This document shows positions 1-64,000 of a DNA stretch of 64,000 bases, one piece after another. The notes under the pieces are model-generated. The model was not told the origin of the DNA and did not search any database. It saw only the letters and a list, made by a program, of their open reading frames with translations. How positions within the stretch are numbered: the stretch's first letter is position 1; each line of letters begins with the position of its first letter. This stretch comes from Bolinopsis microptera. Lineage: Eukaryota > Ctenophora > Tentaculata > Lobata > Bolinopsidae. The position numbers were made by a program, and so were the translations under genes. Location of the stretch: positions 17,654,475 through 17,718,474 of the forward strand of contig NC_087077.1 of NCBI RefSeq assembly GCF_026151205.1, written 5' to 3'.

Positions 1-265
1 ATAAATAATTCAGGCAAACTTGCCACTTGCATGTGTCAAAGTCAAGAAATATTGCTAGTGTCAAGCAGTGCAATTCCCCTCCAGGAATTTTGCACGTCAA
101 AAGGTTTGCGTCTGTAATCTGTTATATCATAACGCCCGCTGCTCCAGCATTTTAAAGTTATACCCTTTAGAGCCCATTGACAGAGTAACACTATCACAAT
201 ATATGCTTTGTGAGTTTTATTCAGCTGTTCTCCTCTAAGCTTTAACTTTAAGACTCCACACACGT

Positions 266-271
266 TTTATT
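266..271 (-). promoter_or_regulatory. Probable poly(A) signal of the GH31-like gene
   Basis: AATAAA is read on the minus strand about 100 bases past the stop codon at 373-375. That is the right place and orientation to end the minus-strand GH31-like transcript. Confidence 0.5.
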
Positions 272-372
272 CTATTTACATTTTCGATTGGTTACGATGG
301 TCGCAGTTGTTTCGTGTAGGATTGTTTGTTTGTTGTGCATCATTGTTGAGACAAAAACATCATTTATCGGAA

Positions 373-3300
373 TCATCCGTGGCCATCTTGAAGCTCCCAC
401 TTGAGTTCAAACTCCTGGTTTAGCTCTATCTCAACATTAGTGTCTGAGACGACCAGTTTATAAAAGTGGGTGTCTCCGGCTACCAGACTGCTTACCCGGA
501 TTTGCTGCTTCTTTTCCACTCGGGTCACGGAGATCACTTTCTTGGGAAGCCCGTACACTAGTATCCGTTCGTATTTCATTTTCATCACTCTGAAGTTTAG
601 AGTTTTATCGGTATTTTGTTTGTAGTTAATAATAGTGTATTTATAGAATATAATGGGTTTCGTACTTCGTTTTAAATCAAATGGTTCGGTTGTTTTTAAT
701 CGGGGCTGATTCAGTAGATATTCCCAATAAACTATTAATATTATATTGCATTCTTTTTTTCTGTCTCTGGGGTAGTGGGATAGCGTAAATAATTACTTAT
801 ATAATTTGTAATACCTTCATTATATGAACGGTTGTCCCTACTGTGAGGGAAGCCCCAATAAAAAATGTCTCTAAAAGTTCAAAGTTAAAAATGTCTATTA
901 TCGTAACGCATGAACCATACAGGAGACGTTTAATTACAGGCTGGAAAATCGTTTTAAATCTGCATTATGTTGTATGCAATTTTATAAATAAGCACGAATA
1001 CAAAAACTCAGTGCTGAAAAATAACTTTGAATTGAGCATCGTTATCATAAGACTATATTATCTGGGTTCGTGTTTCTGGCAAAATAATCTGGCTTATATC
1101 ATATCTTTATTTCATCTCAAAAACTGCAGCACGAATACAATAAATATTTGGTGCTGATACGATAAAAATTTAACATCATGGTTTCAAGACTTACCCTCCC
1201 CTGTATCCCCTCTGTGGCAAAGTAACACTTAGAGAATTATTAACAGCCCTGTAGTTGACCAGAGTGTAGTATTTTGTGTCCAAGCTGTTGGCTGTGTCTC
1301 CGTCGTCAAAGAGCCTGGTACTGTTGGCTTGTCCGGACTCGTCGAGCACCACGATCAGCCGAACCTGGTGCAAGACTTGTGAGATGGCAGAATAATAAAG
1401 ACTAATAATCGGATATTAGTAACAAAGTTGAATGTTTGAAATTTTTGATAATCAAGTACGTGCGACTGAGGAAAACTTTTTAAAAAATTTCTTAATGGTC
1501 GACGTTTTAACGTCATATTTGATATTTATGTTTTCAAATTTTTTGATATGTATATGGTTAAAAATATGGTTAAAATTATCCAACATATTTCTACAATAAT
1601 ATGCCACAGAAAATTTAGTAATAAATACGGCCGAATTACAAATAGGGATTCGAACGCCTAAAACAGTTTATAGAACAATTTATAGAATTAAGTTTATAAA
1701 CTCGTGTCATATTTTTGAGTTCATCTGATATCTGGTTATGATAAAATATGTTTTATTTCATTATTAAGCATACTCGCGTAAGTATTATTTTTAAATATTT
1801 AAGTTTATATTCACATGTAGCCAATATCATTGATGAACTTTATTTTTTTCACTCAGAAACAAAAGCCGTATTAGATATTTATGAATCATAAACGGATGAT
1901 GCTCATTGAACTGTGACCTACTTTCCCTACTCCGCAATCAAATTGCCAAACCAATTATGCATGCTAGCCAGCGACTAGACAAATGACCAAGTCGACGATA
2001 GCATATTCTCGAATATCTACTACAAACCGAATATCAATTGGAGATTACAGAATAGTTTCCTAATTTAACAATGGCTGTACATAATTATTCACGGTTATTT
2101 TAAATCCAGTCCGGGAAACAGTAATTGTGGGAATTTCACAGTCTAGGAGAACATTTTATCGCTCCTTCAGCCCCGAAGCGCCTCTAAATATTAGCTGATA
2201 ACCCAGTCTCTCGCCCAATAGCCTGGCCACATCACAATGGATATCCCGGGTATCCATTAGAAGCAATTACTCTCTACCCTTTCCAACTGCCTCTCCGACT
2301 TTCCAGACGATTCCCATCTTATTCAGGGGTCTTTAGCTTGCGAAATTTCATCTGACTACTTTATAGCCATTTTATTCTGCACTAATGCTGACCGATTGGT
2401 ATGTTGGTATTTTTTGTCCCCTATTTCGCTTCTCCTCATTGGTTATAATACGATATCAGTTAGTTGGAGTTTGGTTCATGATATTGACGTCATCCACCAA
2501 AACAATCGATTATAATTCAGGGAAGAAGCCGTACAGGGCATAAACGTAAAAAGGCAATTTTTCAACTGTGAACCGTCCGTGCATATTTTTGACCAGCAGC
2601 TGCAGCTACGCTGTATTATTCCGAATTATCAATTATCTTTATCAGCCTGGTAGCCGTCATGCTTCTAATTGGTGTGCGTACATTATATCAACGTGCTAAT
2701 TTAAAGCGTTGTGAGCTTTGTGTAATGTGTTATATCGGGTATTTTTGAAGCTCCATTTATAATTATCGTCAGTCAGTTTATCTTGTACGTGACTCCACTA
2801 GTACGTGATTCCACTAGTACGTGACTCCACTAGTGCGTGACTCCACTAGTACGTGAATCCACTAGTACGTGACTCCACTAGTACGTGACTCCACTAGTAC
2901 GTGAATCCACTAGTACGTGACTCCACTAGTACGTGACTCCACTAGTACGTGACTCCACCCATCTTGTTTGAAGTTTTATTTTATGAGTATATTCTTTGTC
3001 AAACTTCCTTTATAAGTTTATACATAGGTACCTTTCAACTCGAAGCAATTGCTCGGCTAACATGCTAATTAGCTGGTTTTGTATACCACACCAAACCACC
3101 AAGCTTTCGATCATCTCCTTTTTTTGCAAATACCAGTTTATTATGACAGATGTTATTTGTTGTTGCAAATACCAGTTTATTATGACAGATACGTCTACCC
3201 AAGGGATGACAAATGAGATTAAAAGAAGAAGAGCTACTAGACCTACATGATGATCATCTTAAGGAGCGACCTAGTCTGACAACACCCTGGTTACCTCGTA

Positions 3301-6300
3301 CTAACTTCGTGTCTCCCACAACTAACACCCCCTGGTTCCCTGACTATTACCATGGTGATTATCTTATCGTGTCTTGACTCTTGCAATATATATCTTATCT
3401 TGCAATATATCATGTTTTGCAATGTTTCTTCATTCTTTATTGGATATCGCTATCTTAACCTAGTAATAATTCCATTTTATATTCCATCGTTCATAATCCA
3501 AAAGTTATAAGATGAATATTGAATATTGAATATTTCTATTGGTGCCACTAACTAGACATGGCCTTTACAATTCATTAAAGCCAAGAAACCTTCCCCAATA
3601 TAAATAGAGATGATTATTAGTAGTGATTAGCAAAAGAATCCTTTAATTCTTAACTTTGAACTTGTAAGATTTCATCGCCTTTGCTTCTTAAATGCAGTTA
3701 CAAGTATGTAGATAAAGTCACAAATTTACGCGGAAACATTTACTCGGAAACAGTTACTGTGTCAATTCAACTGAAGAATTTATAACTTATGCCTTTATTA
3801 TAGAACTATATTGGATCTCGATTACTGAGTTTGAGCTACTAACTACTTAAGTAATATGCTAATCCTTAATTTTTATTCCAAAAGAGGAAGAAGAAACGCC
3901 GGACAAGTTTGCTCAGATATCAACTATGATTATTTTCGTTGTGGGCATGATCGTCCTGGGAATTGTTGTGTATCAGTTTGTCTTGAAGAAGTGTAAAGAC
4001 GACGATATGCCCCCTCAAAGAGCAGGTATATTTATTATTTTGTTGGGCGGGTGTCTGCGGTTGCGGTTGGTGGTTGATACCTGCAACTTACTAATTATAT
4101 AATTACCACAATTGTGTAGCTCAGCATGTTTTTTAATATTTATGTCATGATAAATTATTTCACGAATAGAGTGGAGTCATCTCATTTTTGAGGAAAGCCC
4201 TTCTGTCTCCCTAAGCAAACGGTGCACTTACCCTTTAGTTCCATGGGCAAATAATACAGTGAAAAATTTGCCCAAATTTTATTTTAACTAGCATCATTCT
4301 TAACTGATATTAAACTAAAGTAGGATGTAACATTTAACTAAACTAAAGTAGGATGTAACATTTAACTAAACCGGTATCAGAACCTCCATTTCAGGCGCCC
4401 CACCCGCCCTCCAGTCGCTGATAACTGCAGCTACCCGCACCATCTCCATTACTCACTACGAAGAGTGTAACGGTGACGAGGACACACCTCTGGGTATCAG
4501 TACAGACAACAAATTGTTAAGAGGAACCCTCTCTGAAGATGAGGACGGGGTACCAGATCCTCCAACTTACCAGGAAGTCAGTTACAATAAGGACAGATAT
4601 CATGGACAACCTCAGAGCAATGGACAACCTCAGTGTGAAGGTATCCGGAGTTATCCGGATCATAGGAGTATTCTGGATTCTCGTCCGTTGTTTATTGATG
4701 TTGAACCAGCAACACCATGACGCCTTGAAGAGTTAAGGCAACTGTGAAGTCCTCGTGTTTAACCTTACGATGAAGGCAAAGCTAAAGGATTAGGTTTGGG
4801 TGCTGCAGAAATCACCATTTAATTTTATGAATCATGGTTCAGAGATATGGGTCAAAACTTAAAGGAAATCAGAATATGACTTGAAGCAAAGTTTTGAATA
4901 CTCATGCGAGTGGTTGAATGTTATCGAGCTTCTTTTTCTAAACAATTTTGCTTCAATAAATTTTATCGATACAAATTTTATAATATAACAAGTTTTTAAG
5001 TTGTTTCCTTGTCCTAAACATACCTTCTGCTCCCGGCTTGCTTCAGTAGTGTTAGCCGAATTCTGAGTCATAACCGCAGTTCCACCTTTCAAAAATGTAA
5101 AACTAGCGGGGGAGTTGGAGCCCAGAACCTTGACTTCAGTGGGGCCGTGGTAGCAGGAGCCATCTACCCAGTTACACCAGGTTCCAGAAGGTAAGTAACT
5201 TACTCTGAACTCCTCTCCTGAATAGTAATAAGCAACTGTCATTAAATAGTTGTACTTTCTAAGGGAGAGGTTCGGTTAATGAACACAGCTAGAATAATGA
5301 CCAGTCGCAAATTGTTTCATTTAAATGAGATAATTATCGATTATAACCTTTGTCTCAGGCACGTTAGTGCTAACAATTTATCTCATCAACCACGCTAACT
5401 CATAACATGGCAATTGACAACACTGCACGTAATCTTATGGCCAAAATACTTTGCTTATCATGATAATTACTGCATGTAAAATACCCGTTCTAAGAATAGG
5501 AGTGTAGAGGATAGCATCTCCAAACAGCACCTGATCCTGATATAGACCAGCACTCTCATCTGCAGGGTAGTCAAATGTTAGGAACCTCAGAGGTACTTCA
5601 CTTGACACGTGGGCTTTGTAGAGTGTATCGTAGTGGTAGTGGAGGAGGGTCTGCCTGGGGTGTTTCTGGGTTAGGTTGTGCAGAAAGGAACTAGTACCAG
5701 GAGGGGGTAGTACCTGGATGATACTTTCAAAGTGATCCAGATCCAGTGGATCTTGATCACTTTGATAGTGATCAAGATCCAATTGATAATAATGAAATTA
5801 GTGTCACGGTATCTCGACTCTTGTTTCTTGTAAGGAAGGATTATTGGACGGCACCAGCCTCTCTCTACCACATCTAAGATCCACTAAATGTTTGTGAACA
5901 AGTTAGCGTCAGGTCTCCAGGTAACAATTAGCATGTTATATTCTAATGAAAGGAAAGCAAACCTAAACTGTAATACGGTTGAAACTTTTTGTCTGAAAGT
6001 GTCGTCACCAGCGAAGAGGTGGGGTAGATTAGAGCTCAGACTCCAGGCAAGAGGGGAGATTACGGAGAGGTAGTACCACTTCAGACAGGCTTCAGAGGTC
6101 GAATACTCTGAGGGTTTTGTATGATATAATACCGTCTCGCTTTATATACAATGAGATAGTGAGATAAGTGAACCGAAAAGTCAGCTTGCACAATAATTAT
6201 GGTAATTAGTGATAGTTGTGGGACTGGCTGGGTTTTTAGTGGCGCGGGGTCATGGTTCCATAATTAAAGGTAAAATGGTTTTTATCAATGTTGATGATTA

Positions 6301-9300
6301 ACTAAGCAAGGAGGTCTAAGAAGGTAGTTTTAAATATGGTTAAAGCAAATGTGGGGAAGTAACCGAGGATAAATGATTTTTCTGAAATAAGGATAACTAA
6401 CTCTAAGCTGAATCTCGGAAGATATGTTACCTTTAGTACAAATATTAGGTCCCACAATAGTCACTCCCAAGAAGTTGAACGTAACCATTTCATTGAGAGC
6501 TGCTTTAAGTCCCGTCAGATCATTAGGGTTGTCTACGTTAGAATCGTGGAAATGTCCGGCAACTGCTCCAATACCGGGACTAGTGCCATCGCTCACCTGA
6601 ACAACACGTTATCCACATATGATAAGAACGTCCTCTCATTATCACGTGATAATTAAATCATGAGTAATTGAATAGATCCTTGATATCGGAAAGGAAAATA
6701 CTTGGAATGGAAAATACACATTAAGTCCTCTTCAGTGACAACTTGATGTATTTAATAGTTAGAATTCTTAAGGTGTCCTAACCACGAGTGGTTGTTTGCT
6801 AACGCTATATGGTTTAAGAGCGCTCTGAGTAGCCATGGCTTGCTGGCAGGAGAAATGGTTGTGTAGTTCCAGTTGATTTCCTTTCTTGTTTAGACCGGAC
6901 AAACACAGTGTGTTCTCCTCTAGGTTTCTTAACTGAGGGGTTGAACTGTTACGTGAATTTGGGTCTTCACTTATTGAGTTACCATGGTTACTTGCAGAAT
7001 GCAAACGATAACAACATTTTGTTCCATGATTCCTCATACTTGAAATCATTTTTATTGTTTGTAAGCAATCGGAAACATTCGGAAATATGGAACTTTAGTT
7101 GATGGAGAATTTTAACATTGAGATTCATCCATAAAATCAGCAGTAAATAATTTCCTTATTTACTGCTGGCTTAAATCATTTACTAAATGGCTTAAATAAG
7201 CCGGCATTTATGAAAATACTTTAACTTTGCACAATCGTTAAAAGCACCAAATAAGGGGCGAGGGCTAAATTTTGGGGCAGATTCCAATAATCGTAATTAC
7301 TACATTATATTCTTTATATTATAGTCTTTATTAAAGTCATAGTGGCAAGGTATGAACACTAACATTGAGAATGTCCGTAGCCAGGTTAACATCAGGGGCT
7401 AAGTCGGAGCAGACTCCTACCGACCCATTGATCTGGCTATAAGGTGTGTTCTGGTGTAGATGGAACCCGTACCTGTAGAGGTTCAGACACTTCGTTAATC
7501 TTGAGATCTCCAGATCAATAGAGAAATGAGAATACCCTACATTGCGTGCATTTAAAAGGTACTAAATGAGTCAGAATGAATAGGCTTCAACACAATATGT
7601 TAATGATAATATGGTGACTTATTTTACAGTGTAATCACCGAAATACCATGACCTACCCGTTAGAGTATTCGGTGAGGTTGGAATGCCACCACGTGGCGGT
7701 GTTTGAGGAGGTAAAGTCAGGATATTTAACCATCTTGTTCTTGTAGTACCCCTGTAGAGGATCACCCTCGCTGGTTCTGGAGATGAACACCTTCTGGTCT
7801 ATTCCTGCTGAGTCCATGTAGTGGGTTTCCTCTTCTGAGGGGGTTAGTTTAGAAGATTGGGGGTATAACTGGCAATATTTTGATAGTTTGGCAACTCTTG
7901 ATGTGATTACATTTGGAAGGATTACTGTACAGACAAGACATTCACATCACTACATTTCCCTTTATTCTGTCACCATCAACTCATAATCAACCTGCAATAC
8001 TACTGATCAACTATCAACTAACTGGTAGAGAGGTGATTCCTGGAGGGACAGTGACGATAAACCTCAGTTTCTGGTTATCAGTAACGCTCTTGATATAGTC
8101 ACGTGTTTGTTGAGTGTAGGAGAAGGGGAGAGATGCTCTGTTCATTGCGCTGGGCAGCAGAATCCCTGAAAAAGATAAATTGTAAAAGTTAATCAATAGT
8201 TAAATTACAATAGTTAAGCAGCTACAAGTCCGTCTTGATGTTGTAACAATGTTTAAAAATTGATAGCTATTTGATTGCGTATCAAGATTAAAAATTAGAT
8301 TAATTTGTAAAACGTGAAAAATGCCAACCTTCCACTGGAAGCTTTCCAAGTGTCGTATGATTAGTTTGGATCAGTTCTAAGAGTTCCTTGTGAGAGGCAA
8401 TCTTCTCACTACCGTAGAAATGTCCCAACCCCCAGTAAGGGGGTCTACAAGGAGCACCAATAACATCCCAGTACTGCCTAATTACATCTGCTACTGTGGG
8501 TCCTGTGAAAAACCTGAAGAGGAAGGGATTGAAGGGTTGATGTTGACAGAGTAGATATCTAATATCCTTATGTTGGGCTGAAACAAGAAATGGGAAACAA
8601 TTTCTCACAGATTTTAATCGAACTAAACCTTATCTTCAGTTCGGTTTGAAGGATTACAATATTGATATTATAGTCTCGCTTGAGTGTGATATCCATTGGG
8701 TAGGTGCTATCAATGTAGATTCCACTCGCAGTCCCATTATTTGAAAGCAGTAATATAAACGGGTGAGCCCCTTCCTCGTCAGATCTTGTCCACATCTGTC
8801 GAGAGATTCGAATGATTATACCAATATAGTCAACCATATAGAATACAAATATGGTAGGGATGCTAAGTGCTTACACAATCAAACGTTTCTTCTAAAGTCT
8901 AAACCAGTTTTCTTATAAAGCAATTGAGGAAATTATAATTAATATTGAAAACGTGTGCAACGTTGACAATGTTAATAGGAAAGGCTTACTTTCAAAAACT
9001 CACAGAATAGATGGAATCATCGAATATCTTCTCAAGCTTACTGAATTCTCCCAGACCATACGCTTTGGAATATTGAGGAACTGCTATCGATAAACTAATA
9101 AAATTCTTCATAACACTGAGACTAGACTTGTTTTCCAGCCTAAAAATAACCTCTTTGTCTCGTGTTATATTGAAACCAAATGATATGCCATAGCTTATTT
9201 CATAGTTCGATTGGTTCTCTAATTTCTCTGAATCCTCTGAATTTTCTGAATTTTCTGAGGAGTTTGTTTGTCTCTTAGATTTGTTGTTACTGCTATTGTT

Positions 9301-10370
9301 TATGATGAGAGTCAATGAATCGTTTTCTGAATCGTCAAGCGTTGCCGTGATTTCTGTACCATTGGAGACTGTCCCGTCGGTAACATAAGCAGTTCTGTTT
9401 CCAATGTTGCTTGAGGAAGATAAAACGAAACTGTCTTTTGGGTAGAAGCACCTGAAAATTAATAGAACCCATAACGATGGCAAATGATAAATAGGATGAG
9501 ATAAATAATCAGGAATCAGGATAAGACCATATTAAAAGTCTAGGAATGTTGCTACAAAACTAACTTGGGAATTGAAGCGGAGACAGGTTCCCCCTCCAGA
9601 TCCACATTACTGTACAAACATCCCCCCTTGACACAGGAGGATGATGTCTTTCAGAGGACAGAATATCCGGTCTGAGACGGGAACTGTTATACTCGAGCTG
9701 GTGGCTTCCTGGGAAATTGAGATCTAATTCTGCGGGTTAATTTAGATTTTCTGGAAACGTGCGAACAGTTATCTATTATACTTATAGAGATAGGATCTAA
9801 TGATAGGCGAGTTTCGTCTTTCAGCAAAGCGCTTAACTAAAAGATATAAGTGTTTCGTTTTATTTTTCTCAATCAAGCAGGTGAAAAGAAGTTTAAACCT
9901 GGACGGGCTCAGAAGTAGAGGTTTCTTTAGCCTCCTTTTTAGCTGAAGCGACCGCTATCATGACAATAGCAGCAGTGAGGATAATGAGGAGGAGCAAGAG
10001 TAAAACCGCTGCCACCACGATCTTAGCCTTCACTCCACATATCGTCCGTCTAAGGGGCCAATTAATTACTCAAATTGAATCATATTTATATTGTAAAATG
10101 TTCACAACTATTGGCAATTTTGTCGGAGAAGATGATTCGGTTAACATGTCGATTGCTGTTAGTTGATTAAAAAGATTCCTACCCATGCTTATCCACTATT
10201 ACAAGCTACCACAAGATAATAAGTATTGAGAAACTTACAAACATTTCAAAACACCTCGTGCTTTTAAGGTTTACTCACGTTGGTTTGACGTTAGTCTCGC
10301 GTGGCTCCCCATTAACAGTAATATGGTTGAGAGGAGTGAAAGCTGGCTGAGGGGAACTAACTGCCCTCAT
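373..10370 (-). CDS. Type II membrane GH31 (alpha-glucosidase-like) protein, probably catalytically altered
   Basis: Sixteen exons, read high to low: 10370-10279, 10049-9899, 9708-9565, 9451-9004, 8795-8629, 8558-8329, 8165-8023, 7868-7657, 7472-7364, 6932-6783, 6596-6431, 6107-5977, 5713-5485, 5217-5024, 1364-1195, 589-373. Phases agree at every junction except one extra base in the third exon. The ends at 8558, 5977 and 5713 are the least certain. The product is about 983 residues: a short cytoplasmic tail, a membrane anchor at about 42-66, a trefoil domain (RIFCPLKD, CVKGGC, CFYP), the GH31 N-terminal domain (AYGLGEF, GAHPF), the barrel (GPTVADVIRQYWDVIG, PPYWGLG) and the C-terminal beta domains (LPSGTWCNW, FLKGG, LFDDGDT). 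Family members hydrolyse terminal alpha-glucosides at the cell surface or in lysosomes. Here the nucleophile motif WIDMNE reads CSDLAP, GHWxGDN reads GHFHDSN, and GADICGF reads GPNICTK, so activity is doubtful. The start is the first in-frame ATG after an upstream in-frame stop; a more 5' coding exon is possible. Confidence 0.85.
2786..2958. repeat. 16-bp minisatellite, about 11 copies
   Basis: Unit GTACGTGACTCCACTA, repeated head to tail with a few single-base variants (gtgatt, gtgcgt, gtgaat). It lies in the 3.7 kb intron of the GH31-like gene that also holds the plus-strand membrane-protein exons. Confidence 0.9.
3124..3190. repeat. Short direct duplication
   Basis: TGCAAATACCAGTTTATTAT and the following GACAGAT occur twice, 38 bp apart. 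This is a small local tandem duplication in the same intron. Confidence 0.8.
3887..4720 (+). CDS. 3' exons of a single-pass membrane protein with a PPxY cytoplasmic tail (partial)
   Basis: Two exons are visible: about 3887-4025, then 4395-4720 ending in TGA. They are joined in phase through GT at 4026 and CAG before 4395. The first exon encodes a short acidic juxtamembrane piece (EEETPDK), a membrane span (about 23 residues, IIFVVGMIVLGIVVYQFVL) and basic stop-transfer residues (KKCK). The second encodes a tail of roughly 115 residues, acidic (LSEDEDG), with DPPTY, a PPxY WW-domain ligand of the kind bound by Nedd4-family ubiquitin ligases, overlapping TYQEV (YxxV). The topology suggests a type I receptor or adhesion molecule. 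I do not recognise the family, and no 5' exons could be identified. They may lie at 1.4-3.8 kb or left of the window. The locus is nested in, or interleaved with, the opposite-strand GH31-like gene. Confidence 0.7.
4955..4960 (+). promoter_or_regulatory. Probable poly(A) signal of the plus-strand membrane-protein gene
   Basis: AATAAA, 235 bases past the TGA at 4718-4720 and just before the next GH31-like exon on the other strand. Confidence 0.45.
9565..9708 (-). other. Trefoil exon of the GH31-like gene with one extra base
   Basis: The acceptor (TTTCCCAG at 9709) and donor (GTTAGT) look sound. The upstream exon ends in phase 0 and the downstream exon needs phase 2. The exon is 144 nt where 143 would keep frame. 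Its first part reads EATSSSITVPVSDRIFCPLKD-like sequence and its last part reads TSSSCVKGGC in the +1 frame, and both match a trefoil domain. The slip lies near 9655-9665. It is either a sequencing or assembly error, or a real frameshift. An AAG acceptor at the slip point is a weaker alternative. Confidence 0.7.
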
Positions 10371-10449
10371 AGAGGGCGGGGGCACTGCGTATTTGAACTC
10401 AATCTCTGCTGGTTTGTACTTCCGGAAGTATTATTCTAATCGCAGTTTT

Positions 10450-13400
10450 CTTTATGTAGACTTCTCACGAGCTCATTGATTATTGCAGAGGTGTAACGAC
10501 ACTCTGTTGGGTGATCTGAATGTGGTCTCAGATCGTGACGTTACATTCTCAGTTATACAGCTGTTGGGAGTAACGTCGATGAAAATCATTATCAGTAAAT
10601 CAAGAAAATGTGTATTTTACAAAATCGCCGCAAATACAGATATTCTGATGTAGTCTAAGAAGAATTAAAGCACGAAGTACGAATGTTGATCGAAGAAAGC
10701 TGATAGTAAGGTAGCGTCTGACATGTAAAATTAATGTCTGACACTTGAGTAAAATAAGGAGCGAACAAATCTCCGTGAATCCCACTTTGACTTATCAAGA
10801 AATTACTTTTCCTACTAGCAGCCACTAAATACTAATCGACAACATGGCAGAAAGGTAATGGCAGAAAGGAGTTAACTTTAATTAAGATACAATCTGAGCA
10901 GCGGTGGCGCGGTGGTGCGGCCCCTTCAAGTTACTCGGTACTGTATCTCGATCAGGCAGCTGTATAGTGCAGTGGTAGTCTGCAATTTTAGATATCGTGT
11001 TACCACTGCAACAGAACAAAGAGAACTAGTTCAAACTAACTGGATTAAAACAATACGAAAAAAGAACAGAAACAAACTAAATCAGTCATAAGCAATGTTG
11101 GTATAATATGTCTGCCGTAAGTGCAATCATCCGACATAATATTTATATCTAAACAAGTTGCACGCTTAATTATTTCATAAGTTACCTTTTAAAGACATAA
11201 CTTTTGTGCTGGAGATAAAATCCCAGACAAGTCAAATGCATCAGAGTAAGCACGACAAATTATATTTGAACAGCTTAATTTGACTAACAAATTAAAATAC
11301 AACACTTAAGTGAGCTGTGTTTGGCACCGTATTCAGTTGAACCGTGGGAGAATGAGTAATGATACGCCTCCAGGTGTAATGGTATCAAATTAACAAATTA
11401 AAAATTAACAATCAGATAATTAGAATATAAAGACTCAGGACAGGGGACAGAACCGGTAGACAACTTAGCTTTTAAATGTCGATCACACGTACCGAATCAT
11501 GAATATTTTGGATGGAAGAAGCTGTAATTGTAACCTAAACCAGCGTCTACACTCTACATGCACGGATCATGAACAGTAAAATTGGTAATTTTCCGAAGTC
11601 CACGGGCAAATCAGTTATCAAAAATTAAAGCAGAAGCAAATCAAGATTGCGATAATTTAACTATGGGCTCAAGTTATGAAATCAGAAATGACGTGCAGAA
11701 ACCATGATATTTTGATATCTAATAATAGACCTGTATCTTGAAAATACCATGACGGCAACTTTACATGACGCTGATAGGAACGTTAATTTCAAACTACACC
11801 TGTAATATACTACCTCTCCTTCAAACACTCGAATGATAAATTTAGAATTATAAAGTTATAATGACCAGAGTACAGCTACAAGGTGAGATCTGCAACACAC
11901 CTTGCAGACTTAAGAGCTGGGAAATGTGCAACAAAGGAAGATGGACCATCTTTAAGTGATCAACCGAGGCACCGATGATGTGGTCCCTACTAGTATATGT
12001 GCAGTAAACCACTCTATACCGGGTACCTCGATAATCCGTGCCTCTTTATATTAATTAACGTGCTTCTGATCTATACCATGGACCTCGATAAACCGGGCCT
12101 CTCCTTTCCCCAGAGTACCTAGGGAAGTGGTTATATGTTCAGATGGTCGATGGTAGAAAAATCGAATCTAGGCTGCAGTCAATCGGTGAGTATTTACTGC
12201 AAATAGGAATAACACACTGCCTCAGGCCCAAAGTTAATTACCAAAGTGCATATAATCTATAACAATAATGAATATAAACTCATTCTTCCCATTCTCGCTG
12301 ATTGGTATTTACTCGTGAACGAACAAGGCAACCTACTACACATGACACGAACACTGATCCCATATATAATTATATCAATATGGTGACGGTAACTGTAAAG
12401 CTGATCATGCTTCCACTACCATGTGTAGACTGAACAAAGATGGTATCATTATACCTATCTAAGAAGTTGGATATACCGGTACCCAACCTAACAAAATTAT
12501 TCGACGGCAACGCCCGCGTTATGATCAACCAGTATCTTTATGATGATGTGGCCGAGCATGCAATGGTTATACTTATATTTGAGAAGATCATCGCTAATTG
12601 AATCAAATCAGTTTGTTTAACTTTACTGGTTATAGCTATATCATTGTAAAGTGTATCTTGTATCTTCATGCCGTACCATTCCTGGCACAACAAATATTAA
12701 ACTCCGAGTTCATTAATCGTTATACTGTTATGGATATGGCTACTGGCGAGGAGGTGACCAATATTGTTATGTCACGTGACTACAATCAAACAGCTTCCAA
12801 CTACCGTAGACTATCGGAGCACACGAACTCCTCGTAGAAAAACAGCAAGAAGCTCAGGGAAATGAACAAAAGCTCTCACATTGAAGACGTTTTTCTTATC
12901 TACTATCGTTTTTCTAATCTAAGTATTGCTAAGAGAGTGCGGTTAAAGTCAGCAGTACCGGATCCAATCTAGTTTACCCTTGGAAGGGTAAACTAGATAT
13001 TGGAGGAATGAAAATTAATGAGATTGCACAAAGAGATCGTGTGACGATGAGAGGGCTCTCTAAACCCATATTTGGGAGGTACTACCTACTTCCTACTACT
13101 TTAAACTTTACAAAAGTACAGGTAGTTTCATTAGATATCGGCCCACAAATCGTAATATGTACGTATGTTATAGAAGGGGCATGTAGTATTAAGTAGATCG
13201 ACTATAACAGTGATCACTCACAATTGAACTGGAGTGCATGATCAGGCACAATTTAAGCTCGGCAGCTGGGAAATAGAAACTCTTGAGCACTGCAGGACTG
13301 GTTGACTGGCTGACTGGTAACTGGTTGACTGGCTGACTAACCTTATTTGACTAACCTTATCATGTCTCATTAGAGAATCATTGTTAAAACGCATTTAAGT

Positions 13401-13823
13401 GACTCGATTCATTCGAATATATCATTTATTCTTTAATCGGCTTATCGGCCCCATGATTTAATATCTCCTGCTTTTGTCAACGCTGCTTTTCCCTCTTGCT
13501 AATAGTAAAAGGTGATGGCTGCCCAAAAGACATGGTTAAACTGTTAAAGGTCCATGATATTCGTTAACTTGAATTGGGAGAATATTGTCTGGGTTATACT
13601 TATAGACGAAGGGCCAGCTTCATCATTGCAAGTAAATGTTACTTACTTGTGCTAACTCCTTAACTTAAGTTAAGTGCGACAGAGGACGGTTCAGAATATT
13701 TGGCGAATAGTTAGCGATTCGCCTTCGGTTGACCGAATATATTCGGTCTATTAGGTGTCCAGCGATTCGATAACCGAATATATTCAGTCGACCGAATCAT
13801 TCAATATTTTCGGTAACCCTAAT
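10450..13823. other. Region without a recognisable gene
   Basis: AT-rich sequence upstream of the GH31-like gene. It presumably contains that gene's promoter and 5' UTR, but I see no defined element. Short open frames (for example 12598-12837 plus and 13008-13196 plus) lack recognisable motifs or convincing splice context. A short tandem of GGTTGACTGGCTGACT lies near 13300-13340. Confidence 0.5.
12968..12997. repeat. Short perfect hairpin
   Basis: CTAGTTTACCCT and its reverse complement AGGGTAAACTAG are separated by four bases. No function is inferred. Confidence 0.7.
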
Positions 13824-13827
13824 AGTA

Positions 13828-14904
13828 ATCTAAGATGGCAAGTACGTACGGTACGTACCTTTAAAAATAGCTGTACGGTACGTACTTTTAAACTTGGGCT
13901 GAAAGGTACAATGCTTGCAATTGCAAAAAGATGCACAAACACCACGTTCACACGACAACTTTCATGGAAGCTGAATTCGCTCATCGCTGCATTTCAATTT
14001 ATACCATTAGATTTAGAGCAGTTGTACAAGAATGTTCCAGAAGCAAGAAGGGTTGGAACTTGGACCATGTGACATTGGATTTGGCGCTTTGAATTATGTT
14101 GGTTGAAAAAGTTGGCAGATGTTGTTTACGCGATTTTTAGCGCATCCTCAATCCTCATTAATGTGTGAAACAAACTTTAGAGACTACGAATATCTTATTA
14201 TATGAATATCTTATTATATGAATAAAAGAAGGCTGAGGCTGAAGCCTCAGCTGGCTGAAAAACTAGTGTTTATTTACTCCAATAAGCACATTAAAATGTG
14301 ATACTGATTTTATCTGTCACTGTTCATTTTTATACTGATATCTGGATATTATCCGGTTGGAAGACACAAGGACAAGTGAAACAAGGAAGTTAGGAGTAAG
14401 GGCAAATTTTCGGCGTCAACGCCATCTTCAGGCTCAAATTATTTGTTATATAGTAGTGTTGAAAGTATTAAAGTTTTAATACTTTCAACACTACTATATA
14501 ACAAATAATTTGAGCCTGAAGATGGCGTTGACACCGAAAATTTGCCCTTACTCCTAACTTCCTTGTTTCACTTGTCCTTGTGTCTTCCAACCGGATAATA
14601 TCCAGATATCAGTATTTCAATCATGAGACTAATAAACAGCGAACTACTCCGTTATTTGATGTTCATTTTTATCTCTCACTGTTAATTTACTATCTTAATA
14701 ATTCATGTTCCTCTTCGACTACTACCTCAAATGAAATTATGATAATACTAAGGGAACATTGCAAGTACTCCACTAACTTTGAAAAAGTTTCATTTTTTTC
14801 CCAAAAAGTCTGTACCCTATAGGGCCTGTACGGTACGTACCTTTAAAAGTAGCTGTACCGTACGTACTTAACGCCCTGTACCGTACGTACTTGCCATCTT
14901 AGAT
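13828..14904. mobile_element. Non-autonomous terminal-inverted-repeat element, about 1.08 kb
   Basis: Both ends carry ATCTAAGATGGCAAGTACGT in inverted orientation. They continue as blocks of the self-complementary GTACGTACGGTAC motif alternating with CTTTTAAA-type spacers. AGTA flanks both sides and is a candidate 4-bp target duplication. No transposase is seen. A 284-bp palindrome is nested inside. Weak open frames here do not resemble a known protein. Confidence 0.7.
14332..14615. mobile_element. 284-bp near-perfect palindrome (foldback element)
   Basis: The arms are about 140 bp. They start ATACTGATATCTGGATATTA and meet at about 14474 (AGTATTAAAGTTTTAATACT), with only an occasional mismatch (GGCGTCAAC against GTTGACACC). 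A fragment of the arm (ATACTTTCAA, then TACTACTATATAACAAATAA) recurs near 46256, so it belongs to a repeat family. Confidence 0.85.
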
Positions 14905-14908
14905 AGTA

Positions 14909-16251
14909 ATGTGAATGGCCGCATGGCGCATAATTTATTATAAAGTAATTGACTGGCAAATGGCAGATTAATTAATAATTAATAGCATAGTTGTGATCAA
15001 TCAAACAAGTGCATTCTTCTAGAACTACACAGCAACAAATAACTACTATTTGGCTACATCGACAAAAGTGGCTCTGGTTTAACGTAAAATGCATATAATT
15101 AAATTAGCAATATCCCTGGCCCAGGACGAGATCTGGGGATCAACTGGTTTCGACATTCCAGTTTCAAGTGAACAATTACTATGAAACAAATTAACACATG
15201 CAATGTATTGGAGAGGGATGCTGGTATACAGTCGATATAGGTATAAATGGTTAAAGTTTAATGAGGTTATTGTGTGTTTCCTGCCATCGTATCGAACTCT
15301 ACAAAAATACATTCCAAGCAAAGCTGACTATCATGCAGTTATGAGGGTCTCACCTCTTGCCTCAAAAGCTATCATGGGTTAAATTGAAGAACCAGGAGAT
15401 CATCAAGATAATAGTCTGGGCTCTGGTACTTTTCATCGGAGCAGTTGAGAATACCCAATACCCTCATGTCATCTTGCTACCAGTACTATTAATTCACACT
15501 AGCCTGACAAAAGGGAACATGGCCAGATTCTGATTAATATGCAGGGACTAAGAAGCCAATTCAATCTTGCAATTCAATCAATCGCACACATCGGCAGGGC
15601 CAAAACTCACAAGAATTATATAACGGAGCTGTGCTGATTCGGCGCACATTTTTTCGCACGTGCAGGTATCCTAGGAGACACGTGACGTGTTTTTAAAATC
15701 TCGTGACGTGTTTTCAATGTCATGTGCTAGACGGTCGACCAATTACTGCGCTGCTGGATAACGTAGTTTCCTGTACTCTCACCTGTACCATTATTATAAA
15801 CGAGTGGTCACTGGTCCCGCTATACAGAAGGTTTGGGCCGATTTAGAGGACAGAGGTCTGTTATCCGAAATAATTGTACATGTAGTACACCAGGGTCCAG
15901 GATACAACGCAACAAAGTACAAGGACCGTGTAGTGGGTACATTAACTCCATGATAAGAGCTTCTCTTATCGGCGATAATCTCGGCGGTTGAAAACTTGAA
16001 ATCATAAAATACTTTAGTGCAACGTTTTAGAATTGGCGGTTGACATTTCTAAATATAATATTAAAGGGCCTTACGGTTTTTCTACTCGAAACGCTAGGAA
16101 CTCTGAATATGTTTCACTAAACGTATTTTTACCGTAGAGGTTGGTTCAAATTGGTCCGGTAACGATTGGATTGACTTTAATATGTACTGAGATTGGCTAA
16201 CCAGAACCTTACAGGCAATCTGTAACAAACCGCCAATTACAATTGTAAATC
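14909..16251. other. Region without a recognisable gene
   Basis: No coding exon with convincing motifs is seen. The only regularity noted is a repeated CTCGTGACGTGTTTT-like motif near 15675-15720. Confidence 0.45.
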
Positions 16252-18237
16252 AGTGCGGCAACTCGAACGAACACCGATGGGACATTAAGACAACATTAAG
16301 ACACATTAAGACTACAATAAGACAACATTAAGACACCAATAAGACACATTAACACAAAAATAAGACAACATTAAGACACCAATAAGACAACATTAAGACA
16401 ACATTAACGCAACAAACACCAATAAGACAACAAACGATAAGACAACATTAAGACAACATTAAGGCATCATTAAGGCAACCTCAATGCTCCAGTTGCGTCC
16501 CAGGACAGTACTCAACTTGACCATCAACGGGAAATCTCTTTCAACAGTCCTAGAAGAAAGAGGCATTTGTCGATCGCACTTCTACAGAAAAAGGTGCATT
16601 GCAGAAGCAGCACTCGTGGACAGACAATCCCTTGAGAGCTCCTTCCTGCAGCTACGTAAAGTAACGCTCCGTATACCCAGCGGCAAAAGATATCTGCAAC
16701 AGAAAACATAGAGACCTAACACGCCTTTATGCTCAAGGAAACGCCCTGAAGCCTAAAACTCGTTATTAAGATATTTGTTTTATTCTATATTGTAAACCAG
16801 TTATTTCAGTATCAATTTATCATCATTATATTGTAAACCAGTTATTTCATTATAAATTAAGCATCAGTTTAAATTTCCGACTTTTAACTAGCAGTCCAAA
16901 GTATCTTAACAGATAATTTCAAAAATCTGTGTGTGTAATAATCCTACCCTTTTTAACTGCGGGAATGAAATCCCGGCCGTATATTACATATTCTAAACAT
17001 TTTGTTGCATTAATGTAGTCTTACACGAGTTTGTTGTCTTAATGTTGTTTTAAAGAATTTGTTGTTTTAATGTTGTCTTAAATGAGTTTGTTGTCTTAAT
17101 GTTGTCTTAATGTTGTCTTAATTGAGTTTGTTGTCTTAATGTTGTCTTAATGTTGTCTTAATGTTGTCTTAATATATTATCCTATTTTGTTGTCTTATCG
17201 GTGTTTGTTGTCTTAATCTTGTCTTATTGTTGTCTTATTGTTGTCTTATTGTTGTCTTATTGTTGCCTTAATGTTGTCTTAATGTTGTCTTAATGTTTGC
17301 TTTAATGTTGTCTTAATGTTGTCTTATCGTTTGTTGTCTTATTAGTGTTTGTTGTCTTAATCTTGTCTTATTGTTGTCTTATTGTTGTCTTATTGTTGTC
17401 TTATTGTTGCCTTAATGTTGTCTTAATGTTGTCTTAATGTTGTCTTAATGTTGTCTTAATGTTGTCTTATTGTTGTCTTAATGTTGTCTTAATGTTGTCT
17501 TAATGTTGTCTTATTGTTGTCTTAATGTTGTCTTAATGTTTGCTTTAATGTTGCCTTAATGTTGCCTTAATGTTGTCTTAATGTTGTCTTATCGTTTGTT
17601 GTCTTATTGGTGTTTGTTGTCTTAATCTTGTCTTATTGTTGTCTTATTGTTGTCTTATTGTTGTCTTATTGTTGCCTTAATGTTGTCTTAATGTTGTCTT
17701 AATGTTCGCTTTAATGTTGCCTTAATGTTGCCTTAATGTTGTCTTAATGTTGTCTTATCGTTTGTTGTCTTATTGGTGTTTGTTGTCTTAATCTTGTCTT
17801 ATTGTTGTCTTAATCTTGTCTTATTGTTGTCTTATTGTTGTCTTATTGTTGTCTTATTGTTGCCTTAATGTTGTCTTAATGTTGTCTTAATGTTTGCTTT
17901 AATGTTGCCTTAATGTTGCCTTAATGTTGTCTTAATGTTGTCTTATCGTTTGTTGTCTTATTGGTGTTTGTTGTCTTAATCTTGTCTTATTGTTGTCTTA
18001 TTGTTGTCTTATTGTTGTCTTATTGTTGCCTTAACGTTGTCTTAATGTTGTCTTAATGTTGTCTTATTGTTGTCTTATTGTTGCCTTAATGTTGTATTAT
18101 TGTTGTCTTATTGTTGCCTTAATGTTGTCTTAATGTTGTCTTAATGTTGTCTTAATGTTGTCTTATTGTTGTCTTAATGTTGTCTTAATGTTGTCTTAAT
18201 GTCCCATCGGTGTTCGTACAAGTTGCCATCAGTGCAC
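16252..18237. mobile_element. Foldback element made of an 11-bp minisatellite in opposite orientations
   Basis: The ends are inverted repeats of roughly 40 bp: GGCAACTCGAACGAACACCG at the left, and the complement of GGCAACTTGTACGAACACCG at the right. Inward of each end runs the 11-bp unit ACATTAAGACA. It is short on the left (16290-16475) and long on the right, in reverse complement as TTGTCTTAATG (about 17020-18203). The right array has a higher-order period of roughly 165-260 bp, marked by TTATCGTTTGTTGTCTTATT near 17325, 17588, 17756 and 17945. The unique spacer lies at about 16480-17015. No transposase is seen. Confidence 0.85.
16484..16711 (+). other. Open frame in the spacer of the foldback element (unrecognised)
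   Basis: A 75-codon frame without introns, starting MLQLRPRTVLNLTINGKSL and containing LEERGICRSHFYRKRCIAEA. It is basic and helical-looking, in the style of a helix-turn-helix segment, but I cannot match it to a family. It could be a captured gene fragment or chance. It is the only coding-like stretch inside the foldback element. Confidence 0.25.
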
Positions 18238-20572
18238 TTTAGTTAGTCAATGATTTTACAGAACAGTGGTTACGCTGATCAAGTGAAACGGTAAATGTCC
18301 AGGTGTCGGTCATGGTGAGCTTTTTGCATTTCCTAATGGCATGAGTCACATACATTAATACCAGTTAACTGTCACTGATAGTTTGATAGTCGGTGTAGCG
18401 TGTCTAGCGTCTGCTAACCATAACAACACTTTAAATGCGTTAACCACCGTACTATCTAATGATTTAAGTTTAACTTGAATAATTCAACAGCCCTGGCACA
18501 TGTTAGGCGGCCCACAAATGACCAGGGGATATAAGTGACGGTGTGAAATCTGATGACAGTGCAGTTAGGGCTGGTAGGGTAGTCTCGACTCAATCAACTA
18601 ATTATTTTGCCTTCTGTGAACAGAGAGTCAGTTAATCATATTGAATCTATGATTATGATTGTTAAATAGTGAATCTGGTTGGCATTCTGTGGCCAACCTC
18701 TAAGAAAATTCCTTTACAATTGATGCAGCGGATTTATGGAACCCTCCCTTTTGTTAAATTGATGGCTTAGTGGCACACAAACCACGAAATTCTTGAATTT
18801 ATTCTCCGATGTTCCGCCAACCAAAGGATACACCGCAATCATCTACGACTCACCCTTGGAATATAAACATTTATAAAGGATTTGAACCAGGACTGATTGG
18901 AGGCCGAACCTATACTACTGTGACAGCAGTACTATCCCTGCCAAGTTATCTCTGCCAAACCTACCTGAAGCACTTAAAGCACCCTAAAGGAATATGTGAT
19001 CTGTGATTGAACATGTGATCTATTTACACTTGCAACAAATATATTTTGTAACTGTAACATTTTAACTTTTTAAGGTGATCATAAAATATGATCAGATAAT
19101 CAATAATCATTGAAATGTAATAATGTGCTTTTAGTTGTATACCGCCCATATGAATAGCAACTGACACAAATGTCAGGGAGTTACTATGTCAGAGTGGTTT
19201 TAAAAGGTGAGTCGAAAATATTCAACTAACAACTAGATCATCTCAAGAAATAAATCTACTCAGAAAAATCACTTCAATTATGTCATTAAGAAAGCACTGA
19301 ACGAATAAAACTGCAAGACAACAGACGCTAGAAGATGCGGTAAAATAAAATTGCCAGTCCGTGCCTAAAACATAAATTTTACTGACGGATGATCTAAAAT
19401 TCTTGACAACTTTTAGACTTTCTGCCGACCATACTCAATTATTAACCACAAAGTGCAAGGTGGATTAGTCAGACTAAAGCCAAGAAAAGAAGCTCAAGCT
19501 AATTTCATGACCTGTTAAACACAACAACACCACCTGAATAACTGTGTTAAGTACTACGTAATTAAATGATGTAACTCAATTAACTCAAGTTATTCTGAGT
19601 TAGTTACATGGTTTGCTTGCATGCTATTGAGCCTTTATAATATCAAAGGCTAGTTTGGCATACAAGACACTTTTCTAGCGACTAATCATGAGATTAATAG
19701 GCTTAGTTTTAGCCACTTGAAATTAAGCCAGCTGAGAAGAGAAGTAGTTAGAGAGAGGAATAATATGTACAGTAAAACACCAGACTTCGGACCTAGAACA
19801 AATTGTAGAACAACAATTTTCGTTGGAAAATTGCGGGTTTTTAGCAGGATCAAACTTTAAAGTGGGTTTCTCCATTAGTTACACTTACATCACTCATGGG
19901 ATCGTATATCACATCAAAGGATTTGTCATTACTTTATAAGTGGAATGTCATCCCCTTTCAGCCAATAGACAGCCTTACAGTTAACCTCGTGATACCGCAC
20001 GGAAAGTAATTTTGAAACATGCTTGTAAGAAAGCGGGGAGGCAATTAGAACAATGACATTACTAGCTAAACATTTTGGTGAGATATGCGATGCACACTTA
20101 CTACTTTCTAGTTAATTATTCATTAAAGAGCCGGCGACGTTTGATATTTCTCGGAATCACTAGAATTTGATGAATTTTTAAAGAGTTGATGCGGTTTTCA
20201 TAATCTGGTGGTGATCCTAACGCTTACGTGTCACGTGATTAGTGCCAGGTGGGGAGCCTACTTCTGAAATCTGGCAGCTATCTTTAATCGGACTATCAAA
20301 TTGTTACTTATTAACTGAAATACAAACTGAAACATTTTGAACGGTGACGAACATTCTTGACATTTCCAACATAATATGCAACATTACACATTACAGGAAT
20401 GAGGAATGTAATGTGAGAGTCGACAGAAATAGTGAACATATACTCTCAAGGATTATCAGTTTCATAAACGCGACAAAACTTTTCACCAAATGTGGAAAAA
20501 ACTAAAAGTTTAACTTTTACATTAAGCCATATTCAAATATTTTATCGGGTTAAACATTGTAGGTTTACAACC
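18238..20572. other. Region without a recognisable gene
   Basis: AT-rich unique-looking sequence. Open frames are short and without motifs. No tandem array or inverted repeat was noticed. Confidence 0.45.
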
Positions 20573-20574
20573 TA

Positions 20575-21450
20575 CCTTACTCGGGAATATTATAGCGGGT
20601 TAATTTATGACTGGGAAAATTAATAACCGGGAAAAATATGGCGGAATTTCCCAAAACCCGCCAAATTATCCCGGTCATGTATTTACCGGTGGCCGACCTT
20701 TCAAGTTTTTTTTCAGAGGTCAACAAATTTTCAACCGAAATTTCTGTTTTTGTTACTTGTTAAAGAAGTTATTTCAATTTACAGTTACTGATATTACTCA
20801 GAAATAGAAAAAAAGACACGTCTAGTATTTAAAGGAAAATAAATCTATAGCAATAATAAGTCAAATCTTCATTAAAGCGTATTCTCATTCTCATTATCGC
20901 TAATGTGCCCTCCATTATCATTATTGATATCCCCCTGCTGCTGACCGTCAAATTCGAAGTTGTATTGTTGTCTTAACAAGACTTTCATTTTGTCCGCTAA
21001 TGGGGCTACTGCTCTGAAGGTCAGCCGGAGCTTAATTTCCTGCCCACCGCTTGGTATTGGGGAACGTCTTGGCTTTGCATCTTCAACTGCTCCAGTAATC
21101 AATCCACCGTGGACCTTGAAATAGTGGCACAGTTTACTCACTTCATGGGCAAGAAAAGTGAGAATCACGGTCCACCCTGAAATCTGATTTCTATAACCAA
21201 ATTGTGATTTTTATAACGAAATTATGGTAGCAACCGCCAATAAAGTTACAGCCCTCCATCCACTGCTTCAAAAGTCTTCTCTAGCACATATGAGACTTCA
21301 GGTAAAAAATGATGATCACCACCCCCTTGGAACCCCATAATCTGAGTCGGCGGGTTTTTTTATGACTGGTAAAATTTTTTACCGGGAAAAATATGGCGGA
21401 ATCTTCCAAAACCCACCACTTTATCCCGGTTATAATAATCCCGAGTAAGG
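20575..21450. mobile_element. Non-autonomous element with TA flanks, about 0.88 kb
   Basis: The ends are inverted (CCTTACTCGGGAATATTATA at the left; the complement, with small changes, at the right) and TA flanks each side, as in Tc1/mariner-type insertions. Just inside, about 70 bp is also repeated directly at 20608-20676 and 21362-21430 (core ACCGGGAAAAATATGGCGGA). Confidence 0.6.
20872..21168 (-). other. Open frame inside the TA-flanked element (unrecognised)
   Basis: A 98-codon frame. The middle has a KPRRSPIPSGGQEIKLRLTF segment and the tail is Asn/Asp/Glu-rich (GDINNDNGGHISDNENENTL). It could be the C-terminal exon of a gene carried or captured by the element, or chance. I assign no function. 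Confidence 0.25.
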
Positions 21451-21583
21451 TATACCAGGACGCGCGCCGAGTTGTGAGTTGGACTCGTCGACGGTCCTAA
21501 TATATGGAACAAATATTCTACGAGTATCACCCGTTAAGATTAAACATTATAGGGGCAGGGCCTTGGCAGTGGTCATCTTGACC

Positions 21584-21584
<1 letters not shown>

Positions 21585-21616
<32 letters not shown>
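21585..21616. repeat. Poly-C run, 32 bases
   Basis: Uninterrupted C homopolymer, one of several C or G runs of 14 or more in the window. Confidence 0.95.
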
Positions 21617-23989
21617 TATGAAGAAGAATAGCATTTCCATTTGATTAACATGTTTCCAAGAAAATGAATTGCATCAGAGAAAATGAATTGCATCGGAGCA
21701 AATGCAAAATGAATTGCATCGAACCAAAGATATGAAAATTTGGTTTATCATAACGTTGACCCTGAGGAAATGACCCAGATTTTCAAAAAAAGACTTCAGA
21801 TAGAGTCTAAAAGTAAAAAGAAATTAACAAGGGGGAAAAAATGTCCGGAATGGCCACATTTATACTAGGTAGTGCGCCATCGACAGTGAGCCGCGCGTGC
21901 CGACTGTAGGATGGTTTTTTAGCGCTAATTTCGGCCAGCACAATTTTCTTCAAACAAATAGATATTGAGTATCCTTCCCGACCTCCAATTGCAGTAAAAA
22001 TTGGTAAGCTTACTTATAGACTTACAAGGAAAGTGTCCGAAAAATTTAAAGCATATCCAACCATCAGACATTATGTTACAGCTAAAAGCAGCGTATTTTG
22101 CTCCATTTTGATCACTATATCAACTCCGATATCCACCAAATTTTTCGGACAGTTGTGAAAGCCTTATTGAAAGGTTGTCGCCAATTTCCAGAATGATCTC
22201 ATTTAAGGAACTGAAGATAAATCCGAATAATACGACAAAAATGGTCAAATTTGGACGAATTTGGTCAAATTACGCGACTTTTACAGCTACTTTTGCTCCA
22301 AAAGCCGCGCGCCATCAAATATGGCACCTAGGCGATACTCACTGATCTTTCCAAAAAGGTATGACAAATTTGGTATTGTGAAAATTCTCACAGTCTCTAG
22401 AAAACAGTGGTACAAAAATTTTTAAAATCCGAGCAAGTTTATTTTTATCGTGCACCTCCTATTTATACACTACTTTAATGAAGCACGATATTCTGCTTAC
22501 TTTTAGAGAACTTATTTAAGTTTAAACTTTAGTAGCGATCGTTTGGTAACCTCCAGTCCCGTCGCGGAAGGAGGCCACTAACATTTGTAGATTCTGTAAT
22601 TATACAGATTTTTATAAAGATGCCGGCCCGTGTAGTTGACGATTTCCGTTCTGCTATGTACGATCGAGAAGATTGGAAGAAGATAGTGAACGGGATTTCG
22701 ATCAAGGATCGCCCAAATTAAAAAAGGAAGTATGGCCAACGTCATTTTCTGCATCTTAACGTGGCTTCGATATTGATAACATGATTTGTATTACAATGCA
22801 GAAGATTGTTATATGAAATCAAGTAATCAATATAACTCCTACATGAATAAAACACTTATTACAAAACGACAAGACCGTCAATTAAACGGCCTATATGCAA
22901 GCGGCTAAAGTGGGAGCGGCTAAAGTGGGAGCCTTAACGCAGAGCTAATAGGACAGGATCCTAATATACACCTCTAAGTACTGCAACTACAAACACACCG
23001 ACAACTCTAATAACAGCAGAACAGCTACTACGCGCCGTAGTACTACTATAATAGTACTAGAATAGCAGTAGTTGTGAGGAAGTGGACTTAGTAGACAACG
23101 TACCGGAAACAGAGCGCGTATAATGGCCATTATAAGCTAGTGGTCTAACAGAACCACTAGCTACCTGTGAGACTCAACAGCTTAATGTTAATGCCGCTAT
23201 TTTAGGCATGCTGGCGCTAACTCGGAATAAATGGTTTTATTTATGTGTTGAACATTATTATTGTAACATGTACATATATAACTAGAATCCTGGGAAAGGG
23301 GTGGTTTTGGGGAATTTTCGCATGGTGGTAATAGCATGATTTCGAGGAGACGTGTTATTGTTAAGGAGCAAACAGTTTGTAAAAATCACGAAAAAAACAG
23401 CTGACAAAAAACATGACACAAGTTCTAAAAGAAAGAGTGACGGCGTGTTTAACTCAGAGACTGTTACTAAACTTTAGTTGAGTAGCTTAAGTTTAGCCAT
23501 CATGTACATGCTATGGTGACGTTGAGATGAACTTGAAGTTTACAAGCATATGTAAAGGTTAGACATATAATATATGTCACATATTAAGTGTACAGACCGT
23601 ACAAATTAAAAAGTTCAACTTGTGGTCTTCCTCTCAAAAACAGAAATATTACTGTAAATGAGCATTTTCTGAATTGTAAGAGTGGCCTTTTGTAGCACGA
23701 ACCTTCTTCCATATAAAACACGTATTACTAAAAATCAGGTAATTCTACTGTCAAGCTCTAGCAGTTTCCCACTTCCTCTTGCCGCTACAGGTACGCTATT
23801 TCTCATAAGTTACCTCCGCTATTATAGAACATAACAAGGATTGGTGGTTCAGATGTCATTTCAGGCAGGGTTACAAAGAAAACAGTGTTATATTTACTCG
23901 ATAAATCTATTAAATATAAGGTTTATTTTTACAACATTAATAACACAATATTTGAACGAATACCGTAACACAATACTTTTTATTGAACG

Positions 23990-24040
23990 AACAATTTATC
24001 AACAATATAGTGGAATCCACTATATTGTTGATAAATTGTT
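23990..24040. repeat. Perfect 51-bp hairpin
   Basis: Two 24-bp arms (AACAATTTATCAACAATATA, then GTGG) are exact reverse complements around the 3-base loop AAT. No mismatch is seen. Confidence 0.9.
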
Positions 24041-24293
24041 ATTTTAGCATTCTCTTTTGAGCTAAAAGAGGCGGTTCACCACATTCGTTGTTCATACATT
24101 TTTCTTATAAAGGCGTCAACTCGAAACAATTTAAAACATGCCGTAAAGAGTCGTGCGCACAGCATGCAGGTCTACACTAAAACTTCGCTACCACTAAATC
24201 GCTCGCCCAAATGTTTAAAAATTATTGTGAAAAGGCCCTGAAGATGTGAAACAAGCCTAATTCTGTGTATTTTTGGACGCTGATTCCGAATCA

Positions 24294-24317
24294 CCCCCCC
24301 CCCCCCCCCCCCCCCCC
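24294..24317. repeat. Poly-C run, 24 bases
   Basis: Uninterrupted C homopolymer next to a telomere-like tract. Confidence 0.95.
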
Positions 24318-24416
24318 ATGACGTAGGGTAAAAATGCTTCCCTGGAGAGTTATGGGCAAAAAACCATTTTGGTCACGTGACAGTCTAGTAAAATACGGAT
24401 TCGATTGTTTAGAGCT

Positions 24417-24468
24417 CGGGTTAGGGTTGTGGTTAGGGTTATGGATAGCTTCGGGGTTAGGGTTAGGA
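24417..24468. repeat. Interstitial telomere-like repeats
   Basis: Degenerate copies of GGGTTA: GGGTTAGGGTTGTGGTTAGG, then GGTTATGGATAGC, then GGGGTTAGGGTTAGGATTAA. They match the TTAGGG telomere repeat of most animals. Confidence 0.6.
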
Positions 24469-25436
24469 TTAAGGTTTATGTAAAACCGTATTGTTCGGCT
24501 GCAAAACAATTAAAGAACCAAAGTCACGTGATAATTTTTGGGCGAGCGAATTAGTAAGAGTCCTAAAACTTTCGTCAGACCACTCTGTCCAGTTTCCTAC
24601 CAATTATAAACGCTGTTCACATATTATTACATTCCCCCCTACAACTGCAACTTAGCTAAAATTAGGTATGGTCAACTGTTATGATTCACTTTACACTTTA
24701 CCAGACAGAGTGGTCAGAAATGAAGTAATAAATAATTAGACCACGTAGAAATAAGCAACTACATAGTAGCGTTGAAAATGTAGGCTAATAGCCGATTAAT
24801 ATAGTATTAGTAAAATTTGTAATTTTTAAGGTACTTAACTACGCTTTTAAACTTGTCTAACCCATATAATAACAAAGTTACTTGATTACTTACAAAACCC
24901 CCGTAGAACTGCCGGGAGGGTATTGAAATCTAAAACTCCAATTTAAACAAATTTAATCACATCTCCGGTTGAACAAAAAGGTCGAATTGTGTGGTAAGAA
25001 TTTAGCGAAATATTTTAAGTTTTGAACATATCCAAATATCGGATATCGATATTATCTTAAAGGCTTCTTCGACGAAATCGGAGGCTGGGAGCATAGGGGA
25101 TATTGCAGCTAAAAAAGCCGAATTCAACAGAAATGGTTCGACTGTAAGTCAGTAAATACTACTAAAGGTCACGGTTCTCGTCAGTTACTGTACATTATCC
25201 ATAATATTCGATACAGCACTCAGTTTTAGTGCGTAACTTCTGCGTCTCCATTGTAAAACTTCTCGCTGTATCCACTGAAAAAGTTATTCATTGATATCAT
25301 TATTCCTTTCTGTAAATAAAAAGTGTATTCTAGAACCGCAATGAATAGAAGTAACAACTCATTTATTGTTATTATTCGGCACATGGCATAGTGCAGACAC
25401 AGTGGAAAATATCTGGATTTTATTCTTGCATAAAAG

Positions 25437-25594
25437 CGATAATGCAATTATCGCGTGTTTATCGCCCAATATGCGATTATCGCGTGTTTATCGCCTAACA
25501 TGCGATTATTGCGCACGATTATCGCCTAACATTGGCGATTATCGCTAAATGCACGATAATCGCCATTAAATAGTGATAATCGCTAAAATCTGCG
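25437..25594. repeat. Left subterminal palindromic array (deleted copy)
   Basis: About a dozen copies or half-copies of CGATTATCGC / GCGATAATCG in both orientations, spaced irregularly at about 10-20 bp. They are candidate binding sites for a transposon-encoded protein. Confidence 0.8.
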
Positions 25595-26558
25595 ATGATA
25601 ATGCAATTGTGAAATGATGAGTTAATTTTGACATACTGTGAGTCATATACTGCATCAACATTCAACACTGCACTGAATCAAAATTATGGTTGAACAGCAA
25701 TAAAAAATATTATATTTGATATATATATTAAACCTTGTGCCTGACGCCGCGCGCAGCGGATCCTGCATTTTCATTTTGAGTTTGACCCTGGCCTCACAAT
25801 TACATTTTACAATCAAACTATAACCTTCAAAGGCGAAAGTAAACACAAGCATCAACATTTCATATTTCCAATTTCATTCCTCTTCCCCCTGTTTAACGGA
25901 CGCAAACGCTATTTACGAATGACCCCTGGGCCCCTACGACAAACCCGAAACCATAAACATAAACTTCTATTCAATTTGTAATTCGAAAATTATCTCATAA
26001 TTCCGTTATGGAAATAAATCTTATACATGAATAAGAATCTGAATCAATACATATTGGTCATTCTGTCTGCCGATGGCAATTATATCAATATTATATTCAA
26101 ATAGTACACGGAGTTCATTACTGCATTTCAAGTTTGACACGCGCGGTGAGCCGCGCACTTTTGTTGGATTTGAACTATACGAAAATCAAATTATGAATCG
26201 AGCGCTACTAGGGCGCTCACTTAGCGCTTAGTTACCAGCCAACTTTACTTGTTATGATTTGTACCTCTTAGTGTGACCTGGATCAGAATATTTTCTTCGA
26301 CTTCAGTTTTCAAAAGTGAGAGTGCTTGGATCGAATATAGATATATCTCTGTAAGAGTGTATAAGATGTTACAACTTACACACGTGCGGTAATCGGTATC
26401 ATGTCACCAAGTGACTTGTCTATTGTCGTTACCAATGGCCACACTATTCACCTAATACCGTAATCTGCTTGACAGCTCGATCGAATTAAATGATTGCATT
26501 TGTTGTTATAAAGAACGAAATTAAGCACGTTCATATCGATTATCACATTAGTGAGAAC

Positions 26559-26962
26559 ATGAGTGGAAGCAGGACAGAAATGTTCGCAGGGTTAACTGTA
26601 ACACGACAGTTAAGACCACTTGGTTCCGATGGCTTCCGCAGGAGATGTTGGTTGTAAGTTATTATACATCGAACTTGTTTGTTTCCTCTTACCTACATTT
26701 TTGCTGACTCGACCTGCAATCTGCACGAGTTGTAAGTGAAATTATATAAATCTTCTAATTGTAGGTATATTAAAGTATATTAAAATGTAGGATTTTTTCC
26801 GATTTTGACCCGGGGATATACTTTAATATACTTTAATATGGTTGGCCCCCCCCCCCCCCCCCCCCCAAATTTTACTCTTCAGGCACATGAGAGCCAGGTT
26901 CCCTACTCTCGAAGCGGTTCCCGAAATAAAACGAGCTGTGGCACGTTTCTGCCATATCGAGG
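26559..26962 (+). pseudogene. First two exons of the transposon accessory gene, remainder deleted
   Basis: Exons 26559-26653 and 26883-26962 match the first two exons of the intact gene at 30215-31952, with the same ATG and splice sites. The gene is then cut at about 26996, where the deletion joins transposase 3' sequence. Confidence 0.8.
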
Positions 26963-26996
26963 GTAAATAAGTTTTTATCACTTGCCATTGCCTCAC

Positions 26997-27580
26997 TACC
27001 GAAAGTTTGGTCAGTCCACATCGGTGAAGGTATTGTTGTTATCTCTTATAGCTTTACCTGTTGTCTCCAACCCCTAAATAGCCTGGAAGAAAGTTATTTT
27101 CATGACATATTTATAAGAAACTCCGGCCCAACCGAACTCTTAAAATTGCAACATCATTTCAACACCACCTCCACCAGATACATCTCCTTGAAGACCACTT
27201 TTTGGAGCAGATACAGCTCTGGGGGATGTTTTCTGGATCTTTCAATGAGCAAGGTGGTGAGAGTACTCACTCCCTTTTTAAGAATCACGAACACATGACA
27301 AGTAAGAAATAACTTGGGCTTTTAGAATTAATTGAGTTTGAGATCAAATTTTGATTTCCACACGTTGAATAGTAGTGTGTAAGGGGTCGTTCATATATTA
27401 CTTAACCATCGAAGGTGAGGGGGAGTACATAATATGTGGACGACCACCACTTTAATACAGAAATGTAAGCAACATAAATTTTCAGACCATGTTCGTAATG
27501 ACGAAGACCGAGTTGTGAAAAAGTGCGAGCTAGCAACACGGAAATACCTGTTGAAAGTGAAATCCAAGCTGTGTGACTGA
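26997..27580 (+). pseudogene. 3' remnant of the transposase gene
   Basis: It holds the end of transposase exon 11 (26997-27029) and copies of the last two exons (27178-27301 and 27486-27580), including the His-x4-His and Glu motifs. It lacks the first ten exons and is not a functional gene. Confidence 0.85.
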
Positions 27581-28822
27581 AATGGGTCAATCATGATGGA
27601 TTTAGTGTTTGGGACAATCTGCTATATGCCTAAAATTGAAAGATTGTTAATTTGGTGATGCTTCACCCTCTGTTCATATTTTCTACTTGATCAATAATGA
27701 TATTCGCCACATATTATGTAAAACGCCGCTTATGTTTTGCCATTAAAATTTTTTCGTTATAGTAGTGACTGCGACTGAAACCGCGCATCACGCAAGTTTT
27801 TGTCGCCGCGCGAGGGTGATTCAATTTTGTCCACTTCGCCATAATTCTCAGAGGATGTAATTTGACGTGTGCGGGACAATTTTGAGCGCAAGGAATCACT
27901 TGAATCGAAGATAACGATTGAGCTGACAATTTCTCCGGTAAAAATTAGACCTTAGATAACTGAATTGGGATGACATCGGAAATAACTCTGATGCGAGCAG
28001 GAATACACTATGTCATACTCATAGCAGTAATACTTAGACGTGAATATTAATATCCGATGGATCAAATTAGTGTATATGTTATCATTATTATATATATAAA
28101 GTGTGCCTCACTGGGGCACCCTTAAGTAACAGTTCCAGCTCGATAGGCCTCGTAACCGGGATGGATAGAGACAAACGAAATACATCATCTCGTCACAAGC
28201 AATCAGATCTAAGTTAAACGATAAGGCCAGGACATACTATGAGCATTGAATTAACTGTCAAAATGGTAACCTGAGCCCTAGAGGTGATCACATGCTATAA
28301 GCCTAACGGAAAAGTATTCTAAAAATATAAATCTAATCGTTAAGTTAAACACATTTGAAAGCGGCTGTCAGATAATATAAACGGTTCGGGATGATGGCTG
28401 TCGAGGTTCGGGCATGACGCGCCCGGCCGCACAATAAGCGGTGACTAGGGAAGTCACAACAAAAAGTCCCCTCTCAGTCTAATCTGAGCTCTCGATATTT
28501 TGGAAGAATTCTGGATTCTAGCTAGAAATAGGTAAATTAGTCAACGAACATGAGATGAATCATATATTAACTTAAAGATGAAAACCCGCTAATCAACGTT
28601 GACCAAAATTAAATTATGTGGGCTTACAATTGAATCATATAGAGTAACTATTTGATCATTTGACGTAGCCATTTTGTCAACGCAGCATTTTGTCAATTTG
28701 TCAACTCTAAATATTCGACTGCTGTTAATCTTTTAACTTTAATTATAAACTTATGTTACCACTGAAAATCTGAAATGGCTCCAGTAGATCTGTAGATGTG
28801 GCAGCTAGGTTCTCGTTATATA

Positions 28823-29008
28823 CTGCGATAATCGCAAATTGAGGCGACAATCGCACGATAATCGCATAATGAGGCGATTATCGCACAAGGGGGGGCGATA
28901 ATCGCAAAATGAGGCGATAACCGCGCGATAATCGCAAAATGAGGCGATAATCGCACAAGGAGTCGATTATCGCGCGATAATCGCGAGGGAGTGCGATTAT
29001 CGCTGCAA
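28823..29008. repeat. Right subterminal palindromic array (deleted copy)
   Basis: About a dozen GCGATAATCGC / GCGATTATCGC units, often followed by AAAATGAG or ACAAGG. It is near-identical to the array at 37522-37706 of the intact copy. Confidence 0.8.
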
Positions 29009-29053
29009 AAATAAAATCTGCGAAATGGCCAACATTTTCCACTGTGCAGATAC

Positions 29054-29100
29054 CACAGTGGAAAATATCTGGATTTTATTCTTGCATAAAAGCGATAATG
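29054..29100 (+). repeat. Left transposon end with 12-bp heptamer-box spacing
   Basis: CACAGTG, then 12 bases (GAAAATATCTGG), then the box ATTTTATTCTTGCA, then AAAA and GCGATAATG. CACAGTG equals the V(D)J RSS heptamer. The deleted copy has the same end at 25398. Confidence 0.85.
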
Positions 29101-29252
29101 CAATTATCGCGTGTTTATCGCCCAATATGCGATTATCGCGTGTTTATCGCCTAACATGCGATTATTGCGCACGATTATCGCCTAACATTGGCGATTATCG
29201 CTAAATGCACGATAATCGCCATTAAATAGTGATAATCGCTAAAATCTGCGAT
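29093..29252. repeat. Left subterminal palindromic array (intact copy)
   Basis: CGATTATCGC / GCGATAATCG units in both orientations, the same as the array at 25437-25594 apart from single-base changes. Confidence 0.8.
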
Positions 29253-30214
29253 GATAATGCAATAGTGAAATGATGAGTTAATTTTGACATACTGTGAGTC
29301 ATATACTGCATCAACATTCAACACTGCACTGAATCAAAATTATGGTTGAACAGCAATAAAAAATATTATATTTGATATATATATTAAACCTTGTGCCTGA
29401 CGCCGCGCGCAGCGGATCCTGCATTTTCATTTTGAGTTTGACCCTGGCCTCACAATTACATTTTACAATCAAACTATAACCTTCAAAGGCGAAAGTAAAC
29501 ACAAGCATCAACATTTCATATTTCCAATTTCATTCCTCTTCCCCCTGTTTAACGGACGCAAACGCTATTTACGAATGACCCCTGGGCCCCTACGACAAAC
29601 CCGAAACCATAAACATAAACTTCTATTCAATTTGTAATTCGAAAATTATCTCATAATTCCGTTATGGAAATAAATCTTATACATGAATAAGAATCTGAAT
29701 CAATACATATTGTTCATTCTGTCTGCCGATGGCAATTATATCAATATTATATTCAAATAGTACACGGAGTTCATTACTGCATTTCAAGTTTGACACGCGC
29801 GGTGAGCCGCGCACTTTTGTTGGATTTGAACTATACGAAAATCAAATTATGAATCGAGCGCTACTAGGGCGCTCACTTAGCGCTTAGTTACCAGCCAACT
29901 TTACTTGTTATGATTTGTACCTCTTAGTGTGACCTGGATCAGAATATTTTCTTCGACTTCAGTTTTCAAAAGTGAGAGTGCTTGGATCGAATATAGATAT
30001 ATCTCTGTAAGAGTGTATAAGATGTTACAACTTACACACGTGCGGTAATCGGTATCATGTCACCAAGTGACTTGTCTATTGTCGTTACCAATGGCCACAC
30101 TATTCACCTAATACCGTAATCTGCTTGACAGCTCGATCGAATTAAATGATTGCATTTGTTGTTATAAAGAACGAAATTAAGCACGTTCATATCGATTATC
30201 ACATTAGTGAGAAC

Positions 30215-31952
30215 ATGAGTGGAAGCAGGACAGAAATGTTCGCAGGGTTAACTGTAACACGACAGTTAAGACCACTTGGTTCCGATGGCTTCCGCAGGAG
30301 ATGTTGGTTGTAAGTTATTATACATCGAACTTGTTTGTTTCCTCTTACCTACATTTTTGCTGACTCGACCTGCAATCTGCACGAGTTGTAAGTGAAATTA
30401 TATAAATCTTCTAATTGTAGGTATATTAAAGTATATTAAAATGTAGGATTTTTTCCGATTTTGACCCGGGGATATACTTTAATATACTTTAATATGGTTG
30501 GCCCCCCCCCCCCCCCCAAATTTTACTCTTCAGGCACATGAGAGCCAGGTTCCCTACTCTCGAAGCGGTTCCCGAAATAAAACGAGCTGTGGCACGTTTC
30601 TGCCATATCGAGGGTAAATAAGTTTTTATCACTTGCCATTGCCTCACTTCTTATTAGGAACTAGAGAAGTTCTCGCAAAACATCATGGCTTAACAAATGA
30701 CAACTCTGATCGATATATCTTTTGTAAAAATCGTTCTTTAATCATTAAGGAGATGAATACATTTCAGAAAGTGGCGTACACTCTGATTGGGTGAGGGAGG
30801 TCCAGCTACGATATAAGAAATATGCTGTTGACAAGAAATGCAAGAGGAAGGGGGCAGCAGTGAAGCAGAGAGCAGCATCGGATCATCCCCCAGTTACTGC
30901 TGCTGGTACCCAGACAGATCCACTGCACGCATTGCACTGCAAGGTAAGCTGCACCTGTATCACATATGAACAATCAAATTTCATCTGTCATGATATGAGA
31001 TCCACTGAATCCCTGTTGAAACAAAGCTGTTAAAATAGTGATATTCAGGATTGTGTGACCAATGCCATGCGGCATGTCCTGGACGAAAAGGCGGCGGAAA
31101 TTGCGGAGATGAGGACCAATCTCCTCCTCCACCAAGCACCCTCTCCGACCCCAGCACCCGTCAGGTAGCATAGCAGAATAAATATGACCCGGTGTCCAAT
31201 GTTTTTGAAATGGTTGAAAATCGTCATTTAGTATGCAGTTTAATTCCATTGTAATGTTATTGCCAGGGTTATGTAATATGTTTGTACCCAGGCTAACAAT
31301 ATTTAGTCAAATTTAAAACTGATATATAACACATCTAAATATTGCAGCAGTATCCTGATCAGAACCCCTGACCCCATCCGCTCTCGCTCGCGAACTCCCT
31401 CCGTCAGTTCAAATGGGCCAGGGTAAATTTTTAAGCCATAAAAGTAAATGAGTTAATGTATGTGGTGTTTTGGTAAGTCAACTAGTTATTTTATTGATAA
31501 GAAAGGACTCTTATGAAGATTGGCGATGCGTTATATCATTTGTGATGAAATCTTAACACCATATTTATTTCAGACCGTCCCGTTCCAGTCACGGTACACC
31601 AGTCTGTGCTGTGCAACCACGATCACGGATTAATTCAGCAGCATCCAGGTATTAGGCAGTGAACCCCCCTCCTGGCTCTCCCTCCCTGGCCCTCCCTCCC
31701 TGGCTCTCCCTCCCTGGCTCTCCCTCCCTGGCCCTCCCTCCCTGGCTCTCCCTCCCTGGCCCTCCCTCCCTGGCCCTCCCTCCCTGTCCCTGCCTCACTC
31801 ATTCTAATTTCAGTATCAGTGCGGACAACTGGGGGCCCGAATCTGTCATAGAAGCCAGAGTCCGCATGGCTGCTGAGAGGAAAAAAAAGGCCTCTCAAAA
31901 GAAGCTCACTGCGACTGAGATTTTCCGACAGCGTTGGGGAGGTTCAGTTTAA
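30215..31952 (+). CDS. Transposon accessory gene: basic Ser/Arg-rich protein of unknown function
   Basis: Seven exons, all with consistent phase and GT-AG borders: 30215-30309, 30534-30613, 30750-30943, 31049-31164, 31348-31422, 31574-31648, 31814-31952. The product is 257 residues. ATG is the start because it opens the frame after GAAC and the two following junctions keep phase. The N-terminal third has many aromatic and Arg residues (GFRRRCWLHMRARFPTLEAV). A basic stretch follows (RYKKYAVDKKCKRKG), then AAGTQTDPLHALHCK with a Cys/His pair, a short amphipathic helix (HVLDEKAAEIAEMRTNLLLH), a Pro/Ser/Arg-rich linker (IRSRSRTPSVSSNGPG) and a basic C-terminal helix (ARVRMAAERKKKASQKK). I recognise no domain, and it is not a kelch protein of the RAG2 type. 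Being the only other gene in the element, it may bind the subterminal repeats or partner the transposase; this is inference. Confidence 0.75.
31670..31797. repeat. 14-bp C-rich minisatellite in an accessory-gene intron
   Basis: About nine copies of CTCCCTCCCTGGCT / CTCCCTCCCTGGCC, inside the intron between exons 6 and 7 of the accessory gene. The minus strand is a run of GGG blocks that could form G-quadruplexes. Confidence 0.9.
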
Positions 31953-32529
31953 CTATAAAACTTGTAAATACACTGAATTTATTATTAATTTTTGAAAAAT
32001 TATGTGATGTTTGTTCCGTGATACTAACTTTTTTTTGTGACACTAATTCATTAACTCTATTTGTGATACTAATTTATTAACTAATTTTATGATACCAATT
32101 TTGTGACACTAATTTTGATAGACTGTGGGATACTGAAGGGAAAAGAAGCAGTTCTAACGAGCTCTTCTCAAACACAAGGATATATCTTGTGAACTTGGCT
32201 GGTATATATGAAACATTTGACACGGAGTTGTAGAGTGAGCTATGTGCCTCGCCAGGGCTAAAGTAGTGAATGACCTTGCTGTACGGCAAGTTAAACAAGG
32301 ATCTGAAACTACTAGGTTCCGTACAGGCTCAACTCTACACCCGTGCCAATATGTTCATATGAAAGCCTCTTGATTTATACTAATAATTCTTTAATTCTTT
32401 TTGCTCGCTTTCTTTTCACCCTTCCCCCTCTCTCGATATTTCATCAATTATCACATCCCAACATTTGAAATGTTTTCAAGTAAAGTTTAGCCTCAAGAAC
32501 TTAACCTTCACGGACATTATAGTAACAAA

Positions 32530-35500
32530 ATGCTTTGCCCGTGTGTTCTCTGTCAACAAGAGAATGAATTGTCCGACCGTACGGTAAAGGAACATCTGCT
32601 CTCATTCGGTCACATGAAGAAAACACTGTTGGCTGATTTTATCAAACATACCGATCCGGGAGACAAACTTTTTCACCACGTGCTGAGGTAATTTACTAAT
32701 AAGACACAGGCTGTCTGCATCTTTGACTATAAAACATCATCAGTCGTAACTTGAGTAGGATCAGAGTGGGTTGAGTGTAGCACTTTAAAAGGATATTTAA
32801 GAGCTGAACTTGTGAATATTAAACATCTGAAGGTGATCATCCGTGTAATCCTGCAGGTCGTTACTAGATAAGTGCTTTGAAGAGGGAGCAACCTTTGAGG
32901 TGAAGGGTTCACAGGGAAAACCCCTCCTCATCACCACTATCATTAAGCCGCACAAGGAAATAAAAACTCCTGCTGACAGTGTTAAAAGGAAGCACACTCA
33001 TGTCTTCAAGGATATAGTAGAGAGCCAGGTATCCTGAATAACGTTATCGGTAATAAGTTAAACTGTATATCACTTCCGCAGTTTGCCATCATAGCCATAC
33101 TGAAACTGAACGAATCCCTACAGGCAATTTAGTTCAATCAACATGAATATTTGCAGGCTGAGTCAAGCTGTTCAAAATCTAATGACTCTGATATCGAATC
33201 AGTGACCAAACGGATCCGAACTGCGGAGTTAACATCACTCTCTAAAGAGCAGCGGGAGTATGTACAGGCGTTGGCTGGCGTTGACTGTAAGAAACGAATT
33301 GATGCTCTTCATGTTGCTATGTTCAAAGCTGAATGTAAGTTGTTAAGAACGATACAAATTGTCATTATCATTACAACTTAGCGGGTGGAAAAGTTAATTC
33401 TTAGTGTGCAATAGATTTCATCGCAATAAATTAAATGCTGACTCAATTTTTAGCTAACACGGGGACAGCCAATGTACGAAACAACCTGCGGCCACTGCTA
33501 AAAAAATATGATATAAAAATGGAATCAGAGAAGGAAATCAAGTCAATGGAAGAATTATACACCGTGAGTGCTCAGTTGAACTCAAAACCAATTATATATC
33601 ATTTTGGTGTCATGGCGTACTAGCATATAGCATAGCACAACCCAGATTTTGAAATATAGAATATATTGTACATCAAAAATTAACATCATTCATGTTTTAA
33701 GGTGAACTATATGAGTGCAATGGTTTCTCTTTCCCATAAAGCTGCAGCACATGATAAAAATGAAACTAAAAGTGGTGAGCTGTTAGCAAGACGTACCCCA
33801 GTAGCCTACTGTGATGGACAGGAACTGCTAACCAAAACACTTATAACCTTGAAGAATACCGGTATTTCAAATTTCTAGAGATTATAGAGCTGTTTACAAA
33901 AAATTAATTTGATTTAAATAGGTCAAGGTGGGCAGTTCTTTTAGCGGTTTTTATCACATAGTTCATTAACAGCCAGCTGAATTCTATATATTCCAGGCCA
34001 GTTAGATGTGGGAACTGACAAAACTATACATGTTAAGCTGTTTGTAGACGCAGACACGAGCTCCACTAAAGTGGCAGTCAATGTGCTAAACCAGCCTTCG
34101 TGTAACAGCTCGTATGCCCACCCAATGCTGGTGTACACCGAAGCTCCGGACCATCGCAGGAACATGGAGGTCATATTTAAGGTATTTCTTCATGAAATCT
34201 AGACTTCAACTTGAGCTTATTTGTATTAACAGCTTACACTTTAAAAACTGGACAGGCATGAGACAGATAACATTACAGGTGGTTAACCGGGACCTACCAC
34301 AGCTCAAGAACTTTGTCTTCTGTGGAGCACATGTGAAGATGATTCTCTGTGCAGACACAAAGGCACTGTGGGCTATGCTGGGTATGGGCAGCAATGGGAC
34401 GTTCCCCTGTCCACTGTGCGAGGTACATAAAGACCTGATGCAAGTACCCAGAAGCCAGAGAGCTCTCTGCAAGCCCCGAACTTTTGCGGGAATTATGCAG
34501 AACTTTGATGCTAATATGAGGTACTTATAAACTTATAATACCAGTCATTAACTCGCTGATTGCAGCTCCTTCATTTCACAAAGTACAAACATTTATCTCG
34601 ATGTATATTGTATACCATGTATGTATTTCGATAGATGTATACCATTTCTGTAAACTGTTAGTATCGAGTTTTTCCACATCAGAATGACTCAGTGTAACCC
34701 GAGATCCCAAGCCCAGTTTATGAATGTTGCTTCACGACCCATCACAGACTGTTTCGGGGAGGATTCTGATTATCTCATAAACTGGGTCGCTGTTCCGTTC
34801 TTGCACATAGTAAGTGATCGAAGCTCACAGTTTTTTATTCGAACACCGCTCATGCTGTTCCTGATATGTGGCAAATAGAACTAGGTACTAGAATTATTTG
34901 ACTGATTGTCATGACTCTTGATACTTCCTTTAGAACATCAAAGTCGGGACTTTTCTGTGGACAGAGTACGGTAAACTGTGCGAGGAGATAGACTTTGTAC
35001 TCGCTTGCAATGTGGCAGACGGGTTTCTTCCCAACAGCTACAGCAGTACGACAGACTTTGGAGCCATGATTCTGCGCATCGAACAAGGTAATGTAGATTC
35101 ATCGATGAATGTATCACTTCATTATTGAAAAATTGGAGGCTTTGCAAACTGATATATAATGAGTTGAAGAAAATAAGTGTGGCACTGTACATTTTAGGTA
35201 ACCGTGTGGCCTCGAAGTGCAACAGTGGGCCCCTTTCCTCGAAGTATGAGCAATATTTGAGGGGCATCAATGTCACTCCTGAGGCATACCATGGTGTGTC
35301 CCTGACCGGCGTGAGAGCAGGATATTTGGTTAAAGCCAATCACACTCAATTTTGGACAGACCACTTCTATAAAAACGAGTAAGTTCTGTGAGATCAGTGC
35401 GATTTAACTCATGTTACTAATGGTTGTCGTTTATAGTGAAATAACTACCACTTTTTACTTGTGATTGAAGGCTAAAATTCTGTATTGATAACGAGCTTCT

Positions 35501-36279
35501 GTGACTGACCGATTCTGTGTTGACAGGAAGATAAGACCACAGGACAAGCTGCACTTTCAGCAACGGCTCCTTGCACTGGATCGCATTAAGTCCTCGTATA
35601 GAGATCTCTTAGTTCTCGGTGGCAAAAGTGGGAAAGTGAAGAGTCCCCGTGAGATCGAAACTCTTGTCAAGGCCAGGGACCTCTTCTTGGCAGAGTACCG
35701 AAAGTTTGGTCAGTCCACATCGGTGAAGGTATTGTTGTTATCTCTTATAGCTTTACCTGTTGTCTCCAACCCCTAAATAGCCTGGAAGAAAGTTATTTTC
35801 ATGACATATTTATAAGAAACTCCGGCCCAACCGAACTCTTAAAATTGCAACATCATTTCAACACCACCTCCACCAGATACATCTCCTTGAAGACCACTTT
35901 TTGGAGCAGATACAGCTCTGGGGGATGTTTTCTGGATCTTTCAATGAGCAAGGTGGTGAGAGTACTCACTCCCTTTTTAAGAATCACGAACACATGACAA
36001 GTAAGAAATAACTTGGGCTTTTAGAATTAATTGAGTTTGAGATCAAATTTTGATTTCCACACGTTGAATAGTAGTGTGTAAGGGGTCGTTCATATATTAC
36101 TTAACCATCGAAGGTGAGGGGGAGTACATAATATGTGGACGACCACCACTTTAATACAGAAATGTAAGCAACATAAATTTTCAGACCATGTTCGTAATGA
36201 CGAAGACCGAGTTGTGAAAAAGTGCGAGCTAGCAACACGGAAATACCTGTTGAAAGTGAAATCCAAGCTGTGTGACTGA
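32530..36279 (+). CDS. DDE transposase with the RAG1/Transib/CMC signature
   Basis: Thirteen exons with consistent phase: 32530-32687, 32857-33028, 33157-33334, 33454-33563, 33702-33861, 33997-34181, 34279-34520, 34683-34809, 34934-35087, 35198-35378, 35527-35728, 35877-36000, 36185-36279. The product is 695 residues. The N-terminus is a C2H2 finger (Cys5, Cys8, His22, His28). First catalytic Asp: probably D277 in VKLFVDADTS. It is followed by HPMLVYTEAPDH at 301-312, which resembles the P-L-x-L...E-x-x-D-H stretch after D600 of mouse RAG1. Second: D347 in CADTKAL, with C365-P-L-C368 18 residues later (RAG1: D708, C727, C730). Then H625-x4-H630 (RAG1 H937, H942). The catalytic Glu is E647 or, more likely, E651 in NEQGGES (RAG1 E962 in GNES). 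The short C-terminus ends in a basic helix. It should cut DNA at the CACAGTG ends. An earlier in-frame exon or start is possible. Confidence 0.85.
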
Positions 36280-37521
36280 AATGGGTCAATCATGATGGAT
36301 TTAGTGTTTGGGACAATCTGCTATATGCCTAAAATTGAAAGATTGTTAATTTGGTGATGCTTCACCCTCTGTTCATATTTTCTACTTGATCAATAATGAT
36401 ATTCGCCACATATTATGTAAAACGCCGCTTATGTTTTGCCATTAAAATTTTTTCGTTATAGTAGTGACTGCGACTGAAACCGCGCATCACGCAAGTTTTT
36501 GTCGCCGCGCGAGGGTGATTCAATTTTGTCCACTTCGCCATAATTCTCAGAGGATGTAATTTGACGAGTGCGGGACAATTTTGAGCGCAAGGAATCACTT
36601 GAATCGAAGATAACGATTGAGCTGACAATTTCTCCGGTAAAAATTAGACCTTAGATAACTGAATTGGGATGACATCGGAAATAACTCTGATGCGAGCAGG
36701 AATACACTATGTCATACTCATAGCAGTAATACTTAGACGTGAATATTAATATCCGATGGATCAAATTAGTGTATATGTTATCATTATTATATATATAAAG
36801 TGTGCCTCACTGGGGCACCCTTAAGTAACAGTTCCAGCTCGATAGGCCTCGTAACCGGGATGGATAGAGACAAACGAAATACATCATCTCGTCACAAGCA
36901 ATCAGATCTAAGTTAAACGATAAGGCCAGGACATACTATGAGCATTGAATTAACTGTCAAAATGGTAACCTGAGCCCTAGAGGTGATCACATGCTATAAG
37001 CCTAACGGAAAAGTATTCTAAAAATATAAATCTAATCGTTAAGTTAAACACATTTGAAAGCGGCTGTCAGATAATATAAACGGTTCGGGATGATGGCTGT
37101 CGAGGTTCGGGCATGACGCGCCCGGCCGCACAATAAGCGGTGACTAGGGAAGTCACAACAAAAAGTCCCCTCTCAGTCTAATCTGAGCTCTCGATATTTT
37201 GGAAGAATTCTGGATTCTAGCTAGAAATAGGTAAATTAGTCAACGAACATGAGATGAATCATATATTAACTTAAAGATGAAAACCCGCTAATCAACGTTG
37301 ACCAAAATTAAATTATGTGGGCTTACAATTGAATCATATAGAGTAACTATTTGATCATTTGACGTAGCCATTTTGTCAACGCAGCATTTTGTCAATTTGT
37401 CAACTCTAAATATTCGACTGCTGTTAATCTTTTAACTTTAATTATAAACTTATGTTACCACTGAAAATCTGAAATGGCTCCAGTAGATCTGTAGATGTGG
37501 CAGCTAGGTTCTCGTTATATA

Positions 37522-37706
37522 CTGCGATAATCGCAAATTGAGGCGACAATCGCACGATAATCGCATAATGAGGCGATTATCGCACAAGGGGGGGGGCGAT
37601 AATCGCAAAATGAGGCGATAACCGCGCGATAATCGCAAAATGAGGCGATAATCGCACAAGGAGTCGATTATCGCGCGATAATCGCGAGGGAGTGCGATTA
37701 TCGCTG
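37522..37706. repeat. Right subterminal palindromic array (intact copy)
   Basis: About a dozen GCGATAATCGC-type palindromes, partner of the left array. The array is interrupted by a run of eight G. Confidence 0.8.
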
Positions 37707-37747
37707 CAAAAATAAAATCTGCGAAATGGCCAACATTTTCCACTGTG
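37690..37747 (-). repeat. Right transposon end with 22-bp heptamer-box spacing
   Basis: Read inward on the minus strand: CACAGTG, then 22 bases starting GAAAATGTTGG, then the box ATTTTATTTTTGCA, then GCGATAATCGC. The box matches the left end except for one base, but it sits ten bases further from the heptamer. Confidence 0.85.
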
Positions 37748-37984
37748 ATACGTACAGTGATTGGGCCGCGCAATATATACGCGCGCGCATTTTGAATGCA
37801 TACAATCAGGTTACAAGCAATGCGCGTTACTCACTAATCCACCCAAACACAACAGTTCAGAAGGACTTTCTACAAAACTGTACCACATAAAATGATCGAA
37901 AATCTAGTGTTTCAGTAAATAACTTAGAGTATATTTTCGATTTTATCCAGATCCTAATATATGATTTATTTGAAACTTTCCATA

Positions 37985-38100
37985 TAGTTATATGGCCATA
38001 AGACTGATAATCTGTGCAAGTTTGGGCGAATTTCTTTGTGCCAAATTTGAGATATCACTTCAAACTTGCACAGATTATCCGTCCCATTGCCATAATACTA
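37985..38100. repeat. Imperfect hairpin element, about 115 bp
   Basis: TATGGCCATAAGACTGATAA, then TCTGTGCAAGTTTG, returns in reverse complement after a short loop, with a few mismatches. Confidence 0.7.
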
Positions 38101-38216
38101 TCTCTAACAGTTTTTGTGGCGAATGTGAAATGTGAATTTTGCCCCCATCTTGTTATTTGCAGATTATTGAGGTATTACCATTATTAATCTATATTATTAA
38201 ATATGTAATATTTTAT

Positions 38217-38285
38217 TTTTCTTGACACACCAGTTTCCTGACACACCAGTTTCCTGACACACCAGTTTCTTGACACACCAAACAT
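38217..38285. repeat. 17-bp tandem repeat, four copies
   Basis: Unit TTGACACACCAGTTTCC, repeated with slight variation. Confidence 0.85.
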
Positions 38286-39610
38286 TTTATGAAAACCGCC
38301 GACACGTATACATACTGAATATTATGTAAAGTAGCTCTGTTCCAAAACAAATGGAGCATGGCACCACTGTCACAACCGGTTCTTAGCTCTGGACGGATAT
38401 AATCCCAGATATTCCTTCACTCGGAGTAATTCTTGGGTATCGGAATGTTTTGAATTGGGTATATACAGAGAAAACCGGTACAACAAAATTGGTTTTTTTC
38501 GAGAGGGATCGAAAAACTTCTGATAAATTATAATCACTCTATAATTCACATGTTTTAAACCTATAATTGCCTTGCCTCACTAAATGAAATTCAGCTATCT
38601 GTAGTTACCTTTACGAGCATGTTCATCCTTTCACCCAGCACTTGCTTCAACTTCTGAAAATAAATCAGTTTAAGAATGTGAGAGTGATAAGAGTGATGAC
38701 CTAACAACCCGATTACAGCCCGTAGTAACGTACGAGGGTTACCCACGGACACAGTTGTCGCCCATGCTCCTAGCTTACCAAAGTTATTTTGCACGATATT
38801 CTAAATGACATTATTGTTGGCGCGTGGCGCTGAACTGATCAAGTAAATCGTTAATTTCACAATGTACGTATCCCACTAGGCACTGATTTATGAAATTTAA
38901 TTGGGAGACATAATTTAGTGACGGTCGGCGAATATGTAAAAGTGCACTGTTCAATTGAACATTATCACAGTGGACAAGATATTATTCCCAGAATAACAAG
39001 AAATCATTCAAAAATATATGATATAATTATAGTTAATATTACCTTGTATTTTACAATTTGAGTTACCATTAAATTGTGCCTTACATTTAGAGTTAACATT
39101 ACATTATACGTGATAGGATTAGCGGTCACGTGACCTCAGTTATCCCTTATATGGTACAAGTAGCTGCAACTGATCAGCTCTTAATTAGGCTGCAATCCTT
39201 GACAGGCCTAGATTACTCAATTTTTAATGAACGATATCTCATTCTACAGTATGATGAGGGCGTAAAGAGAATGCTTCCCGGAATCAGCACAATGAAGGGA
39301 ACAAGATGCTGTAACTGGAATTTTAATGATTCATCTTCCACCCGTAATCCCTATAGATTTGGGTACCATCTGAGTAGACACTAAGATAAAGTGTCATATT
39401 TAATATTTATGTTCCGTCACAGTTTCACAGGGGTGCTATCTCAGAAAGTAATAATGGTGGGGGTCTGAAATGTTCACACAACTTGTAGAAAGAGAGAAAG
39501 GTTAAATGTGGACTAATAAACAGTTAAACCTGTTCCAGGTTCCTGAGCACAACATTCGTTTGAACTTTTAAAAATAGCAAAATCGTGATGTCCGTCACGG
39601 TGGAATTGCC

Positions 39611-39873
39611 CAAAAGTCCTTACTTTTGATTATACATCGTGCAACAAAAATTAGTTCATGAACAATCTTGAATATAATAATTTACTCCTTATCTTAACCG
39701 ATTTTCCGGGTAGTGCCTAGTTTTAATTAAAAAGTTTTTAACAGTGTTAAAATTTTTAATGAAAACTAGGCACTACCCGGAAAATCAGTTAAGATAAGGA
39801 GTAAATTATTATATAACATTGTTCATGAACTAATTTGTGTTGCACGATATATAATCAAAAGTAAGGACTTTTG
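39611..39873. mobile_element. 263-bp near-perfect palindrome (foldback element)
   Basis: Arms of about 130 bp start CAAAAGTCCTTACTTTTGAT at the left and end with its complement at the right, meeting near 39742. Only a few mismatches and small indels are present. No coding content. Confidence 0.85.
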
Positions 39874-41723
39874 TCATTAAATTCAAGCGTACTCCATTTT
39901 ACCAATTTATAACAAGAAATGCGGCCGCTTTTAATTTGTGGATGGCCGCTCAATTTCCCGATCCGTGATGGCGTATTTTATCATATTCCATACAACCTGG
40001 GGACCCCAGTCTTTACTGTTTATAAGCATGTAGATATGGCGGAGTGACAGGCCAAGCGCCGCCCAGTTAATTCATATTTCAATTTAACCATATGTTTATT
40101 GTTTATGCAACCTGACACGGATCTGTGCAAAATAGTAATACTAACACGAAGTAATAAGCTATCAATTAGTGCCTAGTGGGATAAGTACATGGTGAAATTA
40201 ACGATTTACTCGATCAGTTCAGCGCCGCACACCAACTATAATACACAGTACACAGTAATAGTACAGCAGTGGCTTGGTAAGTTACCATTGGTTACCAAGT
40301 TACCATTGTTAACTAAAATGAACAGTGGTATGTTAAAAGTTTTGATAAAAGATCTTATACGAATCTGTGTTATTGTGAAATGCAACCTGCGTATTGCGTA
40401 AGTGCGTATTTCTAAATTCCATGAGTACTTACGTAACAGTATATTGTATTTGATGATATGCACTGTATAGTATTTCTTTTATCCTCATTTGAAGGTAGCA
40501 CCGTGTAACAGTGTTACTATTTTAGGAAATAAATACGGTTTGCACTACACTGTTTATGTTATATCTGTAATCGTTATGCTATATCTGATGTACGGTAGTA
40601 GATAACTAGTGAGCCTGTTTTAAATGTCCATGAATCACAAATACATCAAAATCCGTAGTCCAGAACATTTACCGTACATAGATATTTCTGACCAATATTT
40701 CATTGAGAGCAGTGTGCAGTTTGCTCAATTATTCTCAGTAAAACCGGTTACAATTGATAACAAGTAGGGAATGTGTCTAGTTAAAGTAAGGTGGGGGATA
40801 TAGTTCCAGCATGTGGAGCTGCCTTCACAGGCCAAGTATTAACTCTACTAGCAGGACCCCGTTTAACCCTAAAGTAATGTCTAGACTCAAGAGACTAAAA
40901 TAATTATTACCTATTTAATTCACGTTTTTGACACCACTTGGGGGTCCAAATTTTGGGCACTAAAATTCTTACTCCTTGGCCAATTTTTATTTTTTCATGC
41001 TGATTTGAAGGCCATTAATTTAAACCAGTCAACAAATTTTAAGTTGTTACATGTCTTTTAACGTTTTTGCGGAAAGTTGTGCTAAAGATAATGCCGTGGT
41101 GTCAGTAAAATGGTACGGATAAACACATATAATATATATATTATATATATCGTCTGACGTCTCGCTTTATATATAGTAAGATACTCTACAGGTCATTCGT
41201 TTAGGGACACAGGTGGAGAGTTTAAATAAATTCACAGTTGGATTCTATTGTTATAAATAACAATACATTCCAACTGTGAGTTTTCCGTTATTAATGTAAA
41301 TCTCACTTTAATGCACTTTGAGGTATTATTTTTTACCATGCTCACTGCTGAAAATCCTACAAATTAAGGAATTTATTATAAATACAGGAATGTTTATAAT
41401 ACAGAATACAATATTAATATTATTAAGCTTTGCAGACAAATTTAATTTAATTTGTTTAAATAGAACTCGTTTGGAATTTGACAATGAGGTGTACGAGTTG
41501 AGACACATATTTGCCGAACAAAGTATGACAGTTTTTAACCAAAGATTATGAAACTAAAAACTATCGTGTAAGCAGCAGAATATTCTACCAATATTAAGCT
41601 ACATATATATAAGTTCTTACATTGTTGTATTAAATCGAATGAATAAGATTAGATTTAACTGTTGATCTCCACCGTGTTCAAGATACTTAATGACTAATGA
41701 CTAATGAGGTATTGTACACTTTA

Positions 41724-41960
41724 GTATCGATCACATTTGGGTCACAAAAGCATAAATCAAAACCATTACCACCGGCCGATTTAAAAAACCTTAATTATTT
41801 GGCTTCGTCAGAGCTTTGTCGAAACTATACCGAAAAAAAACAGATAACTCTTAGCTGTCTTTTACCGTTTTCTTGATTTAGTCGTTCGTAAATTTCCCAC
41901 ACACAGACGAACACACTTTTTGGGATTATCAGTGTAGATAATTTCTTTAGTTACCTTAAC
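41724..41960 (+). repeat. Interspersed repeat block, copy 1
   Basis: Core TTTGGCTTCGTCAGAGCTTT and then ACTATACCGAAAAAAA, followed by TTGATTTAGTCGTTCG. Further copies are at 42880-43075 and 44546-44700 (plus) and near 51050-51175 and 53165-53300 (minus), so this is a dispersed family. Confidence 0.7.
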
Positions 41961-43819
41961 AAAGACCTACCACTAACCAATATTTTTGTAAACCATATTT
42001 TACCGCCCAATTTTACCCCCCTCCGTAATCAACCGTAATCAAGACCCAACCCCCCCCCCCCTCCTAACAGCAATATTTTTCCGGATCCATGACTCAAGTG
42101 CCGAACTGCCGAAGGCACAAAAAACTAAAAAGACAAGGACAAGGGTTAGCGAACGAAGTTTTTTTTCGTATATGGTAGCTTGCGACCATCATTCGAACGA
42201 ACGTTCGTGCCCGCACGCACAGATGTCGCCCACGTTCCTAACTGCGCGGCGCAAACTTTTTTTCGTGATATTCTCAATTAAATTATTGTTGGTAACCAAT
42301 GGTAACTTACCAAGCCACTGCTGTACACTGTACAGTGTACATTGTACAATGTACAGTACAGGAACAAAAAACATGTAAAAATTTAGTAAGTATCGTACAG
42401 GAACCAATTAGTAATGTACATTGTATATCTCGGTAACTGTACAATGTATATCTCGGTACCTGTGGATATATTTAAACGGAAATAAAATAAATCTAGATAA
42501 ATGAGTACATATCCAGTAACATGACCTGCATTTTCTGTAAAATTAGTACACACGAGTGTGCAGAGATCATCATTCCTTACATTCCTAATTGCTCTGTTAC
42601 TACCCAGGTCAATACTCAATATCATTAAAAATATGACGTATATCTGGGTGAAATATGTCGTGGTTTTTATCACCCGATGGGGCATTTTGGGCCCCACAAT
42701 GATCCAAAGGGGCAGAGCCCGATGCAGGGGGGCAAAACCTGCTACAGGCGAGTCATGGGAAAATTTATTGAAAAACTCTTAAATATTTCGATATTATACT
42801 TCAAACACAAGATATAATACTTCAAACACAAGTAAAAATATTCGTCAACTTTTTCGAAAAAAAATCTTTTTAAGTATTAATCATTTGGCTTCGTCAGAGT
42901 TTTGTCGAAACTATACCGAAAAAACCAGTCCCATAACTCTTACTGTTTTCTTGATTTAGTCGTTCGGATATTTCCCACACACAGACATGAACACACTTTT
43001 TGGGATTATCAGTGTAGATAATTTCTTTAGTTACCCTAACAAAGACCCTACGACCAACCAATATGTTTGTGAACCCTTTTGTCCAGCGTGTAACTTGAAA
43101 AGCAGTGGGGACGTGGCAGGCTTGTGATGCCTAACATTATAAAGAAGTGTGTAACAAACCCAAATATCCCAACTATCACGCTCACCTCATTGCATTTAGA
43201 TAACCTAATCATGTTACTAGTGTAACCCGTGCCTACGGCCGGGACTTCACTATCGCAGTTGATGAGTTGAAATGCATAAGTATAACTGTATAAACCCGCT
43301 TATTATATTTAAAAACACACATTACATTTTCGTAGTTAAGACGGTGCGAAAGTACGAACTCGCTCTGTCCAAGCACACTGCAATTTAATTCTGAGTGCCT
43401 CTTATAAATCTTATAGTAATACTTGATAGCCAATCTTGAGGTATTGTATTGTATTGTATCAGATGCCATCGTGGAGTAGGTGGTCTCCTGCACCTTTTCC
43501 GCCTTGACATAATGAAAAAACCTAGACATGCAACCTGCAATCCTAAGGTGATTGCAGCCCTTACGGAAGACTATAAGGTCTTCATGCTTCTGTAATTAAA
43601 TGATACATAACGATAACATGTAAGCCCCAGAAGTTTCCAGTATCGTCATGAATCGATATACTTACTGAGCTTGGTGTCACTTGGCCATGAAAAAAGCTGG
43701 GATTGCATTGACCGTAAAATTGTATAGAAATAAATGCCCTTCGTAACATTTATTCCTCTAAATTGAAAAACGACGTAGAACTGACAAATTACATAATTAT
43801 ATCGCAAATTTGTTAGGGG

Positions 43820-44520
43820 GGGAGAGAGAGCGAGAGTGGGAGAGAGAGCGAGAGTGGGAGAGAGAGTGGGAGAGAGAGCGAGAGTGGGAGAGAGCGAGAG
43901 TGGGAGAGAGAGCGAAGGTGGGAGAGAGCGAGAGTGGGAGAGAGCGAGAGTGGGAGAGAGCGAGAGTGGGAGAGAGCGAGAGTGGGAGAGAGCGAGAGTG
44001 GGAGAGAGCGAGAGTGGGAGAGAGCGAGAGTGGGAGAAAGCGAGAGTGGGAGAGAGCGAGAGTGGGAGAGAGAGCGAGAGTGGGAGAGAGAGCGAGAGTG
44101 GGAGAGAGAGCGAGAGTGGGAGAGAGAGCGAGAGTGGGAGAGAGAGCGAGAGTGGGAGAGAGAGCGAGAGTGGGAGAGAGAGCGAGAGTGGGAGAGAGCG
44201 AGAGTGGGAGAGAGCGAGAGTGGGAGAGAGCGATAGTGGGAGAGAGCGAGAGTGGGAGAGAGCGATAGTGGGAGAGAGCGAGAGTGGGAGAGAGCGAGAG
44301 TGGGAGAGAGAGCGAGAGTGGGAGAGAGCGAGAGTGGGAGAGAGAGCGAGAGTGGGAGAGAGCGAGAGTGGGAGAGAGAGCGAGAGTGGGAGAGAGCGAG
44401 AGTGGGAGAGAGCGAGAGTGGGAGAGAGCGAGAGTGGGAGAGAGCGAGAGTGGGAGAGAGCGAGCGTGGGAGAGAGAGCGAGAGTGGGAGAGAGCGAGAG
44501 TGGGAGAGTAGGAGAGAGGG
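43820..44520. repeat. Polypurine minisatellite, about 700 bp
   Basis: Units of 16-18 bp, AGAGCGAGAGTGGGAG with optional extra AG, about 40 copies. The plus strand is almost all purine, broken only by one C and one T per unit. All six frames are open for long stretches only because of the repetition, so the apparent proteins are not called. Confidence 0.95.
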
Positions 44521-44689
44521 AGAGTTCGCGAGACACGTTCGCGTTAGTATCACATTTGCGTCACAAAATGATCAATTAAACCACTTACCATCGGCCGATT
44601 TAAAAAAAAACCTTAATCATTTGGCTTGGCCAGAGTTTTGTCAGCACTATACCGAAAAAAACCAGCCCCGTAACTCTTACCGTTTTATT

Positions 44690-44977
44690 TTCTTGATTAA
44701 GCCGTGGGTGAAATCAGTTTTGTCTTCGTTAACGAAGAGATTCCAATCTTTAAGGACTTCTGTTGCAATAGGCAACAGCTCCCTCAAATTGTCTTCATCT
44801 TCATCATTGAAGTCGATATCATCAGCATACTCACTGTCAAGTGGAAGACCAATATCGGTGATAGGTGGGTTAGGCCTATTCGTTGCAGTTTCAAGCCTGT
44901 TACGGAGGTCACGCAAGGCACCCGCTAAGACAAGTGTGAACAAGCATCCAGACAGAGTATCACGCTTGGCTCCATGC
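44690..44977 (-). pseudogene. LINE reverse transcriptase fragment (palm with YADD), inverted
   Basis: The minus-strand frame reads GAKRDTLSGCLFTLVL, then DIGLPLDSEYADDIDF and WNLFVNEDKTDFT. These match the reverse transcriptase palm of non-LTR retrotransposons, including the catalytic YADD. It abuts, head to head at about 44977, the 3' part of the same kind of protein on the plus strand. Upstream domains are missing. Confidence 0.85.
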
Positions 44978-45985
44978 TTTGTAGTAAGGAGGACATCTCT
45001 AGAAGGATATGTCTGGGATATGCCGCGTTTAACAAATACAAGAAAGCTTGGAACCATAAGATCCCTCTGAGCAAGAGGCTTCTGTTGTATGAGGCTCTGG
45101 TAGTATCCGTTTTAATGTACAATTCATCTTGCTGGGCTGCCCCTAAATCAGTATTGGAAAAACTAGATATTGCTCACAGACGTCATCTGCGATCAATTTT
45201 GAATTACAAATACCCTCACATCATCTCCAACAAGAACTTGTATAAACGCTGCAATAGTGAACCATTGTCAGCTAAAGTGGCTCGTAGTCGGTGGAGGATG
45301 CTCGGACATGTACTGCGTGGGCCATAGTTGTTAAGTTCGTCGAAGAAATGCGAAAAGTTCGTCCAGTTCGGCACCTTTTAAAAATTCGTGAAAATTCGTG
45401 AAAATTCGTTGCGTAAATTTTCTTGGCATATGTTTTGATTTTATAATGAATGGCTTAGGTGCGATCACTATTACACTTGTAAACAAATGATACAGTTAGA
45501 TAGTTATACATACTTGTATTGAAAAAAAAAACTAGATCAACAACAGATCATGACTAGTACTTCAATATAAACAGAGCTGGTTCACAGATTACAATTAAGC
45601 ATCAATTATAGCAACAGCTCACAACTTATCATTGTTATCTAAATAATCTATAGCATATGTGATCTTAGTGATCTTAAAGTTCGGTTAAAGTTCGTCTATT
45701 TCGTTAAAAAATTCGTCCAGTTCGGCACCTTTTTAAAGTTCGTCCAGGACGTCCGTAACAACTATGGCGTGGGCCTACAGATGGCCCAGCCTATTCGTCG
45801 CTTGTTTTTGCTGTCAACACCTTACAGCTTCAAGGGCGGCGTGGAAGACCGCAGTCAAACCTTTTCTCACTGATTCTACACGACCTTAGTGTCCGAAAAT
45901 TATCGTTAAATAATTTATGTGATTTGGACTATTTAACGTTAATTGCTCAGAATAGAGTTAAATGGAGAAGTATGCAAATTGCATG
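44978..45985 (+). pseudogene. LINE ORF2 C-terminal part, split by a MITE
   Basis: The frame reads SKEDISRRICLGYAAFNKYK, then LYEALVVSVLMYNSSCW and HRRHLRSILNYKYPHI, typical of the region after the palm in non-LTR reverse transcriptases. It runs to GHVLRG at 45322, is interrupted by a 444-bp insert plus its duplicated 8 bp, and resumes in frame at 45775 (TDGPAYSSLVFAVNT) to a TGA ending at about 45985. With the inverted palm fragment this is a 5'-inverted, truncated LINE copy. Confidence 0.8.
45323..45766. mobile_element. hAT-type MITE, 444 bp
   Basis: It starts CATAGTTGTTA and ends TAACAACTATG. It is flanked by the 8-bp duplication GCGTGGGC (45315-45322 and 45767-45774). Inside are repeated AAAATTCGTG and AAGTTCGTC motifs. 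An 8-bp duplication and CA...TG ends are typical of hAT elements. It has no coding content, and removing the insert and one duplication restores the LINE frame. Confidence 0.9.
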
Positions 45986-47035
45986 ACTTTTGTTTGAGAA
46001 AGATTAGGGGACAGAAATGTTTACTTTGTTTACTATCTGTTTTTTAGAACTTTTGTTTATATATATATAAGCCGTTTGTAAATTACATGCGAACGAACAG
46101 ACAAACACACATCTTAAGATTATTAGTATAGATTGTATCAAGATGCCGCAAGATGCCGTATAATGGGTACTCCGGACTAGCTACACCACTCACCCTGTAA
46201 CTAGTGTCTTCATCTTACTATATATAAAGCGAGACGATATATAATATATTTTAATACTTTCAATACTACTATATAACAAATAATTTGAGATTATGGTGAT
46301 AATGGATGTAAAGGTATTTTAACCGAATTAACAATCCAACCGTGTGTATGACGTGTCCCAGTAGCCAATCATAATATATATATATATTTATTTATCCGTG
46401 CCATTTTACTGACACCACGGCATCAACTTTAACACGACTTTCCGCAAAAACCGTAAAAGATATACAACTGAAACTTTTTTGACTAGGTCAAATGCTTTAA
46501 TGGCCTTCAAATCAGCATGAAAAAATAAAAAATTGGCCAAGAAATAGGAGTTTTAGAGCCCAAAATTTGGACCCCCAAGTGGTGTCAAAAACGCGAATTA
46601 AATAGGTAATAATTATTTTAGTCTCTTGAGTCTTGACACCACTTTAGGGTTAGACGGGTTCCTGCTAGGATACACCATATAACCCTCTAAATGTACCTTT
46701 TCATGGATCCCCATTTATTATGTTAAAGACCTGCTAAAGACGAAAGCAAAAGTCCAAGTAATCCTACATAGCCTCTTGTAGCGATAAATATTATATAGAG
46801 TTATTTTCCAATCATTTTCCTCTGCACTAGCCCTATGATATTCAGATTGACTCATATTGAATTGTTCACTTATAGCGTGCTAGCATAATGACATGCACTG
46901 CTATAATATAATACAGTGCTTTCTTATCTCAAAGAAAATAACAATATGATCTGCATCGGCCGTCAGGCTTCTCCATACAACATTACATTGTAACAGTGCA
47001 CTATTAGAAGTAGGACCCCTAGAAGTAATATGTTG

Positions 47036-47172
47036 TAATAATAATACGTAATAATACGTAATAATACGTTATAATACGTAATATATGTAATAATACGTAA
47101 TAATACGTTATAATACGTTATAATACGTAATAATACGTTATAATACGTTATAATACGTAATATATGTTATAA
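47036..47172. repeat. 10-bp minisatellite
   Basis: Units AATAATACGT / TATAATACGT, repeated about 13 times with two shorter ATATATGT-like interruptions. Confidence 0.85.
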
Positions 47173-47524
47173 TATTGCAGTACTACCACTTTGAAACGAT
47201 CTCCACTGTTTATTGAACTAAGTCTCCACACGTACTAGCACTAATACACGTCCACCGCACAGATCAGCAGCAAGGGAGAACCAATACCACTGAATACTGT
47301 AGTTATTGTACAGAATATAGTGCTATACAGAATAGTTTTAGCAGGTGTGAGTTGTACTGTGTACAACACTGCGTACTTCATATTTCAATTGAGGCTTCCT
47401 TCATGTGTGACATGTACAAATTGTACATTGTACAAGTAAACACTTGCAATGCAGCACATTTCTACCTGACAAGCATGCAGCTAGTAATAACATTTCAGCA
47501 AACTTATCTGGTATCGTCATCTGA

Positions 47525-47605
47525 ATACACGCACACACTGCACAGTACACGCACACTGTACAGTACACACACACTGCACAGAACACACACACTGCACAGT
47601 ACGTT
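47525..47605. repeat. CA-rich short tandem
   Basis: Repeats of ACACACTGCACAGTACACGC with variation. The resulting open frames are artefacts of the repeat. Confidence 0.7.
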
Positions 47606-48429
47606 ATATGTACTGTTATGAGATAATCTGATTACAGAGAAGTTAATTACATGTCACTACTCTCATTGCCTGTGAACCTACACACACGCGACACACATTT
47701 CACGTAATTGTACACGTGATTAGCTTGTTGGATGTAACATGAAGTGCACTGTTAACAGCTAACTGTAACTTGAGTCTTGAGGTAGCAATGAAAACAAGCT
47801 TTCTCAAACACAATATAATAGTGTGTTACTGTTGTTTTATGAAGAGTACAGCTTTGATACACTTATAATTACAAGAATTTAACGACATTTTTATTTTAAA
47901 CTGGTTTAACTTTAACAATACTGATATTTCAGATGGGATGTAATCAGAAACAGTGCCTGGTAACCTACAGGTAACCAGGTAACCAGACAAACCTGATATC
48001 CCGATATCCTGATATCCTGGTACACTGTCGAACTTTAGATTGTTTTAACTTTTATAACAATTAAAACTTTAAAACAACTCCTTCTCCCAATGTCCCCACA
48101 CTACCATTACAAAGGCTTACAGTTGTGTATCTAGGGACATGTAATTGTACATACCTTTAAAATTACTGACACTGGGTAAAACTTTTACTAACCAGGTTCC
48201 TGACTGGAGACTAATAATATAATGTGTTGTCCAGCTAACTTAACCCAAACTTGCCGTGTCACCTGCTTGCCAATAGCTTAATTTATAAATAAAAATATTC
48301 TTACATTTATTACACGCTTCGACATAAAAGTATACCCAACAAAGATGAACATTTAAGTCATTCAAGTCCAGACATTATAGACAAATATTAGAAGTATTAT
48401 CAAAAGCTAGGTGGAAATAAAACGTCTTA

Positions 48430-48790
48430 CCGTAAGGGAATTTTTAAAACATTCTACCGATGATAATGATCTCACTGAGTAGGGTAGTTCATTCCAAATT
48501 TTTGGTCCACAAAACATAAATGCAGTTCGTCTGAAATGAGGAGCAGGAGGAACTTTCAACAAATAAAAGTCATCATCTAGTCTAGAACTTTGTCTTCGTA
48601 CTGAACTCTTAGATTGATGTGTCCTTGTAAGTACTGAGGGGCTATGTTATTAAGACACTTGAAGACCAGAAGTGATATTTTGAACTTGATTCTGAACCTA
48701 ACAGGTAGTAAGGCATGATAGGTTTACGTATCTTTTTTCCGTAAAGACCAAAGATAAATCGAGCAGCATATACTTAACAATAACAAAGAT
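48430..48790 (-). pseudogene. Decayed 3' end of a CR1/L2-like LINE ORF
   Basis: Minus-strand pieces in shifting frames read FKISLLVFKCLNNIAPQYLQ, then DDDFYLLKVPPAPHFRR, then TAFMFCGPKIWNELPYSVRS and FKNSL. This order is the usual C-terminus of CR1/L2-type reverse transcriptase proteins. Frame changes and stops show a dead copy. Confidence 0.75.
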
Positions 48791-48863
48791 TATTCCCATT
48801 TCTAATGTTCTTACGAAGTATGTACATTGTACGAGTAAGAACTCACTTTGACTATACTCATAG

Positions 48864-48935
48864 GCAGGGGTCGACCGGGATCGGATATTTGTCCCGGCTT
48901 AATCCCGGCCGGGACCGGGACCGGCATTTTCACGA
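48864..48935. repeat. Fragment of a CCGGGA-rich repeat family
   Basis: CAGGGGTCGACCGGGATCGG, then CCGGGACCGGGACCGG, resembles the end of the element at 58765-59551. No matching second end or flanking duplication was seen. Confidence 0.5.
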
Positions 48936-48949
48936 TATTTCTATGTTGA

Positions 48950-50528
48950 AATGGAACATTATAAGCAACCTTCGTATAAATAATAATAAAAGGGTCCATT
49001 GACCAATCTAATAAGTACTAACTACAAGTTATATTTTCATTATTATATCTTGGCCTGAAATCTAATCAATCCTTTATGTTTCGATTTTCATTTCGATTAG
49101 TTCGATTCTTAACAGTCGTTTCATTTGTCTAAGTCAAAGTAATAAAATATGAATTTGAAGCTAAATTGGATTAAAAAGATCGAAATTTTGGTCATGGGAC
49201 ACCTGAAATACATAGTAAATCTGATCATGTATCGGCGATAACGTGAGCACTAATTAATCAGTCCCTAAAATTATGATTAGTAGGGCCCAGAGATAAGTGC
49301 GGCCCGTCCACTGATTAAATGATATCAAACACACAAAAAAGAAAAATGCACAATATGCCATGATCTCAGGGGACAATTAAACTCCCTTTCAATGTAATTG
49401 CTACGTAGGTTAAACAAACACAATATTATCAATCTGGTTAACATTCCCTTATTAATTTATTCAATTTTTATCAACTTCGTAATCTCTTTTTTCAGCCATT
49501 AAAGACGTATGAGACTTATTAGACATGAGACTTACAGATAAAGGTGAAGACTGAAGAGTTCATATCTAAAATTATACGTTTCTCTTAAATTCATGACGTA
49601 CTCAATTTGACTGTTCATAAGTCTTAATAATAATAACAAAACAATTACAGTTTTCTTTATTTATCCACTTTCTATTTTTACACAAAATGCCAGTTTAAGT
49701 TGTTTTAAAATGTTGTATGGATCAAGTCACAGGACTGACCACATTTTAACTGCCGAAAAGAGTCTGTTAGTCAGCTTGATATTCTCACTGTGATGCAGAA
49801 TACACATAACACATTATATGACACAGTATCACATTGACAAGCTGTGGTGCCAGGACTAATTTGTATGATATTATTGTGAAAAAGGACCTATTTAAGAGAC
49901 AAATTTATTTGAAAAACGAAGATGATTTTACCAACTTAGTGAACTTAGCAAGAGATAGAGTAGGAGGAGTTTATTTACTTTAAGACATATTGAACGAAGG
50001 AGTCTTCGAAAGCGTAAATAGGCCAGCACTTTGCTGAGCCTCTTTAGGTGCTCTTTTGTTTATAGATGTTATTATATATATCACAATTTATTCGGCCTGG
50101 TTTTCAATTAAGCCACAAAAAGGGTGGGGATTAAAAAATAGGTTCTTACTGTTCAATCCTGATTGATCAGAATTTAAGATATTGATACCATTTAAATATA
50201 GAAGTTTGACCACTATATCACTATGACTACGATATTCAACTCATAACGAAATATCTTGGGATACCAAGCTATTTTGGTGTGTGAGAAAAGTCTTGTTGAC
50301 GTTGTTATTATCGAGTTGGAATGAGTTTTACTCACGTTAATTATTACAATAATTAAGTTTACTACATTAATTAACTTTCGTCCCCAACAATCTATTATAT
50401 ATAATAGGTGTAGAGTTCCGGAGAAATTTCCGGTGAATGTTGATTGAAATGACATTATCTAAAATATCTGTTACCGTGTGTAGAGAAGAATCACGCGATA
50501 TAGTTGCTCAGATGCCCCTATACTGCAT
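48950..50528. other. Region without a recognisable gene
   Basis: AT-rich sequence with no supported exon, tandem array or inverted repeat. Confidence 0.45.
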
Positions 50529-52105
50529 ACATGTACGTGAACAATGAACATATCAGAGAATAGTGAAGGCTGAATTTCAATGTTGTAATCTGTAGCAGTA
50601 AGATTACTTTCTTTTCTTTGCATAGTGCTGATACTATTATGTAGACATTGTATTGATGTCTTAATTTATTTTTATTATTTTGCAACAAATCGAATGTTCG
50701 TTGCTTTACTTCTATTTTGTGGGAGTGTGAACGTTGTTATAACATATTATCAAGGTTCTATAGTTGTATACTGAAGAAAACAGTAAAATATTTATTTTTG
50801 ATACTCGATATTCTTTACTCCGTTGGCACATTCACAAAATCTCAATAATTTGTTGGCTCAAATATGTGAGTTTCCATGGGATCTAGAGACGCAAAACAAT
50901 TTGTCGATTCAATTCTCTTAATACTGTGTCTTTTTGTCACCTCAGCCTTCATATCGAATGAGTGGCGACATGACAGTAATGTTTGCTATGATCATGAGAT
51001 TTAACTATAATATCTTAAAAATCTCAATAATGTGTGTTGTTGTATTGTGGGGAAATTCAAGCGGTTTATAAAAAACGGTTAGAAATAGAGTTACGGACTG
51101 GTTTTTTTTTGGTATAGTGCCGACAACGTACGAAGCCAATAAGCAATGTTTTTAAATCAGCCGTTGGGAGTCATTATAAGTTTTGTACACAAAGTGACAA
51201 GGGCTATGTTTCTCTATGCTCTCTCATACTGCATAGCACGTTGGTACTATAAGTCATAACAGGTTACTCAAGTAATACTATAAGCTTATGGGGGGGGGGG
51301 GGGCATATTCGGTTGTTTCTATTTGAAATGAAATTTAAGCATTGTTTCAAATATAAATTGAAATGTCGATAAATAATATTGTTAATAACGTACATTATTT
51401 GTTTAATATTATAATGTCGAATATTAGACAATACTATTCGATCATTTCGATTAGTTGGACTTACAGGCTTTCATCTGCAACATGGAATTAAAATATAATT
51501 GAGCTAATGGTTAACATCGATTTCACTGTAATATAAAATGATAGTAGCGTTACGGCGATAGTGAGAATATTATCATCTTTATTGTGGGACACTAATTCCT
51601 GCCTCTACGTCCCATATTAATACATGTACTACCACGATAAATGCAATGGATCTGGACAATTAAAGCCACTCATGGAATTCTATCGTTTTAAAAAAAACTA
51701 CATATTGATCAGTTTCGGTTGAACTCTCTCCTTTTATGTATCGCTTTTAGATCACCTAGTAGATCTAGTGACTGTGAGGGGTGCAGATTAACGACTGTTA
51801 TGTGATTCGTTAGCTGGGACTTGGTATATAGGATGAGCTGAAATGTTGTATATCAATATTATAGTTAATAAGTTATAATTAGGTATCACATTAGTGACTA
51901 GAACAAATGTGTTGATAAATGGAAAAGACAATAGCAGTTTCTAACTGACGCACGTTCTGATATTCACAAGGACCAGTTTGAAGTTGTGTTGTATATGAAA
52001 TGTTGTTTGGACTGTAGTAAAGGTTTAATACGCCGGGTCTGAAGCAGAGTTTACATGTTGAGATGGAGCTGTTATTAACAATTATTGATACATATCACAT
52101 TTCTT
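50529..52105. repeat. Tandem duplication, degraded copy A
   Basis: It follows 52556-54460 in order, for example GTACGTGAACAATGAACATA at the start and GACGAAGCCAATAAGCAA-like sequence with poly-G later. It has very many single-base deletions and substitutions and is about 17% shorter. The copy of the nucleotidyltransferase 3' exons in this stretch cannot be read as protein. Either an old decayed duplicate or an unpolished assembly segment. Confidence 0.75.
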
Positions 52106-52555
52106 GTTGTAATGAACGAATTAATTTACGATTGAGGTAGTGTGAGTAAACAAGGCACCTCATTTAAGATTGAACAAATTTCCCTTGACAACTGAGTCCA
52201 TAAACCACTTAATCGTCTCTCTAACGCAAGACATGAGTTAGGATGGTGGAGGTTCTTGTGTACGTTTGAATATGCTGTGTGAGGGTGTCTTGTTAGCTGG
52301 TAATTAGCAATTTCAGTGCCGATCGACTTTTTCATGTTTATAACCTTTTAAATATAATTCAAAGGTATTCGGCCTCAATAATGACAGAAGGCTGGGATTG
52401 GTAATTGAGTTCTTAACTGCATATTCTGAGCTGTGGTCGTAGATCATTTTGTCTACAACATTTAAATTGTAGTTGATCACTTATCATGATGGATGTTTAC
52501 GATTTCTTGGATTCAGCTCTTGATGGGTTCTGAGAAGAAAAAATTTATTACTAAT

Positions 52556-54460
52556 TTGTACGTGAACAATGAACATATCAGAAAATAGTGAAGGCTGAAT
52601 TTCAATGTTGTAATCTGTAAGCAGTAAGATTAACATATTCTTTTCTAATTGCATAGTGCTATGATACATATTATGTAGACATTTGTGATGTGATGTCTTT
52701 AATTTTAATTTTTTATTTCACTTTTGCAACAACATCGAATGTTCGTTGCTATGGTAACTTCTATTTTGTTGGAGAAGTGTGAACGTTGTTATAACATATT
52801 GTATTCAAAGGTTCTATAGTTGTATACTGAAGAAAAGTCAGTAAAATATTTAATATTTTGATAGCACTACGATAATTCTTTACTCTCTGTGTGGCACATT
52901 CCGACAAAACGTCCTCTAACTAAATTTGAGTTGGCCTCAAATATGTGAGTTTAGCCCATCGCGGATCCTAGAGCAACCGCAAAACAATTTGTCGATTCAA
53001 TTTCTCTTCAACTACTGTGTCTTTTCTGATCATCCTCAGCCCTTCAGGTCATCGAATGAGTGGCGACTAGTGACAGTAACTGTTTGCATACTGACTCATG
53101 AGATTTAACTATAATATCTTAAACAATAATCTCAATAAATCTGTGTGTGTGTATGTATGTGTGCGGGAAATTTCCAAGCGGCTTTATTAAAAAACGGTTA
53201 GAGAATAGAGTTACGGGACTGGTTTTTTTTCGGTATAGTGCCGACAAAACTGTGACGAAGCCAATAAGCAAATGTTTTTTAAATCAGCCGTTGGTAAGTA
53301 ATTTTATTAATAGTTTTGTACAACAAAAGTGACAAATGTGGCTCACTGTTTCTCCCTCATTGCTCTCTCTCCCATTACTGCATAGGCAGCGTTGGTACAT
53401 AAGTCATAACTAGGTTAGCTGCAAGTAATACTATAAGCTTATTGGGGGGGGGGGGGGGCACTCATTGCGGTCTGTTCGTCTACTTTCATACGACAATGTA
53501 AAGCATGTTTTCAAATATAAACATCTGAAATGTACTGTAAATATAATCATTCGTCTGCAATAACGTGAGCACTATTTCGTTTAATATCTTAAGACGCAAT
53601 GAAACTATCGGACCACGATGTATGGGGACTTCAGGACTTGCCACCTGCACCCCATGGCAACATTAAAATATATTGACTCAGTTACATCGTTTCCTGTTAA
53701 TATAAAAATATAGTAGCCCGTTACCGGCCCGAATCAAGAAATTCCATTCATTTTTGGGGTAAACTTAAACCTAATTACCTACCTTCATAAACGATGACCC
53801 ATATTAATTTACATACTACTGTCTACGCAGTAAATGATATGATCACCATATTAACAGACCAAAACAGGGGAAATTTCTTTTCTCTTTAAAAAAACTCACA
53901 TTATCTCATGAATCTCCAGGTTTCCAGGCAGATCACTGAACCTCTCGTCCTTCTGTACGAGCGCCTTCTTAAGATCACCAATAGGTAGAGTGTACCTGTA
54001 GGTGGACTCAGCTGAGGGGTGGCAGAATAGCCGGGCTAGCTTGTCTATGTATTCGCAGGTTAGGTTGGGAACTTCGGGTGGTGATATGAGGAAGTAGAGC
54101 TGAAATGTTGGGATGAATATTCACTATTATAAGTTTAATGAAGTACATTGAAGTAGGAACTAAGTGTCACGATTTTAAGTGACCAGCCAGACAAATGTGT
54201 TGATAAGATGGAGAAGGAAAAGAGCAGTTAACCTGGCCTGGCACAGTGTCCCGGAGTATCTGCCACAAGGACACAGGTAGTTGGAATGTTGGGTTGTAAA
54301 TGTAAATCCTCTTTACTGACGACACGTCTGTTTGTTTTGACACCTGGGTAGTTAAAAGGTTTAGATATCAGCAACAGGGCTCTGAAAGCAGAAGTTAACA
54401 ATGATGTGAAGATAAGGGCTGTTTTAACAGAAATATTTGATAAATATCACGAATTTTTAG
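52556..54460. repeat. Tandem duplication, copy B (contains intact exons)
   Basis: Partner of 50529-52105. Its right part contains the last two exons of the nucleotidyltransferase gene (53896-54099 and 54233-54343) in good reading frame. It also holds a poly-G run at 53444-53458, matched by a poly-G run at 51290-51303 in copy A. Confidence 0.75.
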
Positions 54461-56242
54461 TTTAAAATGAACCGAATTAAAAACTTACCGAGTTGAGGTA
54501 AGTAGTGAAGTAAACATGAGCACCCCTCCGCCTTGTCAAGCAACTTGCAACAACAAGTTCCCTTGCACAAGGCATCAGCTCCAACAACAACTCAGCTCTT
54601 TCCACATCCGTCTCCCTTCTAAACACGACAAGACACTGTAGCTTAGGGATGGTGGTGTCCACTGTGCTAGTCACGTCGTTGAAAGAGGTGCCTGTGTGAG
54701 GGGTGGTCTTGTTAGGCTGGGGGTAATTAGACAATATTCATCTGGATATCTGACCTTAATTATCATGGTTTTAATAACCATTTTAAATTAAATTAACAGA
54801 GTAATTACCCAATACATCAGACCAGGCAAGGTTGATTTGGTCGTTGACAGTTCTCTCACACAGCAACTGATTAACGGTTGAGCTTGTGGTCGTAGTCACT
54901 CCATTTTGTGTTCTCTCGACTGTACATGTTAACAATTCGTTAGTCTGCATGACAGTCTTCATGGGAGGGGATGTTTTCTTTCTTTTTGGATTTGCAGCTC
55001 CTTGATACAGGGGTTCTGGAAAGTACAAAAATTATACCAATTATTTGTAGCGAATGCTTCAAAACTTCAAGCATTGCGATTTTCTAATCTGCTCTGGTTT
55101 ATATTACAAGCTATGATTACAAAAACCAAAGACTAACCACATTTGGAATGTAAAGAAGGTGTAGCCATGTTCTTGCAGCGATTATGGTAGTCTTGACACC
55201 AGTCGTCTAACTGAGACAGTCTTGTAGGTTTCCCATTAATAACAATGTACTGTAACAGTCGACTGCAGAGCACTTTGAAATTATACAAATTCTGTTCTTT
55301 CATGAATTTACCCAAGTTTTTTGAAATGTATGGGTCCTGAATAAACAATCGTCCCAATGATCCGTACTGTTTTCGTCTTTGAACATTTTGATTGGTTCTG
55401 ATATCTGCTGAGTACTTTGAGGAATCTATTTGACATGCAATAAACTTGAGATAGTCCAAAACGATTTGAGCAGCACAGAGTTTAGGTTTACTTAGATTTG
55501 GGTCAGGGCGATGAGTTGTTATGTTTAGAAGAGGTATCCTGGGATTCCGTCTTTGAGTTAGGAAATAGATAAAAAGAATTATATGCCCGTAAGTTGACAA
55601 TCCACCTGTTCGAACACTTCCAAACTTTGTAAAATTCAAGATGTGTTTGAAGAATCGAAATGCTTGAGCAATTTCAGGATAAGTCTTTGAATAGGATTTC
55701 AAGAGGCCTGTGTTCCAAATAACATCAGTTCTATTGATTGAAGGAACTGAAAAGCTTATGTCACAGTCTAACCCAGTTTTGATGTGCTCAACAGTTATTA
55801 TTGGCACAACCGCCCCTCTTACAACATCTTTTAACTTAAATAGACATGACCTCTCCATCATTCTCTTACACTCGATAAGCTGGTTGTCAATTCCATCTTC
55901 TTCCAATTCTACAACAACATCTATATCAGAGCTTTTGCTTCGAAATCCATTGTATGATGACCCAAAACCATGAATACGTTTAAAATTCAAGCAACGGGAA
56001 CATTCAGATTTCAAATCAGTCTGTACAGTCTGGACTTGAGTTAAGTATTTGCTTTCAGGAGTCAATTTAGAATTTATCTCATCGATAAGCTTGCTGAGAT
56101 TGTCATAGGCCAGTTGAAGTGAATTTGTGTTAGTGCAATGGTCCTCGAAAAAGATTCTCCCATCCTCGATGAGTGGATAGTGTGGTTCTATAATCATTAT
56201 TGCTTCATTCTGTAATGTAGTTGTTTGAGTTATGTTCCTCAT
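53896..56242 (-). CDS. Terminal nucleotidyltransferase (non-canonical poly(A)/U polymerase family)
   Basis: Five exons in phase: 56242-55138, 55015-54809, 54691-54489, 54343-54233, 54099-53896, about 609 residues. Exon 1 holds the catalytic half: the helix-turn GFGSSYNGFRSKSSDIDVVV with Asp106 and Asp108, the third Asp (Asp161 in LDCDISF), then a central domain with GGLSTYGHIILFIYFL and a PAP-associated region. This is the polymerase-beta fold of GLD2/TUT-type enzymes, which add A or U to RNA 3' ends. An NPKRKK motif in exon 2 could be a nuclear localisation signal. The last three exons (VFRRETDVERAELLLELMP, LYFLISPPEVPNL and so on) form an extension of about 200 residues that I do not recognise. 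The final exon ends HEIM-stop, but a GTGAGT donor overlaps that stop, so further exons to the left are possible. The exon 2/3 junction has an alternative pair of sites. Confidence 0.82.
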
Positions 56243-58756
56243 TAAACAATAAAAGTAGTAGCATATATTTTAAATAAATACTTGCAAAAATTTAATTAAG
56301 CACCACCCCAGAAATCATCCTAACATCATAATTCAATATAGTTTGGGGGCCGTTTAGAATTTAGATATTTCGTAAACCAGATTTTCACCTTTTCAAATCT
56401 CCCTCCCATATCTGGAAGTCACAGTGAATGATATCGAAATTACAGAAGCTTTACCAAACCCGCTCTCTAGGCTTACTGTATGTGTAATATGTGAACGGTC
56501 CCTTGTAGTGTCATTATGACCGCTAACAAGCGACAGCAGTGACAGCACCCTAGGAGTTAGGAGACAGTCACTGCACTCCAGTGCATGTATATTACTGAAG
56601 GATCACATAAAAAATATCTAGTGATTTAGCTTCCTTTTATAATCCAGCTCTTCACGGCTATGGGGCTACTTGCCTATTAGTATAGACTGACTCTTAGTAA
56701 CTGGGTGGCGCTCAGACTGTCATTCCACCATATCTTCAATAGGTTTCAATGTGTTTATGTTCTATGTGTTTGTGAACACTGAAGTCTGAAATCTCCATGT
56801 AATCTCTTAACTTCCAATCTTGAGCTTGCTTAATAACTTTTATGCTTGTATGTAGAGATATTTTAAAGGCGAAACCAACTGAGATAGATGTTTTTAGGAT
56901 TCTGATTCCCACTAGATACAATGATAATTTAATTTAATAGCCATGTCTTCTGCCACAGCACTAGACCAAAACCTTCGTGATTTTAGACACATCAAGACCC
57001 ATGCACATATGATACAGTTGACTTAGATTTGAGTGCCACGATCAAATTAATAACAGCTTTAACCTGCACTAGGTCTAGGTAAACTGATGAATCCATTGTT
57101 TATTAACATAATTATTCTACAAAGCTTGTGACTTCTGCTAAACCTCAGATCGAACTTCCTTTGACATTTTAGCGACATCATTAAATATGATAAAATTAAT
57201 ACCTTAGTCGGTAATATTATGGGGGGATTATAGGTGTTAAAATATGGACAGTTATAAATATGGTTCTTTGGACCCAAAATCATTCTTGCTCTGTTAATTC
57301 GCAGAGCAACGATCTGGAAGGGTTGACATCGTCAATTAAATTGTAAATCATCCATCCATTAAAGTGATTTACAAAATTACACCTAAACCTTGTGTCTCGG
57401 TGTTTAGTTAAACGGTACTTTAAAATATTGAACATACTCTGCAACCTGGTAGCGCGGCTGATGTAAAAACAAAAATGTTGGCCTGCAGTTTGTGCATAAC
57501 CTACAAAATAACCCTGCGCTCCAATAAAAGCCGTCTGGAAAAGTAAACTCCGCAAAATGTTAATTAAATTGTAATGAACAGGCACAAAGAAGCATTATTA
57601 GCAATTGTGTCCTTTATTTACCTTAATGGACGCTGTCAATTCATCGCAGCTCGGCGCAGCACAGTAGCGCATTTCGCCGATCTAGCTGTGAGAAGCCTCA
57701 TTGAGTGCGCGGCGCAGCACAGTAACGCATCGCACTACAAGTTAATTTTTTGTAAATTAATTTATCACTTGTACAGTACAATTATTTATTATAATAAAAA
57801 CCACTTTTGTGAAATGGTTGTAATTGTACTAGCGTGATGCACTACTAGGTCGCGCCGCGCATCTTCTCGCAACCACGTATGCAAATCGGCGAAATGCAAA
57901 AGATTAAGCTGGATTGACATTGTGAATCTAAAAGTGAAATGGCTATTTTGACTTTAAATATTTGAACTAAATATTACCCACTGCGAGCTGATCATTCGCG
58001 AGGTGAAAATGAGCGCTGGGGACGATCTCTCTGAAATTTTACCTGTTGGTTCAGTGGACGATTTTAGCCACAGCGCCTTAAATTTAGCACGATCGTCCAT
58101 AATCACACAAAGTTACAGCTAATTTAGTGATGTAAACACTCGCCGCAATATACTGGAATTGAATCGAGCGCGTTACTATGGTTACTGCGCGTTGATATGG
58201 TTACTAGATTTAGATTAGATTCATCGTTTTAGCGCGCGTAGCACGTAGCATTATTACAATTCTATCATATTGTCATATTATTATTAGATGCACGAGTTTA
58301 GCTGCATTTTACATTTAATTTCAGGAATCTGCAAGATTTGTAATCGATTAGATAATATTTAATTTCGTTCTTCATTCCTTGCTTGGCGGTCCTCATTTAT
58401 GTATGTATTTTACCTGGGAGCGGGAACTCCAAGCTCAAGGCTACGCTTTTCATTAACCGGGATGTAATTTTCATAAACCGATTAGAGTTTAGTCAGTATG
58501 ACATGCTGATCGCCGCCAGACAGTTGAAAATTTGTTTCATACACATAAAATTGATTGTGTCATATCTGAGTTCTTGGCTGTATTTCGAAACCTCAGTCAG
58601 TTGTGGGTTTTTACCGGCCTAAATAAAAAGTCAAGTTTACAGGACATTTCTGGGGAACCTTACTATGTGTTTTACTTAACAAGATCAAAGATGCGAAGGT
58701 GAGGAAAAGGAAGCGTGCATTCGAGAGCGTATCATTTTGTACATTATATTACCCCG
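56243..58756. other. Region without a recognisable gene
   Basis: Upstream of the nucleotidyltransferase gene and presumably containing its promoter. GGCGCAGCACAGTA occurs twice near 57655 and 57712. No exon with motifs is supported. Confidence 0.45.
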
Positions 58757-58764
58757 ATCTGAAG

Positions 58765-59551
58765 CAGGAGGTGACCGGGATTGGCAATTTTGAGTTATCC
58801 CGGTCCCGGTCAACCGGGTCAAGTCACATTTTTCATCCCGGTCGCGGTCAAATGCTGATTTATGATCCCGGTCCCGGTTAATCCAGGATTCTTGGTCCCG
58901 GTCCCGGTCAATCACTCAAATTTGCCGGGATTTTGACCGGGATCTTTTACATAATTTCATTCACTGTGATTTTCAGTTTTTACTTTCATTCATTGTGAAT
59001 TTCATCTTTAAACAACCTCTGAGCCAAATAAAACAATGTTTAAAATTGCTAAACAAGTTTAGGTAACTAATATCGTTACATAACTCATAAGTGCAAACTA
59101 ACATCAAGTTTTCAACTCGGGCTACGCCCAATTATCAATTGGAGAATGAAACTGTTGAATAATTTGAGGGATCATTGACTGAGGAATGAGGGTGAACTTG
59201 AGTAATCAGTACATGAACATTATTGGTGTAGTACATTAGGCCCATGCCCCATATTGACGGGTTTTTTCTAATTTAATATTCTAGTTATTACTTATTCAAA
59301 TTGTTCAATTATAATGTAAATGAAAGTTGCAGCTTTTAATATGAGAATACCAGTTTTGGTCCCGGTCATCCCGAAAAAATTGTATTGTTGGTCCCGGTCC
59401 TGGTCCCGGTAAGATAGAAATCCCAGAAATTATTGGTCCCGGTCCCGGTCACGGTAAATTGATAATCTCAGTCCCGGTCCCGGTCAAGTCACATTTTGTA
59501 TCCCGGTCCCGGTCCCGGTCAGGCCTAAAATCATGTCCCGGTCACCTCCTG
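58765..59551. mobile_element. hAT-type non-autonomous element rich in GGTCCCGGT, 787 bp
   Basis: It starts CAGGAGGTGACCGGGA and ends with the complement. It is flanked by the 8-bp duplication ATCTGAAG (58757-58764 and 59552-59559). Both subterminal regions are arrays of GGTCCCGGTC / ACCGGGACC. The 8-bp duplication and CAG start fit the hAT superfamily. No transposase is encoded. Confidence 0.85.
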
Positions 59552-59949
59552 ATCTGAAGTTTGATGACTAGAAAACAGTGAATACAATTAATGTTTATTA
59601 ATATTATTATCGAACTTCATATTATATTGTTTATCCTAAGTAAAGATCTGATAACTCTACAACAGGGATCGGTTAAACTATAAATGGAAACAATTTAAAT
59701 ACTGAAACATAAACTAGTGTTAACATATCTATAATACGTTAACTTAAAACTTAATTACATCAACTTGCAAGATTTAAAAAATTTTCCCTATAAAATACAG
59801 AGGCAATATCAAATATGGCACAGTTCAGTCAAATGAAAAAATCTGTTTGTTGATGGCACTGAAGAATATTTTGAAAAAAGCTACGATGAAAGTTGAAGGA
59901 ACAGTTAAAGGAACACTATACCAATTTCAGAATGTAAATTTTCGTGTTT

Positions 59950-62900
59950 AGTACAGGGAAATCCGTCTGAAAAAATCGATTTGCCGACACACAAAGCTTA
60001 CAAAGGATTTTTGACGTTTTTGAGTCCTAATAGGTGTCCTTTATGGCTGACCAACTTTTCCAAACTTTTCCACGTGTCTTAAGGCCACTTTTTGCCACTT
60101 TACCACTTTTTACCACCTTTCTTGTTTGTCAAATATCTTTAGTTGTGAACATCGTAGAAAGTTGCAGATTAAACGAGGGTGTTCATATTATCAAGAAGAA
60201 AAACTTTTGTTGATACAATTTTTTCCTCAGATAATCAATTAATTGGATAATTATCAATTAGCTAATTAGCAAAAATTAAAAAATTTTTTATTGGCTCAAA
60301 ATGATTGGAATAGCTTAAAACACGGAGAAAAGTAGTTTTTAGAAAAACTTCGAAAATTTTTCACTTACATTTTTTTTTCGAGACTTAGAAAATTTTTTCG
60401 AATTTTCGAAATTTTTTTCGCCAAAAGTTATCAAATTGCATGAAACGTGGAGAAAAATGCTTTTTAAAAACACTTCGTGAATTTATGTTTTCAAGAATAC
60501 TAAAATCACTTATATATTTGTAGTTGGAGTTCAGTAAATCTCGGCAGATTTTAGTAATCAGGAATTATTAAATCGAAATAGATAAAAGGACTGAAACTGA
60601 AAAACGTTAACCACAGGATATTAGAGTTTTATAATTAATTACAGTATATCCTTATCGATTTTTACAGAAACTGCACCAAAGGCACATTTAAGATCGAGCC
60701 GATAGCCTGCTGTACTACGATAATATGTAACAAATAAAACATCTCTGAGTCTGTACCGTCAATCGTGCTAATCTGAACCAGCCTACCTGGATTACCATCT
60801 ACCTCTTCTTTTCATCAATAATTAGACCGAGTTGTGCAATAAATGTGATTTATTATAGCTCATAATAATTACATCACCCACCAAATGCAATATGAGTCAT
60901 ATGCATTTGATGGGTCTGTAAATAATATCGAGCTGTTTGCAATCACACTATCACAACAAAACATAATACGTGTACATCATATGGCCCTTAATGCGGTATA
61001 TGAAACGCTCTTTATCGGGGTGTTTCTATAAATCTATAGACTATACCGTACACTTCTCGTTTCTCCCGCGAAAGGCCGGTATAGAGAGGTTTTACTGTAT
61101 CACGAAAACTTCTACTTGTCCTCATGGCTCATTGACAGCTCGAAGAAGGCAAGAAAACATCAGAAAGCCTAAAATGTCAACTCGCTCATTTTAATGTTCT
61201 TCGATCCGTCCCACATTGATCCCGAGCTGATCATCATGACCCCCAAATATTCTGCGGCAAGAACTGAAGAACCTGTCTTTTTACTTCACAACATCCGGAT
61301 TGCAAACCAACATAATCATTACCGTTTCTTTACTACCCCACGGCTCTTGCCCATGTCCAACGCTCGTATCTAGATCTTACCTTTGCCTGTTTATTACTCT
61401 TTTTGAAGATTTATCATAGCTCATATTGCATTTAGTGGGTGATGTAAGTTATCGAGCTGTGATGTAAGTTATCGAGATGTAACTTATCGAGCTGTATTCA
61501 ATCACAATAGTAATATACGACACAATACCTTTGTATTAAATGGCCCTTAATGCGGTATATGAAACGCTTTATACCTCGATAGACCCGGTATAGTTTATCA
61601 CGAAAACGTCTACTTGGCCTCATGGCTCATTTACAGCTCGAAGAAGGCAAGAAGAGACCATGGATACAAAGGAAGAGCTAGGAAGTAGGAAACAAGTGTA
61701 AATACACCTTCCAACATCTATTGTGACTTGTTTTCTATTGTTCTGCATACCACTTCATTCGCTATACGAGATACCTCATACCTCAAATCACCCCCATATG
61801 TCAGGGTTGGCTAAATTCAAAAAGAGTAATATACGGGCAAAGGTAAGATCTAGATACGAGCGTTGGACATGGGCAAGAGCCGTGGGGTAGTAAAGAAACG
61901 GTAATGATTATGTTGGTTTGCAATCCGGATGTTGTGAAGTAAAAAGACAGGTTCTTCAGTTCTTGCCGCAGAATATTTGGGGGTCATGATGATCAGCTCG
62001 GGATCAATGTGGGACGGATCGAAGAACATTAAAATGAGCGAGTTGACATTTTAGGCTTTCTGATGTTTTATTGCCTTCTTCGAGCTGTCAATGAGCCATG
62101 ACGACAAGTAGAAGTTTTTTACAGACCCATCAAATGCGATATGACTCATATTGCATTTGGTGGGTGATGTAATTATTATGAGCTATAATAAATCACATTT
62201 ATTGCACAACTCGGTCTAATTATTGATGAAAAGAAGAGGTAGATGGTAATCCAGGTAGGCTGGTTCAGATTAGCACGATTGACGGTACAGACTCAGAGAT
62301 GTTTTATTTGTTACATATTATCGTAGTACAGCAGGCTATCGGCTCGATCTTAAATGTGCCTTTGGTGCAGTTTCTGTAAAAATCGATAAGGATATACTGT
62401 AATTAATTATAAAACTCTAATATCCTGTGGTTAACGTTTTTCAGTTTCAGTCCTTTTATCTATTTCGATTTAATAATTCCTGATTACTAAAATCTGCCAA
62501 GATTTACTGAACTCCAACTACAAATATATAAGTGATTTTAGTATTCTTGAAAATATAAATTCACGAAGTGTTTTTAAAAAGCATTTTTCTCCACGTTTCA
62601 TGCAATTTGATAACTTTTGGCGAAAAAAATTTCGAAAATTCGAAAAAATTTTCTAAGTCTCGAAAAAAAAATGTTAGTGAAAAATTTTCGAAGTTTTTCT
62701 AAAAACTACTTTTCTCCGTGTTTTAAGCTATTCCAATCATTTTGAGCCAATAAAAAATTTTTTAATTTTTGCTAATTAGCTAATTGATAATTATCCAATT
62801 AATTGATTATCTGAGGAAAAAATTGTATCAACAAAAGTTTTTCTTCTTGATAATATGAACACCCTCGTTTAATCTGCAACTTTCTACGATGTTCACAACT

Positions 62901-63090
62901 AAAGATATTTGACAAACAAGAAAGGTGGTAAAAAGTGGTAAAGTGGTAAAAAGTGGCCTTAAGACACGTGGAAAAGTTTGGAAAAGTTGGTCAGCCATAA
63001 AGGACACCTATTAGGACTCAAAAACGTCAAAAATCCTTTGTAAGCTTTGTGTGTCGGCAAATCGATTTTTTCAGACGGATTTCCCTGTAC
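59950..63090. mobile_element. 3.1 kb inverted repeat (giant foldback element)
   Basis: Left arm 59950-61406 and right arm 61816-63090 are reverse complements over nearly their full length (outer ends GTACAGGGAAATCCGTCTGA). The arms differ by few substitutions. The right arm lacks about 180 bp corresponding to 60924-61107. The 410-bp spacer repeats part of that missing segment (CCCTTAATGCGGTATATGAA and GCTCGAAGAAGGCAAGAA). No coding region is recognised and no clear target duplication is seen. Confidence 0.9.
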
Positions 63091-64000
63091 TAGTTTAAAT
63101 ATCATACTTTATAAGGTATAAAGTTTCGTATTATTAATCAAAAGTTGGTGTAATATCACACGTAACACGTTTTAGATATTAAACAGAAGAAAGTTTTTTG
63201 TCCTAGATCAAGAGCTGCTCATTTCTCACAAGCAGTGTGGTCGGGGTTCTGTTCTTCGATTCTTGCTGCCTTTGTCTTTCGCACGCAAGTAGGAGTACCC
63301 TGAGGATTAGAGGCAATAATAATAATAACGCTTTATTTGTATACCGCTTAGGCCGTATAATCAACCATGAATTATTAAAATTTTATAGTTCTACAATTGG
63401 AACCTGCGACTTGTTTTGCAGTGAATCACAATCCAGACGAAATGTGTAATTTTAAAAAGTATAGGTACACACCTGTCCGTAGTTTCTCGTACATCACGCG
63501 TGACGTCCGGCTAGAAGGAGTTTCTCCCAGGTCTGCTGTCTAGGAAGAGAGAATGGGAGATGAGAGCTGTCAGATGAGATGGTGGTCCAAAAGAAACTGC
63601 TGGGAGCCTGACAGAAAACCGTATTGCAAGCCCCGAAACGGTGTCAGGTTTGTGACTGAAGATTCTGATCAAGCTCAGGGTTGAGTCTACACAGTGTCGC
63701 CACTTGCCGATGCCAGTTGATGCGACAGGACACTGATTTAAGTGGGAAGTTGTGTCTAAGAAACAGCGTGTGGTTCGGGTGCCGGTTGAACGCATGTAAT
63801 AGGGAGGGTATATCCGTATTTCGTTGCTAGGAGGTGGTCCGCAGATTGCGTGAAGATGCCTACTTTTAAACCTATCAATAGGTTCAATAGGTAGGTGCTA
63901 GTGATGCAGTCCTTGACCCGGAAGCTAAGGCTTCCCCGTTTCTCGCTCATTTGTGCTCCGATGTTCTTGTGACCTCTGCAGGGGTCAAGTGCAGGATGAG
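63091..64000. other. Region without a recognised gene at the right edge
   Basis: Short open frames on both strands (63237-63449 plus, 63511-63795 minus, 63756-63950 minus) have no motif I know. AATAATAATAATAACG followed by CTTTATTTGTATACCGCTTA at about 63316-63353 looks like the tail of an interspersed repeat. Confidence 0.4.

Follow-up and report, generated by a model that had tools for sequence, protein, structure and literature searches.

The 64,000-nt stretch of Bolinopsis microptera contig NC_087077.1 analysed here (the window, in whose positions all coordinates are given) contains a complete DNA transposon of 8,694 bp (29054-37747), which begins with CACAGTGG, ends with CCACTGTG and carries two open, spliced genes (Table 1). 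It is very probably an autonomous, recently mobile cut-and-paste element of the CMC (EnSpm-Mirage-Chapaev) group, nearest to Chapaev, whose gene 2 encodes a DDE transposase. The 5' end reads CACAGTGGAAAAT and the 3' end ATTTTCCACTGTG, with ATAC flanking both; these exact bounds and the open frames bear out the description in an earlier note on this DNA of intact ends and duplications and of two unbroken genes. Across the three families compared, 4-bp target-site duplications accompany 19 of the 21 two-ended elements and 5-bp duplications none, the two exceptions, L010 and L009 (whose left tip is mutated), missing a matching duplication beside the tip. The termini are of the CAC..GTG type, CACAGTGG in families 1 and 2 and CACGGTGG in family 3, with mutated tips in a few old copies. 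Single ends (L006, L008, L011, L012 and others) enter the end count and stand outside the duplication count, places with no recognisable tip (L027, L035, L040) were left out of the end counts, and L023 and L043 denote a single place.

Table 1. Features of the element and its surroundings, in window positions.
Feature	Position	Strand	Remarks
Internally deleted second copy	25398..29046	+	3,649 bp (5,048 bp missing), own duplication CAGA
Left target-site duplication ATAC	29050..29053	.	
Complete autonomous CMC/Chapaev-like DNA transposon (family 1)	29054..37747	+	inverted ends, 4-bp duplication, two open spliced genes, 99.8% identical full-length copy L004
Outer 13-bp terminal repeat, left	29054..29066	+	first 7 bases CACAGTG = RSS heptamer consensus
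Inner 15-bp block, left end (element base 19)	29072..29086	+	5-bp spacer from outer repeat
Left subterminal repeats	29098..29201	.	CGATAATCG/CGATTATCG cores
Gene 1 exon 1	30215..30309	+	
Gene 1 exon 2	30534..30613	+	
Gene 1 exon 3	30768..30943	+	
Gene 1 exon 4	31049..31164	+	
Gene 1 exon 5	31348..31422	+	
Gene 1 exon 6	31574..31648	+	
Gene 1 exon 7	31814..31952	+	with stop
Gene 2 (transposase) exon 1	32530..32687	+	cysteine/histidine stretch resembling PF13963
Gene 2 exon 2	32857..33028	+	
Gene 2 exon 3	33157..33334	+	
Gene 2 exon 4	33454..33563	+	
Gene 2 exon 5	33702..33861	+	
Gene 2 exon 6	33997..34181	+	D277 (probable first catalytic Asp), E308
Gene 2 exon 7	34279..34520	+	D347, C365/C368
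Gene 2 exon 8	34683..34809	+	LH motif H443
Gene 2 exon 9	34934..35087	+	
Gene 2 exon 10	35198..35378	+	
Gene 2 exon 11	35527..35728	+	
Gene 2 exon 12	35877..36000	+	H625/H630, predicted catalytic E651
Gene 2 exon 13	36185..36279	+	with stop
Right subterminal repeats	37524..37704	.	CGATAATCG/CGATTATCG cores
Inner 15-bp block, right end (base 29 from right tip)	37705..37719	-	15-bp spacer
10 extra bases of right end, CCATTTCGCA	37720..37729	-	identical in 28 listed right ends, families 1/2/3; missing there from left ends
Outer 13-bp terminal repeat, right	37735..37747	-	
Right target-site duplication ATAC	37748..37751	.	

Gene 1 has seven exons and encodes a basic protein of 251 aa, free of internal stops, whose homologues accompany the transposase in elements of families 1, 2 and 3; the product would be a basic helper protein. 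Both 9-bp cores, CGATAATCG and CGATTATCG, cluster in the subterminal repeats at each end, with none in the middle of the element. In En/Spm such subterminal repeats are bound by the helper TnpA, and by analogy the gene 1 protein may perhaps bind the CGATAATCG repeats. Gene 2 has 13 exons, which join across GT-AG introns into a stop-free frame of 695 codons. This reproduces the product length proposed earlier, with an exon-12 acceptor that agrees with the sister family; a 715-aa splice using an upstream exon-12 acceptor was dropped, as the acceptor before 35877 fits sister family 2. All 12 introns share position and phase with those of family 2, whose gene model came from an alignment of the window protein, with the exon-12 acceptor picked by comparing both families. 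The 12 compared exons (of 13) are 65-86% identical between families 1 and 2 and the 12 introns 46-60%, while the transposases share 75% amino-acid identity (dN 0.158) and dS yielded no value, which is read as saturation.

The two ends of the element differ in their internal spacing. In each of the three families the left end has its inner 15-bp repeat from base 19 onward and the right end from base 29, an offset of one helical turn (of 27 left ends scored at base 19, one, L042, carries an insertion within the block). At these positions 38 of 45 bases match when summed over the three families, compared with 33 in the best of 5,000 shuffles. The tips of two families begin with CACAGTG, identical to the RSS heptamer, which together with the 19/29 spacing calls to mind the 12/23 signals, a likeness also seen in P elements (9/21). 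It is conceivable, and suggested here only tentatively, that a transposase of the CMC group, not of the RAG/Transib line, makes left ends pair with right ends through this one-turn difference in spacing (heptamer + 11 versus heptamer + 21), measured from an exact RSS heptamer. An even chance is given to a plainer history, in which one end long ago gained or lost 10 bp and the resulting asymmetry has been inherited without function. The single origin of the asymmetry, before the three families split, fits such a history, and the layout therefore counts as one event rather than as 57 independent ends; moreover, the right ends were retrieved by similarity to the right end in the window, which biases the search to that layout, and within family 2 alone a subterminal-repeat stretch at bases 45/42 (13 of 15 matches) slightly exceeds the 19/29 block (12 of 15). 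Inheritance without function sits less easily with the 10 extra bases, which are unchanged in 28 of the 28 right ends despite transposases of families 1 and 2 that are only 75% identical and a dS beyond calculation, whereas left-end bases 14-18 mostly vary between families. All 21 two-ended elements are left-right pairs, a weak point since the pairing used separate left and right searches. Were end pairing enforced by spacing, asymmetric synapsis of the 12/23 type would be older than RAG1-like transposases, or would have evolved repeatedly around them, and this transposon would offer a model of it that is intact and was active recently.

The transposase contains the DDE and zinc-site layout of the RAG1 core. 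The residues D277, D347, C365/C368, H625/H630 and E651 fall in the spliced protein where the first reading had placed them, and, together with L442-H443, the cysteines and the last two histidines form three motifs, C(2)C, LH and H(4)H, that lie between the second Asp and the Glu and are conserved in the three families. The RAG1 residues used for comparison (D600, D708, C727, C730, H937, H942 and E962) agree with the sequence in solved structures. The earlier statement that the intervals match RAG1 within one or two residues holds for D2 to Cys (18 versus 19 in RAG1), last His to Glu (21 versus 20), C-x2-C and H-x4-H, but fails for D1 to D2 (70 versus 108), Cys to the LH histidine (75 versus 65) and the LH histidine to the first His of H-x4-H (182 versus 142). 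Judged from the alignments, D277 is the likely first catalytic Asp; D244 and D279 are likewise conserved in family 2, and family 3 is without that stretch in the alignment. D277 was preferred to D244 for this role: hhalign pairs its CDGQ with CDGMGD of RAG1, yet GDKG of the DUF1280-type copy L020, from the same genome, aligns near D277, which by eye better suits the first RNase-H strand. E308 may be read as the counterpart of RAG1 E662; L020 has no Glu at this position.

The likeness to RAG1 is collinear in profile alignment, and the family profile scores 28.0 against a RAG1/Transib alignment, a value reached by none of 100 column shuffles (mean 17.9, SD 2.7) nor by the reversed profile (18.0). 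The hhalign probability for RAG1 is only 3-5%, mouse RAG1 is matched by the family profile at E = 0.075 and two Transib-like frames at E ~3, and a search of solved structures with the single protein or with the profile yielded no RAG1 at E <= 10. A strong claim of kinship with RAG1 was rejected, the sequence signal being weak. The RAG1-like layout is real but already known, being common to the whole CMC/Transib group (PMC12730594), and no result points to a closer relationship of the element to RAG1 than that of CMC elements generally.

The element fits the CMC class best, nearest Chapaev, rather than Transib, on several counts: its duplications measure 4 bp, within the 3 to 4 bp of CMC/Chapaev, its tips are CAC..GTG, the transposase carries the C(2)C, LH and H(4)H motifs and has a match to DUF1280, and the family profile links it to L020. 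The earlier note had favoured CMC/Chapaev from the duplication of this one element; the duplication count given above upholds that choice, the motifs agree with it, and the sub-threshold DUF1280 match points the same way. For the transposases of these families, no Pfam match attains the curated cut-off; DUF1280 (PF06918), equated with Chapaev transposases in PMC3985635, matches at E = 8.2e-5 (22.8 bits, just under the cut-off of 25), and among the reading frames searched the family profile finds L020 at E = 4.2e-5.

Membership of EnSpm/CACTA rather than Chapaev is unlikely, even though the first 30 residues of the transposase match Transpos_assoc (PF13963; E = 0.0011, 19.6 bits, under the cut-off of 27.7) and the element shares with maize En/Spm its CAC ends, apparently an N-terminus of this type, subterminal repeats at both ends, a two-protein organisation and deletion derivatives. 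The element proteins have no match to Transposase_21 (PF02992), the tips are CACAG/CACGG and not CACTA, and the duplications are of 4 bp, compared with the 3 bp given for EnSpm (PMC12730594). Transposase_21 likewise gave no match in the genome at E <= 1, a search that found none in control genomes either and so does not show absence.

That the element is a Transib or RAG-like transposon is highly improbable. The shared motif layout and the exact RSS heptamer would suit it, as would a match of a family-3 fragment to Pfam RAG1 (PF12940; E = 0.029, 12.9 bits, cut-off 25) over the stretch holding the last Glu; the window protein has no match to this model at E <= 1. Against it stand the lack of any 5-bp duplication among the two-ended elements, the presence in the same genome of two above-cut-off PF12940 copies (E = 1.2e-11 and 7.6e-9) that are remote from the element (profile E ~3), and gene 1, for which Pfam gives nothing at E <= 1 and thus no visible kelch domain. 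No Transib-type ends were found at L018 and L019.

Activity looks recent, judging from undamaged ends flanked by 4-bp duplications, open genes with conserved introns, and the presence of near-identical copies and deletion derivatives. The second full-length copy, L004, encodes two proteins identical to those of the window element. The other 12 of the 14 family-1 places compared are partial, mostly near-identical. The internally deleted copy lies so close to the full element that the CAGA and ATAC duplications overlap by one base (29050). A dead or assembly-made repeat, to which full length at only two of the 14 places might point, is the least credible reading, given most pieces 99.4-99.97% identical on different chromosomes, sites with differing 4-bp duplications and two copies with identical open genes. 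A fourth family (L016/L021), convincingly aligned in the N-terminal part only and carrying one stop, was excluded from the counts. Relatives with or without introns were confirmed neither in viral contigs (130 pattern stretches) nor in genome contigs (40), sets that hold no animal genomes.

From these features a working scheme can be proposed. The gene 2 protein would adopt an RNase-H-type core with D277, D347 and E651 as predicted catalytic residues, and C365, C368, H625 and H630 would form a Cys2/His2 zinc site. Synapsis would bring together a left end, whose inner block starts at base 19, and a right end, whose block starts at base 29, the transposase presumably cutting at the CAC tips and inserting the element through 4-bp staggered cuts. 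The possible value of the element lies in its combination of intactness, apparently recent activity, the RAG1 motif layout and bipartite ends asymmetric by one helical turn; a CMC element with a conserved asymmetry would allow a direct test of a pairing rule based on unequal spacing in a system other than V(D)J recombination.

Compared with Chapaev, as described in PMC4079192 and PMC3985635, the element is alike in its CAC..GTG ends, 4-bp duplication, DDE residues accompanied by the motifs C(2)C, LH and H(4)H, and, at sub-threshold level, a DUF1280-like core, but its N-terminus resembles an EnSpm-associated domain, whereas a Chapa zinc-finger domain is reported for Chapaev. It also has a second gene and bipartite ends with a 10-bp offset, which may set it apart as well. 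With RAG1, Transib and ProtoRAG it shares the DDE and zinc-site layout, the CACAGTG heptamer and asymmetric bipartite ends, the heptamer consensus and spacings of 12/23 for the RSS and 27/31 for ProtoRAG being given in PMC8289069. Invertebrate RAG-like complexes are proposed, in PMC7204232, to be relatively insensitive to end asymmetry. The element differs from the RAG1, Transib and ProtoRAG systems in its duplication of 4 bp rather than 5 bp, its offset of 10 bp and the lack of a visible RAG2-like gene; unlike in the RSS, the inner block is T-rich on the heptamer strand and is not a nonamer. The Drosophila P element, whose transposase belongs to a different superfamily, similarly has an unequal 9/21-bp spacing from terminal repeat to transposase site. 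This spacing has been compared in print with that of the 12/23 RSS, and the P element duplication is 8 bp (PMC7776569). The element is distantly akin to the recombinase of antibody genes, a kinship already known for its class.

The window element, recognised by its inverted tips and the ATAC flanking it on each side, has an internally deleted copy immediately to its left, and the duplications of the two share one base (see table). Across the 264.65 Mb searched (13 large scaffolds of 15.2-26.2 Mb hold 97.5% of the bases), its left end was found in at least 13 places and its right end in at least 31, at least 12 of them at 99% or more. Two related families (families 2 and 3) were located by transposase search, tip pattern and end searches. 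Together with the family of the window element (family 1), they include 21 elements with both ends. Nineteen of these are flanked by matching 4-bp duplications and none by 5-bp duplications, which bears out the earlier note's preference for CMC/Chapaev over Transib (5 bp) on this feature. The exceptions are L009, the left tip of which is mutated, and L010.

Features of the window and of related genomic places (L handles; C2, C3 and C7 are contigs)
Feature	Location	Remarks
Window element	29054-37747	Inverted tips, ATAC on each side
Internally deleted copy	25398-29046	Own duplication CAGA
Two-ended deletion derivatives of family 1 (n=8)	Window 25398-29046, L001, L002, L003, L005, L007, L009, L010	
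14-bp tandem repeat	Window 31667-31796	9.4 copies, within last intron of gene 1
Short non-autonomous family-3 element (L043)	C7:1444786-1445449	664 bp, duplication AATA
DUF1280 (Chapaev-type) fragment	C3:20135699-20135878 (about 4200-4405 of L020)	Over Pfam cut-off
Transib/RAG1-core-like gene (L018)	C2:19700416-19701534	Over Pfam RAG1 cut-off, open frame 571 aa
Transib/RAG1-core-like gene (L019)	C3:4783511-4784548	Over Pfam RAG1 cut-off, open frame 406 aa
Simple tandem array	Window 43646-44579	Long, open in several frames (SLPLSLSPTLAL...); probably a repeat rather than a gene
378-aa open frame	Window 55133-56269, minus strand	GSSYNGFRSKSSDIDVVVE; by eye, resembles a non-canonical poly(A) polymerase or a terminal uridylyltransferase
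179-aa open frame	Window 8992-9531, minus strand	

Among the 14 family-1 places compared (the window element, its neighbour and the copies L001-L012), only the window element and L004 are full length, and the gene 1 and gene 2 products of L004 are identical to those of the window element. Eight further copies retain both ends and lack one or two internal stretches, the left part of L006 is diverged, and L008, L011 and L012 have a single good end each. Identity to the window element is 99.4-99.97% over matching pieces, with the exception of one piece of L006 (94.3%) and one of L011 (97.9%). The eight derivatives have 10 deletion junctions, eight of them with 1-4 shared bases, which may be due to chance where they are short; because the break points differ, each deletion probably arose independently. 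These copies suggest a recent burst of cut-and-paste movement accompanied by faulty gap repair.

The 13 exons of gene 2 encode a transposase of 695 residues, the spliced product that had been predicted. All 12 of its introns keep their position and phase in family 2, a comparison that is biased slightly towards agreement, since the family-2 gene model was built by aligning the window protein. The transposases of families 1 and 2 are 75% identical, with identities of 65-86% for exons (12 of 13 compared) and 46-60% for introns. As dN is 0.158 and dS, for which no value was returned, is interpreted as saturated, purifying selection appears to have acted on the transposase.

With regard to class, the transposase matches Pfam DUF1280 (E = 8.2e-5) and Transpos_assoc (E = 0.0011), in both cases below the Pfam cut-off. 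PMC3985635 describes DUF1280 as corresponding to Chapaev transposases and unites RAG1 and DUF1280 in one RNase-H-like clade. Within the set of reading frames searched, a three-family profile recovers the DUF1280 copy L020 (E = 4.2e-5); on the opposite strand of L020 is a 758-aa open frame that by eye is reverse transcriptase-like. The Chapaev hallmarks given in PMC4079192, all present in the window element, are 3- to 4-bp duplications, CAC/GTG tips and three motifs, C(2)C, LH and H(4)H. A Chapa domain is also reported for Chapaev (PMC4411706). Transposase_21 had no match in the proteins or the genome, and the controls of the genome search gave none either.

The RAG1-matching layout previously claimed for the transposase stands as to the order of residues and the short intervals, which are close, but the longer intervals do not match closely. 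The RAG1/transposase pairs are D600/D277 (the first Asp, on our reading), D708/D347, C727/C365, C730/C368, H795/H443, H937/H625, H942/H630 and E962/E651, and E308 may be the counterpart of RAG1 E662. Comparison with a RAG1/Transib profile scored 28.0; shuffled profiles averaged 17.9 (SD 2.7, best 25.95), and a reversed-profile control scored 18.0. Because none of 100 shuffles reached 28.0, yet hhalign's own probability is 3-5% and Pfam RAG1 is matched by a family-3 fragment (E = 0.029, over the stretch containing the last Glu) and not by the window or family-2 transposases, homology in register with RAG1 is weak but plausible. No inverted ends were found within the stretches examined for L018 and L019, which are old elements or possibly host genes.

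Gene 1 (7 exons) encodes a basic protein of 251 residues (pI 10.5) with no Pfam match at E <= 1 and, in a search of solved structures, one chance-like match (E = 0.61); its family-2 version has one chance-like Pfam match (0.08). Homologues were located in all three families (90 matches, two of which, C2:7026229 and C2:7099320, were left outside element assignment).

The anatomy of the element and its near-identical dispersed copies form the observed basis of the most likely mechanism, in which the gene 2 protein, presumed catalytic and zinc-binding, would bind both ends, pair one left with one right end, cut at the CAC tips and join these to target DNA across cuts staggered by 4 bp, gene 1 presumably also having a role.

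Each end combines a 13-bp outer repeat with a 15-bp inner block (GATTTTATTCTTGCA at the family-1 left end). Among the 29 left ends, 27 have the block starting at base 19 from the tip; the other two are L009, where the tip mutation displaces it, and an end whose block is broken. In all 28 right ends it starts at base 29. Since these 57 ends share a common descent and were located in part through similarity, the independent evidence amounts to three related families. The resulting spacers from the heptamer are 11 bp (left) and 21 bp (right), and all 28 right ends carry the same 10 extra bases. At offsets 19/29, 38 of 45 block positions match, summed over the three families, against a maximum of 33 in 5,000 column shuffles; counting against this block, in family 2 alone a subterminal-repeat piece matches at 13/15 positions, slightly better than the block at 12/15. 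In four elements of the three families, the 9-bp cores CGATAATCG and CGATTATCG lie no farther than 800 bp from an end, with none mid-element. Among the papers listed on helical-turn end asymmetry or ctenophore CMC/EnSpm elements, titles and abstract openings yielded no report of this end pattern, which may nevertheless be in print. The inner block of the window element does not constitute a nonamer. Unequal ends are likewise described for ProtoRAG (27/31 bp; PMC8289069) and for the P element (9/21 bp; PMC7776569), the latter explicitly likened to 12/23 signals, in comparison with 11/21 bp from the heptamer here.

Follow-up and report, generated by a model that had tools for sequence, protein, structure and literature searches.

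The RSS on which RAG1/RAG2 act in V(D)J recombination carry CAC at the cut and a second element placed either 12 bp away or about one turn further in, and a 2021 review states that, beyond V(D)J recombination, asymmetric transposition of this 12/23 type is known only in a few Transib families (PMC8355894). Most Transib families are described as having symmetric ends (PMC8289069), and the target duplication of Transib is given as 5 bp (PMC4411706). The ends of the amphioxus ProtoRAG are reported to be bipartite and asymmetric, with a fixed 27/31 spacing that matters for activity, and its target duplication is likewise 5 bp (PMC8289069). Chapaev transposons are characterized by a 3-4 bp target duplication (PMC4079192), by a transposase domain, DUF1280, that has been equated with Chapaev (PMC3985635), and by a C(2)C motif and an H(3-4)H motif that lie between the second D and the E of the catalytic triad (PMC12730594). 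Asymmetric fixed spacing for Chapaev appears in none of the literature matches listed.

The window analysed here comprises 64,000 nt of the ctenophore Bolinopsis microptera (contig NC_087077.1, positions 17,654,475-17,718,474, forward strand). Its positions 29054-37747 (forward strand, from left to right end) hold a full-length, apparently recent DNA transposon of a family designated A, with CAC...GTG ends and flanked by a 4-bp ATAC duplication (29050-29053 and 37748-37751). An internally deleted neighbour of the same family and orientation (25398-29046), whose two ends are the same as those of the full copy, as the original prediction had claimed, shares 99.56% and 99.85% identity with it over two blocks and possesses its own CAGA duplication (25394-25397 and 29047-29050). 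At the left end of the full copy the outer terminal repeat CACAGTGGAAAAT (29054-29066, forward strand) precedes an AT-rich box whose core, GATTTTA, begins at base 19 from the end (29072-29078, forward strand). At the right end the same repeat (37735-37747, reverse strand) precedes an extra 10-bp module CCATTTCGCA (37720-37729, reverse strand), found at this end only and spelled with the same letters in families A, B and C, and the box core begins at base 29 (37713-37719, reverse strand), so that the right box lies about one turn further inward because of the module. On re-reading the window sequence, the two ends stand where they had been predicted, and so do the box and its 12/22 spacing. The longer box of that prediction occupies 29073-29086 and 37705-37718 and, since the box edge is a matter of choice, the firm fact is the 10-bp offset. 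The box pattern occurs four times in the window against 0.30 expected, a count reached in none of 100 shuffles, and these four positions are the four ends of the two family A copies. CACAGTG occurs 14 times against 6.35 expected (one of 100 shuffles reached 14), and four of the 14 are these ends. Subterminal copies of CGATWATCG form a left cluster of four (29130-29218, forward strand) and a right cluster of nine (37525-37703, reverse strand); all 13 copies in the full element lie within 230 bp of an end, and the remaining 51,670 bp of the window hold none. Rfam at gathering thresholds yielded no match in the whole window.

The original prediction called for a genome-wide check of the spacing, which was made with the pattern CACNGTGGAAAA, a free gap of 0-30 bp and GATTTTA, reaching A-C-type ends only. 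Spacers of exactly 12 (n=18) or 22 (n=28) accounted for 46 of its 48 matches, spacers of 6 and 28 being found once each, and a reversed control pattern gave two matches in the same genome scan. The match with spacer 28 belongs to a B-type left end in which GATTCTA also stands at the 12 position. Ends that do not fit the pattern are missing from these counts, namely the B left ends, which carry GATTCTA, the left end of C10, in which base 1 is lacking, L036, an 80% diverged left end at C7:16813585, and two altered B right ends, L055 and L066. The latter two are single decayed copies with a changed terminal base; in L066 the terminal CAC reads CGC and, by hand count, three extra bases precede the box. 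Convergent neighbouring pairs no more than 20 kb apart were of the 12+22 type in 16 of 16 cases, which is no proof of a pairing rule since the mere multiplication of a single element would lead to the same result, and agreement among family A copies means little because they are nearly identical. In the ten of these 16 for which both flanks were read, all A/C pairs, a 4-bp duplication is present in nine and absent from the C11 pair. The 9.9 kb examined around the C-type right end located at C6:7530280 contained no left partner for it.

That the asymmetry is a family property, as originally predicted, is supported for the window family and for four further ones. Family B and C ends were located with matching duplications, including 4-bp target duplications in two B copies. 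Those of families D and E were sought through CAC/GTG termini, at least 10/16 identity between the ends and a 3-5 bp duplication, the box playing no part in the search. The top D and E candidates showed 13/16 end identity and a 4-bp duplication, and both carried GATTTWA at bases 19 and 29. In other DNA taken as a control, the box stood at base 19 of one and at base 29 of none of 2,063 CAC starts, and none of 31,341 CAC/GTG pairs reached 13/16 with a 4-bp duplication. GATTYWA begins at base 19 on the left and base 29 on the right, an exact 12/22 spacing, in five of five families with both ends found (A-E), the variants being a left GATTCTA in B and GATTTAA on both sides in D; the termini are CAC...GTG in all five, by search criterion in D and E. 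This count excludes three unread families, a second D-like copy (L072) with best ends of 11/16, below the D/E quality of 13/16 with a 4-bp duplication, and three relatives (L073, L074, L075) without ends of that quality, the best shown with a duplication reaching 10/16. When the stretches inward of the box are compared, the two ends agree best at an offset of +10 in every family (15, 13, 15, 20 and 19 of 20 bases for A to E). Outer bases 4-18 are identical at 5/15 positions between A and D, 4/15 between A and E and 2/15 between D and E; for bases 19-25 the corresponding values are 6/7, 7/7 and 6/7.

Both ends had been said to begin with the exact V(D)J heptamer, a match that proves coincidental: the terminal seven bases are CACAGTG in A and C, CACGGTG in B, CACAGGT in D and CACGGCT in E, so that CAC alone is kept across families. 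CACAGTG itself was rejected as the signal on this ground, and equating the box with the RSS nonamer ACAAAAACC was rejected too, the best match anywhere on either strand in families A-C being 7/9 with no consistent position. The 10-bp offset, about one helical turn, had been likened to that between 12-RSS and 23-RSS, but the spacers are exactly 12 and 22, as opposed to 12 and 23, and the long spacer is conserved, unlike that of the RSS. In common with RSS and RAG1/RAG2, the ctenophore transposon has CAC at the cut site, a second sequence element that lies 12 bp away or roughly one turn further in, and probably an enzyme of the same broad clade. Transib has CAC ends and a related DDE core, but its duplication is one base longer than the 4 bp seen here in nine of ten pairs. 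ProtoRAG resembles the ctenophore element in its bipartite, asymmetric, fixed-spacing ends, and differs in having spacer lengths and sequences of its own, RAG1-like and RAG2-like genes and the 5-bp duplication. Chapaev, of the CMC group, matches in its CAC...GTG ends, 4-bp duplication, DUF1280 (in family D) and C(2)C/H(4)H motifs, a difference being that family A scores under the DUF1280 cut-off. CACTA (En/Spm) elements have CAC ends, dense short subterminal repeats and usually 3-bp duplications; the ctenophore element shares the first two and has a sub-threshold PF13963 match in its transposase (21.7, cut-off 27.7), and we know of no matching fixed-spacing box in CACTA. In the Drosophila P element and in piggyBac the distances from terminal repeat to internal site are asymmetric and one of each end is needed. 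These belong to superfamilies unrelated to the ctenophore element, also in sequence, and illustrate that an asymmetry of this sort can have an independent origin.

The gene content read in the element is limited to the transposase gene, which extends from the annotated ATG through exons 8-20 (32530-36279, forward strand). Its joins match the public gene models P0002 (exons 8-16) and P0001 (exons 8-13 and 16-20), the start of exon 19 being set to 35877 following P0001. Possible upstream exons 1-7 (30215-31941, forward strand), hand-read from GT/AG sites alone and absent from the public models, are in phase with exon 8. On the same strand, exon 13 (33997-34181) holds the probable first catalytic D (FVDADTSSTK), exon 14 (34279-34520) the probable second D (CADTKALW) and the C(2)C motif CPLC, and exon 19 (35877-36000) the H(4)H motif HLLEDH and the probable E (NEQGGESTH). 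CPxC, HxLEDH and EQGGE align in four of four rows made from cut-down pieces of D, E, A and B, and in all four the C(2)C motif and the H(3-4)H motif that mark the Chapaev/CMC group lie between the second D and the E. DUF1280 (PF06918, cut-off 25) scored 31.2 bits in P0021 of family D, 38.3 in P0023, and a sub-threshold 21.9-23.7 in the window's family A; it matched one of the four aligned cut-down pieces (E 0.002), and the family B piece matched no Pfam family. The transposase is therefore classed as Chapaev-like, by motifs in family A and by Pfam in D, and sequence signs support placing it in the clade that includes Transib/RAG1. The RAG1 catalytic domain PF12940 was unlisted at E values up to 10 (up to 1 in other runs), HMMER filters dropping most matches above about 0.1, and neither a Chapa domain nor a RING finger was matched in the transposase by Pfam, among whose models Chapa is perhaps not represented. 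A predicted structure of the window transposase (P0002 with A2; mean pLDDT 43) was set aside. A family D model aligned best with RAG1, BbRAGL and HzTransib chains, tentatively suggesting a resemblance to the RAG1 fold, although the model is of low confidence, the aligned part is a helical stretch, and its 471 Foldseek matches at E≤10 include none at E≤0.001. Sequence searches of solved structures at E≤10 returned a single unrelated chain each time. The named matches in protein searches were all from Bolinopsis (P0001, P0002, P0021), alongside the window's own P0010 and 19 contig proteins; the lack of a named relative in another animal is no proof of absence, since the search relies on short exact words.

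With this anatomy, a 12/22 spacing kept exactly by five families, duplications of 4 bp and near-identical copies, the element is best read, with reasonable though far from complete confidence, as a Chapaev-type cut-and-paste transposon whose two differently built ends are maintained for bipartite recognition and unlike-end pairing. Each end combines the terminal CAC with an outer repeat peculiar to its family and with the AT-rich box GATTYWA, the extra right-hand module setting the box about one helical turn further in, on the same face of the DNA. The RAG1-like transposase would contact CAC at the cut and the box through another domain, and the paired complex would accept one short-spaced and one long-spaced end, ensuring correct, oriented pairing. 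A lone transposase need not enforce pairing of the 12/23 kind, as mouse RAG1 without RAG2 is reported to show no 12/23 preference (PMC8355894).

A competing explanation, which we find possible but on balance doubtful, sets one box-like site on the left against two on the right, at bases 20-28 and 29-35; the ends would then differ in how many transposase domains they bind, and the 12/22 spacing would be a by-product. Families A, B and C share every base from 19 to 35 of the right end, and since the right 'spacer' is itself conserved in sequence it may contain a second site; given these conserved 10 bp, what differs between the ends may be how many sites they have and not how the sites are spaced. 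In D and E the extra module is box-like (CGATTTTGCA and CGATTTTTGC), with GATTT at both 20 and 29, and the second-best placement of the left box on the right end is at offset -5 (19/42). Yet the +10 register is far ahead at 35/42, with 20/20 in D, a clear win that makes the inner right box the true counterpart of the left box, and in A-C the outer box-like copy reads CATTT.

It is improbable that a 12-type end was already paired with a 22/23-type end in the ancestor shared by Chapaev, Transib and RAG, and that V(D)J recombination inherited this arrangement; the likeness may instead be convergent. Chapaev and RAG1/Transib have indeed been grouped (PMC4411706; PMC3985635, where clade II comprises RAG1 and DUF1280), the 12/23-ended Transibs would fit, and so would the family D model's alignment with RAG1-type chains. 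Against this stand the mostly symmetric Transib families and the 27/31 spacing of ProtoRAG, the behaviour of RAG1 without RAG2, a box unlike the nonamer, the spacer of 22 and the unconserved heptamer, and the fold match itself comes from a helical stretch of a low-confidence model. Less probable still is a role for box and module in transcription or for host factors at one end (the 5' promoter or the 3' side), and none in synapsis. The two ends of a one-gene element do differ in their duties, and the other subterminal sequence varies between groups of families, but the box recurs at each end in a fixed register to the cut site despite those different subterminal repeats, and a promoter element need not hold a base-exact distance to the terminal CAC. 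Multiplication of one odd element with a functionless asymmetry, as the near-identity of family A copies might suggest, is hardly credible given that D and E, whose transposases are about 32-43% identical to those of other families in matches, hold the exact register with diverged outer ends, and recent transfer of A's ends to them is unlikely because the end sequences differ.

In this ctenophore, a species well beyond the bilaterians, five families of a related group all have a fixed layout comparable to that of 12/23 transposition. This provides a natural, apparently recently active system for asking whether unlike-end pairing is general in this enzyme clade, and whether it preceded RAG2. 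This is a hint that lopsided pairing of ends may have a wider distribution than V(D)J recombination, or a greater age. A broader proposition is unlikely: that transposons of early animals already paired a short-spaced with a long-spaced end differing by a full helical turn, as an ancient property of the Chapaev-Transib-RAG clade. If it is true, antibody genes would have inherited their 12/23 rule, which would then not have been invented with RAG2 in vertebrates. As for the dense subterminal repeats, they probably load more transposase. The spacings within the right CGATWATCG cluster seem mostly to fall near multiples of 10 bp.

The window, part of contig C6 in the 264.65-Mb genome of the ctenophore Bolinopsis microptera, carries two copies of one transposon family (family A), namely a full-length DNA transposon of 8,694 bp (29054–37747) with ATAC flanks and, directly before it, an internally deleted copy (25398–29046) with CAGA flanks. 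The two are separated by the 7 bp CAGATAC (29047–29053), in which the CAGA and ATAC duplications have one base in common. Protein searches matched the B. microptera proteins P0001 (LOC134816823 isoform X2) and P0002 (LOC134814667). Sequence identity between them is 99.56% and 99.85% in the two blocks that the copies share, so family A looks to have moved recently. The deleted copy has lost ~5 kb of the transposase gene and retains both ends and the subterminal clusters, and therefore could be moved by an enzyme supplied from elsewhere.

The left end of family A reads CACAGTG, 12 bases and ATTTTATTCTTGCA, and the right end CACAGTG, 22 bases and ATTTTATTTTTGCA, exactly the spacing proposed in the original prediction. 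Near-identical copies are unable to test function, and divergent relatives were therefore sought. A genome-wide scan combining CACNGTGGAAAA with GATTTTA and allowing any gap of 0–30 between them found 48 matches, against two for the reversed control pattern: 18 at spacer 12 (11 type A, 7 type C), 28 at spacer 22 (12 A, 9 C, 7 B), and one each at 6 and 28, the last being a B-type left end with GATTCTA present at its 12 position. Conservation of spacing among genomic copies, the check called for at the outset, is thus borne out by 46 of 48 matches at exactly 12 or 22, and neighbouring convergent pairs had 12 at one end and 22 at the other in all 16 cases. Families B and C are related to A (most exon matches ~50–89% identical), and the opposite ends of their elements, located through matching duplications, delimit B elements of 664 bp (TATT) and 6,633 bp (GCCG) and a C element of 3,361 bp (AGAT). 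One decayed B-type right end (C11:11679798) has its terminal CAC changed to CGC and three extra bases before the box, the AT-rich motif with core GATTYWA. Among pairs with both flanks read, only G000:C11:5192622–5200178 has flanks that differ (AACC/AGAA) where a 4-bp duplication would be expected; this pair also gives a single protein-match block (49–197), whereas other A copies give two (49–119, 110–197).

A whole-genome protein search found relatives of A at 32–39% identity, and the family D protein, used as query, matched A and E mostly at 33–43%. Ends were sought in three 10-kb stretches by CAC/GTG, at least 10/16 identity between ends and a 3–5 bp duplication only, leaving the box unused. 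Two stretches yielded a clear top candidate, each at 13/16 with a 4-bp duplication: a family D element of 6,567 bp on contig C8 (AACG) and a family E element of 4,979 bp on contig C11 (GTCT); the third, holding a second D-like copy, gave no ends of this quality. Outer bases 4–18 match A at 5/15 in D and 4/15 in E, and D matches E at 2/15; at their outer ends, D and E are thus nearly unrelated to A. Yet in each of A, B, C, D and E the first base of GATTYWA is base 19 of the left end and base 29 of the right end, and over the 20 bases inward of the box the best left/right shift is 10 in every family (15, 13, 15, 20 and 19 matching bases in A to E, respectively). The asymmetry, originally taken as a property of family A, is seen there and again in B, C, D and E, so that the 12/22 layout is common to five of five families with both ends found, a count leaving out three families not read and three more relatives whose search gave no ends of D/E quality. 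In unrelated DNA, 2,063 CACs were followed by the box at base 19 in one case and at base 29 in no case (37 had it anywhere in the first 45 bases), and none of 31,341 CAC/GTG pairs reached 13/16 with a 4-bp duplication; shuffled D and E ends gave ~1–4 in 10,000 per end.

In the mechanism we consider likely, the terminal CAC would mark the cut site and the box would be a putative second contact of the transposase. An extra DNA turn at one end would make the ends unlike and still leave both boxes on the same face, and a complex holding one straight and one extra-turn end would accept unlike pairs only, as RAG does. A live rival is that the right end may carry a second, box-like site, because right bases 19–35 are identical among A, B and C and the extra right-end module has the sequence CGATTTTGCA in D and CGATTTTTGC in E; unlike in the RSS, the right-hand spacer of these comb-jelly elements is not free in sequence. 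The subterminal repeat CGATWATCG (families A–C) occurs 13 times in element A and is absent from the remaining 51,670 bp of the window, and D and E have repeats of different sequence (CTAGCGGA and GATAGGAT, respectively) in the same place as its clusters; such repeats, differing between family groups, are therefore not what maintains the 12/22 layout. CGATWATCG spacings at 29130–29218 and 37525–37703 are mostly near 10, 20 and 30 bp. The exact V(D)J heptamer, originally noted at both ends, does not hold up, B, D and E having CACGGTG, CACAGGT and CACGGCT at its position, so that the full heptamer is no part of the design. Equating the box with the RSS nonamer was rejected (best 7/9, at no fixed place in families A–C).

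As to known systems, excerpts of the cited papers describe symmetric ends in most Transib families and 27/31 ends in ProtoRAG (PMC8289069), an expectation that invertebrate RAG-like elements are rather insensitive to asymmetry (PMC7204232), and, beyond V(D)J recombination, 12/23-type ends known only from a few Transibs, asymmetric RAG-like ends in one oyster, and no 12/23 preference for RAG1 without RAG2 (PMC8355894). Fixed asymmetric spacing in Chapaev or ctenophores was found in none of the literature matches listed, which comprise titles and abstract openings with subscription papers mostly outside. 12/23-like pairing may conceivably be ancestral to the Chapaev–Transib–RAG clade, a reading of low probability.

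Other features lie in or near the window. An intron of the transposase gene contains a 14-bp tandem repeat (CCCTCCCTGGCYCT, 31666–31799). Just beyond the right end lies an inverted repeat of 41 nt (85% complementary, 36 nt loop, 37984–38101), possibly another small element, and a 16-bp unit (TTTCYTGACACACCAG) forms a short tandem array at 38218–38280. A family B right end is located ~3.3 kb upstream of the window (G000:C6:17651140–17651174).
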